Origin: Ephemerocybe angulata | Lineage: Eukaryota; Basidiomycota; Agaricomycetes; Agaricales; Psathyrellaceae | DNA: 64,000 nucleotides | Reading direction: 5' to 3' | NCBI GenBank assembly: GCA_013368325.1 | Contig: JAACJK010000229.1 | Coordinates: forward strand, 62,001 to 126,000 | Part shown: piece after piece, positions 1 to 64,000 of the stretch | Numbering within the stretch: position 1 is the first letter of the stretch | Layout: every line of letters starts with the position of its first letter | Made by a program: the position numbers and the translations under genes | Notes under the pieces: model-generated | Told to the model about the DNA's origin: nothing | Seen by the model: only the letters and a program-made list of their open reading frames with translations | Database searches by the model: none

Positions 1-917
1 GTGAAGAGGAAGTCGTCGAGATAATGACGAAGCCGCGCGGGTATATGGCACTGGATAATCCAGTGAAGAGCCTCAGCGAAGAGGTTGAAGATATACGGAG
101 CTGTGCGGAGGCCGAAGGCCAGTACGAGCAGGTAGTAGAACCTGGAGCCCCAGTCGATGCCGAGGAGATGCCAATTAGACGCCCGAATCGGGACATGGCG
201 AAAAGCGTCTTTTAAATCGAGCTTTGCCATGAGTGAGCCCGGCCCCGAGTCGACCAGATCCTGAACCGCAGTTTCGAATCGATCATACTCAATAAAGCCT
301 TCCTCTGCTGAGATCCCGTCATTCACAGAGGAAGCCGAAGGCCAAGAAAGGTGATTGATGATGCGCAATTTTGTGGGATTGCGTTTCCGTGCTACCACGC
401 CCAGTGGCGAGCAACGGAAGTTGGGAAGCGGAGGGGACGTGAAAGGACCCGCGAGATGCCCATCGTCTACCAATGCTTGAATTGACGATGCCACAAATTC
501 GGGTTGTTCCAACGCCGACTTGAGGTTACGACAGCCTTGATCGACCTCATCACCAATGAACCCGATGTCGGCGCCAAACCGAATGATCTGCAGGAGTGCG
601 CCCACAAACCGCCGATCAGGGTAATCAGAGAGATAAGATTCCCAGGCGCCAAAAACGAGAGGAGAGGTAACAGGCAACAAGTTGTGATTGGGGGGTAGCG
701 AGGTATTACATCGTGGATCCGTATTAGGTCGAGGTGGAGGTAAGGTAGATGAAGGTGGAAATAAGTGGGAATGAGGAAGCGAGTCGAGAAGCGAAGATGC
801 TGGAGGTGAAGCGAGTGCAGAAGGTGCGAGCGAGATGGGATCCGGTACCGGTGGCTGCGGGCACGGGCCAGCAGCGAGAACAGATGCTTTGAGGCGAGTG
901 CTGGCCCTGCCGGACCC
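1..917 (-). CDS. reverse transcriptase (pol), partial
   Basis: Open from the codon after the gag TAG to the window edge, about 305 codons with no stop. The first 90 residues are a Pro/Ser-rich linker. Then come AWESYLSDYPDRRFVGALL, LVDDGHLAGPF, SPLGVVARKRNPTKLR and NHLSWP, followed by the palm motifs LDLKDAFRHVPIR (block A aspartate) and LRHYLDDFLF (catalytic YxDD) at the very edge. It copies element RNA into DNA. No ATG lies at its start, which supports expression as a gag-pol fusion. The RNase H and integrase or recombinase parts are outside the window. No frameshift or stop is seen, so this copy may be recent. Confidence 0.8.
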
Positions 918-1799
918 CTATTTCGCCTTGCACGCGTGCTGGCCATGCTCGGTGCTGCTACACTTGCGGCACTTGTGAATGCGACCGTTAGGGCAGGGGG
1001 TGGTAGTGCAATGGCCTTTGTTGAAATCCCAGCACGTCTGTTGGGTGATGGGGAGCGATGCGGCGGACGTAGACTTGTCGGTGTTCTTCGATCCGGACCC
1101 TCCGCCCGTGTTCCTTCGATCCTTCACCTCCCAGCCCACCAGAACATCGGCCATCAGGTCGATGTCCTTCCTGCTCCATCCCGAGTAGTCTCCTTCCTCC
1201 ATCTCGACGATCCGGGCTTCGTGAAAGCGGCAGTGATAGCGCACGACGGCTTCCCACTGGTAGCGTGTGCTGAGGTCGATGATGTGCGCGATGTAAGTCA
1301 TGCCACCGCGCATGACGTGCAGAACTCCTTCAGCCGAGCCGCCGGTGGCTGCGAAGGCGCCGAGGATTTGGAAATAGGTGAGGAGAGGGACGACGAGGTC
1401 AAAGACGGACTTGTAGCGAGGAGAAACGCTGGTGGACGCTTTCCCCTTTGGGTCGACAGCGAGCGGACGGGCATGATAGTCGAGCTTATGGAGCTCATCG
1501 GGGGCGATGTGGTGGCGCATGGTGTCGAGGAGCAGGGACGATTTCACGTCGGGGAACTGAGTGCGAAGAGACTTACTCTCGGTGGGTGCAGAACCAGTAA
1601 AGGGTGGTGGCTTGAAATCTTCATGCCGCGTCGCGGAGGACTCGCCGGGCGATATGAAGCCGTGCTTCTGATTGAGCTCGTATTGGGCGATGAGCTTTGC
1701 TTGAGTCTCCATGAACTTGACGAGAAGCTCGGCCGCATCCATACCGGGCGGTACTGGTGGAGACGCGGAACCTTCGGAAGAGCCTTCGCCACCGGCCAT
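918..1799 (-). CDS. gag-like protein with C-terminal zinc fingers
   Basis: A 293-residue protein starting MAGGEGSSEGS. The middle is a helical region without a motif I can name. The last 45 residues carry CWDFNKGHC, then CPNGRIHKCRKC and HGQHAC, a tandem CCCH/CCHC cluster of the kind that binds nucleic acid in gag proteins of DIRS/Ngaro elements. It should coat the element RNA in the cytoplasm. It ends at a single TAG (918-920), and the reverse transcriptase continues in exactly the same frame, so a gag-pol fusion by stop-codon readthrough is possible. The start ATG is the first in a Ser/Gly/Pro-rich N-terminus; a longer N-terminus is not excluded. Confidence 0.75.
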   Translation of the reverse strand: MAGGEGSSEGSASPPVPPGMDAAELLVKFMETQAKLIAQYELNQKHGFISPGESSATRHEDFKPPPFTGSAPTESKSLRTQFPDVKSSLLLDTMRHHIAPDELHKLDYHARPLAVDPKGKASTSVSPRYKSVFDLVVPLLTYFQILGAFAATGGSAEGVLHVMRGGMTYIAHIIDLSTRYQWEAVVRYHCRFHEARIVEMEEGDYSGWSRKDIDLMADVLVGWEVKDRRNTGGGSGSKNTDKSTSAASLPITQQTCWDFNKGHCTTTPCPNGRIHKCRKCSSTEHGQHACKAK

Positions 1800-1991
1800 A
1801 TCTGAAGCAGGAGTCGAAGGGCGGCTTGTAGCCGGTGAAGTGAGAGGAGAAGTGATGGTGGATGGTGGATCCGGGGCCCTCGAGGCAGAATCCTTTGGGA
1901 TAAAACGACCTGTTGCAGGATCGCGAAGTGGGAGAGACTTCTTCTTGGCCGTGACTGCAGACGGCGCAAAGAGAGAAGAAAAAATGCTCGC

Positions 1992-2073
1992 TATCGAGCA
2001 GTGAGTCTAGTGGAAGAAAGAGGGCGACTGCTACGTACCTATCGAGCAGTGAGTCTAGTGGAAGAAAGAGGGC
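1992..2073. repeat. 34-bp direct repeat, two copies
   Basis: The same 34 bases beginning TATCGAGCAGTGAG occur at 1992-2025 and 2040-2073, a 48-bp period. They sit upstream of the gag start on the minus strand, where the 5' untranslated or terminal repeat of the retrotransposon would be. Confidence 0.8.
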
Positions 2074-2255
2074 AAGGAACGAAAGCCACATGGCGAAGAG
2101 TATATACGACGAGAGACAAAGAACGAATGAAAGAAAGCGAAACGCGAGAGGAACGAGGCACAACGACGCGTCTGCCGCTTAGATAAGATGCGGCGGCAGT
2201 GCATGACATCATGGGCGCTTGCATAGACCCCGGTCAAATGTGTTTGACCGCCTCA

Positions 2256-2634
2256 GATATTGTCCAGCAACCCCTTCTCCCATGTGACGACGTTCGTCTG
2301 GCCGTCCACCCACTCCGTGCCCGTCGTCGGGTTCGTGATCTGGAAGAAGGCTGTGGGGGCGGTACGAAGGTCGTGCGGAGCGAGGGCGGAATCCAGCGAG
2401 GTGGTGCAGGGCAGGGCAGGGAAGGGAGAGAGGAGAGCGGTGCAGGGCGATACGGCGATGCGGGTGATGGGCGTGGCGGAAACGGCAGAGGTGGTGGTGG
2501 TGACCGAGGGGATGAGGGAAGGGAGAGCAAGGGAGGGTGGGTCAGCGATGTGTGGAAGGGTAGGAGAGAGAGGACGTACCGGCGGCGGAGCAGGCCCAGA
2601 GAAGGAGGGCGCTGATGCATTGTGTCGGTCGCAT
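2256..2634 (-). pseudogene. broken copy of Kre9-like GPI-protein gene
   Basis: Exon 1 (2580-2634) encodes a signal peptide starting MRPTQCISALLLWAC, nearly identical to the intact gene at 27756-29091. Exon 2 (2256-2350) gives FFQITNPTTGTEWVDG and continues to WEKGLLDNI, then meets a TGA where similarity to the intact copy stops. The remaining two exons are absent and the retrotransposon lies directly beyond. The 5' flank to about position 3000 is also recognisably duplicated from 29100-29400, with scattered differences. This is a truncated segmental duplicate whose 3' half was replaced by, or lost at, the retrotransposon boundary. Confidence 0.75.
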
Positions 2635-3099
2635 CGTGTTTTCGGTCGGGCGGATGGGTGTGATGTGGTGTGCTTGGTGCGTTAGGCGGGTTCTTTTGGG
2701 TGTATCGGGGAGTGGAGGACTGCTGGTGTTGTTTAGTCCTGATTAGGCGACGGTTGGGTGGACGAGGCGGATGGATGGATGAGTTCGAGGTGTTGCTGCG
2801 GGGAACGAGCTGGCGAAGCAGATAGGCGGTAGGGAAGGCAAGGATGGATGGATGGATCAAGACGGGCGGAACGAATTCCTATATCGTCGTCGTCGAGGCT
2901 GAGCGTGCACGTCAAAAGGAGCCTGGTGCGGTCGGGCGCCGTCCAATAGCAAGGAAAAGAGAGTGGTGTTGAGAAGAGCGCGATACGGCGGATGGACGGA
3001 TGCCATGGCCGGGGCACTCGGGGAGCCGACGAGCGAGGGGCGCTGCTGTGTCGTCATCGTCGCGCATGGCTGGTCGGCGTCCAGACGAGAGCAATGCAG

Positions 3100-6000
3100 G
3101 CGCGGGCATCGAAAGAAGTCGCCGCACGTGCCGTCGTGATGGGCGCCTGTTGGCGCGGAGTCCGCGGCGGACATGAAGCCAGCGTCGCTTCGTCGCGTCG
3201 AGTGCCGCTCGTCAAGTGAGTTGCAGCACTGATTGTGGTACAGTAGTCGATGCATAGATCGAGTTCATTGGCCAGACTTTAGGGTACACAAATAGATAAG
3301 GTTAGTTACGCAATGCGCACAAGCAAGTGCGCTCGGAGCTGTAGCGAGACACGCCGTAGTCACTGGCAGCGCCGTATCTGTGAATGGATTTTCAAGGCTA
3401 CTCCAGCTAATCTTATGTGATAGAATCAGATACTATCCCATCCCAAGCTGATAACGTGTGCCGCATATGCGACGCAGCTCGCTTCGATTGCTTGCATATC
3501 TCGCTCGCGTTGAAATTGGTTGGACTGCGAAATGAGTGCGATAAACCTATTATTTGCTATTCAAGTAAACAGAGACAGGTATTACAAGTGATTAATTGTA
3601 ATAGACATACCGAGTGAGCGTGCACGGCGAACGCATGTGGGCAAAGTCCAATAGCTCGGCGTACGCAAGCCATACACGACAATACGCAGGATGGCGACTC
3701 GCGTAGCCACAGCTCAAGAAACATCCCTAGAAGATCCAAGTACTCAAAGTGACAAACAGGAGGGTCATACGAAGTCAATAAAACAAAGTCTATTCAATTC
3801 AATTCATACGACGTAATCCATACCACCGAAATTATTATACGAGATTATCGGGCGAAGGTCATATCTACTAGTACATCATGGGACACACACCATTACCCGG
3901 ACCACGAAATAACACAAAACTGAAAAGATCGGCGCCCTCCACTCTACAAACCTCAAGCTGCCGCAATGCGATAAATGCACAGCAGAGTTCAGAGTCTTGC
4001 GGCACACAAGGGTGACTGGCCAAGACCCTTGCCAAACGACTCTGCGCCAATCTGACATTCGGGCCAAATTCGGGCGCATAGCACCATGGCGTCTCGTACA
4101 GAGTCGGCTACCCTCGGCACGTAAGATCCTAAGCCTCCGCTCCCGTGTGCCAGTGAGATAATCACGCGCAGGGCTAGGACGATATACGTCTGTCTAGCCC
4201 CGCAAACTCAAATTGACAGACTCTGATCTCACGTTTTACTCAATCTTACACTTATGGACTAGCCTCCCAGGACACCGGGACAGCCTCCCAGGGTGTCCAA
4301 CTTACCTGCGCCGTAACGCTATCTACCTATCTATCTATATACCAATCTGAGCCGAGAACGCGAGAACTTACCGAGGCGCCAAGTCTAAACGAGAGTCTTG
4401 GTCAACGAATCAAATGAATAAAGTTGAAATGACTTACGGCGACATCCCACACTATACCCAGTCAAACCTTACATATCTCCAACGCGAATATTCGCGGCTG
4501 TGAGAAGATATATGTAGTCAGCTAGAATATCGAATGAAACGAAATTCCAACCTACCTGCGTAGCGGATGTAACCCCGGTCAATACCCTATGAAGCCATGT
4601 CAAGATATGAGAGGTGCGAACACAACCAAAACCTCACCTCGAATACAAATGCCGTCCAAAACCAACAGACCATACTCCGAGGTACGCATAGTCCCCGGTA
4701 CGACCATACCCACGTAAATATGTCTGTGGATGTGCGAGTCCTGCGCGGAGCCGAGCCGTGGCGGAGCCCAGACCTTCTAAATTCCCAAGGCGCAAGAGGT
4801 CAGTCTAATGTGCACCGAGCCAACGTCAAGCAAGAACTCACAGCGTCACCGGGTACATCATCCTACTTGGGCCACTCGAAGATGTTCTTGACAGCTGTGT
4901 TGGCATGCTAGACGAGAATGTGGATGAGCCGCGAGCAGAACGGCTTCCAAGTTCAAGTTGGAGGGTACGACTAACCTCGAAGTCGCGCACAGTGATCTCG
5001 ACGCGTCTACGTCGTCAAAGTAAGTCAACGAGCGCGCTCGACGAAGAAGGAGAGATGAAAACGACGTACACGACCGAAACTCGAGCTCGTCGTCGTCCTC
5101 AACAACGAGCTCCACAGCCAGCGAGCACAAGCTCAAAAGAAAAACAGTCAGCAAATCGAAGGTAAATAACAAAAGACCAGTGCTGACCTGGAATATGCGA
5201 GCTCATCGTGCACGACGACGAGCTCAAGCGAATGGGGTGAAGGAGGTGGTGGTGGGGGATGAAGGGAAGAGGCAAGCGACGTGGCGGGGGGTATTATAGC
5301 TGGAGCGTGGGACTGGGATGTGACATCAGTCAACTAGTCACGCTGGGTGATCCGGTACGGTGGACGGACTTACTCAGGTCGAGGTCGTCGAGTCGGCTGC
5401 GACGATGGTGGGTTGTGTAAATACAGTGTGTAGAGGGCATGCATTGAATAATTGAGTTAGGGAGTAAACGATGAATGGGGTGTAGAAAGGGATATGAAAA
5501 GGGAATGGGATGTTGGATGATATGGAACGACCACCCGACCCACCCATCTTATACCCCAACTCCAAACGCCCAGACATTCCAACCCCAACATAATCCGAAT
5601 AACGCCAACACATCCCAAAATAGCCTCAGACAATCGCGCGAATTACTCCAAGTCAAACCTTCATCGCGCTTACGACGGTCGGTCTCACAACCAAGTTCGC
5701 CGCGCACCGCCCTCTCCTCCGATTCGCTCTCGCACGCAAGTTCGCTTGGGTCGCGCTTCCGTTTGACGGATGGCATCACGTGTACGTACGGAGCCCCGGA
5801 GGGTGGTGTGCGGTGCCTGGAAACCGTAAACGAACCTCCTGGGTTTGTATTCGGAACGGAACGAGGGGAGGGGAGATCGTGTTTCGACGATCTGGGTGGG
5901 ATGGGGTGAGGACATGGTTTTGGTTGAATTACCCATAATCAGAGTAAGTCGAGGGACCATATTAGATACGTTCAGACTACTTTCTGTAGTCGGATACATG

Positions 6001-7305
6001 GCATATGAATCGTGTATGGAAGCACACGCCTCCACCCTAGTGATAAATTCGCTCAATGCGCCAACGATATCCCACCCATCCTATCCCAACTCTATTGGAC
6101 ATCACACAAAACTTTCCATTACTCTACATCTCTATAATCTACCCATTAGTTAACCCAGATCCAATGCACGATTGCACAAGACGACACACGCGCTTATCCT
6201 CCTCCCGACCTCCGACGCTCAGTCTATTCGTGAATTTCGTCTCAGCCTTCGCTACCCGGCTGACAGCTGTCATCCAAAGTACGTCAGACAACGTATCTGT
6301 GCGAGTGTGCAGTAAGAATAACATTGCATTCTAGACTCTAACACAGAGACGTGTGAGCGGGCAGGGGTCGGTTGACTTGGAGCTATGTTGCATGTGCTGC
6401 ACGTGGTCTGCTGGGGAGAGGTTCGGTACGTCTCTAGAGGGCAGGATACTATACTTGTAGTGCATATGTACGCGAGACTGCATTACAGATATGCCTGGAC
6501 ACTAAACTCTTAGTGTTAAGGATCAGCATACATCGTGTTTTCCTATATATGGTAATCGTCACGTTCTCTTTCCCACGGTCCCACAGCACCGCCTTGCACT
6601 GCTTTCACCGACAGCTTTGACCAGCTCCTCAGCTTTGAGCTTTTTCGAGAAAACAATCGTTCTCTGCTCCAATAGAGTCTGTAGAATGTGGTGTTCAACT
6701 TTCCGGACACTTTAATGATAACAACAGTGGAAAGGTTCGTATGCTACTTCCCATCAATTGATGGCTCCGAGTCGTTTTTCCTTCAATGGAGCGTCGGACG
6801 TGAATATTTCGGTGTGGATATCGAACCTCGTCCTGGTTCAACCAACCCTGGGTGTTAAAATAACCAGCATTTGTTTAGATCGAGGAGAAATTTGTCTTTG
6901 GGGTAGTTAGGATCTCCATAGAGCATAGTAAGAGGTAGTTTTAAGCCGGCCGGCGAGCGAGCGCGAGCACACCGGAGGTGTGCGGCAGCGAGCGAGCCAA
7001 TAGACGGATCTAGCACAAATAAATTAGATGCTCGTAGATGCCCCCGGTATCACTTGTGAGGAATGCTTTGGCCACATAACGCAGCTTCATTTGCAAAGCA
7101 CTGTAGCTGTATGAGTCAGTTACTCAATTGTACCTACGCCTGTCTCATGCTCGTTCGGCATTTCAGAATCGTTTCCCATGGACCCTATGATGTTCTTACA
7201 AAGGAGAGGCCTCGTCAAAACCCCTGTCCAATACCTGCACAGAGCGGTGGCCAGGTGCGCGCGGCTAGCGCAATGATCATCCAAAGTACGTGGTCGTGCT
7301 CGGGG
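3100..7305. other. gene-poor interval
   Basis: No open frame shows a recognisable domain, convincing codon pattern or splice chain. It contains several short GC-rich inverted repeats, for example GCACACC/GGTGTGC around 6973-6990, and many GTAAG- or GTACG-like donor sequences on the minus strand between 4300 and 5200 without matching coding potential. It is best read as decayed repeat or intergenic DNA. Confidence 0.5.
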
Positions 7306-7320
7306 GGTAACCCTTAGAAG

Positions 7321-7383
7321 ACAGGTTGGTCCAAAGTCGACCAACAGGTTGGAAAATGATGTTCCAACCTGTTGGGTAATTTT
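7321..7383 (+). repeat. left terminal inverted repeat
   Basis: Aligned without gaps to the reverse complement of 22700-22762, about three quarters of 63 positions match, including the blocks GGTTGGTCCAAA, TCGACCA and the distal GTTGG-AATTT. The arm itself contains shorter palindromic copies of ACAGGTTGG/CCAACCTGT, so it can also fold back on itself. Confidence 0.85.
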
Positions 7384-7689
7384 CAATATCCACGTGTCCT
7401 CTCTGATGTTAGACTACACCTGAATCATCACATTCAGTAAAGTTTGTATTGACTCAATAAGACTTTTGACAAAAGTGAGTTCGTGTGATAACAGCGTAGT
7501 TGAACCTGCAAATCAATCTATATACCTAAGCCGATATGCAGGCAGGAAACCATCGCAATCCAACTGTGTCCCCAAGCCGATTTGCAGGCTGGAAGTCACC
7601 GCAATCAAGCTACGTCTGTTCTAATGTTTATTAGCCGGTCTGACCAGTCGTGGGGTATATAATAAATGGTATATAATGGTTAGATGTGC

Positions 7690-8530
7690 ACCGAGCCTGC
7701 AAATTGGTTAAGGATAGAAAACGCTCGCAGCACACTGAGCCTGCAGATCAATGAAGCTCAATGAAGATGATGACTGTCTAGTGAGCCTGCAGATCCGTTA
7801 AACTCCACGTATGCCTGCTGGATGTCGAGCCTGCAAATGAGTTAGATAAACTGGCTGTTATGGAGAGCCTAAAAATAAATTATGGCACATGGTATTGCTG
7901 CAGGGAAAGCCTGCAGAAGCGACTAGTGATAATGTACCAAACCACGGCGCTGAGCCTGCAGATCTGACTAGTGAGAAAGAACACATGCCGTAGCGCTTAG
8001 CCTGCAGACTGATTAGCGACTGAATAGAGGTGCTGTCGCACTGTGCCTGCAAACCGATTAGCGATGGGTGAGTCTTGCTGTTGCGCCGAGCCTGCAGATT
8101 GATTAGTGACTGAGTATTTCTGCTGCGGTGCCGAGCCTGGAAACCGATGAGCGATGGGTAAGTCCTGCTGTTGCACCAAGCCTGCAGACTGGTTAGTGAC
8201 GGAGTACCGTAGCCGTAGCGCCGAGCCTGCAAACTGATTAGTGACAGAATGTTTCTGCTGTTGTGCCGAGCCTGCAGACCGATTAGCGACGGGTAAGTCC
8301 TGCTGTTGCGCCGAGCCTGCAGACCGAGTAGCGATGGGTAAGTTCTGCTGTTGCACCAAGCCTGCAGACTGGTTAGTGACGGAGTACCGTAGCCGTAGCG
8401 CCGAGCCTGCAAACTGATTAGTGACAGAATGTTTCTGCTGTTGTGCCGAGCCTGCAGACCGATTAGCGATGGGTAAGTCCTCCTGTTGCGCCGAGCCTGC
8501 AGACCGAGTAGCGACGGGTAATAACGCAAT
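7690..8530 (+). repeat. left sub-terminal array, 45-bp units
   Basis: About 19 units of roughly 45 bp, each starting GAGCCTGCAGA or GAGCCTGCAAA followed by a variable ATTAGYGAYGGRTA-like segment and a TGCTGTTGYGCC segment. From 8000 to 8500 the spacing is exactly 45 bp, and one block of two units is itself duplicated. Because 45 is a multiple of three, all frames look open here, but this is not a gene. Isolated copies lie further out at about 7500-7600, some inverted. Sub-terminal repeats of this kind are typical transposase-binding sites. Confidence 0.85.
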
Positions 8531-8792
8531 AAGGCTTCGCCGGGCGCTTAATCTGGAGAAAGTCTCACGGTGTTAGGGCCCTCAATCCAAACACAGGCAA
8601 GCAAGACAATTGAGCCCGTCGCCTGCGCGCTAAACTTTAACTTGAGTGACTTGCAAGCCTGCAAACCCTCCTAACAGAGTATGGCATCAGGTGGGATTCT
8701 TAACAGGGCACAACATGGCGGTCTTCGAAATTATTTTCCTTTCACCACCACCACCACCACCCCCCAACCATTCCCGTCGCCGCCGCCTCTCC

Positions 8793-9165
8793 ATGACCGA
8801 CCCCGCTCCATCGACCCAGAAGCCGCCCGCTCCAATTGTCAACGAGAATGGAGATCTCGAATACGAGATCGACCGCATTTTAAACGCGAAGCTGGTGCGC
8901 AAGCCAGGGCGTAAGCGACGGGACGCCTGGTATCTCGTGAGGTGGAAAGGTTACGGACCCGAGGCCGACACTTGGGAGCCTCATATTGAACTAAAGGAGT
9001 GCATGGCCCTTGAAGTATATTTTAGCTGCTATTCGCAGGTACGTTGCTCCTTGCGTTGTTGTATCGGCGTTGACCACTAATATAATGCACATGCAGACGC
9101 GCTACCGTTACTACTGGGACTCAAAATACTCCACCCGACGCTGGACACATCCTCCCAGCGTGTAG
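8793..9165 (+). CDS. small chromodomain protein
   Basis: Two exons, 8793-9038 and 9097-9165, joined over a 58-bp intron, give 104 residues. Residues 23-63 form a chromodomain: EYEIDRIL opens it, then AWYLVRWKGYGPEADTWEP. Residues Y24, W51 and Y54 occupy the positions of the HP1 aromatic cage that holds methyl-lysine. The C-terminus after the intron is short and basic/aromatic (TRYRYYWDSKYSTRRW). An in-frame ATG at 8715 would add a Pro-rich leader; I chose 8793 because the protein is then typical for the family. It lies between the left repeat array and the tail of the convergent large gene, and could tether the element or its products to methylated histone H3. Chromodomains also occur in Ty3/gypsy integrases, but no integrase flanks this one. 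Confidence 0.82.
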
Positions 9166-9624
9166 TGATTCAGTTTCAAGTAGAGCTATTTATCTATGAT
9201 CGGTCGAAAATGTACCTGTTTTTTTTTGTCAAGTCAGATTGAGTTCGGGCAGCTATGTGCAGTCTATTGATCTTGCATTTCAATACCAGAAATGGTGGAG
9301 TGGTTGTATTGACCAGTGGTATATCGAGCCATGCTTACAGTGTGAACGCAAGTTCGATTCGCTGAAAGGTAATTTTTTTATATCCATCAACTGCACCTTA
9401 TCCTCGAAGGCCATTACCCTACCCCGTTTAAGTCATAACTGCTTAGTGCTATTACCTGGCCTTACCCAAGTTCAGAACCTCCAAAAAACAACGATGAAGC
9501 TTGGATGAAGCATCCCACCAAGGCTCTGTCGTAAATCCGACGAAATTCCGTGCGCGCGCAATGTGATCAAGAAGAATTTCTACACTACCGCGTCGCGCGA
9601 ACGTACATGCAATATAGCTAGTGA
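9166..9624. other. non-coding spacer inside element
   Basis: Between the ends of two convergent genes. AT-rich, with a run of T at about 9220-9230. No coding signal is seen. Confidence 0.5.
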
Positions 9625-12201
9625 CTAGTCCTCACCAGAGCTCGACTCAATCACACTGCCTTCATCATCATCCTTGCGCTCGTCATCCTTGCGCTCATCG
9701 CCCTTGCGCTCGTCGTCCTTGCGCTCGTCTTCCTCCTCCTCCTCCTCACTGTACTCGGAAGGTTCGGTCCATGGCGTGTCGGATCCCAGATCCCAGACTG
9801 TCAGAGTCGCGGAAGCGATTGAGAGCGCGGAAATGAGAATACGCCGACCTTGCATGGCGCAGAGCCCTCCTCCGTCCACTGATAGTTTTCCCGTTCCTAT
9901 CCACCTTGAAGAGATTGTCGACTTGACCTCGACCAAGAAACTTGAAGACAGTCACAAGCATTGCACGGTCTCTTGGAGTGAAAGCCGCACGCCTGCCTTT
10001 GCCCCACCGCTCTCGGATCTCCCCGTCCTCGATCGACTTGATACGCAATGACTTCCAGATGCAGAAGTCGATGATAACGTCGTCCAAAACGCAGCCGCAG
10101 TGAAGGGTAGCGATGCCGCTTGCAGTTTTGGGAAAAAACTCCAAGACGCGCTTGAGTGTGAAGTTGGTGTTTGAGTACTTCTTGCTGATGCGATGTCCAG
10201 GGGGAGCGGGATCACGTTGGAGGTAGGATGGATTCCGTCGAGCTGGGACGTCCTTCAGAGGGGCGAAGGGAACACCAGTGATCTTGTAGGTCTTTCCCTT
10301 CTCTTGGATGTTTTCGTCGTGGAGAGACTGCTTGCTGTGGTCGGTAAGAGTGTGGTAGTGACAGCAAGTCCGGCCATTTTTGAGGATAAAGAGGGAGGCC
10401 GTCGTCTTGTATGAGTACGTCGCAAGGTCAGGAGCTAGCTCAGGGGCCCGCCGCATCCAGCAGCAAATCTCGTTCGGGATAGGTTCATTCTTGTTGACCA
10501 TCCTATGGTAGAACTTCTTTGCTTTTTCTGAAAGCCAAAGCATGAGTAACAGTGAACGAAAAATGAATTGCGAACACACTTCTGAGCGTCTCCTGCTTCT
10601 CCTCGGAAAGGTTCCACCATCGTTCTCCGAGGCGTTTCTTCCCTCCGTCGCCGGCTTTCTTTTGTTTTCGCAGATGCCTCGGAAGGGGCTCGCCGTCCTC
10701 ATCCACGGAAGCGTCGGGGTCGAAGTCAGAGTCGGCGTCGCTTTCGTCACTTTCTTCGTGGTCACTTTCATCTGTCCATTCGTCCTCGTCAGTGAAGGTA
10801 GCTTCATCACTGCTCTCCCCACTGTCATGTCCAGCGAGATAACCGTTGACTGCGTCGGTGACCTCGCGACCGCCCTAAGCCAATCATAAGTAATTGATTA
10901 AGAATACACCCAGCTCTAAAACGCACCATGATATAGACTTTCTGGCCCTCCTAACCGGGAGATAATAAACTCGATGTTAGTAGATAGAATCTCATGTAAG
11001 GAAACACGACGAACCATGGTATAGAGAACTTCCATGCCTGGGAGAGGCTTCTCCTGCTCATCATCCGCTTCCCCCTCTTCTTCATCTGAAAGCTTGGGCT
11101 TCCGTCTCGTCTTTGGCAGGGGACTCTTGCTATGCTGGACGGCGTCTTCCTTCGGAGTCCTAGGTGAGGGATTCTTGGTGTGATGAATGTCGTCCCTTTT
11201 CTTGAGAAACTCCCTCGTTGGAATCTTCAGCTGCCGTGGGCCGAGTGGCGTTGTTGATTTTGGGGTGGATCCGGTGCTCACAGGCCTGGGTGGTGTCGAT
11301 GGCCTGGGCGGCGTAGAAGGCTTCGGGGTGGGCTGGGGCACGGCGAGTGGTCCAGGCGGAGTTGCCGACACCGCAGTGGGCGTAGTGACAGGCAGTGGCG
11401 TCGCAGTCGTGGGCGCTGTTGTTGGTACTGTGGTTGACGACGTCGACACCGGGGTGGGCGTATTGACAGGCAGTGTCGTCACCGTCGTGGGCGCGATTTC
11501 CCCAGCCTTGGATGGCGACTTTGAGCTTGTGTCGGGTGGCATGATTGGCGTTCCCTGGCGCGAAAGAGCGAGGGGGCTTGGAAGGGGTGTGAGATCAGAC
11601 CCAGCATCGGAGGCTTGAGTACGAGGTGTGGTAGGCATGTTTGTATCTAGTTAGCAGGTAAAGTAAGTTTATGCCGTCGTGCAGTAATCGACTTAGCACT
11701 TACTATTCCTGTTCCCTGAGCTTTGAGGCTGGGTGCGCAGACGTTTGGGTGGAGGCGAGCCAGAGCCATTCGGGCTTGCAGGGCGCTTGGACGTGACGCC
11801 GGCTCCTTGCTTCTTCTTCAACGCAGCAAGCCTGGCTGAGAGGCGTTTGATGTTCTGTTTCAGAGCCGTGAGCTTCCTCGTAGTCATGCCCGCCGATTTT
11901 CCATCGTGCTGGGCTAATCCAAAGGTCAATAAGCATCCAGCATACGCACACAAGGCCAGTAGAACGACGTACCTTTAAAATGAGCACGCTTCCCTTCCAG
12001 TATTGCGCCATGGGCAGAACACGCATTGAGGTGCGCTTCGAGGGCAGCTGGGGGCAGCACTGATATGAGCGTTGTCTGTGAACGTTCTGAGACAACGTTA
12101 GTAGCCTCCCCTCACAACTCAATCAGTTTGGGCTTACCAAATCTTGTCACGTCAATGTTCATTTCGTTTTGCTCTGGGTCTGGAGGAGAGCTATTGGCCA
12201 T
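9625..12201 (-). CDS. large acidic coiled-coil protein of the transposon, unknown function
   Basis: I do not recognise a domain. Exons chain in phase from an ATG at 12201 (MANSSPPDPEQNEMNIDV). In order they encode a short LEAHLNACSAHG segment, a basic coiled coil (TTRKLTALKQNIKRLSARLA), a PPPKRLR nuclear signal, a long Pro/Thr-rich linker, a conserved-looking MVRRVSLHEILSTNIEFII segment, an Asp/Glu-rich stretch, a folded-looking region of about 200 residues (NEICCWMRRAPELAPD through VIIDFCIWKSLRI) and a terminal Glu/Asp/Lys tail ending in ESSSGED. An ATG at 11638 could start a shorter form, and the last two splice sites are uncertain, so two genes remain possible. The composition suggests a nuclear, chromatin- or DNA-associated protein. 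It is convergent with the chromodomain gene. Confidence 0.6.
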
Positions 12202-13285
12202 GATGAGCAGACTAACGGTGTGTCGACGCGTCGCCGAACGATTTTCTAAGCTATGTCAGATTCAAACCGGACGCCCAGCGGTTCGTGAGCCATTGGTTGG
12301 TTCGACTTGGTTGGTGCCCGGCGGCTGAAATGCCTAAATCGGGAATTCTCCATCCTCTTTGGGCCTACCGCCGTCGGGCCGTCGGCTAAGGTGGTCCAGA
12401 TCCAAGGTGGGCTCAGTAGGGCTCAGTGGGGTGATCTCTGCTCATTTAAGTGTATCCACAAGCACTCTGAAGCTATGGGGGTATTTTAATAAGAAGCAGA
12501 CAGCCCTAAGAGGGGAGTGTACACGTCTTGGTCCCGTTCTGGTACTAGAAACTTTGCGCCTGAGCGACTCTGAGCGAGCGCCTCGAGCCAACTTCCATTC
12601 TCCATTGCGGATCAATAGAGTCAGCCAAGCGCAATATCCACATGTCCAGGGGGCCAAGGGCGCGATAAGGGCGCGATGCCGCCCAGGCCCGAAAACACCC
12701 TGTCGGCCTACGATGCAAAAATAGACGCCCGGCGCTACAATTAGCCTGCGGCACTTTGCTATAAGCCGTCTGCTTCAACGCAATGCCTGCCACTATAAGC
12801 ACGATATCGCAACAATATAGCGTAGAAGTAATAGTATTGAAAGTGCACCAGGGCACTTTCTGAAGGTGGTCCGTTCAACTCTCGATGTAGCCTTTTACAA
12901 ATATTTTTTACCCGCAATTCTCCAGAGCGCGATCACTGACCGAGACGCTGATCTGGTGCAATGGTATCCTCGGCGTTTGACCTTTTCTTCGTTCACACTG
13001 ATGCCTCGGGCAGGAGCACTTGAAGCACTAGCTACTGCCTGCGACGAGGCTCAGCGCCTAGAAAAGCGCCGCGAACAAAGCCGACAGTCGACCGAGAAGA
13101 ACTACAAAAAGTACGATGGTATCTTAGGTTTGCTAAAATAAATGTTGAAGGCAATGTAGGGACATTCTTCGCTCTCGAGAAATGGCCCGGCTACGCAAGC
13201 AAACTAGCCGTGCTAATATAAAAGCGTCAGTATTGATACCTCCCTAGATATTATCACCGCACTGACGACCCTTCACGGACTGTAG

Positions 13286-13722
13286 GCGGAAAGCTGCACA
13301 AGGTCGTCCTCCAGAATCTCCTTCAAGTCTTCCCCCTTCATCGCCTCCACGGCCATCCTCTTCGTCTCTCCCGCCAAGCTCACCACCTGCTGCGTACGAC
13401 CAGATACCGACACCCCCGATAGAAGTCAAATTGCCCAGATTGCGTGCCCGTCCAACGAAAACAGACCTACAGGTGCTCAAAAGCCTCCCTCCATCACACG
13501 CCGAGTTTGTGCGCAACATCATGTCTCTTGCTATTATGGAGCAGCAAAGAAGGATAGTCTTGTCAAGGTGGGTCCTCCACTTCTGTACTCCTCAGCATCC
13601 TTTAATCAAACGGCAGGGACTGGGAAGGAATATGGGACCACTGCTACAAAGCGTTGGCCGAGGAATCAGACATTGCGTGGGATGACTTGTTTCGAGTGGG
13701 AAGCTGGGAGAGCGACGTCTAA
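13286..13722 (+). CDS. small unknown protein of the transposon (3' exons)
   Basis: Two exons (13286-13567 and 13617-13722) join in phase and end in TAA. They encode a Ser/Pro-rich segment, then LPRLRARPTKTDLQVLKSLP, SHAEFVRNIMSLAIMEQQRR and, after the intron, DWEGIWDHCYKALAEESD ending in SWESDV. The helical, Trp-containing C-terminus looks conserved but I cannot name it. A likely upstream exon near 12990-13116 encodes a Glu/Arg-rich helix (ACDEAQRLEKRREQSR) ending in a GTATCT donor, but the phase needs a further small exon, so the 5' end is unresolved. Confidence 0.5.
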
Positions 13723-14215
13723 GACCCATTTGATTAAATAGAGCTATATACTGTCTATCTGAGTGACGAATAAAGGCTCGTTGAGCGATGTGTTCAATGG
13801 TCAATGAGTAGGTCAGTGACCGGTCAGTGACATGTCACTGACCAGAAATGTCACTGACCACAGAAGTCAAACCCCCTTTGTGCGCCCTCCTGGCCTCGCG
13901 TTTCCACTATTTTAGTATATATCAGAAGCTACGGTAAACGTCTATCCATTAGTGTAGCACTTTCGTTAGAAAATGGGCTTTAGAAAATAAATATGTGTGG
14001 GCCCATCTGTGCGAGCATGGCAAGATTGATCTCTAGTTCAGATTCTACCACTAAGTGTCGGACATGGCATCCATTTGCCTGTCAAATTTTCTAACACTGT
14101 TCTACCTTCTATATCACAATCGTTGATGTTATGCAGCCTAATATTGATAACTGGGGCCATATTCTATACAGGTCCAAGAAAAGATACAGAATGAGTATGC
14201 TACCATAACGTTACA
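13723..14215. other. spacer with inverted GGTCAGTGACAT motifs
   Basis: Between convergent gene ends. At 13809-13862 the motif GGTCAGTGAC occurs twice directly and twice inverted, enough to form alternative hairpins. No coding signal is seen. Confidence 0.5.
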
Positions 14216-16147
14216 CTAAAGCCTCTCATCATCGGCGTCCTCCATAGCATGGTCGTTCAAGTCCTGTCCCGTATTATCAAACTCTGCCTGGCTTTCAACC
14301 TTGACCTCGCCAAATGCCAGAATCTCCTCTATGGTACTCCACAAGGCAAGACCCTTCTCCCACCTGAACGCCTTTCGTGCCATCATATCCTTCCACAGAT
14401 CCTCGTCATAGTCCTTCAGCTGCTGTTCGGTACGGTAGCCATTGTCAGCGTGGCGGAATAGAGCCCCCGAGGTAAACTGAGTGAACGAAACACGAATCTC
14501 TCCAGGCTGGATGGCCGTGTTTGAATGAGTGAACACCGCTGATGGAAGCAATATGCACGAGCCGGGGGGGAATTCAATTGCAACGCCTAACTCCTCAATG
14601 ACGAGATGCCCGCCAAGCTCGTAGTCGAAGTCGCCGAGGGCGGTAACTGCACAGAACCCATAAGGAAGATTCATGCAGTCGCGATGACGAGCGGTTACCG
14701 TCTGAGGGCCAAAGTTGAACGCCGCTGCAGAGAACACGCTTTGGTCAAAGTTCCAGCGAAGCTCTGGCATGTGTGCCTCTACGTCTCTACGAAGGCCGTG
14801 GTATTTCTTATACAGATTGGGTAAAAACATGTTGAAGGAAGCTAAGAGTGCAGAAAATGGTAAGAATGTGACCTCCACGGGCGAAGACGGGCGACATACC
14901 ACTTTGGAATAGCGCCAAGCGTCTGATGTCTTCGTTCTCCAGCAAACACTTGAGCATGTCCTCGTGGCCTGGATTTTGGAGGTTGTAGGGTTTAAGAGGG
15001 CCCTGGCCGGCCATGACTCCAACGTTCAGCGCCCCAAACCCCTTTCCGCGCTTGTGGTCCTTGTTGAACTTTCGGTTGGCGCCAGCGTTGAGAATGGCCT
15101 GGCACGCGTTGTTGTGCGATTTGGTGAAGTCCGGGCTGTCGATGCGGCCAGCTCCAGCAACGAGGATGGCGTCGGTGACGGGATCGGTGAGGAAGAGCGG
15201 GTCGCTAAGAGGCCTGTCAGTTCAGCAGATAGAGGAAGGGGGGATGTCGCTTACATGCCATTCCATTTCACCAAGTCGATGCCCTCGGCCAAAACCTCTG
15301 TGAGGGTGCGAGTGGCCTTTGGGCCAGAGGATCCCTTCGGCTTGGCCTCGTAGGCGGTGGAGGTAGTGGGCAGCGAGTCGACGTCCACTTCGCGTGGGAG
15401 AGGCTTTCCAGAGCTCTCAGATACGTGCTTCTTGACGACGCTTGGGCGGGGCGGCTGGCCACTTGCAGCAAACATGTTCGCTTTCTCGAGCTTGCGTTTC
15501 TTCTTCTGGCGTTCCTTATCACGCTTCGTCCTTTTGCCGGCGGAGGTGAGCTTTGTGGGCGGCAATGAGGTAGACGACCCAACAGGGCCGGAGTTAGGGG
15601 GCGCTGATGCTCCAATCGGAGGCTCGGCGTCTAACTTATTGGCGCTGGCGTACCCTGCGCCTCTCTCAGCCGTATTGTGCTTGGTCTCGTCGTCCTTCAT
15701 ATCCGTCGCGTCGGTGAAGGCCCTGTCGAACTCGGCAAGCGATTCGAGAAGCGCAGGGCTAACGGAACGGTTGATGAAAGGGCTGGGAGCTGAGTGCGCG
15801 TTAGAAAAATGAAACGCGGTGGCGTTCGTGCCCACGACGTGTACATGCCCGAAAGACGCGTCGGTGTCTTGTACAGGCCTGGTGGACGCGTCGTCACTGA
15901 GTTCAGGCTTGGTGGACGCGTCATTGTCGAGTGCAAACGAGGTTTCGATGTCGACGACGTCCTCATTCTCCAACGCGGCGGCAAGAAGGGGAGCGACGGA
16001 GAACGCGGGGTTGGGGGCGGGCGCCGATGTGAACGAAGAGTAAGTGCGTCCCTGAAGGGTTGCGAATGACTTTGAAAGCCCCGGTTAGCCAGCAGTCTGT
16101 GGTATTCACCTAATAGCACGCACCACTGTTGACGAGAAGAACTTCAT
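14216..16147 (-). CDS. TET/JBP-family 2OG-Fe(II) dioxygenase
   Basis: Four exons (16124-16147, 15255-16051, 14900-15213, 14216-14841) join in phase to 586 residues. The first 270 residues are disordered, with Ser/Asp/Lys-rich tracts and a strong bipartite nuclear signal (GKRTKRDKERQKKKRKLEK). The catalytic domain spans about 275-500 and contains the double-stranded beta-helix signature: HRD (H431, D433) and H484 in FTHSNTAI as Fe(II) ligands, and R495 in GEIRVSF as 2-oxoglutarate ligand. The intervening GDFDYELGGHLVIEELG and FPPGSCILLPSA match the fungal TET/JBP pattern. Such enzymes oxidise 5-methylcytosine, or thymine in JBP. All catalytic residues are present and no frame break is seen. 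It is encoded inside the KDZ-like transposon, as described for basidiomycete TET/JBP genes. Substrate is inferred from the family. Confidence 0.88.
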
Positions 16148-16724
16148 GGCTGCAGAAGGTGCGCACGGCTGGTTTGTGCGGCGTTTCGAAGCCCTTCAAA
16201 AACAGTCAGAACGCGCCGTTAGCGGCTGTGCTAGAGCCGCCAGCTCACCAGGAAGACGAGGGTCACCAGGAAGACGAGGGGCGGGTGTGGAGACTGGGCC
16301 GGGCTATTCAGGCGGCTTGGGGCCCTCTGCAATGAAATATGAGCACAGCGGGCCAAAGAGCAGAGCACATATACTTCTGTAACTCACCGTAGAAATTGCC
16401 GAGTTGATAGTAGTGTTCAAAGCAGAGGGGGGCACAGAAAGTGGGGTGGAGAGTGTAAGATATGGTATAGGGCTCGTCCAAGTGCGTCCGCCTGCTCCAA
16501 TCCGTGTACGATGCCGGGTGTGGCTTCAGAACCGGGGGAGCGCAGCGACGTGGCAGGGGTAGGGCCCGATTGAAGTGACGGTTGAAGAAGAAGATGAAGA
16601 AAAAAAAACACAAACAGTGGGAAAACGATGGACATAGAAACGTAAACGCCGCCAGCGGCCAAACAGGGGCTTCGATCAATTATGAAACGCGACGCGTGAC
16701 GGAAGTCGCGTCAGTCGCGTCAAT

Positions 16725-16815
16725 GATCAAAAAAGAATGGCCTTGGTGATAATCGAACACGGGCCCTCCAGCTAAGGGCGTCCAGCACAATGCCGCTCAG
16801 CCAACCGGGCATTCA
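16725..16815 (-). ncRNA. tRNA-like Pol III unit (SINE or tRNA relic)
   Basis: On the minus strand an A-box-like TTGGCTGAGCGG is followed 40-50 bases on by a B-box-like GTGTTCGATTATC and then a run of six T (16725-16730). These are the internal promoter and terminator of a Pol III gene. The acceptor and T stems do not pair as in a working tRNA, so it is more likely a tRNA-derived SINE or decayed tRNA. It lies in the spacer between two cargo genes of the transposon. Confidence 0.4.
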
Positions 16816-16992
16816 TTTGGGGGTGCTAGACATTGCTAAGGCCTTGCCGTATTGCCGCCCAAAAGAAAGAAAAAAAAAAGAGACAGGGGCAGGCGCATTG
16901 CCATCGGACGTCATGCTCACAGGAGGTACGGAGTAATGGTAGTGTATTGAAAAGACCTCTATACTAGTGCTGTATCTACTTAGTAACGTATC

Positions 16993-18227
16993 CTACGGCC
17001 CACCCTGCTGGAGAAGAGCGTTACGGGCGGATGTTTGAGTAGCCATGATGGCGCGAAGGCGAGCAATCTCATCCTGGGCGCGCCGCGACTCCTCCTGTGC
17101 CTGAGCTGCGGCATCGTTAGCCGCTCTAACACTCTCTGCCGCCTCTGCTTGCACGCGTACAATGTCGAGGCCGTAGGCACGGTCAGCCTGCTTGACCATA
17201 GACATCGTCTTCGACACGTTCTGGTGGATTTTCTTGAGTTCTTCAGGCGCGTCTTTTCGAAGCTTGCGCGACGCGTAGCTAATAAAGGGCGCCTTCGATC
17301 CTGGGGTCTGCATGGCAATGTACACCCAGCTACTTGTACGGTCCCCGAGATCTTGGCACTGAGCAAAGTTGAATGGTAAATGTAAGTCAGTTTTGATAAG
17401 TATTCGAGAAAGATTGGAAGACGTACACGGGTGAGAAGGTCCTTGACGCCGTAGTTGAATGCGCGGGTTGCCGCCTTTCGTCCGGCGTATGGCTTCTTCT
17501 GGTGGCGAAGTCGTGGAACAGCTGCGCGTAAAAGCCAAATAAGTTAGTAAATTAGAATGAGACGCTAGGAGATATGTGTAGTATACGTACAAAACTCAGC
17601 GCCGCCACGAAGGGCTCCACTGATAGTCTTGAAGATGGGGCTTTTCAGAGAGGGGTAGAGGCGCTTGGGAGACCCCGGTGGCGAAGATGACGCAGGGGAT
17701 GATGGGGGAGGAGGAGTAGGACTGACAACGGGCGGGGATGATGGAGGAAGTGGGCCGACAACGAGCGGGGATGATGGAGGAAGAGGGCCGACAACGGGCG
17801 GGGATGTTGGAGGAAGTGGACCGACAACGGGCGGGAGTGGAGGCTGGGGAGTGCGCGGCTGGATCTGAACTGTGGGCCCATGCGCCTGGGGAGCGGTCCG
17901 ACGAGGGGTGCTTGGATTGGGAGCGGAGATCGCGGCAAGCTCAGGATCGAGCCATGATGGAAGGTCCAAATTTGGAGGGGAGGGGAGCTGCGCATGCGAC
18001 GGCGAGGCAGGCGACGAGGGAGTCTGATAAACTGGTTAGTACGACGGCGTCCTCTGTGAAGTATTGAATATTGAGCGTACACTTTTCTTAGCCCGACGAG
18101 TTGATTTGGGGCATGCGCAACTGGCCTTTAAGACGTTACCAGGGCAGATCCGGCACCTGCGAGGGGCGCGAGGTGCTTTGACTGGCGAGGATGACGACCG
18201 GCCACGGCGTGAAGGCGTTGTAGCCAT
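16993..18227 (-). CDS. Cys-cluster/coiled-coil protein of the transposon, unknown
   Basis: Four exons (18081-18227, 17591-18023, 17427-17521, 16993-17358) join in phase to 346 residues. The N-terminus is basic and SPVKAPRAPRR-like, followed by a compact CRICPGNVLKASCACPKS cluster that could bind zinc. A Pro/Ser linker contains the repeated peptide VVGPLPPSSPP. Next is a basic segment HQKKPYAGRKAATRAFNYG, then a globular stretch (CQDLGDRTSSWVYIAMQTPG) and a long C-terminal coiled coil rich in Ala, Glu and Gln. No known family is recognised. It is transcribed divergently from the transposase with 312 bp between start codons, so the two probably share a promoter region. The layout suggests an oligomeric DNA- or chromatin-binding accessory factor, which is inference. 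Confidence 0.65.
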
Positions 18228-18539
18228 GGCGCAGAAGCTAAAAAGGTGGGATTCGATTCAGGAAGGGGGAAGGGGGAAGGCCGTGAAGAAACATAAAAAC
18301 TCGGGCGATTTTATAGGGCGATAACTTCACCCTGGCCGATCGTCTTCAAGCGCTTATCATAGGCACATACGGGCAACATATGGGCCAGGGCGGTTGCCGT
18401 TGGCTTGCCGTTCGCATTCTTTAGCCGCTTGTGTCGCCTAACAGACGAGCCGGCTATCGTCCAAAATGGGATAGTGAGCCACCCTAAGCTCTACTGAACC
18501 AAGGGTTTTTGTACGAACCTCTAGATCTTCTTGGTGAAT
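18228..18539. promoter_or_regulatory. divergent promoter region of transposase and coiled-coil gene
   Basis: A 312-bp intergenic stretch between two divergent start codons. No clear TATA box is seen. It is the only upstream region for both genes, so co-regulation is likely by position. Confidence 0.4.
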
Positions 18540-21500
18540 ATGGCGCCCAAAAAGTCGCAACGCGTTGTTCCAACAGAGGCGGTCTACTCATCTGACGAAG
18601 AAGTGGACGCCTTCCCTGAACATTTATTAGAAGAGGCAAAGGATGATGTCTGGCAGTCGCCAGTCAAAGCCACGAAAGCGTACCGGATTGACCTCAAGCC
18701 TCGCGTTGGAGCAAAACGGAAGCGCCCAAACAATGCACCACCCGTCCAAGCGGTCGAGGATATTGCTGCTGTGCTTTCAGTTGAAAGCGAGCTTTGGGAG
18801 GATGATTTGGCATTCTCTGGAGGGGATGGTGGATGGAACGATGGAGGGTTGGGAGAGGGGATGACAGGTATAGAGGACTCAGGGTCACGCGCTCCGACGT
18901 CAGAGTCTGTCACACTGGGCGAGTTTGAATTCTCGACAGAACAACTTCTCTATTATCACAGCGTGGTCAGAGCGGGGGCAGCAGGGATTGGGTATATTGA
19001 AGACAATGTCTTCGCTGTGGAGGGCTGGAACGTCCATCGGGAGCAAGCGACGGTAAGTACTTCCGACGTCCACTGTCCTGGTCCCCAGTTCTGCCAGATA
19101 ATTGTTTAACTGACTCTCGACGCTTGTGTAGGGAATGTGGTACCATCTTGAGTACCTTGTCGTGGAGGGAGAGGAGAAAGACGCAGAAGAGCTTGCTGTG
19201 GGGTGCACATGCCCTGCTGGCCTTCGGGAAGGCTACTGCATACACATCGCCCTCGTTAAACGCTTTGATGTTCGAGATATCCGTGGGTATGCACAGGCTG
19301 TTGCATCGGATGGTACGCCCTCATGTGGTTCTTTTTCTTCAGTCTCAAGTTGACTGACATCGGCGCCCAGAGCTCACAATTACCATGTTCTATCGCGAGC
19401 GTATAGAAGAATCCGACGAATTTCTTACCCTGTTCTCCGTCCGTTCCCACTCGCAGACTGGTGCAAAAGGAAGGGCGCTTGTGAAACACTTGGGCAACTG
19501 TCCGTCAACTGGCCAGTGGACTTGCTCTAAGTCACACACGAAGAAAACGAAATGCGCCCACGTCCCAGCAGCAACTAAAGTATTACGCGAGGCCCTCAAA
19601 CTACCTTTGGATACGCCTATCCATGAAACACTTGGAGGATTGGATCTGGGTGCCTTGGAGAACGGAGCGGAGGGTGTCCCAGCCGCTGTAACTGGTGGTG
19701 AGGCCCTCATTATCCCTTTGCAGAAATCCCGTACGCCATTTTTTGAGCTTTTATCGTTGAATTTCAGTAACTAATCCATAACATCGACCTTTAGCTGCTA
19801 TGTGTCTCCAGGGATCTGTTTCGTATCGCCCTATACTACCTCCATTGTCATACGTCCTTCCATCCGATGAGACTCTATACCCCCGGCCGCCCCCATTTCG
19901 CAATGCACCTGCTGCCCCATTCCCCCTCGACCTCACTTCTACCTGCCCATGTCCACTTCCTCTGCGCTCGTCATTCGACCCTCAACGGACACCGTCTCGC
20001 GAAGTCCACCCCTGTCGTGTGTACACAGTCCTTGGCTGCTACACTGCACAGATCGAGCTTCAACCGTGCCCCAATTGCTATTCACGAGGCGAACATTTCA
20101 TCGGGCCTGATTTGCGCGATATCGGTTTATTTAACTACGACAACACCACACTTGTTAGCCATGAGCTGCTGGACGAATACACGGTCGCATACTCAAGCTC
20201 AGAAACTCCGTTCACTGCCTTTGTCGCCCAGATGTCCCACCGCTACTCGAGCACTACAACACGTTTTATGCGCTCGGATCTGTTTCGCCCCATTTGGTTT
20301 GCCTACGTCTCCGTCCAGGCATTCGAGAAGGATATGTCCTGTGTCCGATGCGGCACCTCTCCGGAAACGGTTATCTGGGATGGAGTTACCGTTGCATTTG
20401 ACAAGAATCGCCTTGCGTCAACGCTCGCCCCTCCAACACAGCTCACTTCCCAGTCATTTCGGCGTCCATTGGTCAAGAACAAACCAGGGCAGCAGCTCAT
20501 CAAGGACGCTACCCTCCGCAAGCAAATCCGAGCAATAATTGCTACTCTCAAGGATCGTGTTCGGGCCGCTGCCCCAGAGGACAGTTACAATGACTCAGGG
20601 CTACCGCAAGATACCGCAATACCCAGCGAAGCAAGCGAAGCTCTATGCGCCGACACTGTTCTCTCGGACACGCAACGGATAGACGAGGTACTCCAATCCT
20701 TGTCAAGCCTTTGTCCAGCCGTCTGCACACTATTTATGGAGTTCTGTGGCTACGCAGCCTATGCAAAGAGGCGGCCGCCTCCGCCCCTCTTTCGATCATT
20801 CTTCCTTCAGGTGCGTGCCAAGTCAATGCTCGTCGGTTTCCTGAAATAAACTGAAGTATACCACATTAGATCGCCGCGGAGGAATCAATCTTACAAATGG
20901 TTAATGGCTCAGCACTGAGGCTGCTCCAGGTGTTCCTTGAAAACCCTCAGCATGGTCTTATCACGCAGTTACTGGGCATTCCAGGGATCTATCTTCTCTT
21001 AAGGAAGTACCCTGGCCGTCTCCACGCAATGGTCCCTATTCTTCGATGGATAGCTGAGCGAGCAGTCGTTGTTTTTGAAGCCGTGAGAGTTGATTCCAGG
21101 CCAATCCCAATCATCTCAGATGCCGAAGCTTCAGCCTTAAATTGGCGTTTAGTACGTCTTTCGGGCCTCACTTTCTATGAAGCCTAGGCTGACGACGTTT
21201 GTAGACCGGCTGCTTTTACAGCCTACCCCAGCTACGCTTCCGCCCTCGCTATGAGAATTTGATTAGCGATCGAAGCAAGGTTGACTCGTCAAGAGGCGGA
21301 GATACTTGTGGGAAGTACTTCTCGGAGTATGGCGAGGCAACACTCACCGGCGGAATAATGGCAGCATGGTGCACTCATAGTGTGTGCTATGGCTTCCACT
21401 GCATCCCCTCAAGTGAAGGGCGTAACGACGTCTTCTCGGCACTCATCACACGGTGGCCGGTTGCTCCCAAAAGGATCATCTACGACTTTGCCTGTGCTCT

Positions 21501-21795
21501 TGGCCCCTACTGTCTGTTGAGGGAGCCTGACTTCTTCAAGGACACTGTATTCGTTATTGACAAGTTCCATTCTATGGGCCACACCAAGTGCAGCCCTGCA
21601 GCCTTCCTTCAGCAGTATTCCGACGCCGACCCCCGACTAATTCACATCAATTCAAGCGCCGGCGAGAGCGGAAACAGCTCTTTGAAGCGTATACGCAAGT
21701 CTCTCCGATACATGACTCAAGATCATGCTATTGTGTATACTAAAGTCTTTCTTTCTATGTGGAACCGCGCCCGTATCTTGAAAAAGAGGCTTTAA
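18540..21795 (+). CDS. KDZ-like transposase with SWIM-type zinc motifs
   Basis: Six exons (18540-19052, 19132-19312, 19371-19730, 19795-20810, 20870-21151, 21205-21795) join in phase to 980 residues. The N-terminal 170 residues are acidic and disordered. Residues 196-209 form a SWIM-type CxC...CxH finger (GCTCPAGLREGYCIHI), with a second CxH cluster near 275-295 (WTCSKSH...KCAHV). CxxC pairs follow in exon 4 (QPCPNC, CVRCG) beside WDGVTVAF. The C-terminal catalytic region contains IIYDFAC (D878), FVIDKFH...GHTKCS (D903, H906) and SAGESGNSSL (E938), the acidic and histidine pattern of Kyakuja-Dileera-Zisupton transposases and the related HMGXB3/CxC5-CxC6 group. It should cut and join DNA at the element ends. 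Its 3' end abuts the right repeat array. Which acidic residues are catalytic is inference. Confidence 0.85.
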
Positions 21796-21869
21796 TATAT
21801 ATATATCCTTTCTACATGTCCTTCAAGTCACACTTAGAGACGAGGTATTGTTGTTTACAGGCTTGTATC

Positions 21870-22215
21870 CCACCGTACCGCGGTCTAAGGCTACGGCGTT
21901 CTGCAGGCTCGCGCTCCCATCTGCCGCGTCTAAGGCTAGGGCGTTCTGCAGGCTCGCGCCCCCGTCTGCCGCGTCTAAGGCGAGGGCGTTCTGCAGGCTC
22001 GCTCCCCAGTCTGCTGCGTCTAAGGCTACGGCGTTCTGCAGGCTCGCTCCCCAGTCTGCCGCGTCTAAGGCTACGGCGTTCTGCAGGCTCGCGCCCCAGT
22101 CTGCCGCGTCTAAGGCTACGGCGTTCTGCAGGCTCGCGCCCCAGTCTGCCGCGTCTAAGGCTACGGCGTTCTGCAGGCTCGCGACCCACCCCGCCGCGTC
22201 TAAGTGGTAGGGTGT
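21870..22215 (-). repeat. right sub-terminal array, 45-bp units
   Basis: Eight tandem units of exactly 45 bp, each containing TTCTGCAGGCTCGC, the reverse complement of the left-array core. Units differ at only a few positions. Single outlying copies of the TGCAGG core follow at about 22410, 22525 and 22572 on the way to the right TIR. The array starts about 75 bp after the transposase stop codon. Confidence 0.85.
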
Positions 22216-22699
22216 TCTGCAGGTCAGTGTACATTTCGGCTGATTAACGACAAGCTACTCATCCTATGCCCTGTACCATCTTTACGAACCGGAATAGTCT
22301 ATCTGTAATCAGAGGGCAATATACCGGCTAACGAACACGACAAGCAACGAAGTTCGACCCTGGAGTAGGCTACATTTTTATTTTGCCGTGCTCTATATTG
22401 TAAAGGCTTCTGCAGGCTAGAGTGTCCTTGACATTAATTAAGCTCACTGGAGGCCTACTTCCGGCGGGGCAACCTATCGTCGAGCCCCCCACCACCTGCA
22501 CAACGGCTTATGCATTAAGTCGGTTTGCAGGCTGAGAGTACCCGGAAACTCTACCTTGCCCTAAGACAGTCTGCAGGTTTAGGATAGACACTATGGGCCC
22601 TTCATTACCGTTACATTCTGCTTATATGACTCAACATCGTTCACTGATCCATTGAGCTCTTATTGTAGTGTCTTATTGTAATAATCACACAGCATGCTC

Positions 22700-22762
22700 C
22701 AAATTTCCCAACCTGATGGCCCATCATTAGCCAACAGGCTGGTCGAGTTTGGACCAACAGGT
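22700..22762 (-). repeat. right terminal inverted repeat
   Basis: Partner of 7321-7383. Read on the minus strand it begins ACCTGTTGGTCCAAAC and ends GGTTGGGAAATTTG. Differences from the left arm are scattered substitutions with no gap needed. Confidence 0.85.
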
Positions 22763-25700
22763 TAACCACGGCCTATCTGGTGCTCGGGGAGTGGAGAAAT
22801 TCATAGTTGGGCGCTTAAAGTGACCGCAACGGAAATAGACTATGATGTGAGTTCATTTCCGCATTTTAGGCTTTGAATAGACTTGGAATGCATTGCCACG
22901 GACTCGAGAATGACATGTTATACTATCTATTGGTGTCAAACTGCATTAGGAAGCTTGAATGAATGCATGACCCATTCGTCCACAATGCAGATCCAAGCCT
23001 GCGCTGCATGCGAGACTTGGGCATTTCAAGCTTGTGCACCCAACCGAATTCCATGTTCTTACCTCGTGTAGATGGTCCATGGAGATGTTTTGGAGCTTTG
23101 CCATTACAAGACGATACGCTACGCATGCCAAAATGGCTCGAACGACCGGACGTGTGCAACCGGCAATTCCGACGCAATCTCGAAACTCAAAGTCAAGCCA
23201 ATTCTTCGCACAGCTGCCTTCACAGATGACACTGCCAAGACATATGATCCGAGCATATACGGCAGAATTGAATGATACGTTTGAGTTGTGCGAAACTCTG
23301 CAACGCCTGTAGGGCGTCAGTACGATAAGTAATTTGGATACGATCGGATTTGGGCGTCGTTCAATTGCACTGTGCCCTTGAAGACTTAGACATGAATTTG
23401 GGGGACTGTATGGTATATCATGAGCTTCCAAGGCGTTTATAGAATACGAATATGTAGAGCTTATGGATAGTTTCACTGGAATTTGCGTTAAAATAGGCAA
23501 TCGCGAGGTTAGGCGCTTGGGCGCCTAATTCAGCGGAACGGTATATCGACGCTTTTCCGACAAAGTTTCTTCATGACATCATTTTATATTGCAATTGTGT
23601 ACACTGTCTACGTTATAACATGGGACTACGTAGTCTAACCTATCCCGAAGAATGCGCGAGAGTTCAACAAACCCGCCGAAAGGGGCCAAGTTGAACTTCG
23701 GCAAAGGAAAGCCCCCGAGTTGAGCTCGCGCGCGTCGCTGACACCACACGGCAGTTCCACGATGTCACGTACGTATACGACGTACTCCTCAGGAATGTTC
23801 AATGTTCTCTAATCTAACGAAATGGAACACTGATGCCCGCGCGCGTCGTGACAACGAGCTCATTCAAACGCGATCATGCGCGCCCACGTCCCGGCCGACT
23901 CATTCCCATGGCACGCTGTGCTATGCCGAGGGTCTGTGCTGGTGCCGAACAGTCGTGGATAGACGCGTCGGTGACGCCGGGGCAAGGCTGGGAATGTTGA
24001 AGTCTTCTTAATGTGGACGCGAGGACTGCGATAAATGTACGTACTTATGTCCCTGCATAGCGACTTACTTCCCGCGCGATCGGCGTGTACCTGGAGGCAA
24101 ACGGACTGTCAGTCCCGCTTCTGGAACAAGGTGAATGGCCCCTTACCTTGATTGCGACTCCCAGAGACTCGGATCTAGGACACAGAGCTACCCTAGTCCA
24201 GCCCACCGCCCGAAAGCCCAACCATACGTCCGCATCCGGAATTCGGATGCGATGCGGGACTCCGAGATCAACACCCCCATCACGCTCACACTCTCAACAG
24301 AACATCTGCGCTAAATATACATAAGGTATGTATGTGGGTCGAGGCTCTGAACAACGCCACTACGCGCGACGTGGCTCGCGAAGTTTGCGCGAATCGGGCC
24401 CTATGTGACAAAGTCAAAATTAAAAAGGTACCGAGGTGACGTACCATTGCGCTTCAAGCGAACATCGCCAAGCTAAATAGAGTCTTTGGGTGAGATAATT
24501 AGTGGGTGACGGAATGGTGTGCGTACCGAGTGAGAGCTGGCGTCGTGGGCGACCCGTGGATTTCTAAAATGACCCAAGTCGGCGACGTGAGGCACCGCGG
24601 TATTAAAAATAGAGACTATACCCTGTCAAATTAGAGTTAATTTTGACGTGCAACATTCAATTTAGTTAGAGGGGGGACGTACGATGATGAGGCGCCGGTA
24701 GTGGCTGGGTTTCCCAAATTCCACATTTGGGACTTGCGTGCAGCGTGGTGAGGTCGGTGGGCGCGAAAGAGTGCCGGTGCCTGGTGAGTCGTTGGCACAG
24801 AACAACTATTTACAGAATACGTACGAGATGAACGATGACGAGGCGCTGGGTAGACCACGGCAGCCGAGGTCCCGATTTCCGCATTTGGCGCTCGCGTCCA
24901 CCGTGGGTGTGGCGGGATGACGGAACTCTACAGTCGGACATGAGCAAATGAGGATGGAAGTCAAAGCAACGGGCTCACTGTTGTCGAAAATGCGATCACA
25001 GCGAGTGCTCGCGCAGCTCCAAAGACGGGCGCACAACGCAGGTGGCGATATTCGTACCCTGATCTGAGATAAGCGAACCGTACTTGAGGGCGAAAAAAGG
25101 GCTCACCGGGTGCCAAAACCCTCACCATCCAGAGTGCCTGCGCAGCTCCCAAGACCAGAGCGCGCCGTACGACTGTCCGTGGTAGCGATTGAGTTTCTGG
25201 AATTCCGCATCTGGGACTGGCATGCGGCGTAGAGATGTCAGTGTGCGCATCGAGGTTGCAAGGCTATTTTTGGAAAATACGTACCTGCCCGAATCTATGC
25301 ATCTGCGAACCTAATCAGGATATGAGCGAATGGGGATGTGCGTCAAAGCAAAGGGCTCACCGATGTCGAAAATGAGACCACACAGAGTGCTCGCGCAGCT
25401 CCAAAGACCGGAGCACGGCACGGCACTTGCTCTACGATACATGAGATCAGCGAAAAGGACTCGAAATCGAGGAAACAGACTCACCAAAAGCTAGAATGAA
25501 ACCATTCAAAGTGCTTGCGCAGCTCCCCGCGTCAGACCATCATCGTCTGCTGGCTTGGGGAAGTCGAAAAAAGGGCTCACCGAGGGCCAGAATGGAATCA
25601 TTCAGAGTGCTTGCGCAGCTCCCCGCGCTAGACTAGCATCGGCTAGTTGACCCCCGAGGTCGTTTCATGCGACATGTGCGAGTGATGGAAATGTAGGAGA

Positions 25701-27150
25701 CGCGACCCGAGCATCCGAAGGATGCTCGGGATGCATTGACGTGGCAGGACTTGGATGACAAAGTAACTATATAAATTCATCCGCCGAGCAACAACGGTAA
25801 GATTAGTGGAATGTTAAAGATGCACTGCAGCGACGTACCGAGTATCCCCTCATGGCCCCCCAAAAGTCCAACCCTTCTAACGTTCGGTGGTGGTGTGGTG
25901 GAAAGAGAGGAAGCACCGAGCGTCCGAAGGACGCTCGTGCTTGTCAGGATGAAGTCCTTCTGGAGATGGATTATGTCAGTGGGTGCCCATAACCGTGACG
26001 GTACGTACCCTTTATACCCGCTCCGCGACGTGGCATCTCCCCGAGACGACAGAATTGAATCCGCCGAGAGGCGTTGATAATTGTTGAGAGCCCCGGAGTC
26101 CTTTCGATGAGTGTGACGTGTCGAGAGATGTTGACACTGCGTCGAGACGATAGAAATTCGTCCGGGGAGCGACCTTGAGGGAGGAACCGGTGAGTCGCCA
26201 AGTGCAAGGCTCATTGACGTACCGGTGGTGGAGAGCGGTGCTTGGTGCACCCACAACGCGCCGAGACGATAGAAATTCTTCCCGCGGGCAGCCCTGCGCT
26301 CTAGCCCAGGTGAGCAGTATCGAAAGTGAAGCCCAACGACGAACCTGTGACCGAATGACCTTGACGCAACATATCTTCTTCCGGCGAGCGACGTACGAGA
26401 GACTTGAAGGTCGGAAGAGCTGGGACGGGGAAGGACGAATCACGACGTATCGACGTCCGCGGAGCAGGAAGATGGGGGGAGAAAGGTGGGTGGGGAAAAC
26501 ACAGAGTGCCTTCGACAGAGTACCCCACTCTTCGGACGGGACCCGGGAAGAGGCAACGAGATGGGAATTACATACTCATCCGGCTGTCAAAGCGGTGAGC
26601 CGAGCAGCGCTCGAGCAAGCCCAGACTCTGTGTCATCCCGTGCGGAATGATTGAGTCTGCAGGGTCGCGTCGGATGCACGGCTGTTGGGTATGCCCCTCA
26701 TCCCTTCGCCATTCTCAAGTCTGTGTTGCTACAAAATTCAATATTCTATGCAAAGTACAGCGATTCCTTAAGTCCACGAACAATGTACATCGACGAGGGA
26801 AGGGCGGAAGTGAAGCCTCGAGATGGAGACAGGACTACAAGTCCCGCGACGGGGCCGATGATTAACCTTTACCGTCACCGGCGCTTAGCGAGAATTACGT
26901 TGGGCTTTGGCGTCGAGAGGACGGTGCAGAGCACTCCCCACCAAGGTATCTCGAGCCCTCGCACGACGCAACGAACCTGCATCACTCATGATCTCGAGAA
27001 ACGGAGGAAGGGAGGTACAGGAGGGATGGAGGACGCACCGAGGTTAGGGAACAACGGCACCGGGACTTGGCAGGCGAATCTGACAGCGTGCGCCCGCCGC
27101 TTGCTCTATCCCCGGTTCTTTGTTGAATGGACACAAACAGTGCCAACGGA
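22763..27150. other. gene-poor tract of decayed repeats
   Basis: No convincing gene. From 23.6 to 26.6 kb there is a GTACGT-like motif every 100-250 bp and short palindromes such as GCATCCGAAGGATGC (25711) and CGTCCGAAGGACG (25922). Segments containing GAAATTCGTCC or GAATTGAATCC near 26050, 26150 and 26270 are degenerate copies of one another. Confidence 0.5.
24680..25660 (-). repeat. degenerate repeats with exon-like ends
   Basis: On the minus strand five copies of GGAGCTGCGC(A/G)(A/G)GCACT occur near 25010, 25145, 25400, 25525 and 25620, spaced 100-250 bp. Most are followed 30-40 bases later by a GTGAG donor-like sequence, and three read the peptide SCASTL. A second unit, around 24720, 24875 and 25215, starts near (A/G)ATG(C/T)GGAA. 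The pattern resembles repeatedly duplicated small exons that have decayed. No start or stop can be assigned. Confidence 0.45.
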
Positions 27151-27185
27151 ATCGAGGTATATAACCTGGGGAACGCACTCCCCTT

Positions 27186-27428
27186 TCACCACCCACCCGT
27201 CATGCTGTCGTTCCCCTTGCCGTCGTCGCTCTCACCGTCGTCCCACTCGTCGTCTTCCCCCTCGTCGTCATCGTCCCCCTCGCCATCGTAGTCGTCGTCG
27301 TCCCCCGTAGGGTACTTGTCGTAGTAGTCGTAGATAGCCTCCCGGTCCCGGCGTGCAGAGAAGGGCGGCGTCATGCCGTCCCTCTGCGCGCCGGGGCCGA
27401 TAATGGAGGATGCCGTGGGAAGAGACAC
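27186..27428 (-). CDS. acidic C-terminal exon, unknown gene
   Basis: An open segment preceded by a CATAG acceptor encodes SLPTASSIIGPGAQRDG, then a tail of about 40 residues almost wholly Asp, Glu and Gly, with stop at 27186. Upstream exons were not found; the intact Kre9-like gene ends at 27756 on the same strand, so this could also be an unused or chance open frame driven by a GTC/GTCG repeat. Confidence 0.25.
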   Translation of the reverse strand: MSLPTASSIIGPGAQRDGMTPPFSARRDREAIYDYYDKYPTGDDDDYDGEGDDDDEGEDDEWDDGESDDGKGNDSMTGGW

Positions 27429-27755
27429 CTATGAAAAGTTTACGATCCAACGTTGGGCCAATAAAATAAGCACACAGCGAACGAAGAAACCCACAAACGA
27501 TCCATCCCATCCCGCCGAATAGACGCTCAAGCAGCCAGAACGCCAGAAACACAGAACACCGAGGAATACGAAAGAAAAACATGGTATATTATACTGCACA
27601 CCTAACAACCCAATCATCACGCACAGTCCATAAAATGTCCCCAGTCCATTACCTCCTCTCCTCCGAGTCATTAACCTATATCCCTCCTCTATCCCTGTCC
27701 CCCGCCCCACTCCTTCTAATCCCCCTCCTCTCCATTAGACTCCCAAGAACACAAC

Positions 27756-29091
27756 CTACAGCAGCATCCAAACCCCACTAACAACCCCCACCAAAACCGC
27801 ACCCAAAACACCCCGGGGCACGACCACCGAAGCAGCGCCGCTCCGCCAGTCGAGCTCGGGGAAGACCGTCTGGAAATGTGTCGTCGGGTTCGGGCCTCCG
27901 CTTACTGTCGCCGTCTGTGCCTTATCCACCGCAGCAACCGTGGGCGCTACGAACGGAGAGTATCAGTATCGTTCTCGACAAGAAGATGGATAGGAAGCGT
28001 GGAGGAAAGAAATGGAACGAAGGATGCGAGAGTGAACCAGATCGACGAAAGAAAAGAGAAACACAGAGGGTTCGGAACAACCGAACGAAAGCACGAACGA
28101 ACGACCGAACGAACGAAGCACAACAAAGACCAAAACAAGAGAGAAGAAACGGAACTCACAAGAAGAACTCGGCGTCGACCCCGACTTGAGGATCGAGAAC
28201 GGCTTGGACGTGCCGTGCAGCTGGCCGTGCGTGCTGTTGATGAAGATAAGGACGTAGTCCGTCGCGGGCGGGACGTTGTCGAGCACGATGTTCAGGCCGG
28301 CGGGTTTGCCGGGGACTGTGGGCGGTGCGGGCGAGCACAGTGCGGCGACGGCGAGCAAGCACAGGTGCGAGTGCGAAGAAGGTTGGAAGCACGGTTACGA
28401 GTACGAAAGCAAGGTAAGCGATGTTGCGCAAGAGGCGGAAGGCGCAGCCGATGGGAGGTCGTCGATAGGTATAGCGGGTATATGAGACGACGAGGTCGAA
28501 GCAGGTTGGCGGCGCGACGGTTGAGCGAGTCGAAACGGTATGGAGAAGATCGATGGAGGATTGACGTGCATCGAGCGGTGAACAGACGGGCGGATAGAGA
28601 CACAGTATCACCGTCAGTCACACATCCCACACTTCCAAAAACACAAACACGCACCGTTCTTCGCAACATAAAGAATCTGGTCCTGGCTCATCCTCGTAAG
28701 CTCAACATCATACCCCGGAATATTGTCCAGCAACCCCTTCTCCCACGTAACGACGTTCGTCTGGCCGTCCACCCACTCCGTGCCCGTCGTCGGGTTCGTG
28801 ATCTGGAAGAAGGCTGTGGGGGTGGTACGAGGGCCGGAGAGCAGTGCGGGGCGAGGGCGAGGCGGCGCAAGAAGGGTGAGAGGGGAGGAGAGCGGTGCAG
28901 GGCGATACGGGCGATGCGGGTGATGGGCGTGGCGGGGACGGACAGCAGGGGTGGTGGTGACCGAGGGGAGGATGGACGGGAGAGGGAGCGAGGGTGGGTC
29001 AGCGATGTGTGGAAGGGGAGTGGGGAAGGCACGTACCGGCGGCGGAGCAGGCCCAGAGGAGGAGGGCGCTGATGCATTGTGTCGTTCGCAT
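27756..29091 (-). CDS. Kre9/Knh1-like GPI-anchored cell-wall protein
   Basis: Four exons (29037-29091, 28655-28813, 28160-28315, 27756-27946) join in phase to 186 residues. Exon 1 is a signal peptide (MRTTQCISALLLWACSAA). Exons 2 and 3 form the immunoglobulin-like N-terminal domain of the Kre9/Knh1 family: FFQITNPTTGTEWVDG, TNVVTWEKG, VPPATDYVLIFINSTHG, KPFSIL. A Ser-rich stalk leads to a hydrophobic C-terminus (VLGAVLVGVVSGVWMLL) typical of a GPI-attachment signal, so the mature protein should sit on the plasma membrane or cell wall. In yeast the family is linked to beta-1,6-glucan assembly; for the short basidiomycete proteins the role is not established. A broken duplicate lies at 2256-2634. 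Confidence 0.85.
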
Positions 29092-31221
29092 CGTGTTTTC
29101 GGTCGGGCGGATGGGTGTGATGTGGTGAGTTTGGTGCTTAGGCGGTACTTCTTTTAGGTGTATCGGGGAGTGGAGGAGTGCGAGGGTTGTCGGTTTAGTC
29201 CTGATAAGGCGAGGTTCGGGTGGGCGAGGTGGGTAGATGGATGTACTTGAGGTCCTGCTGGCCGAGGAAGAAGAGCCAGATAAACGGAGGCCAAGGATCA
29301 AAGTGGGCGTAATCGATGCTATATCGTCGTCGGAGAGGTAAGGGTGCAAACTAAAGAGAGCTTGCTGCGGTCGTGCGCCGTCCAAGAGCAAAGAAGAAAA
29401 GGCGAATTGGGCATGCATGCCAGGCACGTGGCACGTGGCGCCGCACAGCCACGCGTTTGCCGCCCTGCCGAAGCCTGATCTGATCGGGCTCGGAGGGTGC
29501 CCTGGGCGCTTCGGCCGTGATTGGAGGGTTCTGTATGGGAGTCGGGATCCGTACCCGGGTACACCACGTGACCCGGGTCTCACCCTGGGTCCCCTGCCCT
29601 GGCGCTCGATGCGGCAAGCGCGCCCCTGTCCTGCCTGGCCGTGCCCTCGTCCGCCTGGCGCGATCGAGATTCCCTAAAAGAGTTGAAACTCGTCCCAATC
29701 GAGCGCCAAACCGGCCGTTTTCCGGGAGGTTGGCCCCTAATCTCCCTCCTCCATCTATGCACCTCCCTTTCTCCCTCCTTCCCTGTCCTCAACTCAGACC
29801 TCTTCACCGGGCATCCTGGCCTACATGTACATTAGCAGTGTTCTCTGTATTACCACCCACTAACATCGAGGTAGCCAGCAGAATAGAGGCATGAGAGCAT
29901 TAGAGCAGTGGGTGAACACAAGGTGAACACTCACACTCAACAGTAGATAGAGGGTCCAATAACCACCATTCTCCCCGAGCATTCTGAGACCAGTAAGTTG
30001 GCTTTTCTGTGATTTGGACAGCCAAAAATCCCAGAAGGCAGGCAGAAGGCAGGCACATGACCGGAAATTTGGCCATCCAAATTTCAGCCTGCCGATTTTT
30101 GGCTGGGAGAATGGGGTCATAACCATTTGCTCATATCTCAAGCACCAGGATACCCAAGGTCTCGCTTTCTGCGCAAGTACATTCCGAGCATCCCTCTGTA
30201 CGTATTTACGTGGTGCTTGTATCTTACAAATAAATCCGAAATACTGAATGTGCCCGTCGAGATCGTGCCTGCCCATTTTTGGCTGGGAGAATGGGGTCAT
30301 AACCATTTGCTCATATCTCAAGCACCAGGATACCCAAGGTCTCGCTTTCTGCGCAAGTACATTCCGAGCATTTCTCTGTACGTATTTACATGGTGTTTGT
30401 ATCTTACAAATAAATCCAAAATACTGAGTGTGCCCGTCGAGATCAAGCGGTGATGACAGCCATCAGACCAATAGCCGGCTCACTTGCAAGTGCATATCCA
30501 CACGCACTGGGGCTTGGGGGCTCTCGAAATTTTAACAATGTCTTGTAAGAGTACTCTATTATTACGATATGCAGTTTTATGCTTTAGAAATGAATCCAAG
30601 GCAAACAGGACAGGGTGCGACTCACATAAGCGCCCGTGCTTGGTGGTGCTCGCTTTCCAAATTCCGAGCTGCGTAACACATGCTAGGGTTCTACTTTCTT
30701 TTAAGATACCTACCTATAATGCCTCTTAAATGACTTGGGTGTATACCTTGACTTAGAATTAAGTCCGAGTGCTTCCAAGTCACACTTGACTTGAGAGATG
30801 GTAACCTGCATGCGGCATCACCCTCCATTCTCTTCACCACACATCCCACACTTATAAACTTTGGATGAGAGTTGGGCATAGCGTACAGTACATTATCAAA
30901 ATATGGTTCCCAAAGTTTTAAGAAGTGACGACCTTTGAAGCCTAAGATATAAGGTTGCGTGTAGGGAGGATTGTTGTGATGTGATGGGGCACGCGCCCAC
31001 CATCGTTCTCATTCTACTCACCACCCATCCTGTGTCTATTAGATTCATTTAAAATTTGGGTATAATGTAGTTTAGTATAATTTAATGTCATGTCCCAAGT
31101 TTGGAGAGGCGCCGGACCTTGGAGCCTACAATGCATGCACGACGAAGATCGAGTCAAATCTATAATTAATTTCTGGGGAATTATTTTGATGTTTACTACA
31201 CTGTATACAGAAAGTATTCTA
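29092..31221. other. intergenic tract with duplications
   Basis: No supported gene. The first 300 bp match the flank of the broken copy near 2.65-3.0 kb. Diverged copies of a 120-bp segment occur at about 30826-30948 and 31010-31130, both containing a CCCAAAGTTT/CCCAAGTTTGG block and a CC(T)TTGAAGCCTA/CCTTGGAGCCTA block. Confidence 0.5.
30085..30444 (+). repeat. 180-bp tandem duplication
   Basis: Two head-to-tail copies of exactly 180 bp (30085-30264 and 30265-30444), differing at only about ten positions. Each ends GTGCCCGTCGAGATC. No coding capacity is evident. Confidence 0.9.
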
Positions 31222-34152
31222 CTAGATCTGAGAAGTATATAATTTTGAGGCAGCAAGAACAGCGTTAGAAGTGGAGTCCTTGAGCCAGTCAGAAAAGGAA
31301 CGAGAACTCCGTAGGTGGGATGGAGAGCCCGGGCCCGCCGCAATGGGATACTCCGAGCTCAGAAACTCTAATGCATAGTCACAGCTCCATTCATTTTGCT
31401 TCATCAAGCCTTCTATCAGCCTGACAATCTTCATGCGGCGAGTAAACTCGCTCTTGATTGAGCGCACATCCCGTTTCCACCTCGCTCCCCACTGCTCGTT
31501 AAGCTGAAGTATCGAAAAGCGGTGTCCAATACCCTCCGAGTATTCCTTCCATACGTCGGCGAGGGTAGGAAGAGATCCACCGTTTGGCTTCCACCATTCG
31601 AAACGAGGCAGCCAGCTGTGCGAGACGTCGGTAGGCACCCAATCAAATGACTGATACTTGAGTTGCTCGAAGGAGAACTTCTCTTCGAGTGCGGAAATAC
31701 CGAGCATTTGGCGAGCATATTCTTCGGGCCTACTGCTCATGGGAAAGGTATGTGCAGCATATATGTGGCCTTGCCCGCTCACCACAGTCCGAACCTGAGC
31801 ACTCGAGTGGGTGGATGCTGAGTTGGTGGATGCTGGTGCCGCACTCTGTGTCGTCAGTTCTGGCGCTACGGCTGGCTGCAGAGCAAGTGCTTGAAGCGCC
31901 GCAGTTGGAGCTGGAGGAGAGCGGACTGCTCCTGGAATCTCTATTGGGAGGGACGAAGATATAAGTCAACAAGCACTACGGTAGTTATTGATACTCACAT
32001 ACCTTGTGAAGTAGCCTTCCGCTTCCTCGATGGCCCAGTGAGTGATGCCGCGAGAGCGTGCGACATAGAGGTGGACTGATACTCGACGTTCTCCTGCAGG
32101 GTTTCGAGCCTTTGAAAATTGAGATGATTCTGGGCATGTATGGCTTGGAGATGGCCAGCAAAAGTCGCAGCCAAAACCTCGGGGAGGTTCCGCTGATTAT
32201 TCCGCACATCTTCTTCTGCCTTCTCAATGACCGAGCCTGCCGTGTTTGCAAACGAGCGGAATGACTCGGTATTGAAGGGAGCGAAGCGCAGGAATGGTAC
32301 CTCAGGATGCTTCCAAGCCAGAGCGGCCATATCCTGAAGTAAAATGCGGCGGAACCATCGCAGAACCTCGAGGAAATTCACAAGGCTCTGGTCACGCGCC
32401 TTTGCAGAGTCCTGAACGACCCGAATCTCGTATGCCGTCTCCTCCTGCTCAATCCAAGGGAATATCAACGAGCACAACTCGTCTGGAGGGTCTTGAGTAT
32501 CATGGTTAGTTGATTTCAAGATATATCGAAAGACAGATGGCTTACTCATGAAGTCGCGGGAGACATAATAATTATCCTTCCTTTCACCATTGAAATAAGC
32601 CAGTGCGAGCATGGCGTTGAGAGGAAGGGTGGCGCTGGCGTAGGACCCTTCGAATGAGCCACCCTGGGACCATAGGCCAAGCTTCTTGGTTCCGTCAACG
32701 GTTGCCCCTCCTTCGATCGCTCCCTCAGCACCGCTCACCCGCCCAGCGTGCGTCACTTTGATGCATGTAATGTTGTACTTAGACTTGATAATATTAACAC
32801 GATCTCGGTGCGCTGCCAGTGGAAATAACGAGCCATGTTAGCTCAGAGCATATAGTACACATACACCTTCATTATAACACACCTCGTGGACTGAGAGACT
32901 CGGCCATCGACTCTTCAGCGGAGTTTGGAAATAGGCGCCAGTCGTACCAGGATCGGAATCCTACATTGCTGGCCTTGGGGCTTTCGTAGTCCGGCTCAAA
33001 CATCGGACGTGCTCCATTTCCAATATGGAAATAGCTAAAAAGCTGGAGTGCGATAGCGAAAATGGGGCATAGCTCTGGGAAGCGGTGACGCAGAGTGGGA
33101 TGGAGGTCAAGGCGGCCACGCTTGTTTGTCTTCCCTTCGTTACTCATAATCACGAGCGCCTAACGAAGAATCAGCCGAGAATTCAATTAAACAGTGTAGA
33201 AACAATTGTACCTTCACTCGGTGGTCGTCTCCCATGTTGATTAGTCCAATCTCGCGCATCGATAGGTCGGACCAGCATATTGGCCGGACATTGTCACCAC
33301 GCATTATTGCTGCCCTCGAAACAAGAAACATAGCTCGATCACGAATGTTGATTTGAAGCGACTTCTTGTGCCCATGCTCAAGGAGCATCCCTAAGGCCAC
33401 TTCACGCCACTCGTCTCGTGTCAGAGTTTCTACGTGACATCGTTAGTGTATACCAGGAGCTTCCACAGGAATAATACTAACGAGAATGAGCACCATTGGC
33501 CTTGAGTTGTTGAGATTCCCGCTGGCGCTTTGCTTCGTTTTGGTCTGCAGATGCCAGGATATCTTGGATGCGCTTGTCACCACGAAGCCTGTCTCGCTTG
33601 TCGCCAGTTTCTTCAAAGCGATAGGACTCGAGAGCAGACACGACCTGTGCTAGACTCTCTTTAGAAAGCGAGGTGTTTGGGATCGGCTTTCCGTCTGTCC
33701 CGATCTGAAGGCAAGTAAGTATGAGGAATTGAATCTGAAGTCTGAGCCAGACGCACCGTCATTCGTGTGCGCTCATGCTCAAGATATATGGCGACCTTCA
33801 AGCAATCGATGGGCCGAGCAGGGACTGGGGCATAGCTGGTGCCGTTGGCTATGGCCTCCTCTACACGCCGTGCTTGATCCTTCGACCACCAATCTTCGTA
33901 GACCTTGAGTTGGCGCGAATATGCGAGGTGCGTGTTCGCGTTATCCTCTCTCTCTGCTTGACGTGCAGATGCATTGGCCTTCACTTCGCTTTGAAGCTGT
34001 GCATATGTGTCTGCGGTGTTGGCGAGATCCCATATGGTGGGGGCGGTTGGGGTCACGCTCCAGGGCTGGCAGCTATTGACATCGCTGCCAGTGCCATGGC
34101 TGCCTGGGATCGTGTAAAGAGTGCTGGCATTGAAGTTTGGTGCGGGCTCCAT
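31222..34152 (-). CDS. Crypton tyrosine recombinase with GCR1_C domain
   Basis: At least six exons chain in phase from ATG 34152 (MEPAPNFNASTLYTIPG), about 890 residues. After a disordered N-terminus with a coiled segment, the recombinase fold follows: MRGDNVRPICWSDL (first catalytic Arg), the Ndc10_II-like block LHPTLRHRFPELCPIFAIA with SYFHIGNGARP and RSWYDWRLF, then VTHAGRVSGAEGA (HxxR) and SYASATLP, where the Tyr is the likely nucleophile. A linker with SRKRKA leads to a C-terminal GCR1_C-type DNA-binding domain (LADVWKEYSEGI, FSILQLNEQWGARWKRDVR, FTRRMKIVRLIEGLM). The protein should cut and rejoin DNA through a phosphotyrosine intermediate. Catalytic residues are present and no nonsense codon was seen. 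The N-terminal start is uncertain because an in-frame stop lies upstream of the longer frame. Confidence 0.8.
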
Positions 34153-34260
34153 CTTTATGCGGGGCTTGCTCTCTTCCGTTGGGTGAACGGCCACAGGAAC
34201 AGTTGGTGGCTCGAGGACTGAAACTGAGAGCAAGCTCAACCGTTGAGCTTTTTATAACAT
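31222..34260 (-). mobile_element. Crypton DNA transposon
   Basis: A compact unit of about 3 kb whose only gene encodes a tyrosine recombinase with fungal Crypton architecture. Cryptons have no terminal inverted repeats and leave only a few bases of duplication, so the outer limits cannot be set from one copy; I give the gene plus its short 5' flank. It lies outside the 15.4-kb transposon and near the duplicated secreted-protein tract. Confidence 0.7.
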
Positions 34261-36480
34261 TGAGAAGAACAAGTCTAATGCGCACCAAGCCCCGCGCTCT
34301 TTGTGCTCTCCATGTCCCGTGACCGTTCCCTAAGTTTTCGCCAATGGCGGTTCAACAATCGCCCGCCTAGAATGAACGGACAAAGCGATAATTAGCTTCC
34401 GTTGGTGGTACCATGCGCAACATATCTTTGCTCACCAACTTCGCGTCTATCTTGCTCTACCTTGCCTATATTCTCAAGGGTTATGTACTTCTATACTTAT
34501 TGAGGAATAGAACGCGATTTTAAATGAGATTTTATTGAGTTTGAGCTAAGGAGAGGAGAAGGGAGGGTGAGACGCGCTCATTAGGCGCGCAAAGCCCAAC
34601 GCGATCCAACGTTATCTAATCAAAGCCACGGCTGCATTTGGTCATTTCTGCCGAGATGCCGAACAAAGCGCATGGTCCCTCATCGTTCCGCCCGGAGCTT
34701 GAGAAGCCCTCAGCATATATGCCAAGGCTTTGGATATCAACGGTTGGGTACGGACCCACCCCCAAAAAAGCGCGTACCCAGAGGTACCCAGCGCCAAGGC
34801 CCAAAGTCACATACACCCTCTGTCTGACTTCTTTCCAGTTCTTTGTCGTCGGAAGGGAAGAGAAGCCGGTGGGCGCTCCACGAAGAACGATGTGGCGATG
34901 AGGGACGACGGACGACTATCAAGGAAAGAAGCCATGAAGTAGACGCCCACCGAAGGTGTGGGGCCGCACCACGGTGGGCCAAGCTTTAGTATAATTGTGC
35001 CCTGTGCGTGGCCCTACACGGCTCCAGTGATTGCTGCCTTCAAGTTGCGACAGGGCTCAAAGGTGGTATTACTTAGTGGCAGTATACCGAGACAGAGAGA
35101 GCCTTTATAACCCACCCACCTACGGCTCTCACTCTTTATAAAGTAAACTCTGCCTAGGTCCCCTCAAAAGTTGCATGCGCACACCGCCCACCCTCCTTTA
35201 ATTGCCTCTTCCACGGACGGTCAACCGCTCAATAACACTGAATTCAGGTGAGCCAGCCAGCCTGCATCGATCGATTGGGTGTTCTTCGCCTAGCTACTCC
35301 TGCTCCGGTCTCCTGGCTCCGAGAGAACCCTAAAGCCAAGTCCAATTAAACGGTCCAACCCAGACCGTCCGTCATAGCGCGCGCGGTCTTCACGATATCC
35401 AAAAGCGATCTACGCGTTCAACGACCCCGCATTACCTGCCGATTCTATAACACGCACATATCAGAGCGTATTAGACTAGGGGACGCTGTGAAGGTGACAG
35501 CCGGCGTTTAGAGGGTCACTGCACTGCCCAGCACACATTCGCCCGCAGCCTCTCATATCATTACCATTACCAAGCACAATGTAATAGCACGATGATGCGC
35601 GGGTCGCCCAATAATTTGAGGTGGAGGCCCGGTAACCTCTTCCGAGTGACCGAGGTGCAGCTGACGGTCCCCACCGGTATGGCCAACTCGATCAAGAGCG
35701 TCCGTCCGTCCGTCATTGGATAAGTAAGTAAGCCTGAGTAAGCATTCTCAGTGCTCATGGGTATTAAGTATTAAGTACCACTCCTCCACTCACTCGGACG
35801 ACGCGGCCTCGATGAATAATGCGGAAGTATGAGTATACTGTATACTGTATACTGTTCAGTGAGCGAGCCGCGACAGATGTAACTTACGACTTACGACTTA
35901 TGCGTGCATCGAGCTGCTACAGCGTCCGTCTTGGAAAGAGCGAGCGACGAGATGACGATGTACGGTCGACAACCGCGGCAACCGCTAGCTTCCTCCGAGT
36001 CAAGAACCTCAAAGGGAGGGAGGGAGGGCTAGTGCTGGAATGATACGAGCGCTTAAGAAAGATTTTTGCCGGTCGGTGGGCCTGACGGTAAGCGCCCAGA
36101 ATTCCGTTACTGAGACTGCCGTAGTACAGGACTCGGAATCGATCGACACGAGTGTACGTACCACTTCAACCACGGTGTTTCACAGGGGGTACGTCATGGC
36201 CGTCAGACAACTTACTTACATACTGAATAGGCTAGTGCGAGCAGCACAGAATCCACTCGTGCATCGTGCAATACGCCAACCACAACTTGAAAACCCAACG
36301 CGTACATACATACTTGAAGCTGGTGCGCATACTTACTCGAGTATGTATGGAGCAGCTAAGTAGCGCGTTTCGTCCGTCGAAGTCGGAAGTGGAGATGAAA
36401 CGCGCTGGCTGGGGGAAGATACGTAGCATATTAGCAATGAGGATATCTTCGGACCTAAGTAGTAAGTGAAGTTATCGATG
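34261..36480. other. gene-poor interval
   Basis: No supported gene. Contains simple patterns such as three tandem GTATACT units near 35832-35852 and TTACGACTTACGACTTA near 35884. Confidence 0.5.
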
Positions 36481-36499
36481 GCTTCGTGCGCTTAATTAA

Positions 36500-37405
36500 A
36501 ACACATTTGCTTGTCCCGCTTGTGCTCTGAGTCCTGATGATGGCGGAAACAGCGGATGTGACTGTGAAGCAACTTCAAGCAAGCAAGTACATGAGCGCAC
36601 GACCCTGCTCCAGTAGATCAAGCGTGGATCAGATGTCCTCTACGCGCAGCGCGCATTAACCGGAGATGCCCACCGCCGCATGCGCTCAGATTTGGGCTCA
36701 GTTACATATGGGTACCCCCGCTGGACGCGTCCAGGTAGGTTCAGGTCGACGAGTGAACGTCCCTGTACCAAATGTTTTGGATCACCTGCTGCCTTAGCTT
36801 GGGCATGAAGTGGGTGAGTACAGGTAACGTGAAGATATCTAAGTATGTATCCACAGAAGTGAGAGCACTAATTTGCAAATCACAAGCCCCCCACCTGCCA
36901 TCCCACATCACTGGCCAATCGATGTTCACGCCTGTTCACGCGGTGGTACAGATTTCTTCTTAGGCTCGACGAGACAACGAGCATTGCTAATGGAGATCTA
37001 AAAATCGCACTCTTATGCTTATAACTGCCATATTCCAACGCCAAACCCAAACCGCTTCAGCACCGCGTCGTGCTGCGCCCAGACAGCAGTCGTCCATCAT
37101 AGTCGACATTCAAAATGGCCAAATCAACCTCAAGAGAAGGCAGGATTATCGGAACGTTCGAGAATGGGTTTGAAGGCAGTTCTAACGACCACAAGACCGT
37201 CTCTCCGGAGACGAAGATTACATTGGTCCTGGCAAAGGCAGTGGAGTGGATGGGGCGCACGACGATGAACCCGAACAATTACGTGCTCGTCTCTGGGACA
37301 ACTCCCAGAATGGGCAAACTTAGGGCTCTTGTTGATGCTGACCTTGACAAAACATTATCGCAACTCTTTCCTCAGGTGTCGAGGGTCACGTTCTGTTTAG
37401 GGTAG
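36500..37405 (+). pseudogene. truncated copy of secreted-protein gene at 55829
   Basis: The upstream DNA (36500-37100) matches 55200-55800 segment by segment. The copy then jumps from the 5' leader straight into the middle of exon 2, losing the start codon, the signal-peptide exon and about 80 codons. The remaining frame (37115-37405) starts at a chance ATG and keeps NNYVLVSGTTPRMGKLRAL and ends VSRVTFCLG, matching the parent's KYVLVTSAKPNMNYLRTL and VTRVTFCLG, then stops. Without a signal peptide it is unlikely to be secreted. Confidence 0.6.
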
Positions 37406-37811
37406 AAATTGCCCGACCCGCGTAGATACCAATGTGATATTTACTAGATACTTAAAAGGTGCATCCGAGGCGCCCTGCTGAGTGTATGTACTGGAGCTCG
37501 GACTTATTGAGCTATATGGCAGGCGATTCGCCATGGGCGATATGTCTTGGCTCCCATGGCAAGGCCGGGCTGTAGTCGTCCTCCAAGCCGAGCTTGAACA
37601 CTGACACTCCAGTCTAGATCTATCCGCTCCAAAACAACTTGGATAAGTATCCTACACTCCTCTGCGTACGCATTCTGTGTATACAGTATATCTGACCCCA
37701 TAGCGTCCCTGGTCCAACGATGTATGCATGGTACGATTCGTTCAGCGCCTAAGCGCATGTATGCCATCAGTTCGCCGGACCGCAAGATCCGTCGGGCGCC
37801 AAACAGTGAGT

Positions 37812-37850
37812 GATGCCACCGATTCTGCGTCCAGACCCGGTGGCATCCCT
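37812..37850. repeat. hairpin repeat, copy 1
   Basis: GATGCCACCGATTCTG is followed after a few bases by CAGACCCGGTGGCATC, an imperfect inverted repeat that can form a tight hairpin. The same element with flanking GATCCGTCGGGCGCCAAA recurs at 40988-41050. Confidence 0.6.
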
Positions 37851-38259
37851 ACACCGCTGCACAGTTTTGCGGGATTGGTTGTGCATCGTGTCTTCTTGGG
37901 CTGGCTGGGGGTGGGACACTAGTACGTTGTCATCTTCGCGATGTTTATACTTTACTTACGCTCGTGCGAAGTCGGGTCCAGGGTCGCATCGTTTGTGGAA
38001 TTTTGTGATACGCTGACGTCTGGTCCAGGCGCCGAAGCTCCAGTTGAGCTCTGAGCTGCTCTGAGTGGATCATGATGATATGGCTCCATGCGTAGCAGAG
38101 CTCGCGTCGGTGGTCTCAGCTCAACGGCTGTGCGACTTCATGATGGAACACGCATGGTAACGTGCTAGCCTGTAGGGCACGAGAGTATATATAGGCCAGT
38201 CAACATCCACGACACACTACCCTCCAGTTCCCTCCCCACTGCATAGAACTTTGAGAACC

Positions 38260-38860
38260 ATGCGTTTCTCCTTGCTCCCAATCCTTACCATCGTACCCCT
38301 TCTAAACCTTGCGCAAGGTTACGGATTCGACGTGAGTTTATGTCGTATTGCTTCATCTACATCCCTTCTTAATGAACGACGCAGAGCCCGCTCCATGCGC
38401 GTGGATACAAAGCCAGCCTAAACACGCGCGAGTTCCACGACGCCGTTGATCTGCACTTCCGCGCGGACATCCTGGCGGACCTCTCGACGCGCGAGCTCAT
38501 CAACGAGCTCTCTGATCGTCTGGAACGCCGTGCCACCGAGATGAAGGGTACGCCTGAGGAGTATATATGCACCCGACCACGCTGCGAGTTTAGAACCACC
38601 ACCCCCAAGGTATGCATCGCATCACAGTCCACGGTGGAACTGATTCCAAAGTGATTTTTTTTTCTTGCTTCTTTACATAGAAGGATAGCAACTTAAAGCA
38701 GTGCATAGTCAACACTGAGACATTGGAACTTGGTTATCACCAGTTCGTAAAAACAGCCGAGTATGTTCGGCCTCCGTTACAACGGCCGGCGCCTTCACCG
38801 CTCCCGAAGAAACGCCCGGCTCCAGAGGAAGACCAGGGTGGTAAGCGCCAGAAACAGTAG
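38260..38860 (+). CDS. small secreted protein, paralogue of the C2H2 protein
   Basis: Three exons (38260-38331, 38385-38609, 38681-38860) give 158 residues. Exon 1 is a 24-codon signal peptide (MRFSLLPILTIVPLLNLAQG) ending in a phase-0 intron. Exon 2 contains SPLHARGYKASLNTREF and ADILADLSTRELINELSDRL, clearly related to the protein at 41360-41969. Where that protein has a C2H2 finger, this one has ICTRPRCEFRTTTPK and, after the intron, SNLKQCIVNTE, so the cysteines are partly kept and the histidines are lost. The C-terminus is Pro-rich with a basic KKRPAPEED...GKRQKQ end. It is a degenerate or diverged zinc-finger paralogue; function unknown. Confidence 0.7.
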
Positions 38861-39020
38861 AGCGGGGGTAGCTAATTTGAGATATAACTGAGTAATCGAT
38901 TACAGTAATTAATTGAGGGTATTAATTACTGAGTAATACTGAGTACTGAGTAATTAGGCCCTCGAGCTCCGAGCCTGCTGATAATCTAATCGGTTGGACC
39001 CTTATTACTACTACTACTAC

Positions 39021-39092
39021 ATGCCATGCGGATGCGACTGAGCAGGCGGTGAGAGCACTGAGTGCCAGAAGGATCGTCTCAGTGAACTTCAT
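39021..39092 (-). pseudogene. orphan signal-peptide exon
   Basis: On the minus strand the 24-codon exon MKFTETILLALSALTACSV...SAWH is almost identical to exon 1 of the gene at 55829 (MKFTESILLALSALATCSV). It is followed by a GTAGTAGTAG run instead of the normal intron, and exon 2 is missing. The 39100-39420 flank is an inverted copy of the 55500-55828 upstream region. Confidence 0.65.
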
Positions 39093-40987
39093 TTGAAGAA
39101 GGGTTTGACTCGGACGACCGACGTCGGTGAAGCGGTTTGGGTTTGGCGTGGACATATGGCCGGTATATAAGGGCACCTCAATTCTAAAGTTCGTTTCATG
39201 TTCGTTTCGTGTTCGATTCTGAAAAGCCCCCCATCCGCATTGGGAAGACGGAAATGGGAAGTGTGTGATGCGTTGTGCACTGCTCGTTGCCTCATCGTCC
39301 CTGAAGACCGCGTGAACAGGCGCCAACATCGTTTAGCTCGTGATGTGTCGGGTCATCCAGGGGACCGGGAGGGCAGGGCTTGTTATTTGTAAATTGGACC
39401 CTCAACTTGAGACTCCAAGCACGGGCACCGAATATCAGAACACAATTCACTATGGCCGCGACAAGGTCGTATCCGATGGCGACGAGCTTGGTGCTTGGGG
39501 GGTAGTTGTATGGACCGATACCTTGATCTGCTTGGTCAGTAACGTCGTCAAGTCTATGGACCGTGACTCGGTATCACGTCGCATGAAATGAATAGACTTC
39601 AATGGTTTTATTGACTTGGAATTACTCTGCTGGATATGAGTGCTTGTATCTGCTGTGGCTACGCTATGCTGCATCTTGCAGTGTAATATGGCTTGCTGTG
39701 CAGGCTCTGCAGTTCTTTGAGCTTACTGATATATATTCCCTGTGCACATTCACTCGGCATGTAAGTTACCTTTATTCACTCCTATCACTTGCTCTGTTGA
39801 CTCGAATAACCATTCATAGATTCATTGCGCTCGTTTCGCAGTCCAACTAGTTTTTGCGCAGGCGGGCTATGGAAGCAATACAAGCGAGCATTGGGCCGCG
39901 TCGCCTAGCAGCGCACATTATCAATTTGGAATTAGAATGAGAGGGGATCGTAATGTGTGGGAGGTATAACACAAGACTGGCCGGAGTGGCGCTGCAAAGT
40001 CGGTCAGATCTGGCGTTGGGTGACTATGGTGTGTCTCGCTGCAGCTCCCAAGTACACGCGCACTCGTGCACAGAGCGTAAATACCAGTATCTAGTTGTGA
40101 ACCCCAAAGTATCGGCGGACAGGACACAGGACACCAACCTGGTTTCGCCACTGAGCGGAATGTATTCTCAATAATACGGGATAACGGGATAATCATGTTT
40201 TCCCTACGACGCTGTTAAGCGCTGAATGTGACCAAATTTGGTCAGTGAAAGGGAAAAGGAGTCTATCGCGCAACTTCAAGTCCCAGGCGTATCAAGTGCG
40301 ACAGAGAGACGAGGAGTACCCCAAGCGCCAGCAAATGCGCTTTACTCGCCAACTCTAGTATCCGGACTGAATTAGCGCCTGAACGGGCGCTAGTGTCAAC
40401 GCCATGCGAGCCCTACACTGGGGTATGATCCGCGAGCAAAACAGAGCATGTGGTCAATACACTTTTAGTTTATAGGTAAAAGTACGGTTCACTGCTTGTC
40501 CCTCGCCATATCAAGTGAAACTCAGACTGGTCACACATCGGGGCTCGCTGAAGTGCACTAGGGTGCGTTGAATGCGAAGGTCTAAGGGGGTCTGGAGGAG
40601 CGATGGCTCGACTCGGGCGCGTAGACAGGTGGATAGGAAAATAGAAATATATTTGGTGGGATCGAGAGACGGACGAAACGGATACGGAGGACGAACGGAC
40701 GGACGAGAGACGAAACGAAACTAAAACTGATGAGAGAACGCGACCTACGGGGCGTAAACTAAGCCATAATATCTACAGGTGCGCCAAGGTATATGTGAAG
40801 AACCGGGCGAGCGGTCGCACCTCGCTCACCCGCATGCCCCAACACAGCCCGAGACACAATGGCTGCATGGCACCGGGGCTCGACCCATTCCTATCATCGC
40901 TGTCGCGTGGAGGGAATGGGACGGGTCTAAAGGCAAAACAATGCTCCGGCGCCTAACACATGCGCACGATCAATCGCCGGACCGACA

Positions 40988-41050
40988 GATCCGTCGGGCG
41001 CCAAATGGCTGGTGATGCCCCGATTCTGTCTCCAGAATCGGTGGCATCCC
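40988..41050. repeat. hairpin repeat, copy 2
   Basis: Carries GATGCCCCGATTCTG, a short loop, then CAGAATCGGTGGCATC, a nearly perfect inverted repeat. The flank GATCCGTCGGGCGCCAAA is shared with the copy near 37790. Probably a small dispersed element. Confidence 0.65.
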
Positions 41051-41359
41051 TACATCGCTGAAGTTGGAGGGCTGACATGGTATTACAACGACGAAGGTGG
41101 CGTGCGTGTGCTTAGACCAATTGATGTCCCATTAACGGGGGCACTGACATGGTAACTGCGCTTACAATGCTTACGGTCAACGTGGGTCTGACTCTCTGAG
41201 GGATGAATAAGGCGACTCCAAACGAGGTTTTTCAAGGTATAACTCTGTGGTGTGTAGCACCCAAGCAAAGCAATGTTTAGAACTAGTATACATTAAAAGT
41301 GATATGATAGGATTAAAATGGGGTGGCGGATGGGACAGCGACCTTCAAAGGCGAACTGC

Positions 41360-41969
41360 CTACAGGGGTGGACTCCCAGGGTGCTCCTGTCCAACGTGGT
41401 CCTTCAACTGTAGCCAATGTTAGAGGTTTCGAGCAATCGTTGATACAATGGAGGGCTTACATTGTTATGGACGACGAACTGTCTGAAGCAGTGTGGACAC
41501 TTCTCTAGCTGCCCGTAACGGCGCTTAGGCTTAGGCTTAGGTTTAGGTTTAGGGGTGTTGAACTGGAGTCGATATCCAGGGTGCTCCTTTCTCAAGTGCT
41601 CGTCGAACTGTAATCAGTGTCAGAGCGTGCGGGTAGTTGTGGATAGAGATGGAGTGCGGGCTTACGGTGTTAACGACCATGAACATGCTGGGGCAGAGGG
41701 GGCACTTATGTATACGCTCACGGCGCTCCAACCGCTCCGACAGCTCGCTCATTAGGTCACGGGTAGAGATGTCGGCCAGAGCATCTCCAACGTCCCGTAC
41801 GCTCAGTTCATCGACGTATTCCCTGGCGTGAAGGGTATCCTAGTGACAGGTGCATTGCAGTTAGTACGGTTAGCGGGACAGGAGGAGATTCACCCACATC
41901 CGAATGAGCATATACGAAGTTTGTAAGTGCGAGAGTGAGGGAGACAATGGAAACGATGGAGACACGCAT
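41360..41969 (-). CDS. secreted protein with two C2H2 zinc fingers
   Basis: Four exons (41898-41969, 41666-41839, 41461-41607, 41360-41407) join in phase to 146 residues. Exon 1 is exactly a 24-codon signal peptide (MRVSIVSIVSLTLALTNFVYA) followed by a phase-0 intron. Residues 25-68 are amphipathic helices (DALADISTRDLMSELSERL). Finger 1 has C70, C73, H86, H91 and finger 2 has C119, C122, H135, H140; both fit C-x2-C-x12-H-x4-H exactly, and in each an intron splits the finger at the same place before the first His. A basic Lys-Pro repeat ending KRR lies between the fingers and could act as a nuclear signal. Secreted C2H2 proteins are unusual; acting in a host nucleus is one possible role, which is inference. 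A diverged paralogue is at 38260. Confidence 0.75.
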
Positions 41970-44288
41970 TTCAGAGGTTGACTTGAGGCGGTATTTGGTT
42001 CTAGGTTTGAAATGTGAGAGGGAATACTTATTCTACGACCCTAGGCGCTGGTCTTATAGGCTTTGGCAAATCGGTCCGTTCTGACGACATGTTTCGGGTT
42101 TAGAGAATGTAGGAGATATGATCCGACTGTGCCTGTTCACATCACCTCAGTTGGAGATTCGGTACCGCCGAGTCGTCGAGTTTCGTTGAGTACGCTGGAG
42201 TGGGGTGGGCTGATGTCGAGGAGATGCCTGGAGGAGCGTCGAAATCGCAGTCGCAATGTGAATATGTACCTCGAACACAAAGCATGAGCGGTGACGAGTC
42301 TCACGATTTTGAACAAGAAATTGAAACCGAGCGGCTGGGTATTGCTATCCAGAATCTACCTAAAGCCTTTTCAAAAGCGAGGTGTCTCCAATGTGATTCA
42401 TAGATCTGCACACATCCTACCTAAAATAGAATTAAGCGCTCGTGAGCCGCTTGCCTCCAAGGGCTCTCCCTTCCATTGACAAGTTCATAGAGAAAAGGAA
42501 AAATCTTGTTTGCCATTGATATCCAGTTGAAATACGATGGTACATAGGGAAGTAGGTGTGTGCCACGCTTCGCCTAGTATTGTCGGGTTTCCTGGCCAAA
42601 AAGCTGGCACCAACGATTCGCCCTTGTCTGTTTCCTGGTGTGAAATACTCAGTCGTCACAGCCACATATCAACATATCAAACGGCAAACAATTTGAATTA
42701 CAAGCCGAGACGGCATGGCTGATTGAGAGGTTCGCATACTATAACGGCGCTCAAAGAGATGAAAGTTCCCTTATCCTCACGGTATCCTCCTACCCGAGTT
42801 TTGCTTGACCTTGGGAGGAACCATGAGGAGAACTGGTACACCTGCGCAAAGGGGCCTTCCATGATCCCGTGGGTCGATAAGCGGCAGTTTCAAACCGCCC
42901 ATGGCTATGCACACCCCTCCATCCATTTTGATCTCTTATTAACCTCGTTTCATCGCACCACGACGGATGCTTGGATACACAAAAACAGCATTTTCTCCAA
43001 GAAAGCCTTGCATAGCCTTGCGACCGAGATAGTACCTAAATTTCGATGGTATCACAGCGCTCGGCGTCCACCAAGAAAGCTTCAAGCTTACCAGGTGCCG
43101 GCACTCATGCGGAGCCACCTTGTTTGTCCAGCTCCAAATCTAAACATCGTTTTGATGTTGTAATTTGGGTGAAGTGGGACTATCGTTTCTAAGATAGCTG
43201 TAAACTGTGATTTAAACTCTTCTGATCAAATCACTTGTAGACAAAATTGAAAAGTGGTACCAGTACCCTCAGGGTGAACCCTCAACCCTCGGGCTGCTCG
43301 GCCTGGGACCCCTTGAGTTTAAATCACAGTTTAAACTCTTCTGGTTTAAACCCTGCCCAGGGTCCCGAGTTTAAATAAAACAGAACGTTTTTCCTGCCAC
43401 AGGGACTTCCCAACTAGTCGACATATGTCCATCATCATCATAGATATAGCACCCAGGAGTACAACTCCGCTGGGGGACTCCTGAATAGAGCTTACATAAA
43501 TATTGAGATACGCGCACTATACACGAAGCACAGCCAGGGAGGAGTTGCACGAATATTAAGACAGACGCCTCACCTTTTCCAGCCACAGTTTCGCAGATAC
43601 AGTGCTGCCCAGTGACTGTGGCGAGTCTCACTGCAGCTCCCAGGTACAGGCGCATTTGTGCGCACAGCGTAACTACAATTATCTATTTGTATCGGTCATC
43701 CAGGGGTGGCAGACGGAGGATTGCGATTCGGAATTCTCACCGTGGATCGATATGTTCACGTTGCCTGCCCTCCCCCAGTTCGTACGAATAAGCATGTGAG
43801 GTCCAAACACCCATTTCAAGTTGGTTCAGATAAGTTGGTGCTCAATAATCATCGAACCTGGAGGCAAGGAAGTGGGATATCGATGTACTAGGTTAGCATC
43901 GCCATGCTTATGATTGACTCTGTGGAGAGTTATATTTTGGCAGAACTTAGTGTTGCTAGCGCAGTAGTACAAGAAAGTCAATCAACTGTCCTTGAAATTA
44001 GTTTTAGGAACCAGTCGTGAATAAGATATGTACATAACATCTTGATGACATTATGCATAACAGGCCGTAGGGTACCATGAGATAAAAGGAAGTGCGGAAG
44101 TGTGAAGGAGCACCGAGGTGGGCCCATAACGCATCTTCAATGTAAAAGACGGTTTCGAGACGTAGTAAGTTCTTACTTGTCCGGAGCTTCGAAACAGCGA
44201 GTAGGTTTCGCAAAAGGTATAAGACGGTACCACATCGCAACCCCAGCTCCTGAAGTCTGAACACTGCCTATCCAGACCCCGGTAGCCA
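41970..44288. other. gene-poor interval with repeat fragments
   Basis: No named gene. An open frame at 42723-43163 has no recognisable motif. Around 43210-43380, TTTAAACTC and GAGTTTAAA blocks are repeated in both orientations. The block around 43600-43690 (GTCTCACTGCAGCTCCCAGGTAC) is related to 40025-40095. Confidence 0.4.
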
Positions 44289-44966
44289 TGCTGTTCAAGA
44301 ACCTTGTTCCTGCGCTCAGCTTACTGCTCGTCGCCTCTACATAGCTCGTCAAAGCTGCTCCACTCCAAGAACGGACCGGGACAGCGGCCGATGCATACCA
44401 ATACGTCGAATGCACCTTTACCGTTCAAGAGATTGGCGACAAGCCCTATACCTTCCCTCCCGAAAACTACGCCCCTCCATGGCAGATCTCGGACTATATA
44501 TACTTGAGTATGTGCATACCAAAGGATGCTTCAACTACCATTTTGTCGCTTACCCAACTGTATACAGTTACGGCTGTTGCCCTAGCAGAGTCGTCACCTG
44601 GTCATGGAAGCTATGTAGGACAATCCCACATCACGCACTGAGCTCGAGAGCTCACCTTAGACCATTTGCTACTATGTGCCCGCATCTAGGGCCGTGATGG
44701 ACCCGTGGCGACGCGCGCTGGATCTACAGGGACGCTCAAGTCGGTACTGGTTCCACGCTCGCCGAGACGCAAACTGTCCTTCAAGAAGCGATGCCGGGGA
44801 GGGTTGAGATAGGGCTGGGATATGCGTGGCTCATCAAGGACGTGAAGGACTGCGTATTTGCTGAGAGAGTGGGCATTATGCCGCCCAGATATACAGCAGC
44901 AAGGGGGCAGGGAGTGGGTGGCTTGTTGTATTATAAGCTCCCGCGCTGTTTGAGGAAGAGTAGGTA
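44289..44966 (+). pseudogene. broken small secreted-protein gene
   Basis: Begins MLFKNLVPALSLLLVAST, a clear signal-peptide core, then an in-frame TAG (44342-44344), then LVKAAPLQERTGTAADAYQ in the same frame. Further open exons follow (PENYAPPWQISDYIYL) and, about 250 bp on, WIYRDAQVGTGSTLAETQ with GLGYAWLIKDVKDC. The premature stop inside the signal peptide makes the copy non-functional unless it is read through or skipped by splicing. Family not recognised. Confidence 0.45.
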
Positions 44967-45239
44967 GTCGCCCAAAAATGTGTAGCTAAAGCGGTCTACA
45001 GGATGCAAGAGTGTGCATGCTCAGGTAATAGATAATGGGAGGTCCGGAGCTCTAGCAGGCGCCTGACTATTGGAAGAAGTTGCTCGCGTGCTAGCTGGAG
45101 AGCCGGGATCTATGAGGATTGGCCGTCTTCGGTGCGTCATACTCCATGTCAACAAACCTATCAGAATTCGAGGAGTACTTGCAGTGACGCACGTTAGAGA
45201 TCCGCGGAAATATTCCAGAGGAAATCCTATCAGCTGTAG

Positions 45240-45485
45240 TTAAGCTTCCGCCGGTTGCCTGGTGGCTAGGTTTCTAGAAGATTTCCGTTGGAGGTACACG
45301 TCGCTCTTTTTTAGTCCTCGTAGGATGTGAATGCGCTCTACCAGAAGTGCTATCACGATGCTGACGATGATCATGGAAAGGCAGGTCCCCATCCAGGATG
45401 CTCGAATCCCTTGCGACACTGGTGCAATTGATGTGCTGGGCCGGTCTGCATGGCTCATACTGGGCGCGGTGGGAGTCGCCGACAT
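45240..45485 (-). CDS. small single-pass membrane protein, unknown
   Basis: An intron-free 81-residue frame from MSATPTAPSMSHADRPS to stop. Residues about 33-52 (MGTCLSMIIVSIVIALLVER) form one membrane segment, followed by a basic cytosolic-type tail. Its first six residues equal those of the protein at 46026-46508, suggesting a shared origin of the 5' ends. No family recognised. Confidence 0.35.
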   Translation of the reverse strand: MSATPTAPSMSHADRPSTSIAPVSQGIRASWMGTCLSMIIVSIVIALLVERIHILRGLKKSDVYLQRKSSRNLATRQPAEA

Positions 45486-46025
45486 AGGGTATACGTGCTT
45501 CTGGGTGGAAGAGGCTCGTGGAGGATGGTCATCATCGAACTAGGGATTAGAATTTATACGATACGCAGTAGTGAGACTGGCAAGGTGAGCCCGTCAACCG
45601 GCCTCGGTTATACCAGCAAGCCAGGGGTACGCAGGACGCAGCAAGATCTCAATCATTGCCAAGCAGAGCTGGTTTCTAATAATGTTTAATTATAACCTTC
45701 TTTATGCTCGATGAAATGCCCAGCAGTAAAAAGCTATGTCGGTATGGGATGCATGAGCTTCCGGGTCAGCGGAAGTGTGAGATGCATGAGCGGGTGAGCG
45801 GAAGTGTGAGATGCATCAGCTTCCGGGCTCAGCGGAATGGAATCAATAAACGCCTCTTTCAGAGTGTATCCACGGGGCATATTCGTCGCTTCCACAACGG
45901 ACGAGTCATGTAGCAGAGCTGGGCCCCGTGCGGTATCATTTCAAAGGCCCCTGGCTCACAGCGTGTTATTATCTAATTTTCTACCTTAAATCAGTCAAGT
46001 TAGCGCATTCCACCTGCTCCCATAA

Positions 46026-46508
46026 TCATCCAGATTTCTCGACTCTAGAAAGGCTATTGAGTACAATGAACAGAATACAGAATCCCAGACATATGACAGA
46101 GCCTCGGAGGAGAAGAGAATAGAAAGCAAAAGGGGTTGGTACTGACCTGCTAACGTTGTCCGAAGATCCCTTGACAATGATTCTACGCATCCGCGTCTCC
46201 AGAGCCGGCCACGCCGCCTTGGAAATCTGGATCAACTCCCCCGGGAACCCAGGGACGTCTGTTGTCCAGAGAGTAACTTCCATGAGATTGAGGAAGTGCT
46301 CAGTCGCCAATTCTCGGAGTCCCTGCGTGTCATAGTGTGAGCAAAATAATCGATTTTAGATGGTAGAGCATCACTGTACATCGTACACATTCACTCTGGG
46401 CTTCTCAACGACTACTTTGTGCTCCCTATGCTGTAGAACTATTAGGTTCTCGGGGAGAGGTGGGTCTTGGGCAAGAGTGCGGGCGCCTTCGGTGGGAGTT
46501 GCTGACAT
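46026..46508 (-). CDS. small tail-anchored protein, unknown
   Basis: Two exons (46380-46508, 46026-46322) join in phase to 141 residues starting MSATPTEGARTLAQDPP. The middle (HFLNLMEVTLWTTDVPGF) is soluble-looking, and a C-terminal hydrophobic segment (RGSVICLGFCILFIVLNSL) would anchor it in a membrane. A GTCAGT donor near 46145 and an AG near 46102 could instead splice out part of the anchor. No family recognised. Confidence 0.4.
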
Positions 46509-47312
46509 CCTTGGCTCGATAGTAGGCAAAACAAACAGAGGATAATGTGACTGCATCGGGCAACTTTGCCCGCGTTATATATGTATGCGAGACTGCGTAC
46601 CCTATGTATTTCAGGCAGCGTCCGATGTGCTTGAAATCCGCAGCTTCGATTAATTTTGTCTTTCTGATTGAGTTATTGATGCGTACCCAGTGGCTTGACC
46701 TCTTCCATGATACAACTGCTCTCCGACACTCAGGAGGTCGGTGGCAAGGTTCCCGTCAACGATGGAGGCAGCGTATGTGAGGAAGCGTGCGAGGGTGTGC
46801 TCCACTTTGAATTCTAAAGCCGAATGTAAGACGATAGTAATGAATAGGAGAAAGTGGAATGGCTACCTTCTTAAAGCAGCGATTATCTGCGAGGGTCCAG
46901 CTACGCCGCTACGGGGAAGATACTTCAAGGATGATGGGATGTAGGCGCCACGGGCGCTTAATCATCATAGCCGCGGAGGTAGCACAGCAGATGAGCAAAT
47001 TTATTTTACCACAAGGGTAGTCAAATATCAGAGCACCTCCGGATGAGTTAGAATGTCACTTTGCAGGATAAGACGTCAGTCGCTACGCCAAATCGTATCA
47101 AGTCTCAGGATTCCTCACCCGGGCTTGGCCCTTCGTCCAGCATCGCACAGAAACGTGCAAAATATGCTCTCCTAAACATCCATCACTTCCAGTCGTGCCA
47201 GAGAACATGTCCCGATAAGCGATTCATATATCCGTTCCAAACAAACACAAAAACCAAATCCACAAATGCCAAGTAAATACCATAGATAAGCACGACCTGA
47301 CCCAGACTCAGA

Positions 47313-49164
47313 CTACGCCGGAGCCGCAGTGATAATCGCCGGGCCCACAGTACTCGTCGCGGTCTCAGTCGCTGTCGACGTAGCATTGCAGTTCGGCGCC
47401 AAGGTATGTGTACCTGGTCCATCATAGCACACGCTCCATGGTGGAACAATCAGCTCGGGGTCCGCAGTAGGAAGAGGCGCGTCAGTAATCGTCGTCGCCA
47501 CGGCGTCGCAGTTCTGGACCGGCGTCGCAGGTGCGGGTCCAGCCTGAATGGGGTTGCATCCAGGAAGCCTGTCGAGGTCTATAGGTTGAAGGTGTACGGT
47601 AACGTACCATCAGCATAGGTGCCAAATGGTGGACGATGGCGGGTGGGGGGAATAAATGGTGTTATACGCACATTGGCTCTCGGTGACTTCCTCGACTTTG
47701 ATGGCTTGTCTGCACCTGTTCATCTCCTCTGTGCTCTGCCAGGTCAGGACGGGGCAGTCTGCGGGGATACCGCTGCCCGTGAGGCATGTGTCCATCGCGC
47801 GCTTGAGTGAATCGCCTTCCCATCCGAAGACGTAGTCGGCGTGTTGTCCGTACCCAGTGCTGCATCGTAAAACCGTAAGTTCGGGATTATGAGACGAGGG
47901 TGGACGGAAAGTGCTTACGGATCGCCCATACTGAAGACAAATGGCTGGGTGCCGTCCTTGGGCCAGAGCTCGGCCGTGTTGAATGGGCGAGTATCCCAGA
48001 CGATTTCCATAAAGAGGAGGGGGAGGCGCACAGGGTGCGAGGCGGGGCAGTCTGTGCCGAAGAACTGGAGCCCGTCTGACCCTGGAGTACCTTCAGGTTG
48101 CGCTACGTGGCTCTAGAACTCGAGTTAGTATATCTTATCTGAAATTGACTGAAGCTGTACATACCGAATGGTCAGGTGGGTCGAGGTTGATACCGTCCCA
48201 GCACCTGGTCACCACGTCAGAGATTCAGTCGCCAAGTAAAGGGACGTGACGGTACGCACTGAGGGAAGAAGAAATTCGACCGGATCCCTCCAGTGCACTG
48301 GTTCGGCGGGAACCCGACGGTATCCTGAGGGGTGTTTCCGGGGCTGCCGAATGGACCGGGGTCGTCACCCTGGAAGCACCGGAATGTGACGGCCTTGGAC
48401 GCAGTCTTCCCTGCGGGAATGTTATCTGTACGGCGCATGGGGTCACCGAGGATCATACGGAAGCCCTGAAAAGTAGAAGGTAGTCGTCAGCATGGGGCTC
48501 TGGAGACGATAGTAATCTAAGCGCACCTTTTGGAAAGGCACGATATTGAGGTTCTTCGTCGGCGCCTGAGGCTGGAAGTAGTAGATTGTCATCCCGCCGG
48601 ATTGGAGACCAGGGCCGGTGTTGTGATTTGCCATTTGATTTACCTACATAAGAATAGGTATAATCCGGAACCAGATATTGCCAAGAAGACGTACTCGGAT
48701 ATACGACCCATTCGGGTGCTTGAAGTATAGAACGGCGGTCCAGTAGTTCGACTTGTCTTCAATGAAGCGGCATGTTGTACACGTCGAGGTTGCTGCAAGG
48801 TCGATGCTTGGGTCCATGGATAGATTGAATCTACCAAGGTGTTAGTTCGGGTGTGCCGGCGGGCGGGGAAAGTCAGTCGTACGCATTCTGGAGGTGGGGT
48901 TTGATGTTCGGTTAGCTTCTATACACGGTGAGGGGACGACTGCTACCCACTCCTCCGACGATTTGGTGCAAGTGAGGAGAAACTTGACCCGGGGTAACGA
49001 GCCTACGGTGCCAGTGAGAGATACGCAGCACGGTAGGAGAATACGACATACGGATCGAATCTTTCAGTAACGAGCTGCGAGCAGGGGAAGCGAATGAACG
49101 CATGCACAATGGGCACGGCGCACCCACTGAGGGCAAGCGCAATGAAGCTCCTCATTCCTCTCAT
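47313..49164 (-). CDS. secreted DUF1996-domain protein
   Basis: About eight exons from a signal peptide (MRGMRSFIALALSGCAVPIV) to stop. The DUF1996 landmarks follow in order: FIRFPCSQLVTERFDP, LVTPGQVSPHLHQIVGG, STCTTCRFIEDKSNYWTAVL, GMTIYYFQP, GFRMILGDPMRR, FRCFQG, QCTGGIRSNFFFPQ, CWDGINLDPPDHSSHVAQ, CPASHPVRLPLLFMEIVW, WEGDSLKRAMDTC. Conserved Cys, His and Trp are present. After the domain comes a Thr/Ser/Ala-rich tail ending GPAIITAAPA, rather than the WSC domains some relatives carry. DUF1996 proteins are secreted fungal proteins of unknown biochemical activity. No frame break was found; I chose the upstream of two close ATG codons. Confidence 0.85.
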
Positions 49165-50161
49165 TGGGAGATAAACCGTAGAGAGTCGATTTCCTCCCTT
49201 CGAGCGGAGCGCCATTATATATTGGAGAAAAGGCATCCTACCATATGGCTCACAATCCACCTTGGCTCGAAGAAGCGCCGCGAATGAATAGAGAAACCAG
49301 CTTCCGGAACCCAGTCTCGTAAGATGGAGCACCGCTCTCGCTCTTCCTCCACTTCTGTACCCGTGGATATCCCGACGAAGGGAGTGCGGAACGGTGAGGC
49401 AAATCGTATAAGCGCTTTTTCCAAGTCTATTTTTAGGTAAGAACTGCAATTACTGAGGAGATAGGAAGGCACGAACGGGGATCAGGAAGTTCAGACGTGT
49501 CCAGAGATATAAGGGTCCCTTCTCCTTTATCGAAGCGACGGGATTGTAGAGCCCTTCGTCGCTGAAAGCACTGTTGACTATGATAATGCTTCTAGGACGG
49601 GCCGGGAGGGGTTCGAAGTTCCCCGAGAATCGATTTCAAGACTTCCCTTGAGTCTCAAGAGGCCGAAGTAGGTTCGTATAAGGTTTAGACATGTTGGGGT
49701 CGCCTTGATGAAATCCAGCAAACGAGACCGTCGCCTGTCTATAGAGTCTGACCCGAGGCGGTCCTCTATAGCAAGGGACACACGCAGTTGCTCCAGTGTA
49801 CGGCCAAGGTCCAAGGCTGGAAGGAAGGAGACCCGCCATGCTTGCTGTCTGACGGTGGTATTCGCGCACGGACCAATGTCAGTGGATGACGTAAGCATTA
49901 TCCCACGACTGGGTGGTATAAATTTTCGATTCCCCCACGTCCCGTTCCTTTTCCTTGATCTTTCCACATTTCAATGTCGCCCATGACGATAATCTCCGGT
50001 GCAAAGTCCTGAGCAGCCGTTCTGCTCAGAAATGGGTGGTCCTGGCTGCGCTGACTGCGTCCGTTCGGCACCAACACCTTGTTACAACAAAGGGACGGGC
50101 TGAAAAGATCTGATGGCGTCCTTTTTCCTCACTTTTTTCGCGCTTTTCTCCCGAGCATTCG

Positions 50162-50667
50162 ATGACGGCCAAGTTGGGTCGAGATCTAGCCAGATGTGTC
50201 GCTCAGTTCGAATCGACGACATTCTTCTCTGTCGACTCGGCTCGTAGCTTCAGCGAGGCTGGAAAACTTGGGATGAGAAGGGGAAGGGATTACCAACGTG
50301 AGTTTGCAACTTCATTTGCATCTGTATGATGCATACGATTCATTCGAATGACGGCTAGCGGGAAACCGCTGTGTTGCCTTCAATTAACCATCTTTCGGGA
50401 CTGACCTTCGTTCTCAGCATCGACTGTCGCTGACTCTCTCCCCCTCCAGGCCGTCCCTCTCTCGACCTGCACGTTGTTGTCAGCTGTTCCAGTCACATAT
50501 CCGTACTTCACCATCGCCCGTCTTGTAATCGATTCCCTGCCCACTATCACCCATTCGCTTCGTACAGTCCCTACGGGCCCAAATCTATGTTATGCCGCCT
50601 TTCCTCAACTGACCAACGCCCTACACTGTCAGACTCGCTGCAAAGTGACGTTCGAGCTCATCCGTAG
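50162..50667 (+). CDS. possible small protein, unknown
   Basis: Two putative exons (50162-50297 and 50450-50667) join over a GTGAGT...CCCCTCCAG intron with a good pyrimidine tract, giving 117 residues. Exon 1 reads MTAKLGRDLARCVAQFESTT, exon 2 DLHVVVSCSSHISVLHHRPS. No domain recognised; support is only splice quality and phase. Confidence 0.3.
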
Positions 50668-51313
50668 GTGCTCTGATCTCTGGGCTATGCCAGCATCAAA
50701 CGCTCTACCCGACGTTGTATTTTTCCCGCCTCGCAAGCCACCTCAACTATTCAACCCGACATGTAGGACGCATTTTAACAATGTTTTCTAAGCGTCTTCT
50801 CTTGTAGGTGCATGTAGAACGACGCTCCAGGGTATTCAAAATTGCAGAAGAGGTGCTAGAGTAGCTGAGTTGCTCTCTGTCGCTCTCGACTGTTAACGAC
50901 TGGAGCCCAGCGTGAAGGAGACTGCCGGGCGACGGCAAGTCGACGGTAGGGCATGCCCGGACAGCCAGTATAGGTGAAACTGATTTAAGGCTCTTCAAGT
51001 CACTTCAAGTCACATATATGAGCATATATGCCTCCCGAGTTACTGGCCCATTTATAAAGCCTAAACGCTCGTCTTTGGAGAGAACATTTTAGGCGCCAAG
51101 GCCGGCTTTCAAGGCCGGCCGGCGGCAATCTGATTATGTACACACCGGTCCGAATCTCAATTGGATTATCCCCTTGAGCCAACCATTTTCGGATTGCAAG
51201 TTCGTTGCCAACGACGGCCATGTCGCAAACAGCCCGCAAACTTGGTCCTTGACCTCCAACACCATCACCCTCTTTTCCTTTAAGCGCCCGTCACGACCCT
51301 TTTCTTTGAGGAG

Positions 51314-51799
51314 ATGGCTTCGAGTAGTAGAGGGCAACAGCGCGTCGAAGATATCTACGAGCAGCAGAACGACCAAAGGCTGGATGAACTGCATTCGAAA
51401 CTGCGTACCCTCAGAGGCGTAAGCCATAGATCCTAGGCTTGCCATGGCTCAGCTCATACTAGTCTCGATTCTTCAGATAACAACAGACATCCACGAAGAT
51501 GTGGAGTCTCAGAACACTCTCCTCGACCACACAGTACGTGGAAGACAGGCTATACTGGTCAATACCATCCTAATCATGAACAGAACGACCGGTTTGCGTC
51601 GTTTGGAACCTCATTAGGAAATGCATCGACTCGCGCAAGGCAGGCTTTCGGGATTGGACCCGGTGCGGGCACCTTGAAGCCATGGCGTATCGCCATGCTA
51701 GTCGTGGGACTCTTCATCGGATTCTGGTTTGCAAGCAGAATTCTGGCGTGGTGGTGGTGGACGCCTGTGCCCATTAGCGGCCCTAACATACCGGCTTGA
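51314..51799 (+). CDS. Bet1/Sft1-type SNARE
   Basis: Three exons (51314-51418, 51477-51533, 51584-51799) join in phase to 125 residues. Residues 12-70 form the SNARE coiled coil: NDQRLDELHSKLRTLRG, ITTDIHEDVESQNTLLDHT with the zero-layer Gln in ESQN, and NDRFASFGTSLGNASTRA. This order and the SFGTSL motif fit Qc-SNAREs of the Bet1/Sft1 group, which act in ER-Golgi and intra-Golgi fusion. A single hydrophobic C-terminal anchor follows (IAMLVVGLFIGFWFASRILA) with an unusual WWWW and a short lumenal tail. Housekeeping gene, in contrast with the accessory DNA to its left. Bet1 and Sft1 cannot be told apart here. Confidence 0.8.
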
Positions 51800-52254
51800 G
51801 AAGGGAGGGTGGATGGGCTGTGTACCATGCATAGTGCGCCGATGAATGATGGAAACCATCCCCAACACGCTGACATCAGGGACGCCAAGTGGTATGGAGG
51901 CCTTTCCAGTATCTGAGGTATGTTATCGCTTGCCATGCTATGTATCAAGGTCGATCTAACGGAGCCTCAGGTGTATTTAGTGTGTAACGAACCACGTCTA
52001 TTCAAGCGAGTCCCATAGGATTGCGGCTGACTAAGAGCCATAAGAGGATTACCGAAGCCCCCAGGGTGGCTAACATGGATTGGTATGTTGCAAGCCCCTC
52101 GTAATGCAGTCCCTTAAGGGCGGTGCGCGACACATCTCTTCTTCGTCTTCTCCCACCACACACCATATCCTCCTTTTTCTTCTCCTACCACACACTATCT
52201 CACATACTACTTCCATCCCTGCGTCCATTGACTGCATCCAATTGACCATCGATC

Positions 52255-54333
52255 ATGAAGCTTAGTCGCTTTTTGGCTATTCTCTCGCTGCTCCTACCCA
52301 TCGCGGTAGCCTCGCCCGCCGCCGTGCGGAGCCATAGGCCCTTCGTTCGCCGCGCCCAGGACTCTGGATCTCAACTTTCGTCTTATTCACCTTCGTCTTC
52401 CTCTTCGGCTGCTTCCGTCTCTCATGATTCATTGTCACCTCGCGACTCTTGTTCGTCTTCTTCGGCGTCGTCCTCTGCCTCTTCCTCATCATCTTCCTCT
52501 TCCGAGTCAGCCTCCGGGGACTCACAGTCATTGAACTCGGATTCCGGTCAGGTGTCGGATGTGTCATCTGAGGATACGCTCTCTGGTACGCACTTTCGAT
52601 TTCGTCTACATGTCTCGCTGATATGAACCTCAGGCTCCGAAGGTGGAAATGCCAGCCGCATGGGAAGCCCCGAATATCGATCGGGCTCTGGTTCTGGTTC
52701 TGGGGGCGACATGAATTCGGCGTCTTCCGGTGAGGATAGCAGCGGTACGTCATATTCCATTCAGCGACGTTTGGGAAGGTACCTCATAGTTAAATATGTT
52801 TCCTACAGGCGACGTTGGAACGTCTGAATATCGCTCTGGCTCTGGCTCGGTATACGACCAAGGATATAGCGCTGCGTCGTCTTCTGCTTCCTCTTCCGAA
52901 TCTGATCAGGGTGCGCCTCTTTCCTTCCTTCCGAATCCTGGACGCTTATTCTCGCTCTAGCAGCTGAGTCCAGCTTTGAATCGTCGTCACAAGAGACATC
53001 GTCCCCCGATGATGCATCGACCTCCGAAGAATCGTTTTCGCTTGCCGAATTGACCCCCCACGATGACAACGACGGTATGAACACCCTTCTTCCACTCACC
53101 CGACCTCGAATATTGAAAGACCTTCGCGATATTAGGATCTCAATTAGCGTCTGACCAACGCTCTGGTTCCGGATCAGGTTATGGCTCAGGCTCAGGGTCT
53201 GGATCTAGCATGCAGTACGACTCATCGTACAGGAACAGCAACGGTACGCATGCACGCTCTCGGCAGGCTTCAGTCAGCTCACCCCCTTCGTAGACCTCAA
53301 AGTCCTTAACCTTGCGCTCCATATCTCGCACCTCGCCTACGCGTTCTACACCCGCTCCCTCTCGCTTTACAGTGTGGAGGGCTTTGCGTCCGCCGGCTAT
53401 CCCGACTGGGTTCGTGGCCGATACGAGCAGGTCCGTGAACATGCATCTGTGCAGGGGCGATTCTTGGAGGGTGCTGTGAAGGGCGCGATGGGGATGGCTG
53501 TGCAGGAATGCGGCTACCAGTTCCCCGATACGAGCGTCAAGGAGTTTGTGAATGTTAGCGAGGTTTTGGCATTGCTCGCTGTTGGAGCATTCAACGGTGC
53601 AGTGCGGGAACTTGAGAACCGGGTGCGTCCCCTACACACGTTCGACGCTCATAGGACTCATTGTCAGTTCAGGAATACGCCGAAGTTATGGCGTCGATTA
53701 TGGGTGTCGAGGCGAGACACGCGGCGTGGATTAACTCAGCCGTGAAGGAAGAGAACGGATGGGATACCGCTTTCGAGGTACGTCGCTTTCTATATATCAT
53801 CCGACCGTTACTCACCTCCTCTCATTCGATAGACTCGCCTAACGTTCAACCAGGCATGGACCATTCTCTCGAACTTCATCGCTTCTTGCCCCTCCCAACC
53901 TGCAGACATCCTCCCTGAAGGACTCCATGCCTTCGCCCCGCTCACTATCCCTGAACAAGTCAAGCCCGGCGTTGAGTTCGAGCTTAGCTACCCCGTTTCC
54001 CCCGAAGAACTCAAGGACGAGGAGAGCCAAGATTTGTTCGGTACTTTCACAGTCGGGATGGGCACGTACGTCCAGCGCATCCGCACCGTCGTTGAAAGCA
54101 CGTCCGAATCAGACTCGTCTGAGTCGTCTGAGGGCTGCAAGAAGCGACACTTCGTCACCCCTCCTGTCGAGCTTAGAGGTAAAGGTGCTGTGTATATCAG
54201 TGTTGTGAAGACGATGGATGGAGCGAATGGGCAGGACAAGGGACTCGATCTAAGGGATGAGAGGAGTGTCGTGGCTGGTCCGGCTATCGTTATGTTCCCT
54301 TACAACGCGAGGGGAGAGGAGGAGCAGTTGTAA
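52255..54333 (+). CDS. secreted Ser-rich protein with Rds1-like ferritin fold
   Basis: At least eight exons. A signal peptide (MKLSRFLAILSLLLPIAVAS) is followed by about 230 residues of Ser/Gly/Asp-rich sequence on five exons, whose introns all fall in phase 1 after a Gly codon, and which repeat GSGSGSG-like and SSEDS-like peptides. The folded part starts at TPFVDLKVLNLALHISHLAY and continues with GFASAGYPDWVRGRYEQVRE, GVEARHAAWINSAV and TFNQAWTILSNFIASCPS, the order of the ferritin-like domain of fungal Rds1 and plant PCC13-62 desiccation proteins. The usual first-helix glutamate of the LExxE type is replaced by HISH, while the Glu-Ala-Arg-His of the last helix is kept, so diiron binding is doubtful. 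C-terminal 90 residues form the family's beta-rich tail. Probably stress- or wall-related. Confidence 0.75.
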
Positions 54334-55828
54334 ACGAGTAACACTGGTCATGACTCTTGTCTGAGCCGCATTGAATACTTAAAGTTCCAGCGATGTTCTG
54401 AACTTGATTGGAGATGACACTCGTGGTCTACCGGTAGGGTCTATCCGATGGTTCAGCGACGTCCATCACCAACATCCGGTGTACTAGTTCCTTCGTCGAT
54501 GCTGACAAAGCATGAGGAGCCATGGCAAACACCGGCACAAGCGCCCAAGTCTGGACCACCAGTCCAACGCTCCTCACCAACTCCTCACGCTCAACCATAC
54601 ACACACGAAGTACCTCGAAATGATCCTCTGGCGACCATCTTACGTTCCATGTGTGCGTTTCTAAGTCTCCCTTTCGGCAGTGTTGGGCCGTAGTAGTTCG
54701 TAGCAAGGACTCAGGAGTAGCAGATAGGACCTTCCTCGACACTTGTATAGACTAGGCTTGATTCCATTCCATCATCATCGTTGCATTGCTCTACTCGTTG
54801 CTCTCAGACTTTCTCTGCGTGTCCTGCAGGTTCATCACTTCGGCCTGGTCCAGCGTCCAAGGGGCTCTCACCGTAGAATGCCGAGACATCGACTCCCAGA
54901 GTTGGTGAAGAAATCGGCCTCGCGCGTCAAAGGCCTCACACCTACACACCCCTACACCCCCTACATACTTACAGGTAACCCAATATACTTAACTGGATCT
55001 TGTTCATTGTGTCCGGTTGAGGTCTTCCCCCCTTACAGTAGGGGGTCATTGAACGCAGGTAAGTAGCATGGGTCTGCATGAATCATATCTGAAACCTTAC
55101 TCGTTTGCCATTCCACCCGAAGTCCCGAGGTTGCGTTCGACCGCCGTGGGCATCTGCCTGTACATGCTGTAAAGACCCTGTAGACTATGATTGACGAGAT
55201 ATTGTATATTTCGTTGTTGTGCCGCTTGTGCTCTGATGATGGCGGAAACAGCGGATGCCGCCAGATGCCGCCTGCTCGTGCACAGTGTAGATCAATTTGC
55301 CATCACTGCAGAGGCTCGCGTATGTACATAGCGCGCATCAACCGGAGATACCCACCGCCGCATGCTGCTCAGATTTGGGCTCAGTTAAGTACATGTGGGT
55401 ACCATGTACATCCCGGGACCCGTCCAGGTAGGTTCAGGTCGACGATGAGCATGAGTGAACGTACCTGTGCCAAATGTTTTGGATCACATACTGCCTTAGC
55501 TTGAGCACGAAGTGGGTGAGTACAGGTAACGTGAAGATATCTATGTATCCACAGAAGTGAGAGTTCCAATTTACAAATCACAAGCCCCCTGGCTGCCACC
55601 CCTGGATGACCCGACACATCACTGGCTAATCGATGTTCACGCCTGTTCGCGCGGTGGTATTTCTCCTTAGGGACGACGAGGCAACGAGCAGTTCATAAGC
55701 CTAATGGAGATCTAGAAATCAGACTCTTATACCAGCCATATTTCGACGCCAAACCCAAACCCCGCTTCAGCCCCAAGACCTCGTCCAAACCCCTATCATC
55801 CAACCGTGAACTAGTTCTCCTGATTCAA
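54334..55828. other. intergenic, duplicated upstream region
   Basis: No supported gene. The part from 55200 to 55828 is the upstream region of the next gene and is repeated at 36500-37100 (direct) and about 39100-39420 (inverted). Confidence 0.55.
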
Positions 55829-56482
55829 ATGAAGTTCACCGAGAGTATCCTTCTGGCACTCAGTGCTCTCGCCACCTGCTCAGTCGCATCCGCGCATACC
55901 GTGAGTCTTCGCAAGTCACTGTGCATTTAACTTTAATTGACTGACAATTTTACGTAGGACTATGACAATCTCGTGGAGCGTATGGAGTCGGTCGATGTGC
56001 CTTTCCAGCACTCCCTCCGCGCCTTCCTCGAGGAAGCCGCGTCCGTGCACCGTCGTGCTCTCTCATCCAGATCATTTACGGACGACGACGATCTTGAAGC
56101 GCGCGCCTTCCCCGTCACAGTAGCCTTTAAAAATGGCGAAATCAACCTCGAGGGCAACAAGGATGGATTTACCGGTAGATTGTTCGATCACCAGAACCTC
56201 CGTGCGGACATGAAGATTTCATCGGTGCTGGCGGATGCAGTGGGTCGGTCGGGGCGCAAACCGGAGGACGCGAATAAGTATGTGCTTGTGACTAGCGCAA
56301 AACCCAACATGAACTATCTTCGGACTCTTGATCATCGCTATCTTGACCAAACGATGGCAGGATGTCTGGGTTCGGTGACGAGGGTCACGTTCTGTTTAGG
56401 GCTGAGGGCTGACCCCAAAAAGTACTGTAAAGTCGATGTCATAACGCAGAAGGACGAGAAGGACGAGAAACTCCCCTGGTGA
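55829..56482 (+). CDS. small secreted protein, duplicated family
   Basis: Two exons (55829-55900, 55958-56482) give 198 residues. Exon 1 is a 24-codon signal peptide (MKFTESILLALSALATCSV) ending in a phase-0 intron. The mature protein starts DYDNLVERMESVDVPF, has an Arg-Arg-Ala processing-like region with acidic DDDD, and a compact domain with NKYVLVTSAKPNMNYLRTL and VTRVTFCLG, then a Lys/Asp-rich end. No known family is recognised. Two broken copies exist in the window (37115-37405 and 39021-39092), so this is the intact founder here. Confidence 0.7.
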
Positions 56483-57336
56483 TAGGAATAGGATTGGAGT
56501 AATACAAGAATAATGATATGATGACGAAAAGATGATAGGGAGGACAGAAAGGATACTGTACCAATATGCCTGCTGGCTGCTACACGACCAGAATTTGGGC
56601 TAGAAAAGGGAGGTGCTGACTGCTGACATGTCTTAGTGATCGAAATTGGTACAGTATTATGGGATCCTAACGGCGCTCTAACACTGCGGATTTTGAGGTG
56701 TGTACCGACATGGGACATGGTGTGGGCCCAGGGTGTGAATATTTACGATACAATGTGAGATGAGTTTGCCCTACTTTGTTTACGGGGCAAAGAGCTGGCA
56801 AACGGTGAATTTTCTCGGATAGTAGCAAGTTCCGTGACCCATGTTACTACCCCGATCAGAGGCTAAGCATAGAGAGTTACCGCACGAGGGTATGTTATCC
56901 TGCTTTGTCATATCGAGCTGGTATAGATACATTTGGACACATTGTATCATGCTAAGCTACGCAAATAGATATCAACCGACCCCCCAGCGAGAAAAGGGGA
57001 GCAGATACGTCCGGACATGCTCGATGAGCAATAGACCTGACCAACCGACTGGAGTTGCACTGGACGCTCCAAAAACGTGAGACCTACAGATAGTGCACAG
57101 GTACACGATAGAACGCACACCATACCTGTCCACCTGAGCTTGGGCGATCGAGGCTTTAGCAGTGGGCGCTTAAAACACAGGGGCGACGCGACAGACGCGC
57201 GTGCCCTGTGATGGTTATCAGCTGACCGGCGTCAAACACAGCCAACGCCACACTAGATCACAGCCCAGGCCCCACTTTCCTTTGCACGGCGCAACCACCG
57301 CAAGCTTCACGCCTCCATAGCGAGATCACCAGGATC
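56483..57336. other. intergenic
   Basis: No coding signal seen. Confidence 0.4.
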
Positions 57337-57914
57337 ATGTCCACAGCTACGACTCCCTCCAGAGCAAGGCGCAGGACCTCAGCAACGACGAGCGCACAAC
57401 CTTGTGTCGTCGACGCAGGCCCGAGGGACCCTGCCCTCAGTAACGACCACCCTGCAGGCGTGGATGCTGATGATTACAACCCTCCTCCAGGAGTACTTCG
57501 ACTCACGACAAGTACCCAGGGCGGAGGCACTGAGCTGGCACTCATACCCTTCCCAGAGACGTACGAAGTGAGCACATTCCTCCTCATCGATTGAGATAGC
57601 CCTAAGCCTTGCAATATCTAACACTTGGTTAGGATGCGCAAAGGGCTGCAGTTGACGTTCTGGCTCCCCACCTTCAAGGCGTATCACCAGAGAACGTAGA
57701 GCTAAGGGGTGTGATCCAGGATCGCGACGGAAGTTGGACCACGGCTGCTATTCGTCCGCGAGACTGGAACACTATTGTCCCCACCTGCAACGAAGTTATG
57801 GTGGTGAGCCACGGGATGCGTGACTCTCTACAAGATGGGTGTCAGATACATGCCACCCCGATGGGACCTTCTGGACCCGGCATGTGCCTTCTCCAGCAGG
57901 CTGGACTGGTATAG
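57337..57914 (+). CDS. small protein, unknown
   Basis: Two exons (57337-57567, 57633-57914) join in phase to 170 residues. The N-terminus is basic and Thr/Ser-rich (MSTATTPSRARRRTSATTSA); the rest is soluble-looking, with DDYNPPPGVLRLT, DAQRAAVDVLAPHLQG and GVIQDRDGSWTTAAIRPRDW. No signal peptide, membrane segment or known domain. Confidence 0.5.
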
Positions 57915-58479
57915 GCAGCCGCCGGAAGCGGTAGCCAGACCTGAGTTGAGTGCTTGTTAGTTGGATCTACGAAAGTGCACATCTTGACACTCCCATCACG
58001 GGGGATTGCCCATGGCGCTGTGGTGTCTCCCGGCCTTGTCGCCTGTTTCAGGCGTTTTACATCGTAGCGATCGGGGTTTGCCTCTCGTTCGATGAGGCTT
58101 AAAGCATCCTACATGATAAAAGTCAAAAATGAGCCCCAAGAAACATCTCTAAAACATATATGATAGCGGCTAAACTCCCCATGAGTTAGGATCTCTCACC
58201 TCATAGCAAGCAGGTCTGGTTATCGTTCCCCAATCTCTGGCTGAGGTCCAGGTCAAAAGCCCGCCTGTCATCGTCCCTGCGGTAACGAACAATCGCCCGT
58301 AAATAAAAGGCGTCTCATCTTCCTCAACCCCCGCATCGTTCTGCACTTGCTCAAACCTTTACAAAGTACATACGCGTTGTTTATCCTAATATTATAGCTT
58401 CAAGTGGTTTTGCAGTCCTTGACCTATGGTGTCTGATAAACGAAATCGATTCGTAATTAGGATAGATCTTCTGTAAATG
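57915..58479. other. intergenic
   Basis: Spacer between convergent gene ends; nothing recognised. Confidence 0.4.
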
Positions 58480-59346
58480 CTACTCTAGTGGTAGGAGGTT
58501 TGCAAGAACATGCAAGGCAACGAGAGCCCCAAGTAACGCCAGAATCATGTATATCATCCTCGTCGAGAATGGTGTGCGCAGAGTTGGAGTATTTCCCATG
58601 GGTGGGTTTGGATTGAGAGTTGAACTTGTTTGTTTGAGTGCCGTAATCCGTTCCGGTTCTGCATGACATTCTTGACTGTGTTCTTCCAGACTGACCTGTG
58701 GATCGATGACCGGTGTAGCTGAAGTCTCGGCGGCGCTCTTTCTTGCCGTCCCGTTTGGGTTTCCGATCCTAGCAATGCCACCGCCACCGTTCTTCATCCT
58801 AGCTTCCACTTGAGAATCTCCATGACGCTCCTCTTTGCCCAACACCTCCTCTCTGGTTTGGTCACTTAAGGCATGTTGTTCCCTAGTGTCCAGTTTGCTT
58901 CTGTCCGGTTCGTACTGGGTGGGAACAGGCTTCGCTATCCACGTGTTGACCGACGGCGAAAAGTGTGTCCAAAGCTCCTCAGGTACTCTGACCTCAATGC
59001 CACGACACTCGTCGAGTTCCGTCGTATATAGCCTAACGTTAAACGTGTCTGGAAAGTGGCCCAAGAAATAGACTTGTCGAAGCTGCTGTGTGAAGGTCTA
59101 AGTTGATGTGTGAGGGGTTAGCTACTCGTCGAGCCCTTGACACCACAAAGGGAGAATGTCGGACGAGAAGCGTACATGATACTCGGTCGTTGCCTTTGGG
59201 CGGCACATTATGACTTGATCTGATCCACCTTCGTATTGCAAGATAACCCGGATGAAGTTGCGCTTCTCTTCTGCGCTCGGTGCCCTCGGGCTGGGAGATT
59301 GAGTGGCTTCAACGTCGTACAGCCCATAGCTCGGGAGGGAGTTCAT
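58480..59346 (-). CDS. tail-anchored protein, unknown
   Basis: Two exons (59176-59346, 58480-59085) give 258 residues. The N-terminal half is folded-looking: NFIRVILQYEGGSDQVIMCR, QLRQVYFLGHFPDTFNVRL, EVRVPEELWTHFSPSV. A charged linker follows and the last 20 residues (MIYMILALLGALVALHVLAN) are a membrane anchor. I cannot name the family. The upstream gene end is uncertain; an in-frame TTG 84 bases upstream is not used as a start here. Confidence 0.55.
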
Positions 59347-59937
59347 ATTCGGTTTGCCTCTGTTGGTGGAGTCGTCGTGCTTATATGGAAAATTATGGTA
59401 CAAAGGGCAGTGGCGAGCATGCGAGGACAAAGTACCGGCGTCTACGTAGAATGCCGACTAGAATACCAAGGGTTCCTAAAGTAGGAAAGAGTCAGTTCCA
59501 GCTCAGGGGCGAGTTCACTACGCTACGGAGCCTTACAGGGGTACATCGATGATTTCACGGCTATCGCCGACGACAGGCAGTGACATAGAATTAGGCGCCC
59601 AAATGGGATGCCATGACGAAGGCATCATGGGCCGCGATGCGTTTGATCCCGAGAGTGCCGAGCTGCACACACCGAGGCCATGGTGCGGTCGAAGAAGTAC
59701 AGCTATTCTTCTCTTCGCCTTCTATGTCCGCGTAATATACGAGGTAGTCGGAGGAAGGGACCATGTCACTCAGCCTGAGCATCAGCAAAGCTGATTTCTC
59801 ACACCGTAGGCGCTAAAATGCCACTTTCATTGTGGCGCACGACCTACCCATGCGAGCAGAATAAGTCTATTTATGGCCGCTCTTAGAACTATATAAATTA
59901 CGCCCAAATATGCCTGAATGGTCAAGCTCTGCTCGCG

Positions 59938-61240
59938 ATGGTGCTTCTCTCTGTAGGTGTGGCGAGCATGTGCTACTTTTTACTCGTCATGGCTTTACCA
60001 TCGGCTCTGACGAGCACGAGTTACACGAGAAGGTGCTCCAAGATCTATGTTCACAAAGAATGGTGGGTCTACCAGTCATCGAACTTGCCATTCCATTGGT
60101 GCAAATCGCTGACGACCTGGTTCTTCCGGCAGGCGTGACCTGACAGTCAAGGATCGCTTGGCGTACATTAAAGCTGTAAAATGTTTGCAGGCCCTTCCAT
60201 CGAGCATCCCGACGATTGCCAGGTCAAGATACGAAGACTATCAGGCGACCCATATCGATCTAACAGAACGGATCCATTTGGTTGTCAGTAAAGTTTCGCA
60301 GGCTTGGACTGCGGCGAGCTGACAGGCACCCGTACAGGGCCATTTCTTTCCTTGGCACCGACATCAAATCAATCTGTATGGCAAGGCCTTGCGTAAAGAG
60401 TGTGGATACAAGGGTCCGATTGTGTGAGTTGGTCCGACAGTCCAAACAAAGCTACCTCAGTCTAACCCAGTCGCATCTTAGATTCTGGGATTGGACGCGC
60501 GATGGTGACAATGCGAAGCGTCCGTGCGTCTATATCCCGCTCTACTCAAGTCAAGATATTCTTGGCTCACAAATTTCATTTAAGATTGGCCCAATCACCC
60601 ATATTCGACGACGTGACAGGCTTCGGGGGAAACGGAGTTCCAGGCACGTACACGCTCCCGGACGATGTTTCCCAGACCCCCGAGCCATATCGCTATGTCG
60701 GTTGTGTCCAGACTGGACCTTTCCGCGACAGCGTCTACACCGTTCATCTGGGTCCAGGGAAGTTGAAGACTGACCATTGCATGGTTCGGGGTATAAGCGA
60801 GACTTGGAGACCTATACTAGGTATAGAAAACGTTCGAAAACAGTTAGCTTCCAAGACGTTTGAAGAGTTCAGACTAGTTATCGACGATATGACGGATGGG
60901 ATACATGGGATGGGACATGCTGCAGTCGGAGGGGAGATGACAAATATATACTCCGCGGGTGCTGGTGAGTCCTTACTCGACGTCGATACCGACTAATTCT
61001 GATATCCCCGAAGATCCCCTATTCTATCTCCACCACCAGAATCTCGATAGAATGTGGTGGCATTGGCAGCAGAAAGGGAAGGATCGCCTGAAAGAAATAT
61101 CAGGACCCTCCACGCAGAACGGGAATGAGACAGTTACCCTGGACTTCGAGATGGATTTCCCGGCGCTGGGACTGAATGTTACGGTCGGTGAAGTTATGGG
61201 CATATCGAAAGAGCCCAATTGCTACACATTCGATTACTAG
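59938..61240 (+). CDS. secreted tyrosinase-type copper oxidase
   Basis: Six exons (59938-60062, 60133-60283, 60338-60423, 60482-60523, 60585-60964, 61014-61240) join in phase to 336 residues. The N-terminus is hydrophobic (MVLLSVGVASMCYFLLVMAL). The copper A site includes LTERIHLV and GHFFPWHRHQINLYG; GPIVFWDWTRDGDNAK is the usual following motif. SPIFDDVTGFGGNG and VQTGPFRDS are family hallmarks. Copper B is made by GIHGMGHAAVGGEM and DPLFYLHHQNLDRMWWHWQ. All six histidines appear present, so oxidation of phenols to quinones is expected. The protein ends shortly after copper B, without the long C-terminal lid of classical tyrosinases, matching the short secreted fungal type. Confidence 0.88.
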
Positions 61241-61336
61241 CTGTGGCGCAGCTCATCAAATTCATGGAGTTGTTCTGCCACTCTGTTACTGCAAATAGGC
61301 TTTCTGACACTGAGCCTCGGCGCAAAAGCAAGTTGG

Positions 61337-61415
61337 TGTCACTGGCGATATATGATATATCACCAGTGACGAATATTGAAAGTTGAAACCTCAACTTTCA
61401 AGGAATGGTAGGCCG
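61337..61415. repeat. two adjacent hairpin-forming inverted repeats
   Basis: GTCACTGG(C)GATATAT meets ATATATC(-)ACCAGTGAC in the first, and TGAAAGTTGA meets TCAACTTTCA in the second. They lie between the tyrosinase stop and the tRNA. Confidence 0.7.
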
Positions 61416-61431
61416 GGCAAAAAGAGACGTA

Positions 61432-61503
61432 TACACTGAAGGGGAATCGAACCCCTGCCGCTTGCTTGGAAGGCAAGCATGATAACCACTTCACCATCAG
61501 TGT
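61432..61503 (-). tRNA. tRNA-Gly(UCC)
   Basis: A 72-nt cloverleaf without intron. The acceptor stem ACACTGA/TCAGTGT pairs at all seven positions, the anticodon stem is CTTGC/GCAAG with loop CTTCCAA (anticodon TCC, glycine, codon GGA), and the T arm is AGGGG/CCCCT around TTCGATT. Discriminator base is A. The D arm carries AGTGGTTA as usual for eukaryotic tRNA-Gly. Confidence 0.92.
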
Positions 61504-62643
61504 GATACCCTATGGTTACGACCTGGACAACCTGTCCGCTATGGTAACCTGATTCAACCCTATACTTCATGGGCTATACTTACGTTGGAGCCCGAGAAAA
61601 TATATCCTGGTTTATATGGGAGCCGGAATAGGACGAATCGCACTCTTCCAAAAAATCCGGCCGTGGTGATACGCAGGGGCTCTTTGCTGGCACTGGTCAG
61701 CGGCCCCACAACGAGCCTTTCACCTCATAGCCACATCCTCGAGATCTTTCACACGAAGGTCTGGTGCTGGCTCTAGTGAGCAGTACCGGGGAACAGGTTA
61801 TGAAGGTTGAAGCCCAGGCTCTGAGGGAGGGTGCTGCCATCAGGGCCAGAGCTCGGCATCTTCCGGAGCGTGACGTCACGCGTCGCAATGTCTTCTATAT
61901 AATGCGCGTCCTCGTCGAAAAAATCCCCGCCTTTCTTTCTTCCCCGCCTTCACGTTCCCTCTACTCCCCCCTCCCCGTGAACCTTTGTTCCCCCAGACTC
62001 CCAAGTACCTAGGCACTAGGTGCTCAAGTCGTGTTTGACAGGAGCCCTGCTCAACCACGATAACGTTTCTTCCCATCCCCCCCAATATGTTGCCCTCTCA
62101 AGGTTTCAACGCTCCCGAGCTCGAGCTTATTGTGCTCCTTATCGTGCTCTGCTCGCAGCCGACGTGTTCCAGATAAGTTACAGCGATAAAACTCCCTCAA
62201 ACGACACTAAATCAACTCAAAATTCCAGGTCAGTTTAAACTTTGTACGCCTGGATATCGTTCGATATAGTCGCGCTTTATGGCTCACTCAGGTACAGAAT
62301 ACAGAGGAATACAGGTATGTAGCCCTTGATCTCTCCGGGAACCAAATGAGCAACAAGCGCTCAAAGCTCGGGACCAATACCGTTCGGATATTCCTAGTGG
62401 GGAATCATCCGATCAGAGTTTGGCATGTTGTTTGTACTCGGTTCGGTTCCCGAGGTGCGTTCCCTGACAGCGCCTCTCATTGCTGTTTTCAAGCCATTTT
62501 TGTCCTCCACGCTCATACAGGATTCTATACCAAGGACGCTGGACGTACGAATTCACGAACTCTACGAATTGGACGAAATACCCGGAGGAACGCACACGAA
62601 AACAGAGGATAGAAGGAAGGATTGGATTTGACGACACGGCACG
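61504..62643. other. intergenic and 5' region of next gene
   Basis: No supported gene. The CT-rich stretch from 61915 to 62010 and later AATTCCAGGTCAG-like splice sites suggest a promoter and an intron-containing 5' leader of the gene that follows. Confidence 0.4.
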
Positions 62644-64000
62644 ATGTTCCATGAAGATTTCGACCGATCCACACACAACAGGTACGGTTTGCGTGTGTGC
62701 GTATCTGTTCATAACTAACGGATATCACACTTTTCCCAGCTTCTTCTCCAACTCTGCCCACGGGCACCAGCCCTCTCTCTCTTTCGCGCTCCCCCAACAC
62801 GGACAGAGGCACACCGGGCACGGACTCTCAGCACATCAACAGACGCAACAGCTACTTCGTGACCGCTTACCCCCCATCCAGACCCAACTACTCGGCGAGT
62901 TCAACCCCAATGCCGCTGCTGGACCGTCCCGGCATCGGCACCCGGCCGCTGCACACCCACCACCTGTCGCGAGTCCAACTGGTCGTTCGAGCACGACCAG
63001 TCCAGACTCCTACTTTGCGGACGTCGTCATTCGGAAGTACAACGAGCGAAAAGAGAGGGAGAAGTCGAGGTCTGCTCATCCAACAGGCGACCGTCCGAGC
63101 CTCGCGGAGCTAGCAGGGCTCGTCGACTATCATCCAAACTCTGCTGCACCAGGTCCCAGTCGCGTCCTGGTACCGCCAGCTGGGTTTGCGCCGGTGAAAA
63201 CGAACACGAGTAGCGCGCTTGGCGCTGTGGGTTCGAGCGGAGTCGGGGTGCTGAGTGACATAGGCGTTGACAAGGAGCGCGAGCGGAAGGACAAGGAGGA
63301 GAGGAGGCGAGAGAGGAGGGAGAAGAAGGAACGGAAGGAGAGGAAGGTGAAGGAGAGGGAGGGTGATGAAAAGGGGAAGGAGCGCGAGCGGAAGAAGAGT
63401 AAACGGAAGCACAGGGAGAAGAGCCGGGAGAAGGATATATCGAAGGGCGTGTCGAACGAGCCATCGCGGCCTCCAACACCCCCAACGAAACTTGCACATG
63501 GTTCGGGACCCCTGCACCCTGCATTGAACCCATCATCCCCACACGCCATGTTCGCTCCATCTCCCGGGTACCCGCTCGCGACCTCCACTCCTGTCGACGG
63601 GCTCGGTGCGCCCATTCCCGACTTTGACTCGCGAACGCCGACCCCCACGAGTGCCTTCCCCCATCCGAGACCGGGCTCGTACGCACCGGAGGCGACACGC
63701 ACGCCACTGCTGAGCAACCTGGCACCAGACCTCCCTCCCGCTCTCCCTACGGCAACGGCATCTGAGTTCACGTTCCTTCCCCCAGGCCAGATCACCGAGT
63801 CGCCGCAGGTCATTCCACAAGGTGAGCTTGCAGAGGAGCAACCGGTGAGACCACCGCTCGCTGCAAGGACGGGGTCGTTACCTGCGTACAGTGCTCTCGA
63901 CCCGTATGCGACCTTCGGGTCTCGCTCCACGGATGGTCCGGGGTACGGGGTTGGGCTCTCGGGTGTTCCACCTACCATCACGGAGAAGACCGAGAGTATG
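62644..64000 (+). CDS. long charged, Pro-rich protein, partial at right edge
   Basis: Exon 1 (62644-62681, MFHEDFDRSTHN) joins in phase to a large exon from 62740 that stays open to the window end. It encodes a Gln/His/Pro-rich stretch, PDSYFADVVIRKYNERKERE, LAELAGLVDYHPNSAA, then a Lys/Glu/Arg-rich region of about 60 residues that is likely a long single helix, followed by Pro/Ser/Thr-rich disordered sequence. No named domain is visible in the available part. Strong antisense open frames here are shadows of this composition. Start choice rests on splice phase and could be further upstream. Confidence 0.6.

Follow-up and report, generated by a model that had tools for sequence, protein, structure and literature searches.

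What kind of unit lies around the KDZ-like transposase gene in the window (the whole 64-kb stretch of DNA analysed here), and do the DNA- and chromatin-modifying genes beside it take part in its working? We consider it quite probable, for the whole explanation including its proposed mechanistic steps, that the window element is a DNA transposon of the KDZ superfamily that moves autonomously by cut-and-paste and belongs to a CxC4-bearing branch. This branch has a core of three genes, namely the transposase, U3, and U1, to which a subset of elements adds a dioxygenase and a free-standing chromodomain protein.

Ends of the element and its transposase

The original prediction described a complete mobile unit bounded by terminal inverted repeats that match across 63 bp. 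The inverted repeats are real, but 48 of 63 positions are identical when 7321-7383 is compared with the reverse complement of 22700-22762, which rules out a perfect match, and the outer ends lie 17 bp further out, in termini that are not inverted (Table 1). This agreement is far above chance, the maximum being 35 in 300 shuffles and 37 among 294 random pairs of real 400-bp pieces of the window. The predicted inverted 45-bp arrays are also present, with a common core, AGCCTGCA[GA]A, in opposite orientation. All 27 occurrences of this core in the window fall in the two subterminal stretches (17 on the plus strand and one on the minus strand at the left, nine on the minus strand at the right).

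The 10-mer GTGCTCGGGG occurs at positions 7296 and 22780 only within the 64-kb window, and we read its first 8 bp as the target site duplication. On the one hand, the match amounts to 10 bp in the window element if its own leading G's are included, and it is 10-11 bp long in the window element, C185, and C125a, an excess for which the element's own run of G's and its last G would account. On the other hand, C107 and C125b fix the duplication at 8 bp and rule out a size of 9 or 10 bp, including our first reading of 9 bp; the 8-mer of C125b has ACCGGT in common with the element's own repeats.

An end rule (GGGG...TATCTG plus the duplication) was derived from two elements, those of the window and C185. 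The far end of C107 was predicted by this rule before the stretch was read, and it was found at C107:90421. The rule holds in all five elements with both ends read (window, C107, C185, C125a, and C125b), and the four further elements have duplications of at least 8 bp with the same kind of termini. These four carry the transposase, U3, U1, the dioxygenase, and the chromodomain gene, the kit recurring at 33-94% identity. The mobile unit with defined ends is thus borne out by its target duplication and by further elements in the same genome, among them a second copy, C107, that obeys the same boundary rule. An empty site was also looked for, and there is none in this assembly; the left flank of the window element is itself repeated. 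Both observations would suit a chromosomal gene cluster between unrelated repeats that forms no mobile unit, but this is extremely improbable in view of the target duplications and the end rule common to five elements, one end having been predicted beforehand, and of the unrelated places in which the elements sit.

The predicted transposase has an open reading frame without stops. Among the KDZ, Tet_JBP, and CxC4 matches, only CxC4 is far above its Pfam curated cut-off (144.3 bits against 26.9, E 2.4e-42). The KDZ match itself stays below the Pfam cut-off (19.1 bits against 26.6, E 0.0012, residues 823-961; 23.7 bits, E 4.6e-5, with a single exon). CxC5 and CxC6 had been proposed for checking; the cysteine cluster is CxC4 instead. 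The KDZ-superfamily features present are this KDZ-associated cysteine cluster and the 8-bp target duplication, as in Zisupton and KDZ1.

Table 1. Coordinates of the element and its features in the window
Feature	Position	Strand	Remarks
Whole transposon	7304..22779	+	15,476 bp; termini 5'-GGGGTAACC ... TATCTG-3'
Left target site duplication	7296..7303	.	GTGCTCGG, 8 bp
Right target site duplication	22780..22787	.	GTGCTCGG
Left subterminal inverted repeat	7321..7383	+	48/63 identical to right one
Right subterminal inverted repeat	22700..22762	-	
Left 45-bp array	7999..8521	+	11.6 copies, core AGCCTGCA[GA]A
Right 45-bp array	21878..22223	-	7.6 copies, same core inverted
Free-standing chromodomain gene	8793..9165	+	104 aa; 2 exons: 8793-9038, 9097-9165
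U1	9746..12201	-	719 aa; 6 exons: 12138-12201, 11973-12086, 11704-11913, 10927-11646, 10580-10849, 9746-10527
U4	13001..13722	+	about 165 aa; first splice junction uncertain
Recombination junction	14204..14273	.	C107 identity shift
TET/JBP-like 2OG-Fe(II) dioxygenase	14216..16147	-	592 aa, HRD...H motif; 4 exons: 16124-16147, 15255-16069, 14900-15213, 14216-14841
U3	16993..18227	-	348 aa; 4 exons: 18083-18227, 17591-18031, 17427-17521, 16993-17358
Transposase	18540..21795	+	970 aa, CxC4 + KDZ (Pfam matches); 6 exons: 18540-19052, 19132-19282, 19371-19730, 19795-20810, 20870-21151, 21205-21795

Partner genes and their recurrence

The three unknown proteins of the original prediction correspond to U1, U3, and the small U4, and U1 and U3 show no Pfam family above its cut-off. 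In U1, the N-terminal part is basic, other stretches are acidic or rich in Pro, and the conserved C-terminal domain bears CxxHT, TGVP, and HCGC; a fold prediction for U1 failed (mean pLDDT 35.9). U2 as a separate gene was rejected, as it has no relative even in C107 and a good splice joins it to U1. The sequence most plausibly forms the 5' portion of U1, and the joined protein has the layout of a 745-aa Candolleomyces protein. U3 consists of an N-terminal Cys cluster, a Pro-rich middle, and a conserved C-terminal domain, and its start lies 312 bp from the transposase start, in divergent orientation. A single-sequence search returned no U3 homologue and a profile search returned one, and the U1 and U3 profiles matched nothing below E 0.1 among solved structures. 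U3 as a MADS-box protein was discarded, because seven U3 sequences, scanned against Pfam at E<=1, matched no MADS family. For U4, no Pfam family was found when the C107 copy was scanned; U4 is present in elements with and without the dioxygenase and chromodomain pair; neither C125a nor C125b gave a match to it.

The genome searches scored only the best candidates, and the locus counts are therefore lower bounds. U3 adjoins the CxC4 transposase at 46 of 52 loci (1% by chance) and U1 lies near it at 27 of 52 (4% by chance), each time upstream and on the opposite strand, which bears out these unnamed genes as companions of the transposase. Six CxC4 loci have no U3 in range and 25 no U1; 13 of these 25 lie within 11 kb of a contig start, on the strand that puts the usual place of U1 off the contig or at its edge. 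Conversely, CxC4 is missing from the search range around 9 of the 55 U3 loci and 23 of the 50 U1 loci. The dioxygenase lies within 15 kb of five of the 52 CxC4 loci, the free-standing chromodomain gene is found at the same five, and neither is at any other CxC4 locus. Both genes are also present in C186, an element truncated by the end of its contig 0.7 kb past U3. Thus, the chromodomain gene indeed goes with the dioxygenase, and it has homologues in five other elements. Gene order varies; the chromodomain gene is elsewhere in C125a, and U4 is moved and flipped in C185.

The gene models, made by hand and with a home-made spliced aligner that penalises stops, contain no stops in the transposase, U3, dioxygenase, chromodomain, U4, or U1 genes. 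Between the window element and C107, dN was lower than dS in all five genes where it was computable, with dN/dS of 0.10 for the transposase, 0.18 for U3, 0.28 for the dioxygenase, 0.11 for the chromodomain gene, and 0.17 for U4, where dS is near saturation for the chromodomain gene (2.1) and U4 (1.4). These values bear on whether the element is an ordinary TET-carrying KDZ transposon of the published type, in which the chromodomain gene, U1, U3, and U4 are chance passengers without a role. Such transposons do exist in Agaricomycetes (PMC12730594), and at least 22 of the 30 Tet_JBP loci that Pfam gives in this genome have a KDZ or CxC4 match no more than 12 kb away, stretches within that distance making up 5.9% of the genome; the count of loci took in 104 of 150 KDZ matches, the remainder of which include second matches of the same loci, and 50 of 55 CxC4 matches. 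However, we consider chance passengers quite improbable, since U3 and U1 keep the same orientation relative to the CxC4 transposase wherever they recur with it, the dN/dS values of U3, the chromodomain gene, and U4 are well under 1, and the free-standing chromodomain gene accompanies the dioxygenase.

Identity between C107 and the window element is 39-69% per 300 bp to the left of the junction in Table 1 and mostly 87-96% to the right, where the likeness extends to introns (75-96%) and to an 845-bp spacer (93%). At the level of sequence, this shows that the two elements have only their right halves in common. In the transposase and U3 trees, the window element and C107 stand next to C185 (support 1.00 and 0.95). 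In the dioxygenase tree, they stand beside six other dioxygenases (0.92), and C185 groups with C125a and C125b (0.83). The window element and C185 are 57% identical in the transposase and 35% in the dioxygenase. Judging from these trees and identities, lineages have likely exchanged the dioxygenase; a less favoured explanation of the discordant tree is that an old duplicate was lost differentially.

The dioxygenase and its substrate

The TET/JBP assignment of the dioxygenase, which has an open reading frame without stops, stands in part. Tet_JBP is the only family matched, but its score of 24.9 bits (E 1.3e-5) lies under the Pfam curated cut-off of 34.9, as does that with a single exon (26.8 bits). 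The HxD...H metal triad is kept, HRD and the distal H aligning with AG-type sequences of the same genome; the motif is HRD in the window and HFD in C185, C125a, and C125b, and the PE-type hallmark HxE is absent from these four. CcTET needs Asp 337 for 5mC (PMC12730594). At this site, the window dioxygenase has C by residue count and T in a gapped alignment, never Asp; D occupies it in each of the three AG-type sequences examined from this genome. At the CcTET 331 site, Gly or Ser in AG-type sequences, it has N by residue count; the gapped alignment places Y there, next to a G.

The dioxygenase could act on a substrate other than methylated DNA bases, such as RNA, protein, or a different base, and the element would therefore be no anti-methylation device. 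We regard this as a real possibility, if not the probable case. It would agree with the Tet_JBP match below the cut-off, the lack of any match to solved structures, including any TET, at E<=1 in a sequence search, the place of D337 without Asp, and the lack of CpG loss. Methylated DNA bases are favoured by the conserved HxD...H motif followed by an Arg (a putative 2OG ligand), by Tet_JBP as the sole family, and by the tie to DNA transposons and the chromodomain partner. As for CpG, the observed/expected ratio is alike, 0.89-1.00, in dioxygenase elements, in stretches with elements without dioxygenase, and in a nested retroelement, and supports neither side; because this content carries no sign of methylation-driven loss, the proposed need for demethylation is not visible in it. 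Outside these elements lie 26 of the 32 dioxygenase matches of this type, and in the 17-kb neighbourhood of a related dioxygenase (C120) no U1, U3, U4, chromodomain gene, or CxC4 transposase was found.

Proposed working and related systems

We propose that the transposase would bind the inverted 45-bp arrays via its cysteine cluster, cut at GGGG/TATCTG, and insert with an 8-bp stagger, U3 and U1 presumably being its needed partners. In silenced copies, methylated bases would be oxidised by the dioxygenase. The chromodomain protein would guide this enzyme to silenced chromatin or hold such chromatin open, and the element could thereby be expressed. By such element-driven self-demethylation, the pair may help the element to escape silencing. 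This would amount to the control over its own epigenetic state that the original prediction proposed.

The Chromo domain match of the small protein is clear (Pfam, E 2.5e-10). Many other chromo matches of this genome belong to ORFs longer than 1000 aa that probably encode Ty3-type polyproteins. Chromodomains of Ty3-type integrases are safe-haven targeting devices. With these polyproteins in the genome, and with the C107 copy as a landing place of nested retroelements, the chromodomain protein might steer insertion into silent chromatin and not reverse silencing. We think this unlikely, as the protein is encoded by a separate gene that is near CxC4 loci only together with the dioxygenase (five of 52, plus C186), and the dioxygenase would be superfluous for targeting alone. 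Returning to escape from silencing, we tentatively raise an extension that is possible but somewhat doubtful, that of an exchangeable two-part kit. A chromodomain reader would find silenced copies and a new-type TET-like eraser would act on them. The eraser would be swapped between transposon lineages while the reader stays, both being added to a three-gene transposition core that includes U1 and U3 as new transposition proteins.

These elements bear on why mushrooms hold dozens of TET genes. The TET-like gene is an optional cargo that other members of the family do without, and where these elements carry it, a chromodomain gene comes along. As one genome contains elements that carry the kit and others that lack it, protection from methylation by transposon-borne TETs could be studied in a natural comparison. 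U1 and U3, two unnamed protein families tied to the transposase, suggest that this KDZ branch needs helper proteins.

The system had been called possibly undescribed. A TET-carrying KDZ transposon with defined ends is not new, as complete ones have been published (Kojima 2025, PMC12730594), but no mention of the three-gene core, of this dioxygenase type, or of its chromodomain partner turned up in the literature searched, and the word chromodomain is absent from the main text of PMC12730594. The TET-carrying Zisupton and Kyakuja elements of Agaricomycetes are also DNA transposons with defined ends in which a KDZ-type transposase and a gene of the TET/JBP family occur together (PMC12730594). 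Unlike them, the window element has a CxC4 transposase, GGGG...TATCTG termini, the U1/U3 core, a chromodomain gene, and a dioxygenase with neither the AG-type Asp nor the PE hallmark HxE. Kyakuja has a 7-bp duplication, CA..TG termini, and no inverted repeats (PMC12730594), from which the window element departs in all three respects. Zisupton is marked by an 8-bp target duplication (PMC12730594) and terminal inverted repeats; the window element has both, but its repeats start inside the non-inverted termini. KDZ1-KDZ3 of Cryptococcus neoformans, according to the part of PMC12810828 consulted, likewise encode a KDZ transposase between terminal inverted repeats and duplicate 8 bp of the target (4-8 bp in KDZ2/3). 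In that part, they measure about 9-11 kb, bear CxC1 in contrast to CxC4, and are not described with a TET or chromodomain gene. CcTET and the AG-type TETs of Coprinopsis cinerea (PMC12730594) are alike in being 2OG-Fe(II) dioxygenases with an HxD metal motif and a link to KDZ transposons, but the window dioxygenase differs at the D337 place and, by count, has N for Gly at 331. Plant VANDAL anti-silencing proteins and the SET-carrying HarbingerS and MuDR elements (PMC12730594) are further cases of transposon-encoded chromatin or methylation factors; they belong to other transposon groups and use other proteins, with one named factor each, in contrast to the putative eraser and reader of the window element.

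Ends and gene content of the element

The original prediction placed terminal inverted repeats in the window (C150:62001-126000; genome searched, 58.67 Mb in 232 contigs), matching across 63 bp and bounding the element. The repeats are present, but only 48 of the 63 positions are identical; controls of shuffles and real piece pairs reached at most 37. The boundaries lie farther out: in C107, a related element of the same genome, the left flank matches the window about 17 bp beyond the repeats, and we therefore placed the ends at 5'-GGG[T/C]AACC...TATCTG-3'. These ends and an outer direct repeat are present in the window and in C185, another relative. From the left flank of C107, its right flank was predicted, before the far stretch was read, as TATCTG followed by ACCCTGGAG. 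This junction was not found in the first C107 stretch searched (at most 2 mismatches), and was found in the next one (at most 3 permitted) with a single mismatch, at the last base; one other place matched, at 3 mismatches. Two further relatives also carry duplications: 8 bp in C125b (ACCGGTTT), weaker when taken alone because ACCGGT is also present in that element's own repeats, and 8 bp plus matching G's in C125a. The GGGG end is on the transposase side in C125a and C125b and on the opposite side in the window, C107 and C185. The window element is a mobile unit with ends common to its relatives. Within the C107 element, a 12.26-kb retroelement has identical 495-bp terminal repeats, and C107:90421-118562 (loci L009-L011, L039) holds an additional internal 332-bp repeat pair at 99.7% identity; these identities indicate recent nested insertions.

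The 45-bp arrays at both ends have the common core AGCCTGCA[GA]A in opposite orientations (left, 17 on the plus and 1 on the minus strand; right, 9 on the minus strand), and the remainder of the 64-kb window has none. In other superfamilies, subterminal arrays are the usual transposase binding sites, and the transposase may likewise bind these arrays.

The predicted count of six genes was upheld, with gene models having short GT-AG introns. Among the proteins with no Pfam family (U1, U3 and U4), the U1 domain has invariant T-x-C, HT, TGVP, HCGC and F-x2-WK in eight aligned sequences, and U3 has 14 invariant columns in seven. The named relatives of these two proteins come from Candolleomyces and Coprinopsis, which makes an agaric mushroom the likely source of the window. 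Both might act as transposition helpers; prediction for U1 gave no usable fold. Elsewhere in the window, the pairing of GCR1_C and NDC10_II is reminiscent of Crypton-type tyrosine recombinase elements.

Features of the window and products of the element's genes
Feature	Position (strand)	Exons, product	Match or identity
Inverted repeats	7321-7383 / 22700-22762
Transposase		6 exons, 970 aa	CxC4 2.4e-42; KDZ 0.0012, under cut-off
Dioxygenase		4 exons, 592 aa	Tet_JBP 1.3e-5, under cut-off
Chromodomain protein		104 aa
U1		6 exons, 719 aa
U3		4 exons, 348 aa	C-terminal domain
U4		~165 aa
Divergent U3/transposase promoter, 312 bp	18228-18539		70% vs C107
Dispersed copy pair	2257-2798, 28720-29260		86.7%
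Tandem duplication, 180 bp	30087-30444		96%
Adjoining ORFs	31222-32837 (-)		GCR1_C 1.1e-13; NDC10_II 1.7e-8
tRNA-Gly (tcc) gene	61432-61503 (-)

Core genes and the optional pair

The transposase, U3, U1, dioxygenase and free-standing chromodomain gene (chromo) are all present in C107, C185, C125a and C125b; U4 occurs, among the stretches compared, in C107, C185 and C125c, the last without a dioxygenase. The gene order is chromo, U1, U4, dioxygenase, U3, transposase in the window and C107; chromo, U1, dioxygenase, U4 (other strand), U3, transposase in C185; and chromo, U1, dioxygenase, U3, transposase in C125b, from which C125a differs only in having chromo between the dioxygenase and U3.

Genome-wide, locus merging reduced 55 matches to the CxC4 cysteine cluster of the transposase to 52 loci, 57 U3 matches to 55 and 53 U1 matches to 50. 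U3 lies within 6 kb of 46 of the 52 CxC4 loci and U1 within 25 kb of 27, both always upstream and on the opposite strand. Thirteen of the 25 loci without U1 are on the plus strand less than 11 kb from the contig start, and at these the site that U1 normally occupies, some 9 kb upstream, falls at the contig edge or beyond it. Counting against co-travel, no CxC4 lies in range of 9 of the U3 loci and 23 of the U1 loci. Four compared contig-end blocks of CxC4 transposase and U3 (C223, C147, C66, C126) are 99.85-99.96% identical over 6.5-10 kb (against C223, two copies 99.95% over 6.5 and 7 kb, one 99.85% over 10 kb); such copies are no independent witnesses of co-travel, and diverged copies are better. 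This block lies close to many contig ends (these four and others; L024-L028), possibly as a chromosome-end KDZ array; TTAGGGTTAGGG and its complement are absent from the first 10 kb of two copies.

The dioxygenase (32 matches by protein and 30 by Pfam, pooled as 62 rows) lies within 15 kb of 5 of all 52 CxC4 loci compared. Chromodomain matches, 112 genome-wide, lie within 15 kb of the same five loci and of C152, where the match is inside a 1331-aa ORF and hence not free-standing. C186, whose contig ends 0.7 kb past U3, has chromo, U1, dioxygenase and U3. Within an 800-bp segment taken from C186, 132 bp are 100% identical to C185, and we therefore counted the two together. Outside these elements are 26 of the 32 dioxygenase protein matches. 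Of the 30 Pfam Tet_JBP loci in the genome, at least 22 have a KDZ or CxC4 match no more than 12 kb away; 19 of these are convergent with that match and 3 divergent (including the window and C107). The chromodomain protein could be a reader and the dioxygenase an eraser; CpG content, an indirect methylation test, gave no signal, the two stretches with internal dioxygenase-less elements being 20-kb pieces including flanks.

Probable exchange and mosaic structure

In the transposase and U3 trees, the window and C107 were grouped with C185 (support 1.00 and 0.95). In the dioxygenase tree, they were sister to six other dioxygenases, L033-L038, including two near-identical pairs (0.92), and C185 was grouped with C125a and C125b (0.83). 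Between the window and C185, the transposase is 57% and the dioxygenase 35% identical, and the window dioxygenase is 52-55% identical to L033-L038. The simplest reading is that the dioxygenase was likely exchanged between lineages; differential loss of old dioxygenase duplicates is a possible alternative. One of the six L033-L038 places showed no core gene within 17 kb, and three (C120, C47, C112) have another KDZ match 3-10 kb away. Because the supports for exchange are 0.83-0.92 and one AG residue depends on alignment, our overall confidence is slightly lowered, to fairly high.

Compared with C107 in 300-bp steps, the window is mostly 87-96% identical between about 14.25 and 21.7 kb, dropping to 78-79% in two steps near the U3/transposase promoter, and 39-69% identical farther left. 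In the noncoding right part, introns reach 75-96% and an 845-bp spacer 93%; the promoter is below the spacer and all eleven introns measured. Synonymous divergence is 0.21-0.30 in the right part, 1.4 for U4 and 2.1 for chromo, and not computable for U1. The window element has the gene kit, dN below dS and a mosaic structure; we interpret the mosaic as the product of recombination close to the dioxygenase gene's 3' end.

Dioxygenase type and known systems

Three strong Pfam loci examined in this genome carry HxD followed by G and D at the positions corresponding to CcTET 331 and 337 (numbering from PMC12730594), residues that assign them to the AG type. The window dioxygenase has the motif HRDCMNLPYGFC, with N and C at these places by residue count, or Y (beside a G) and T in an alignment with a 3-residue gap; unlike CcTET and the AG type, it has no Asp at 337 either way. 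The dioxygenases of C185, C125a and C125b have HFD[H/Y]NNLSFGLC. Since this Asp and the HxE hallmark of PE-type TET are missing from the window dioxygenase and it matched no solved structure, we termed it TET/JBP-like.

No KDZ element with a chromodomain gene was named in the titles and abstract openings covered, mostly outside subscription journals, and 'chromodomain' does not occur in the main text of PMC12730594; both 'chromodomain' and 'dioxygenase' occur in the review PMC13297926. The literature covered also included PMC12810828, PMC7641404, PMC7473861 and PMC8290104. According to Kojima 2025 (PMC12730594), Agaricomycetes have TET-bearing Zisupton elements and TET-bearing Kyakuja elements, the latter with a 7-bp duplication, CA..TG ends and no inverted repeats, and TET is proposed to help escape from silencing.
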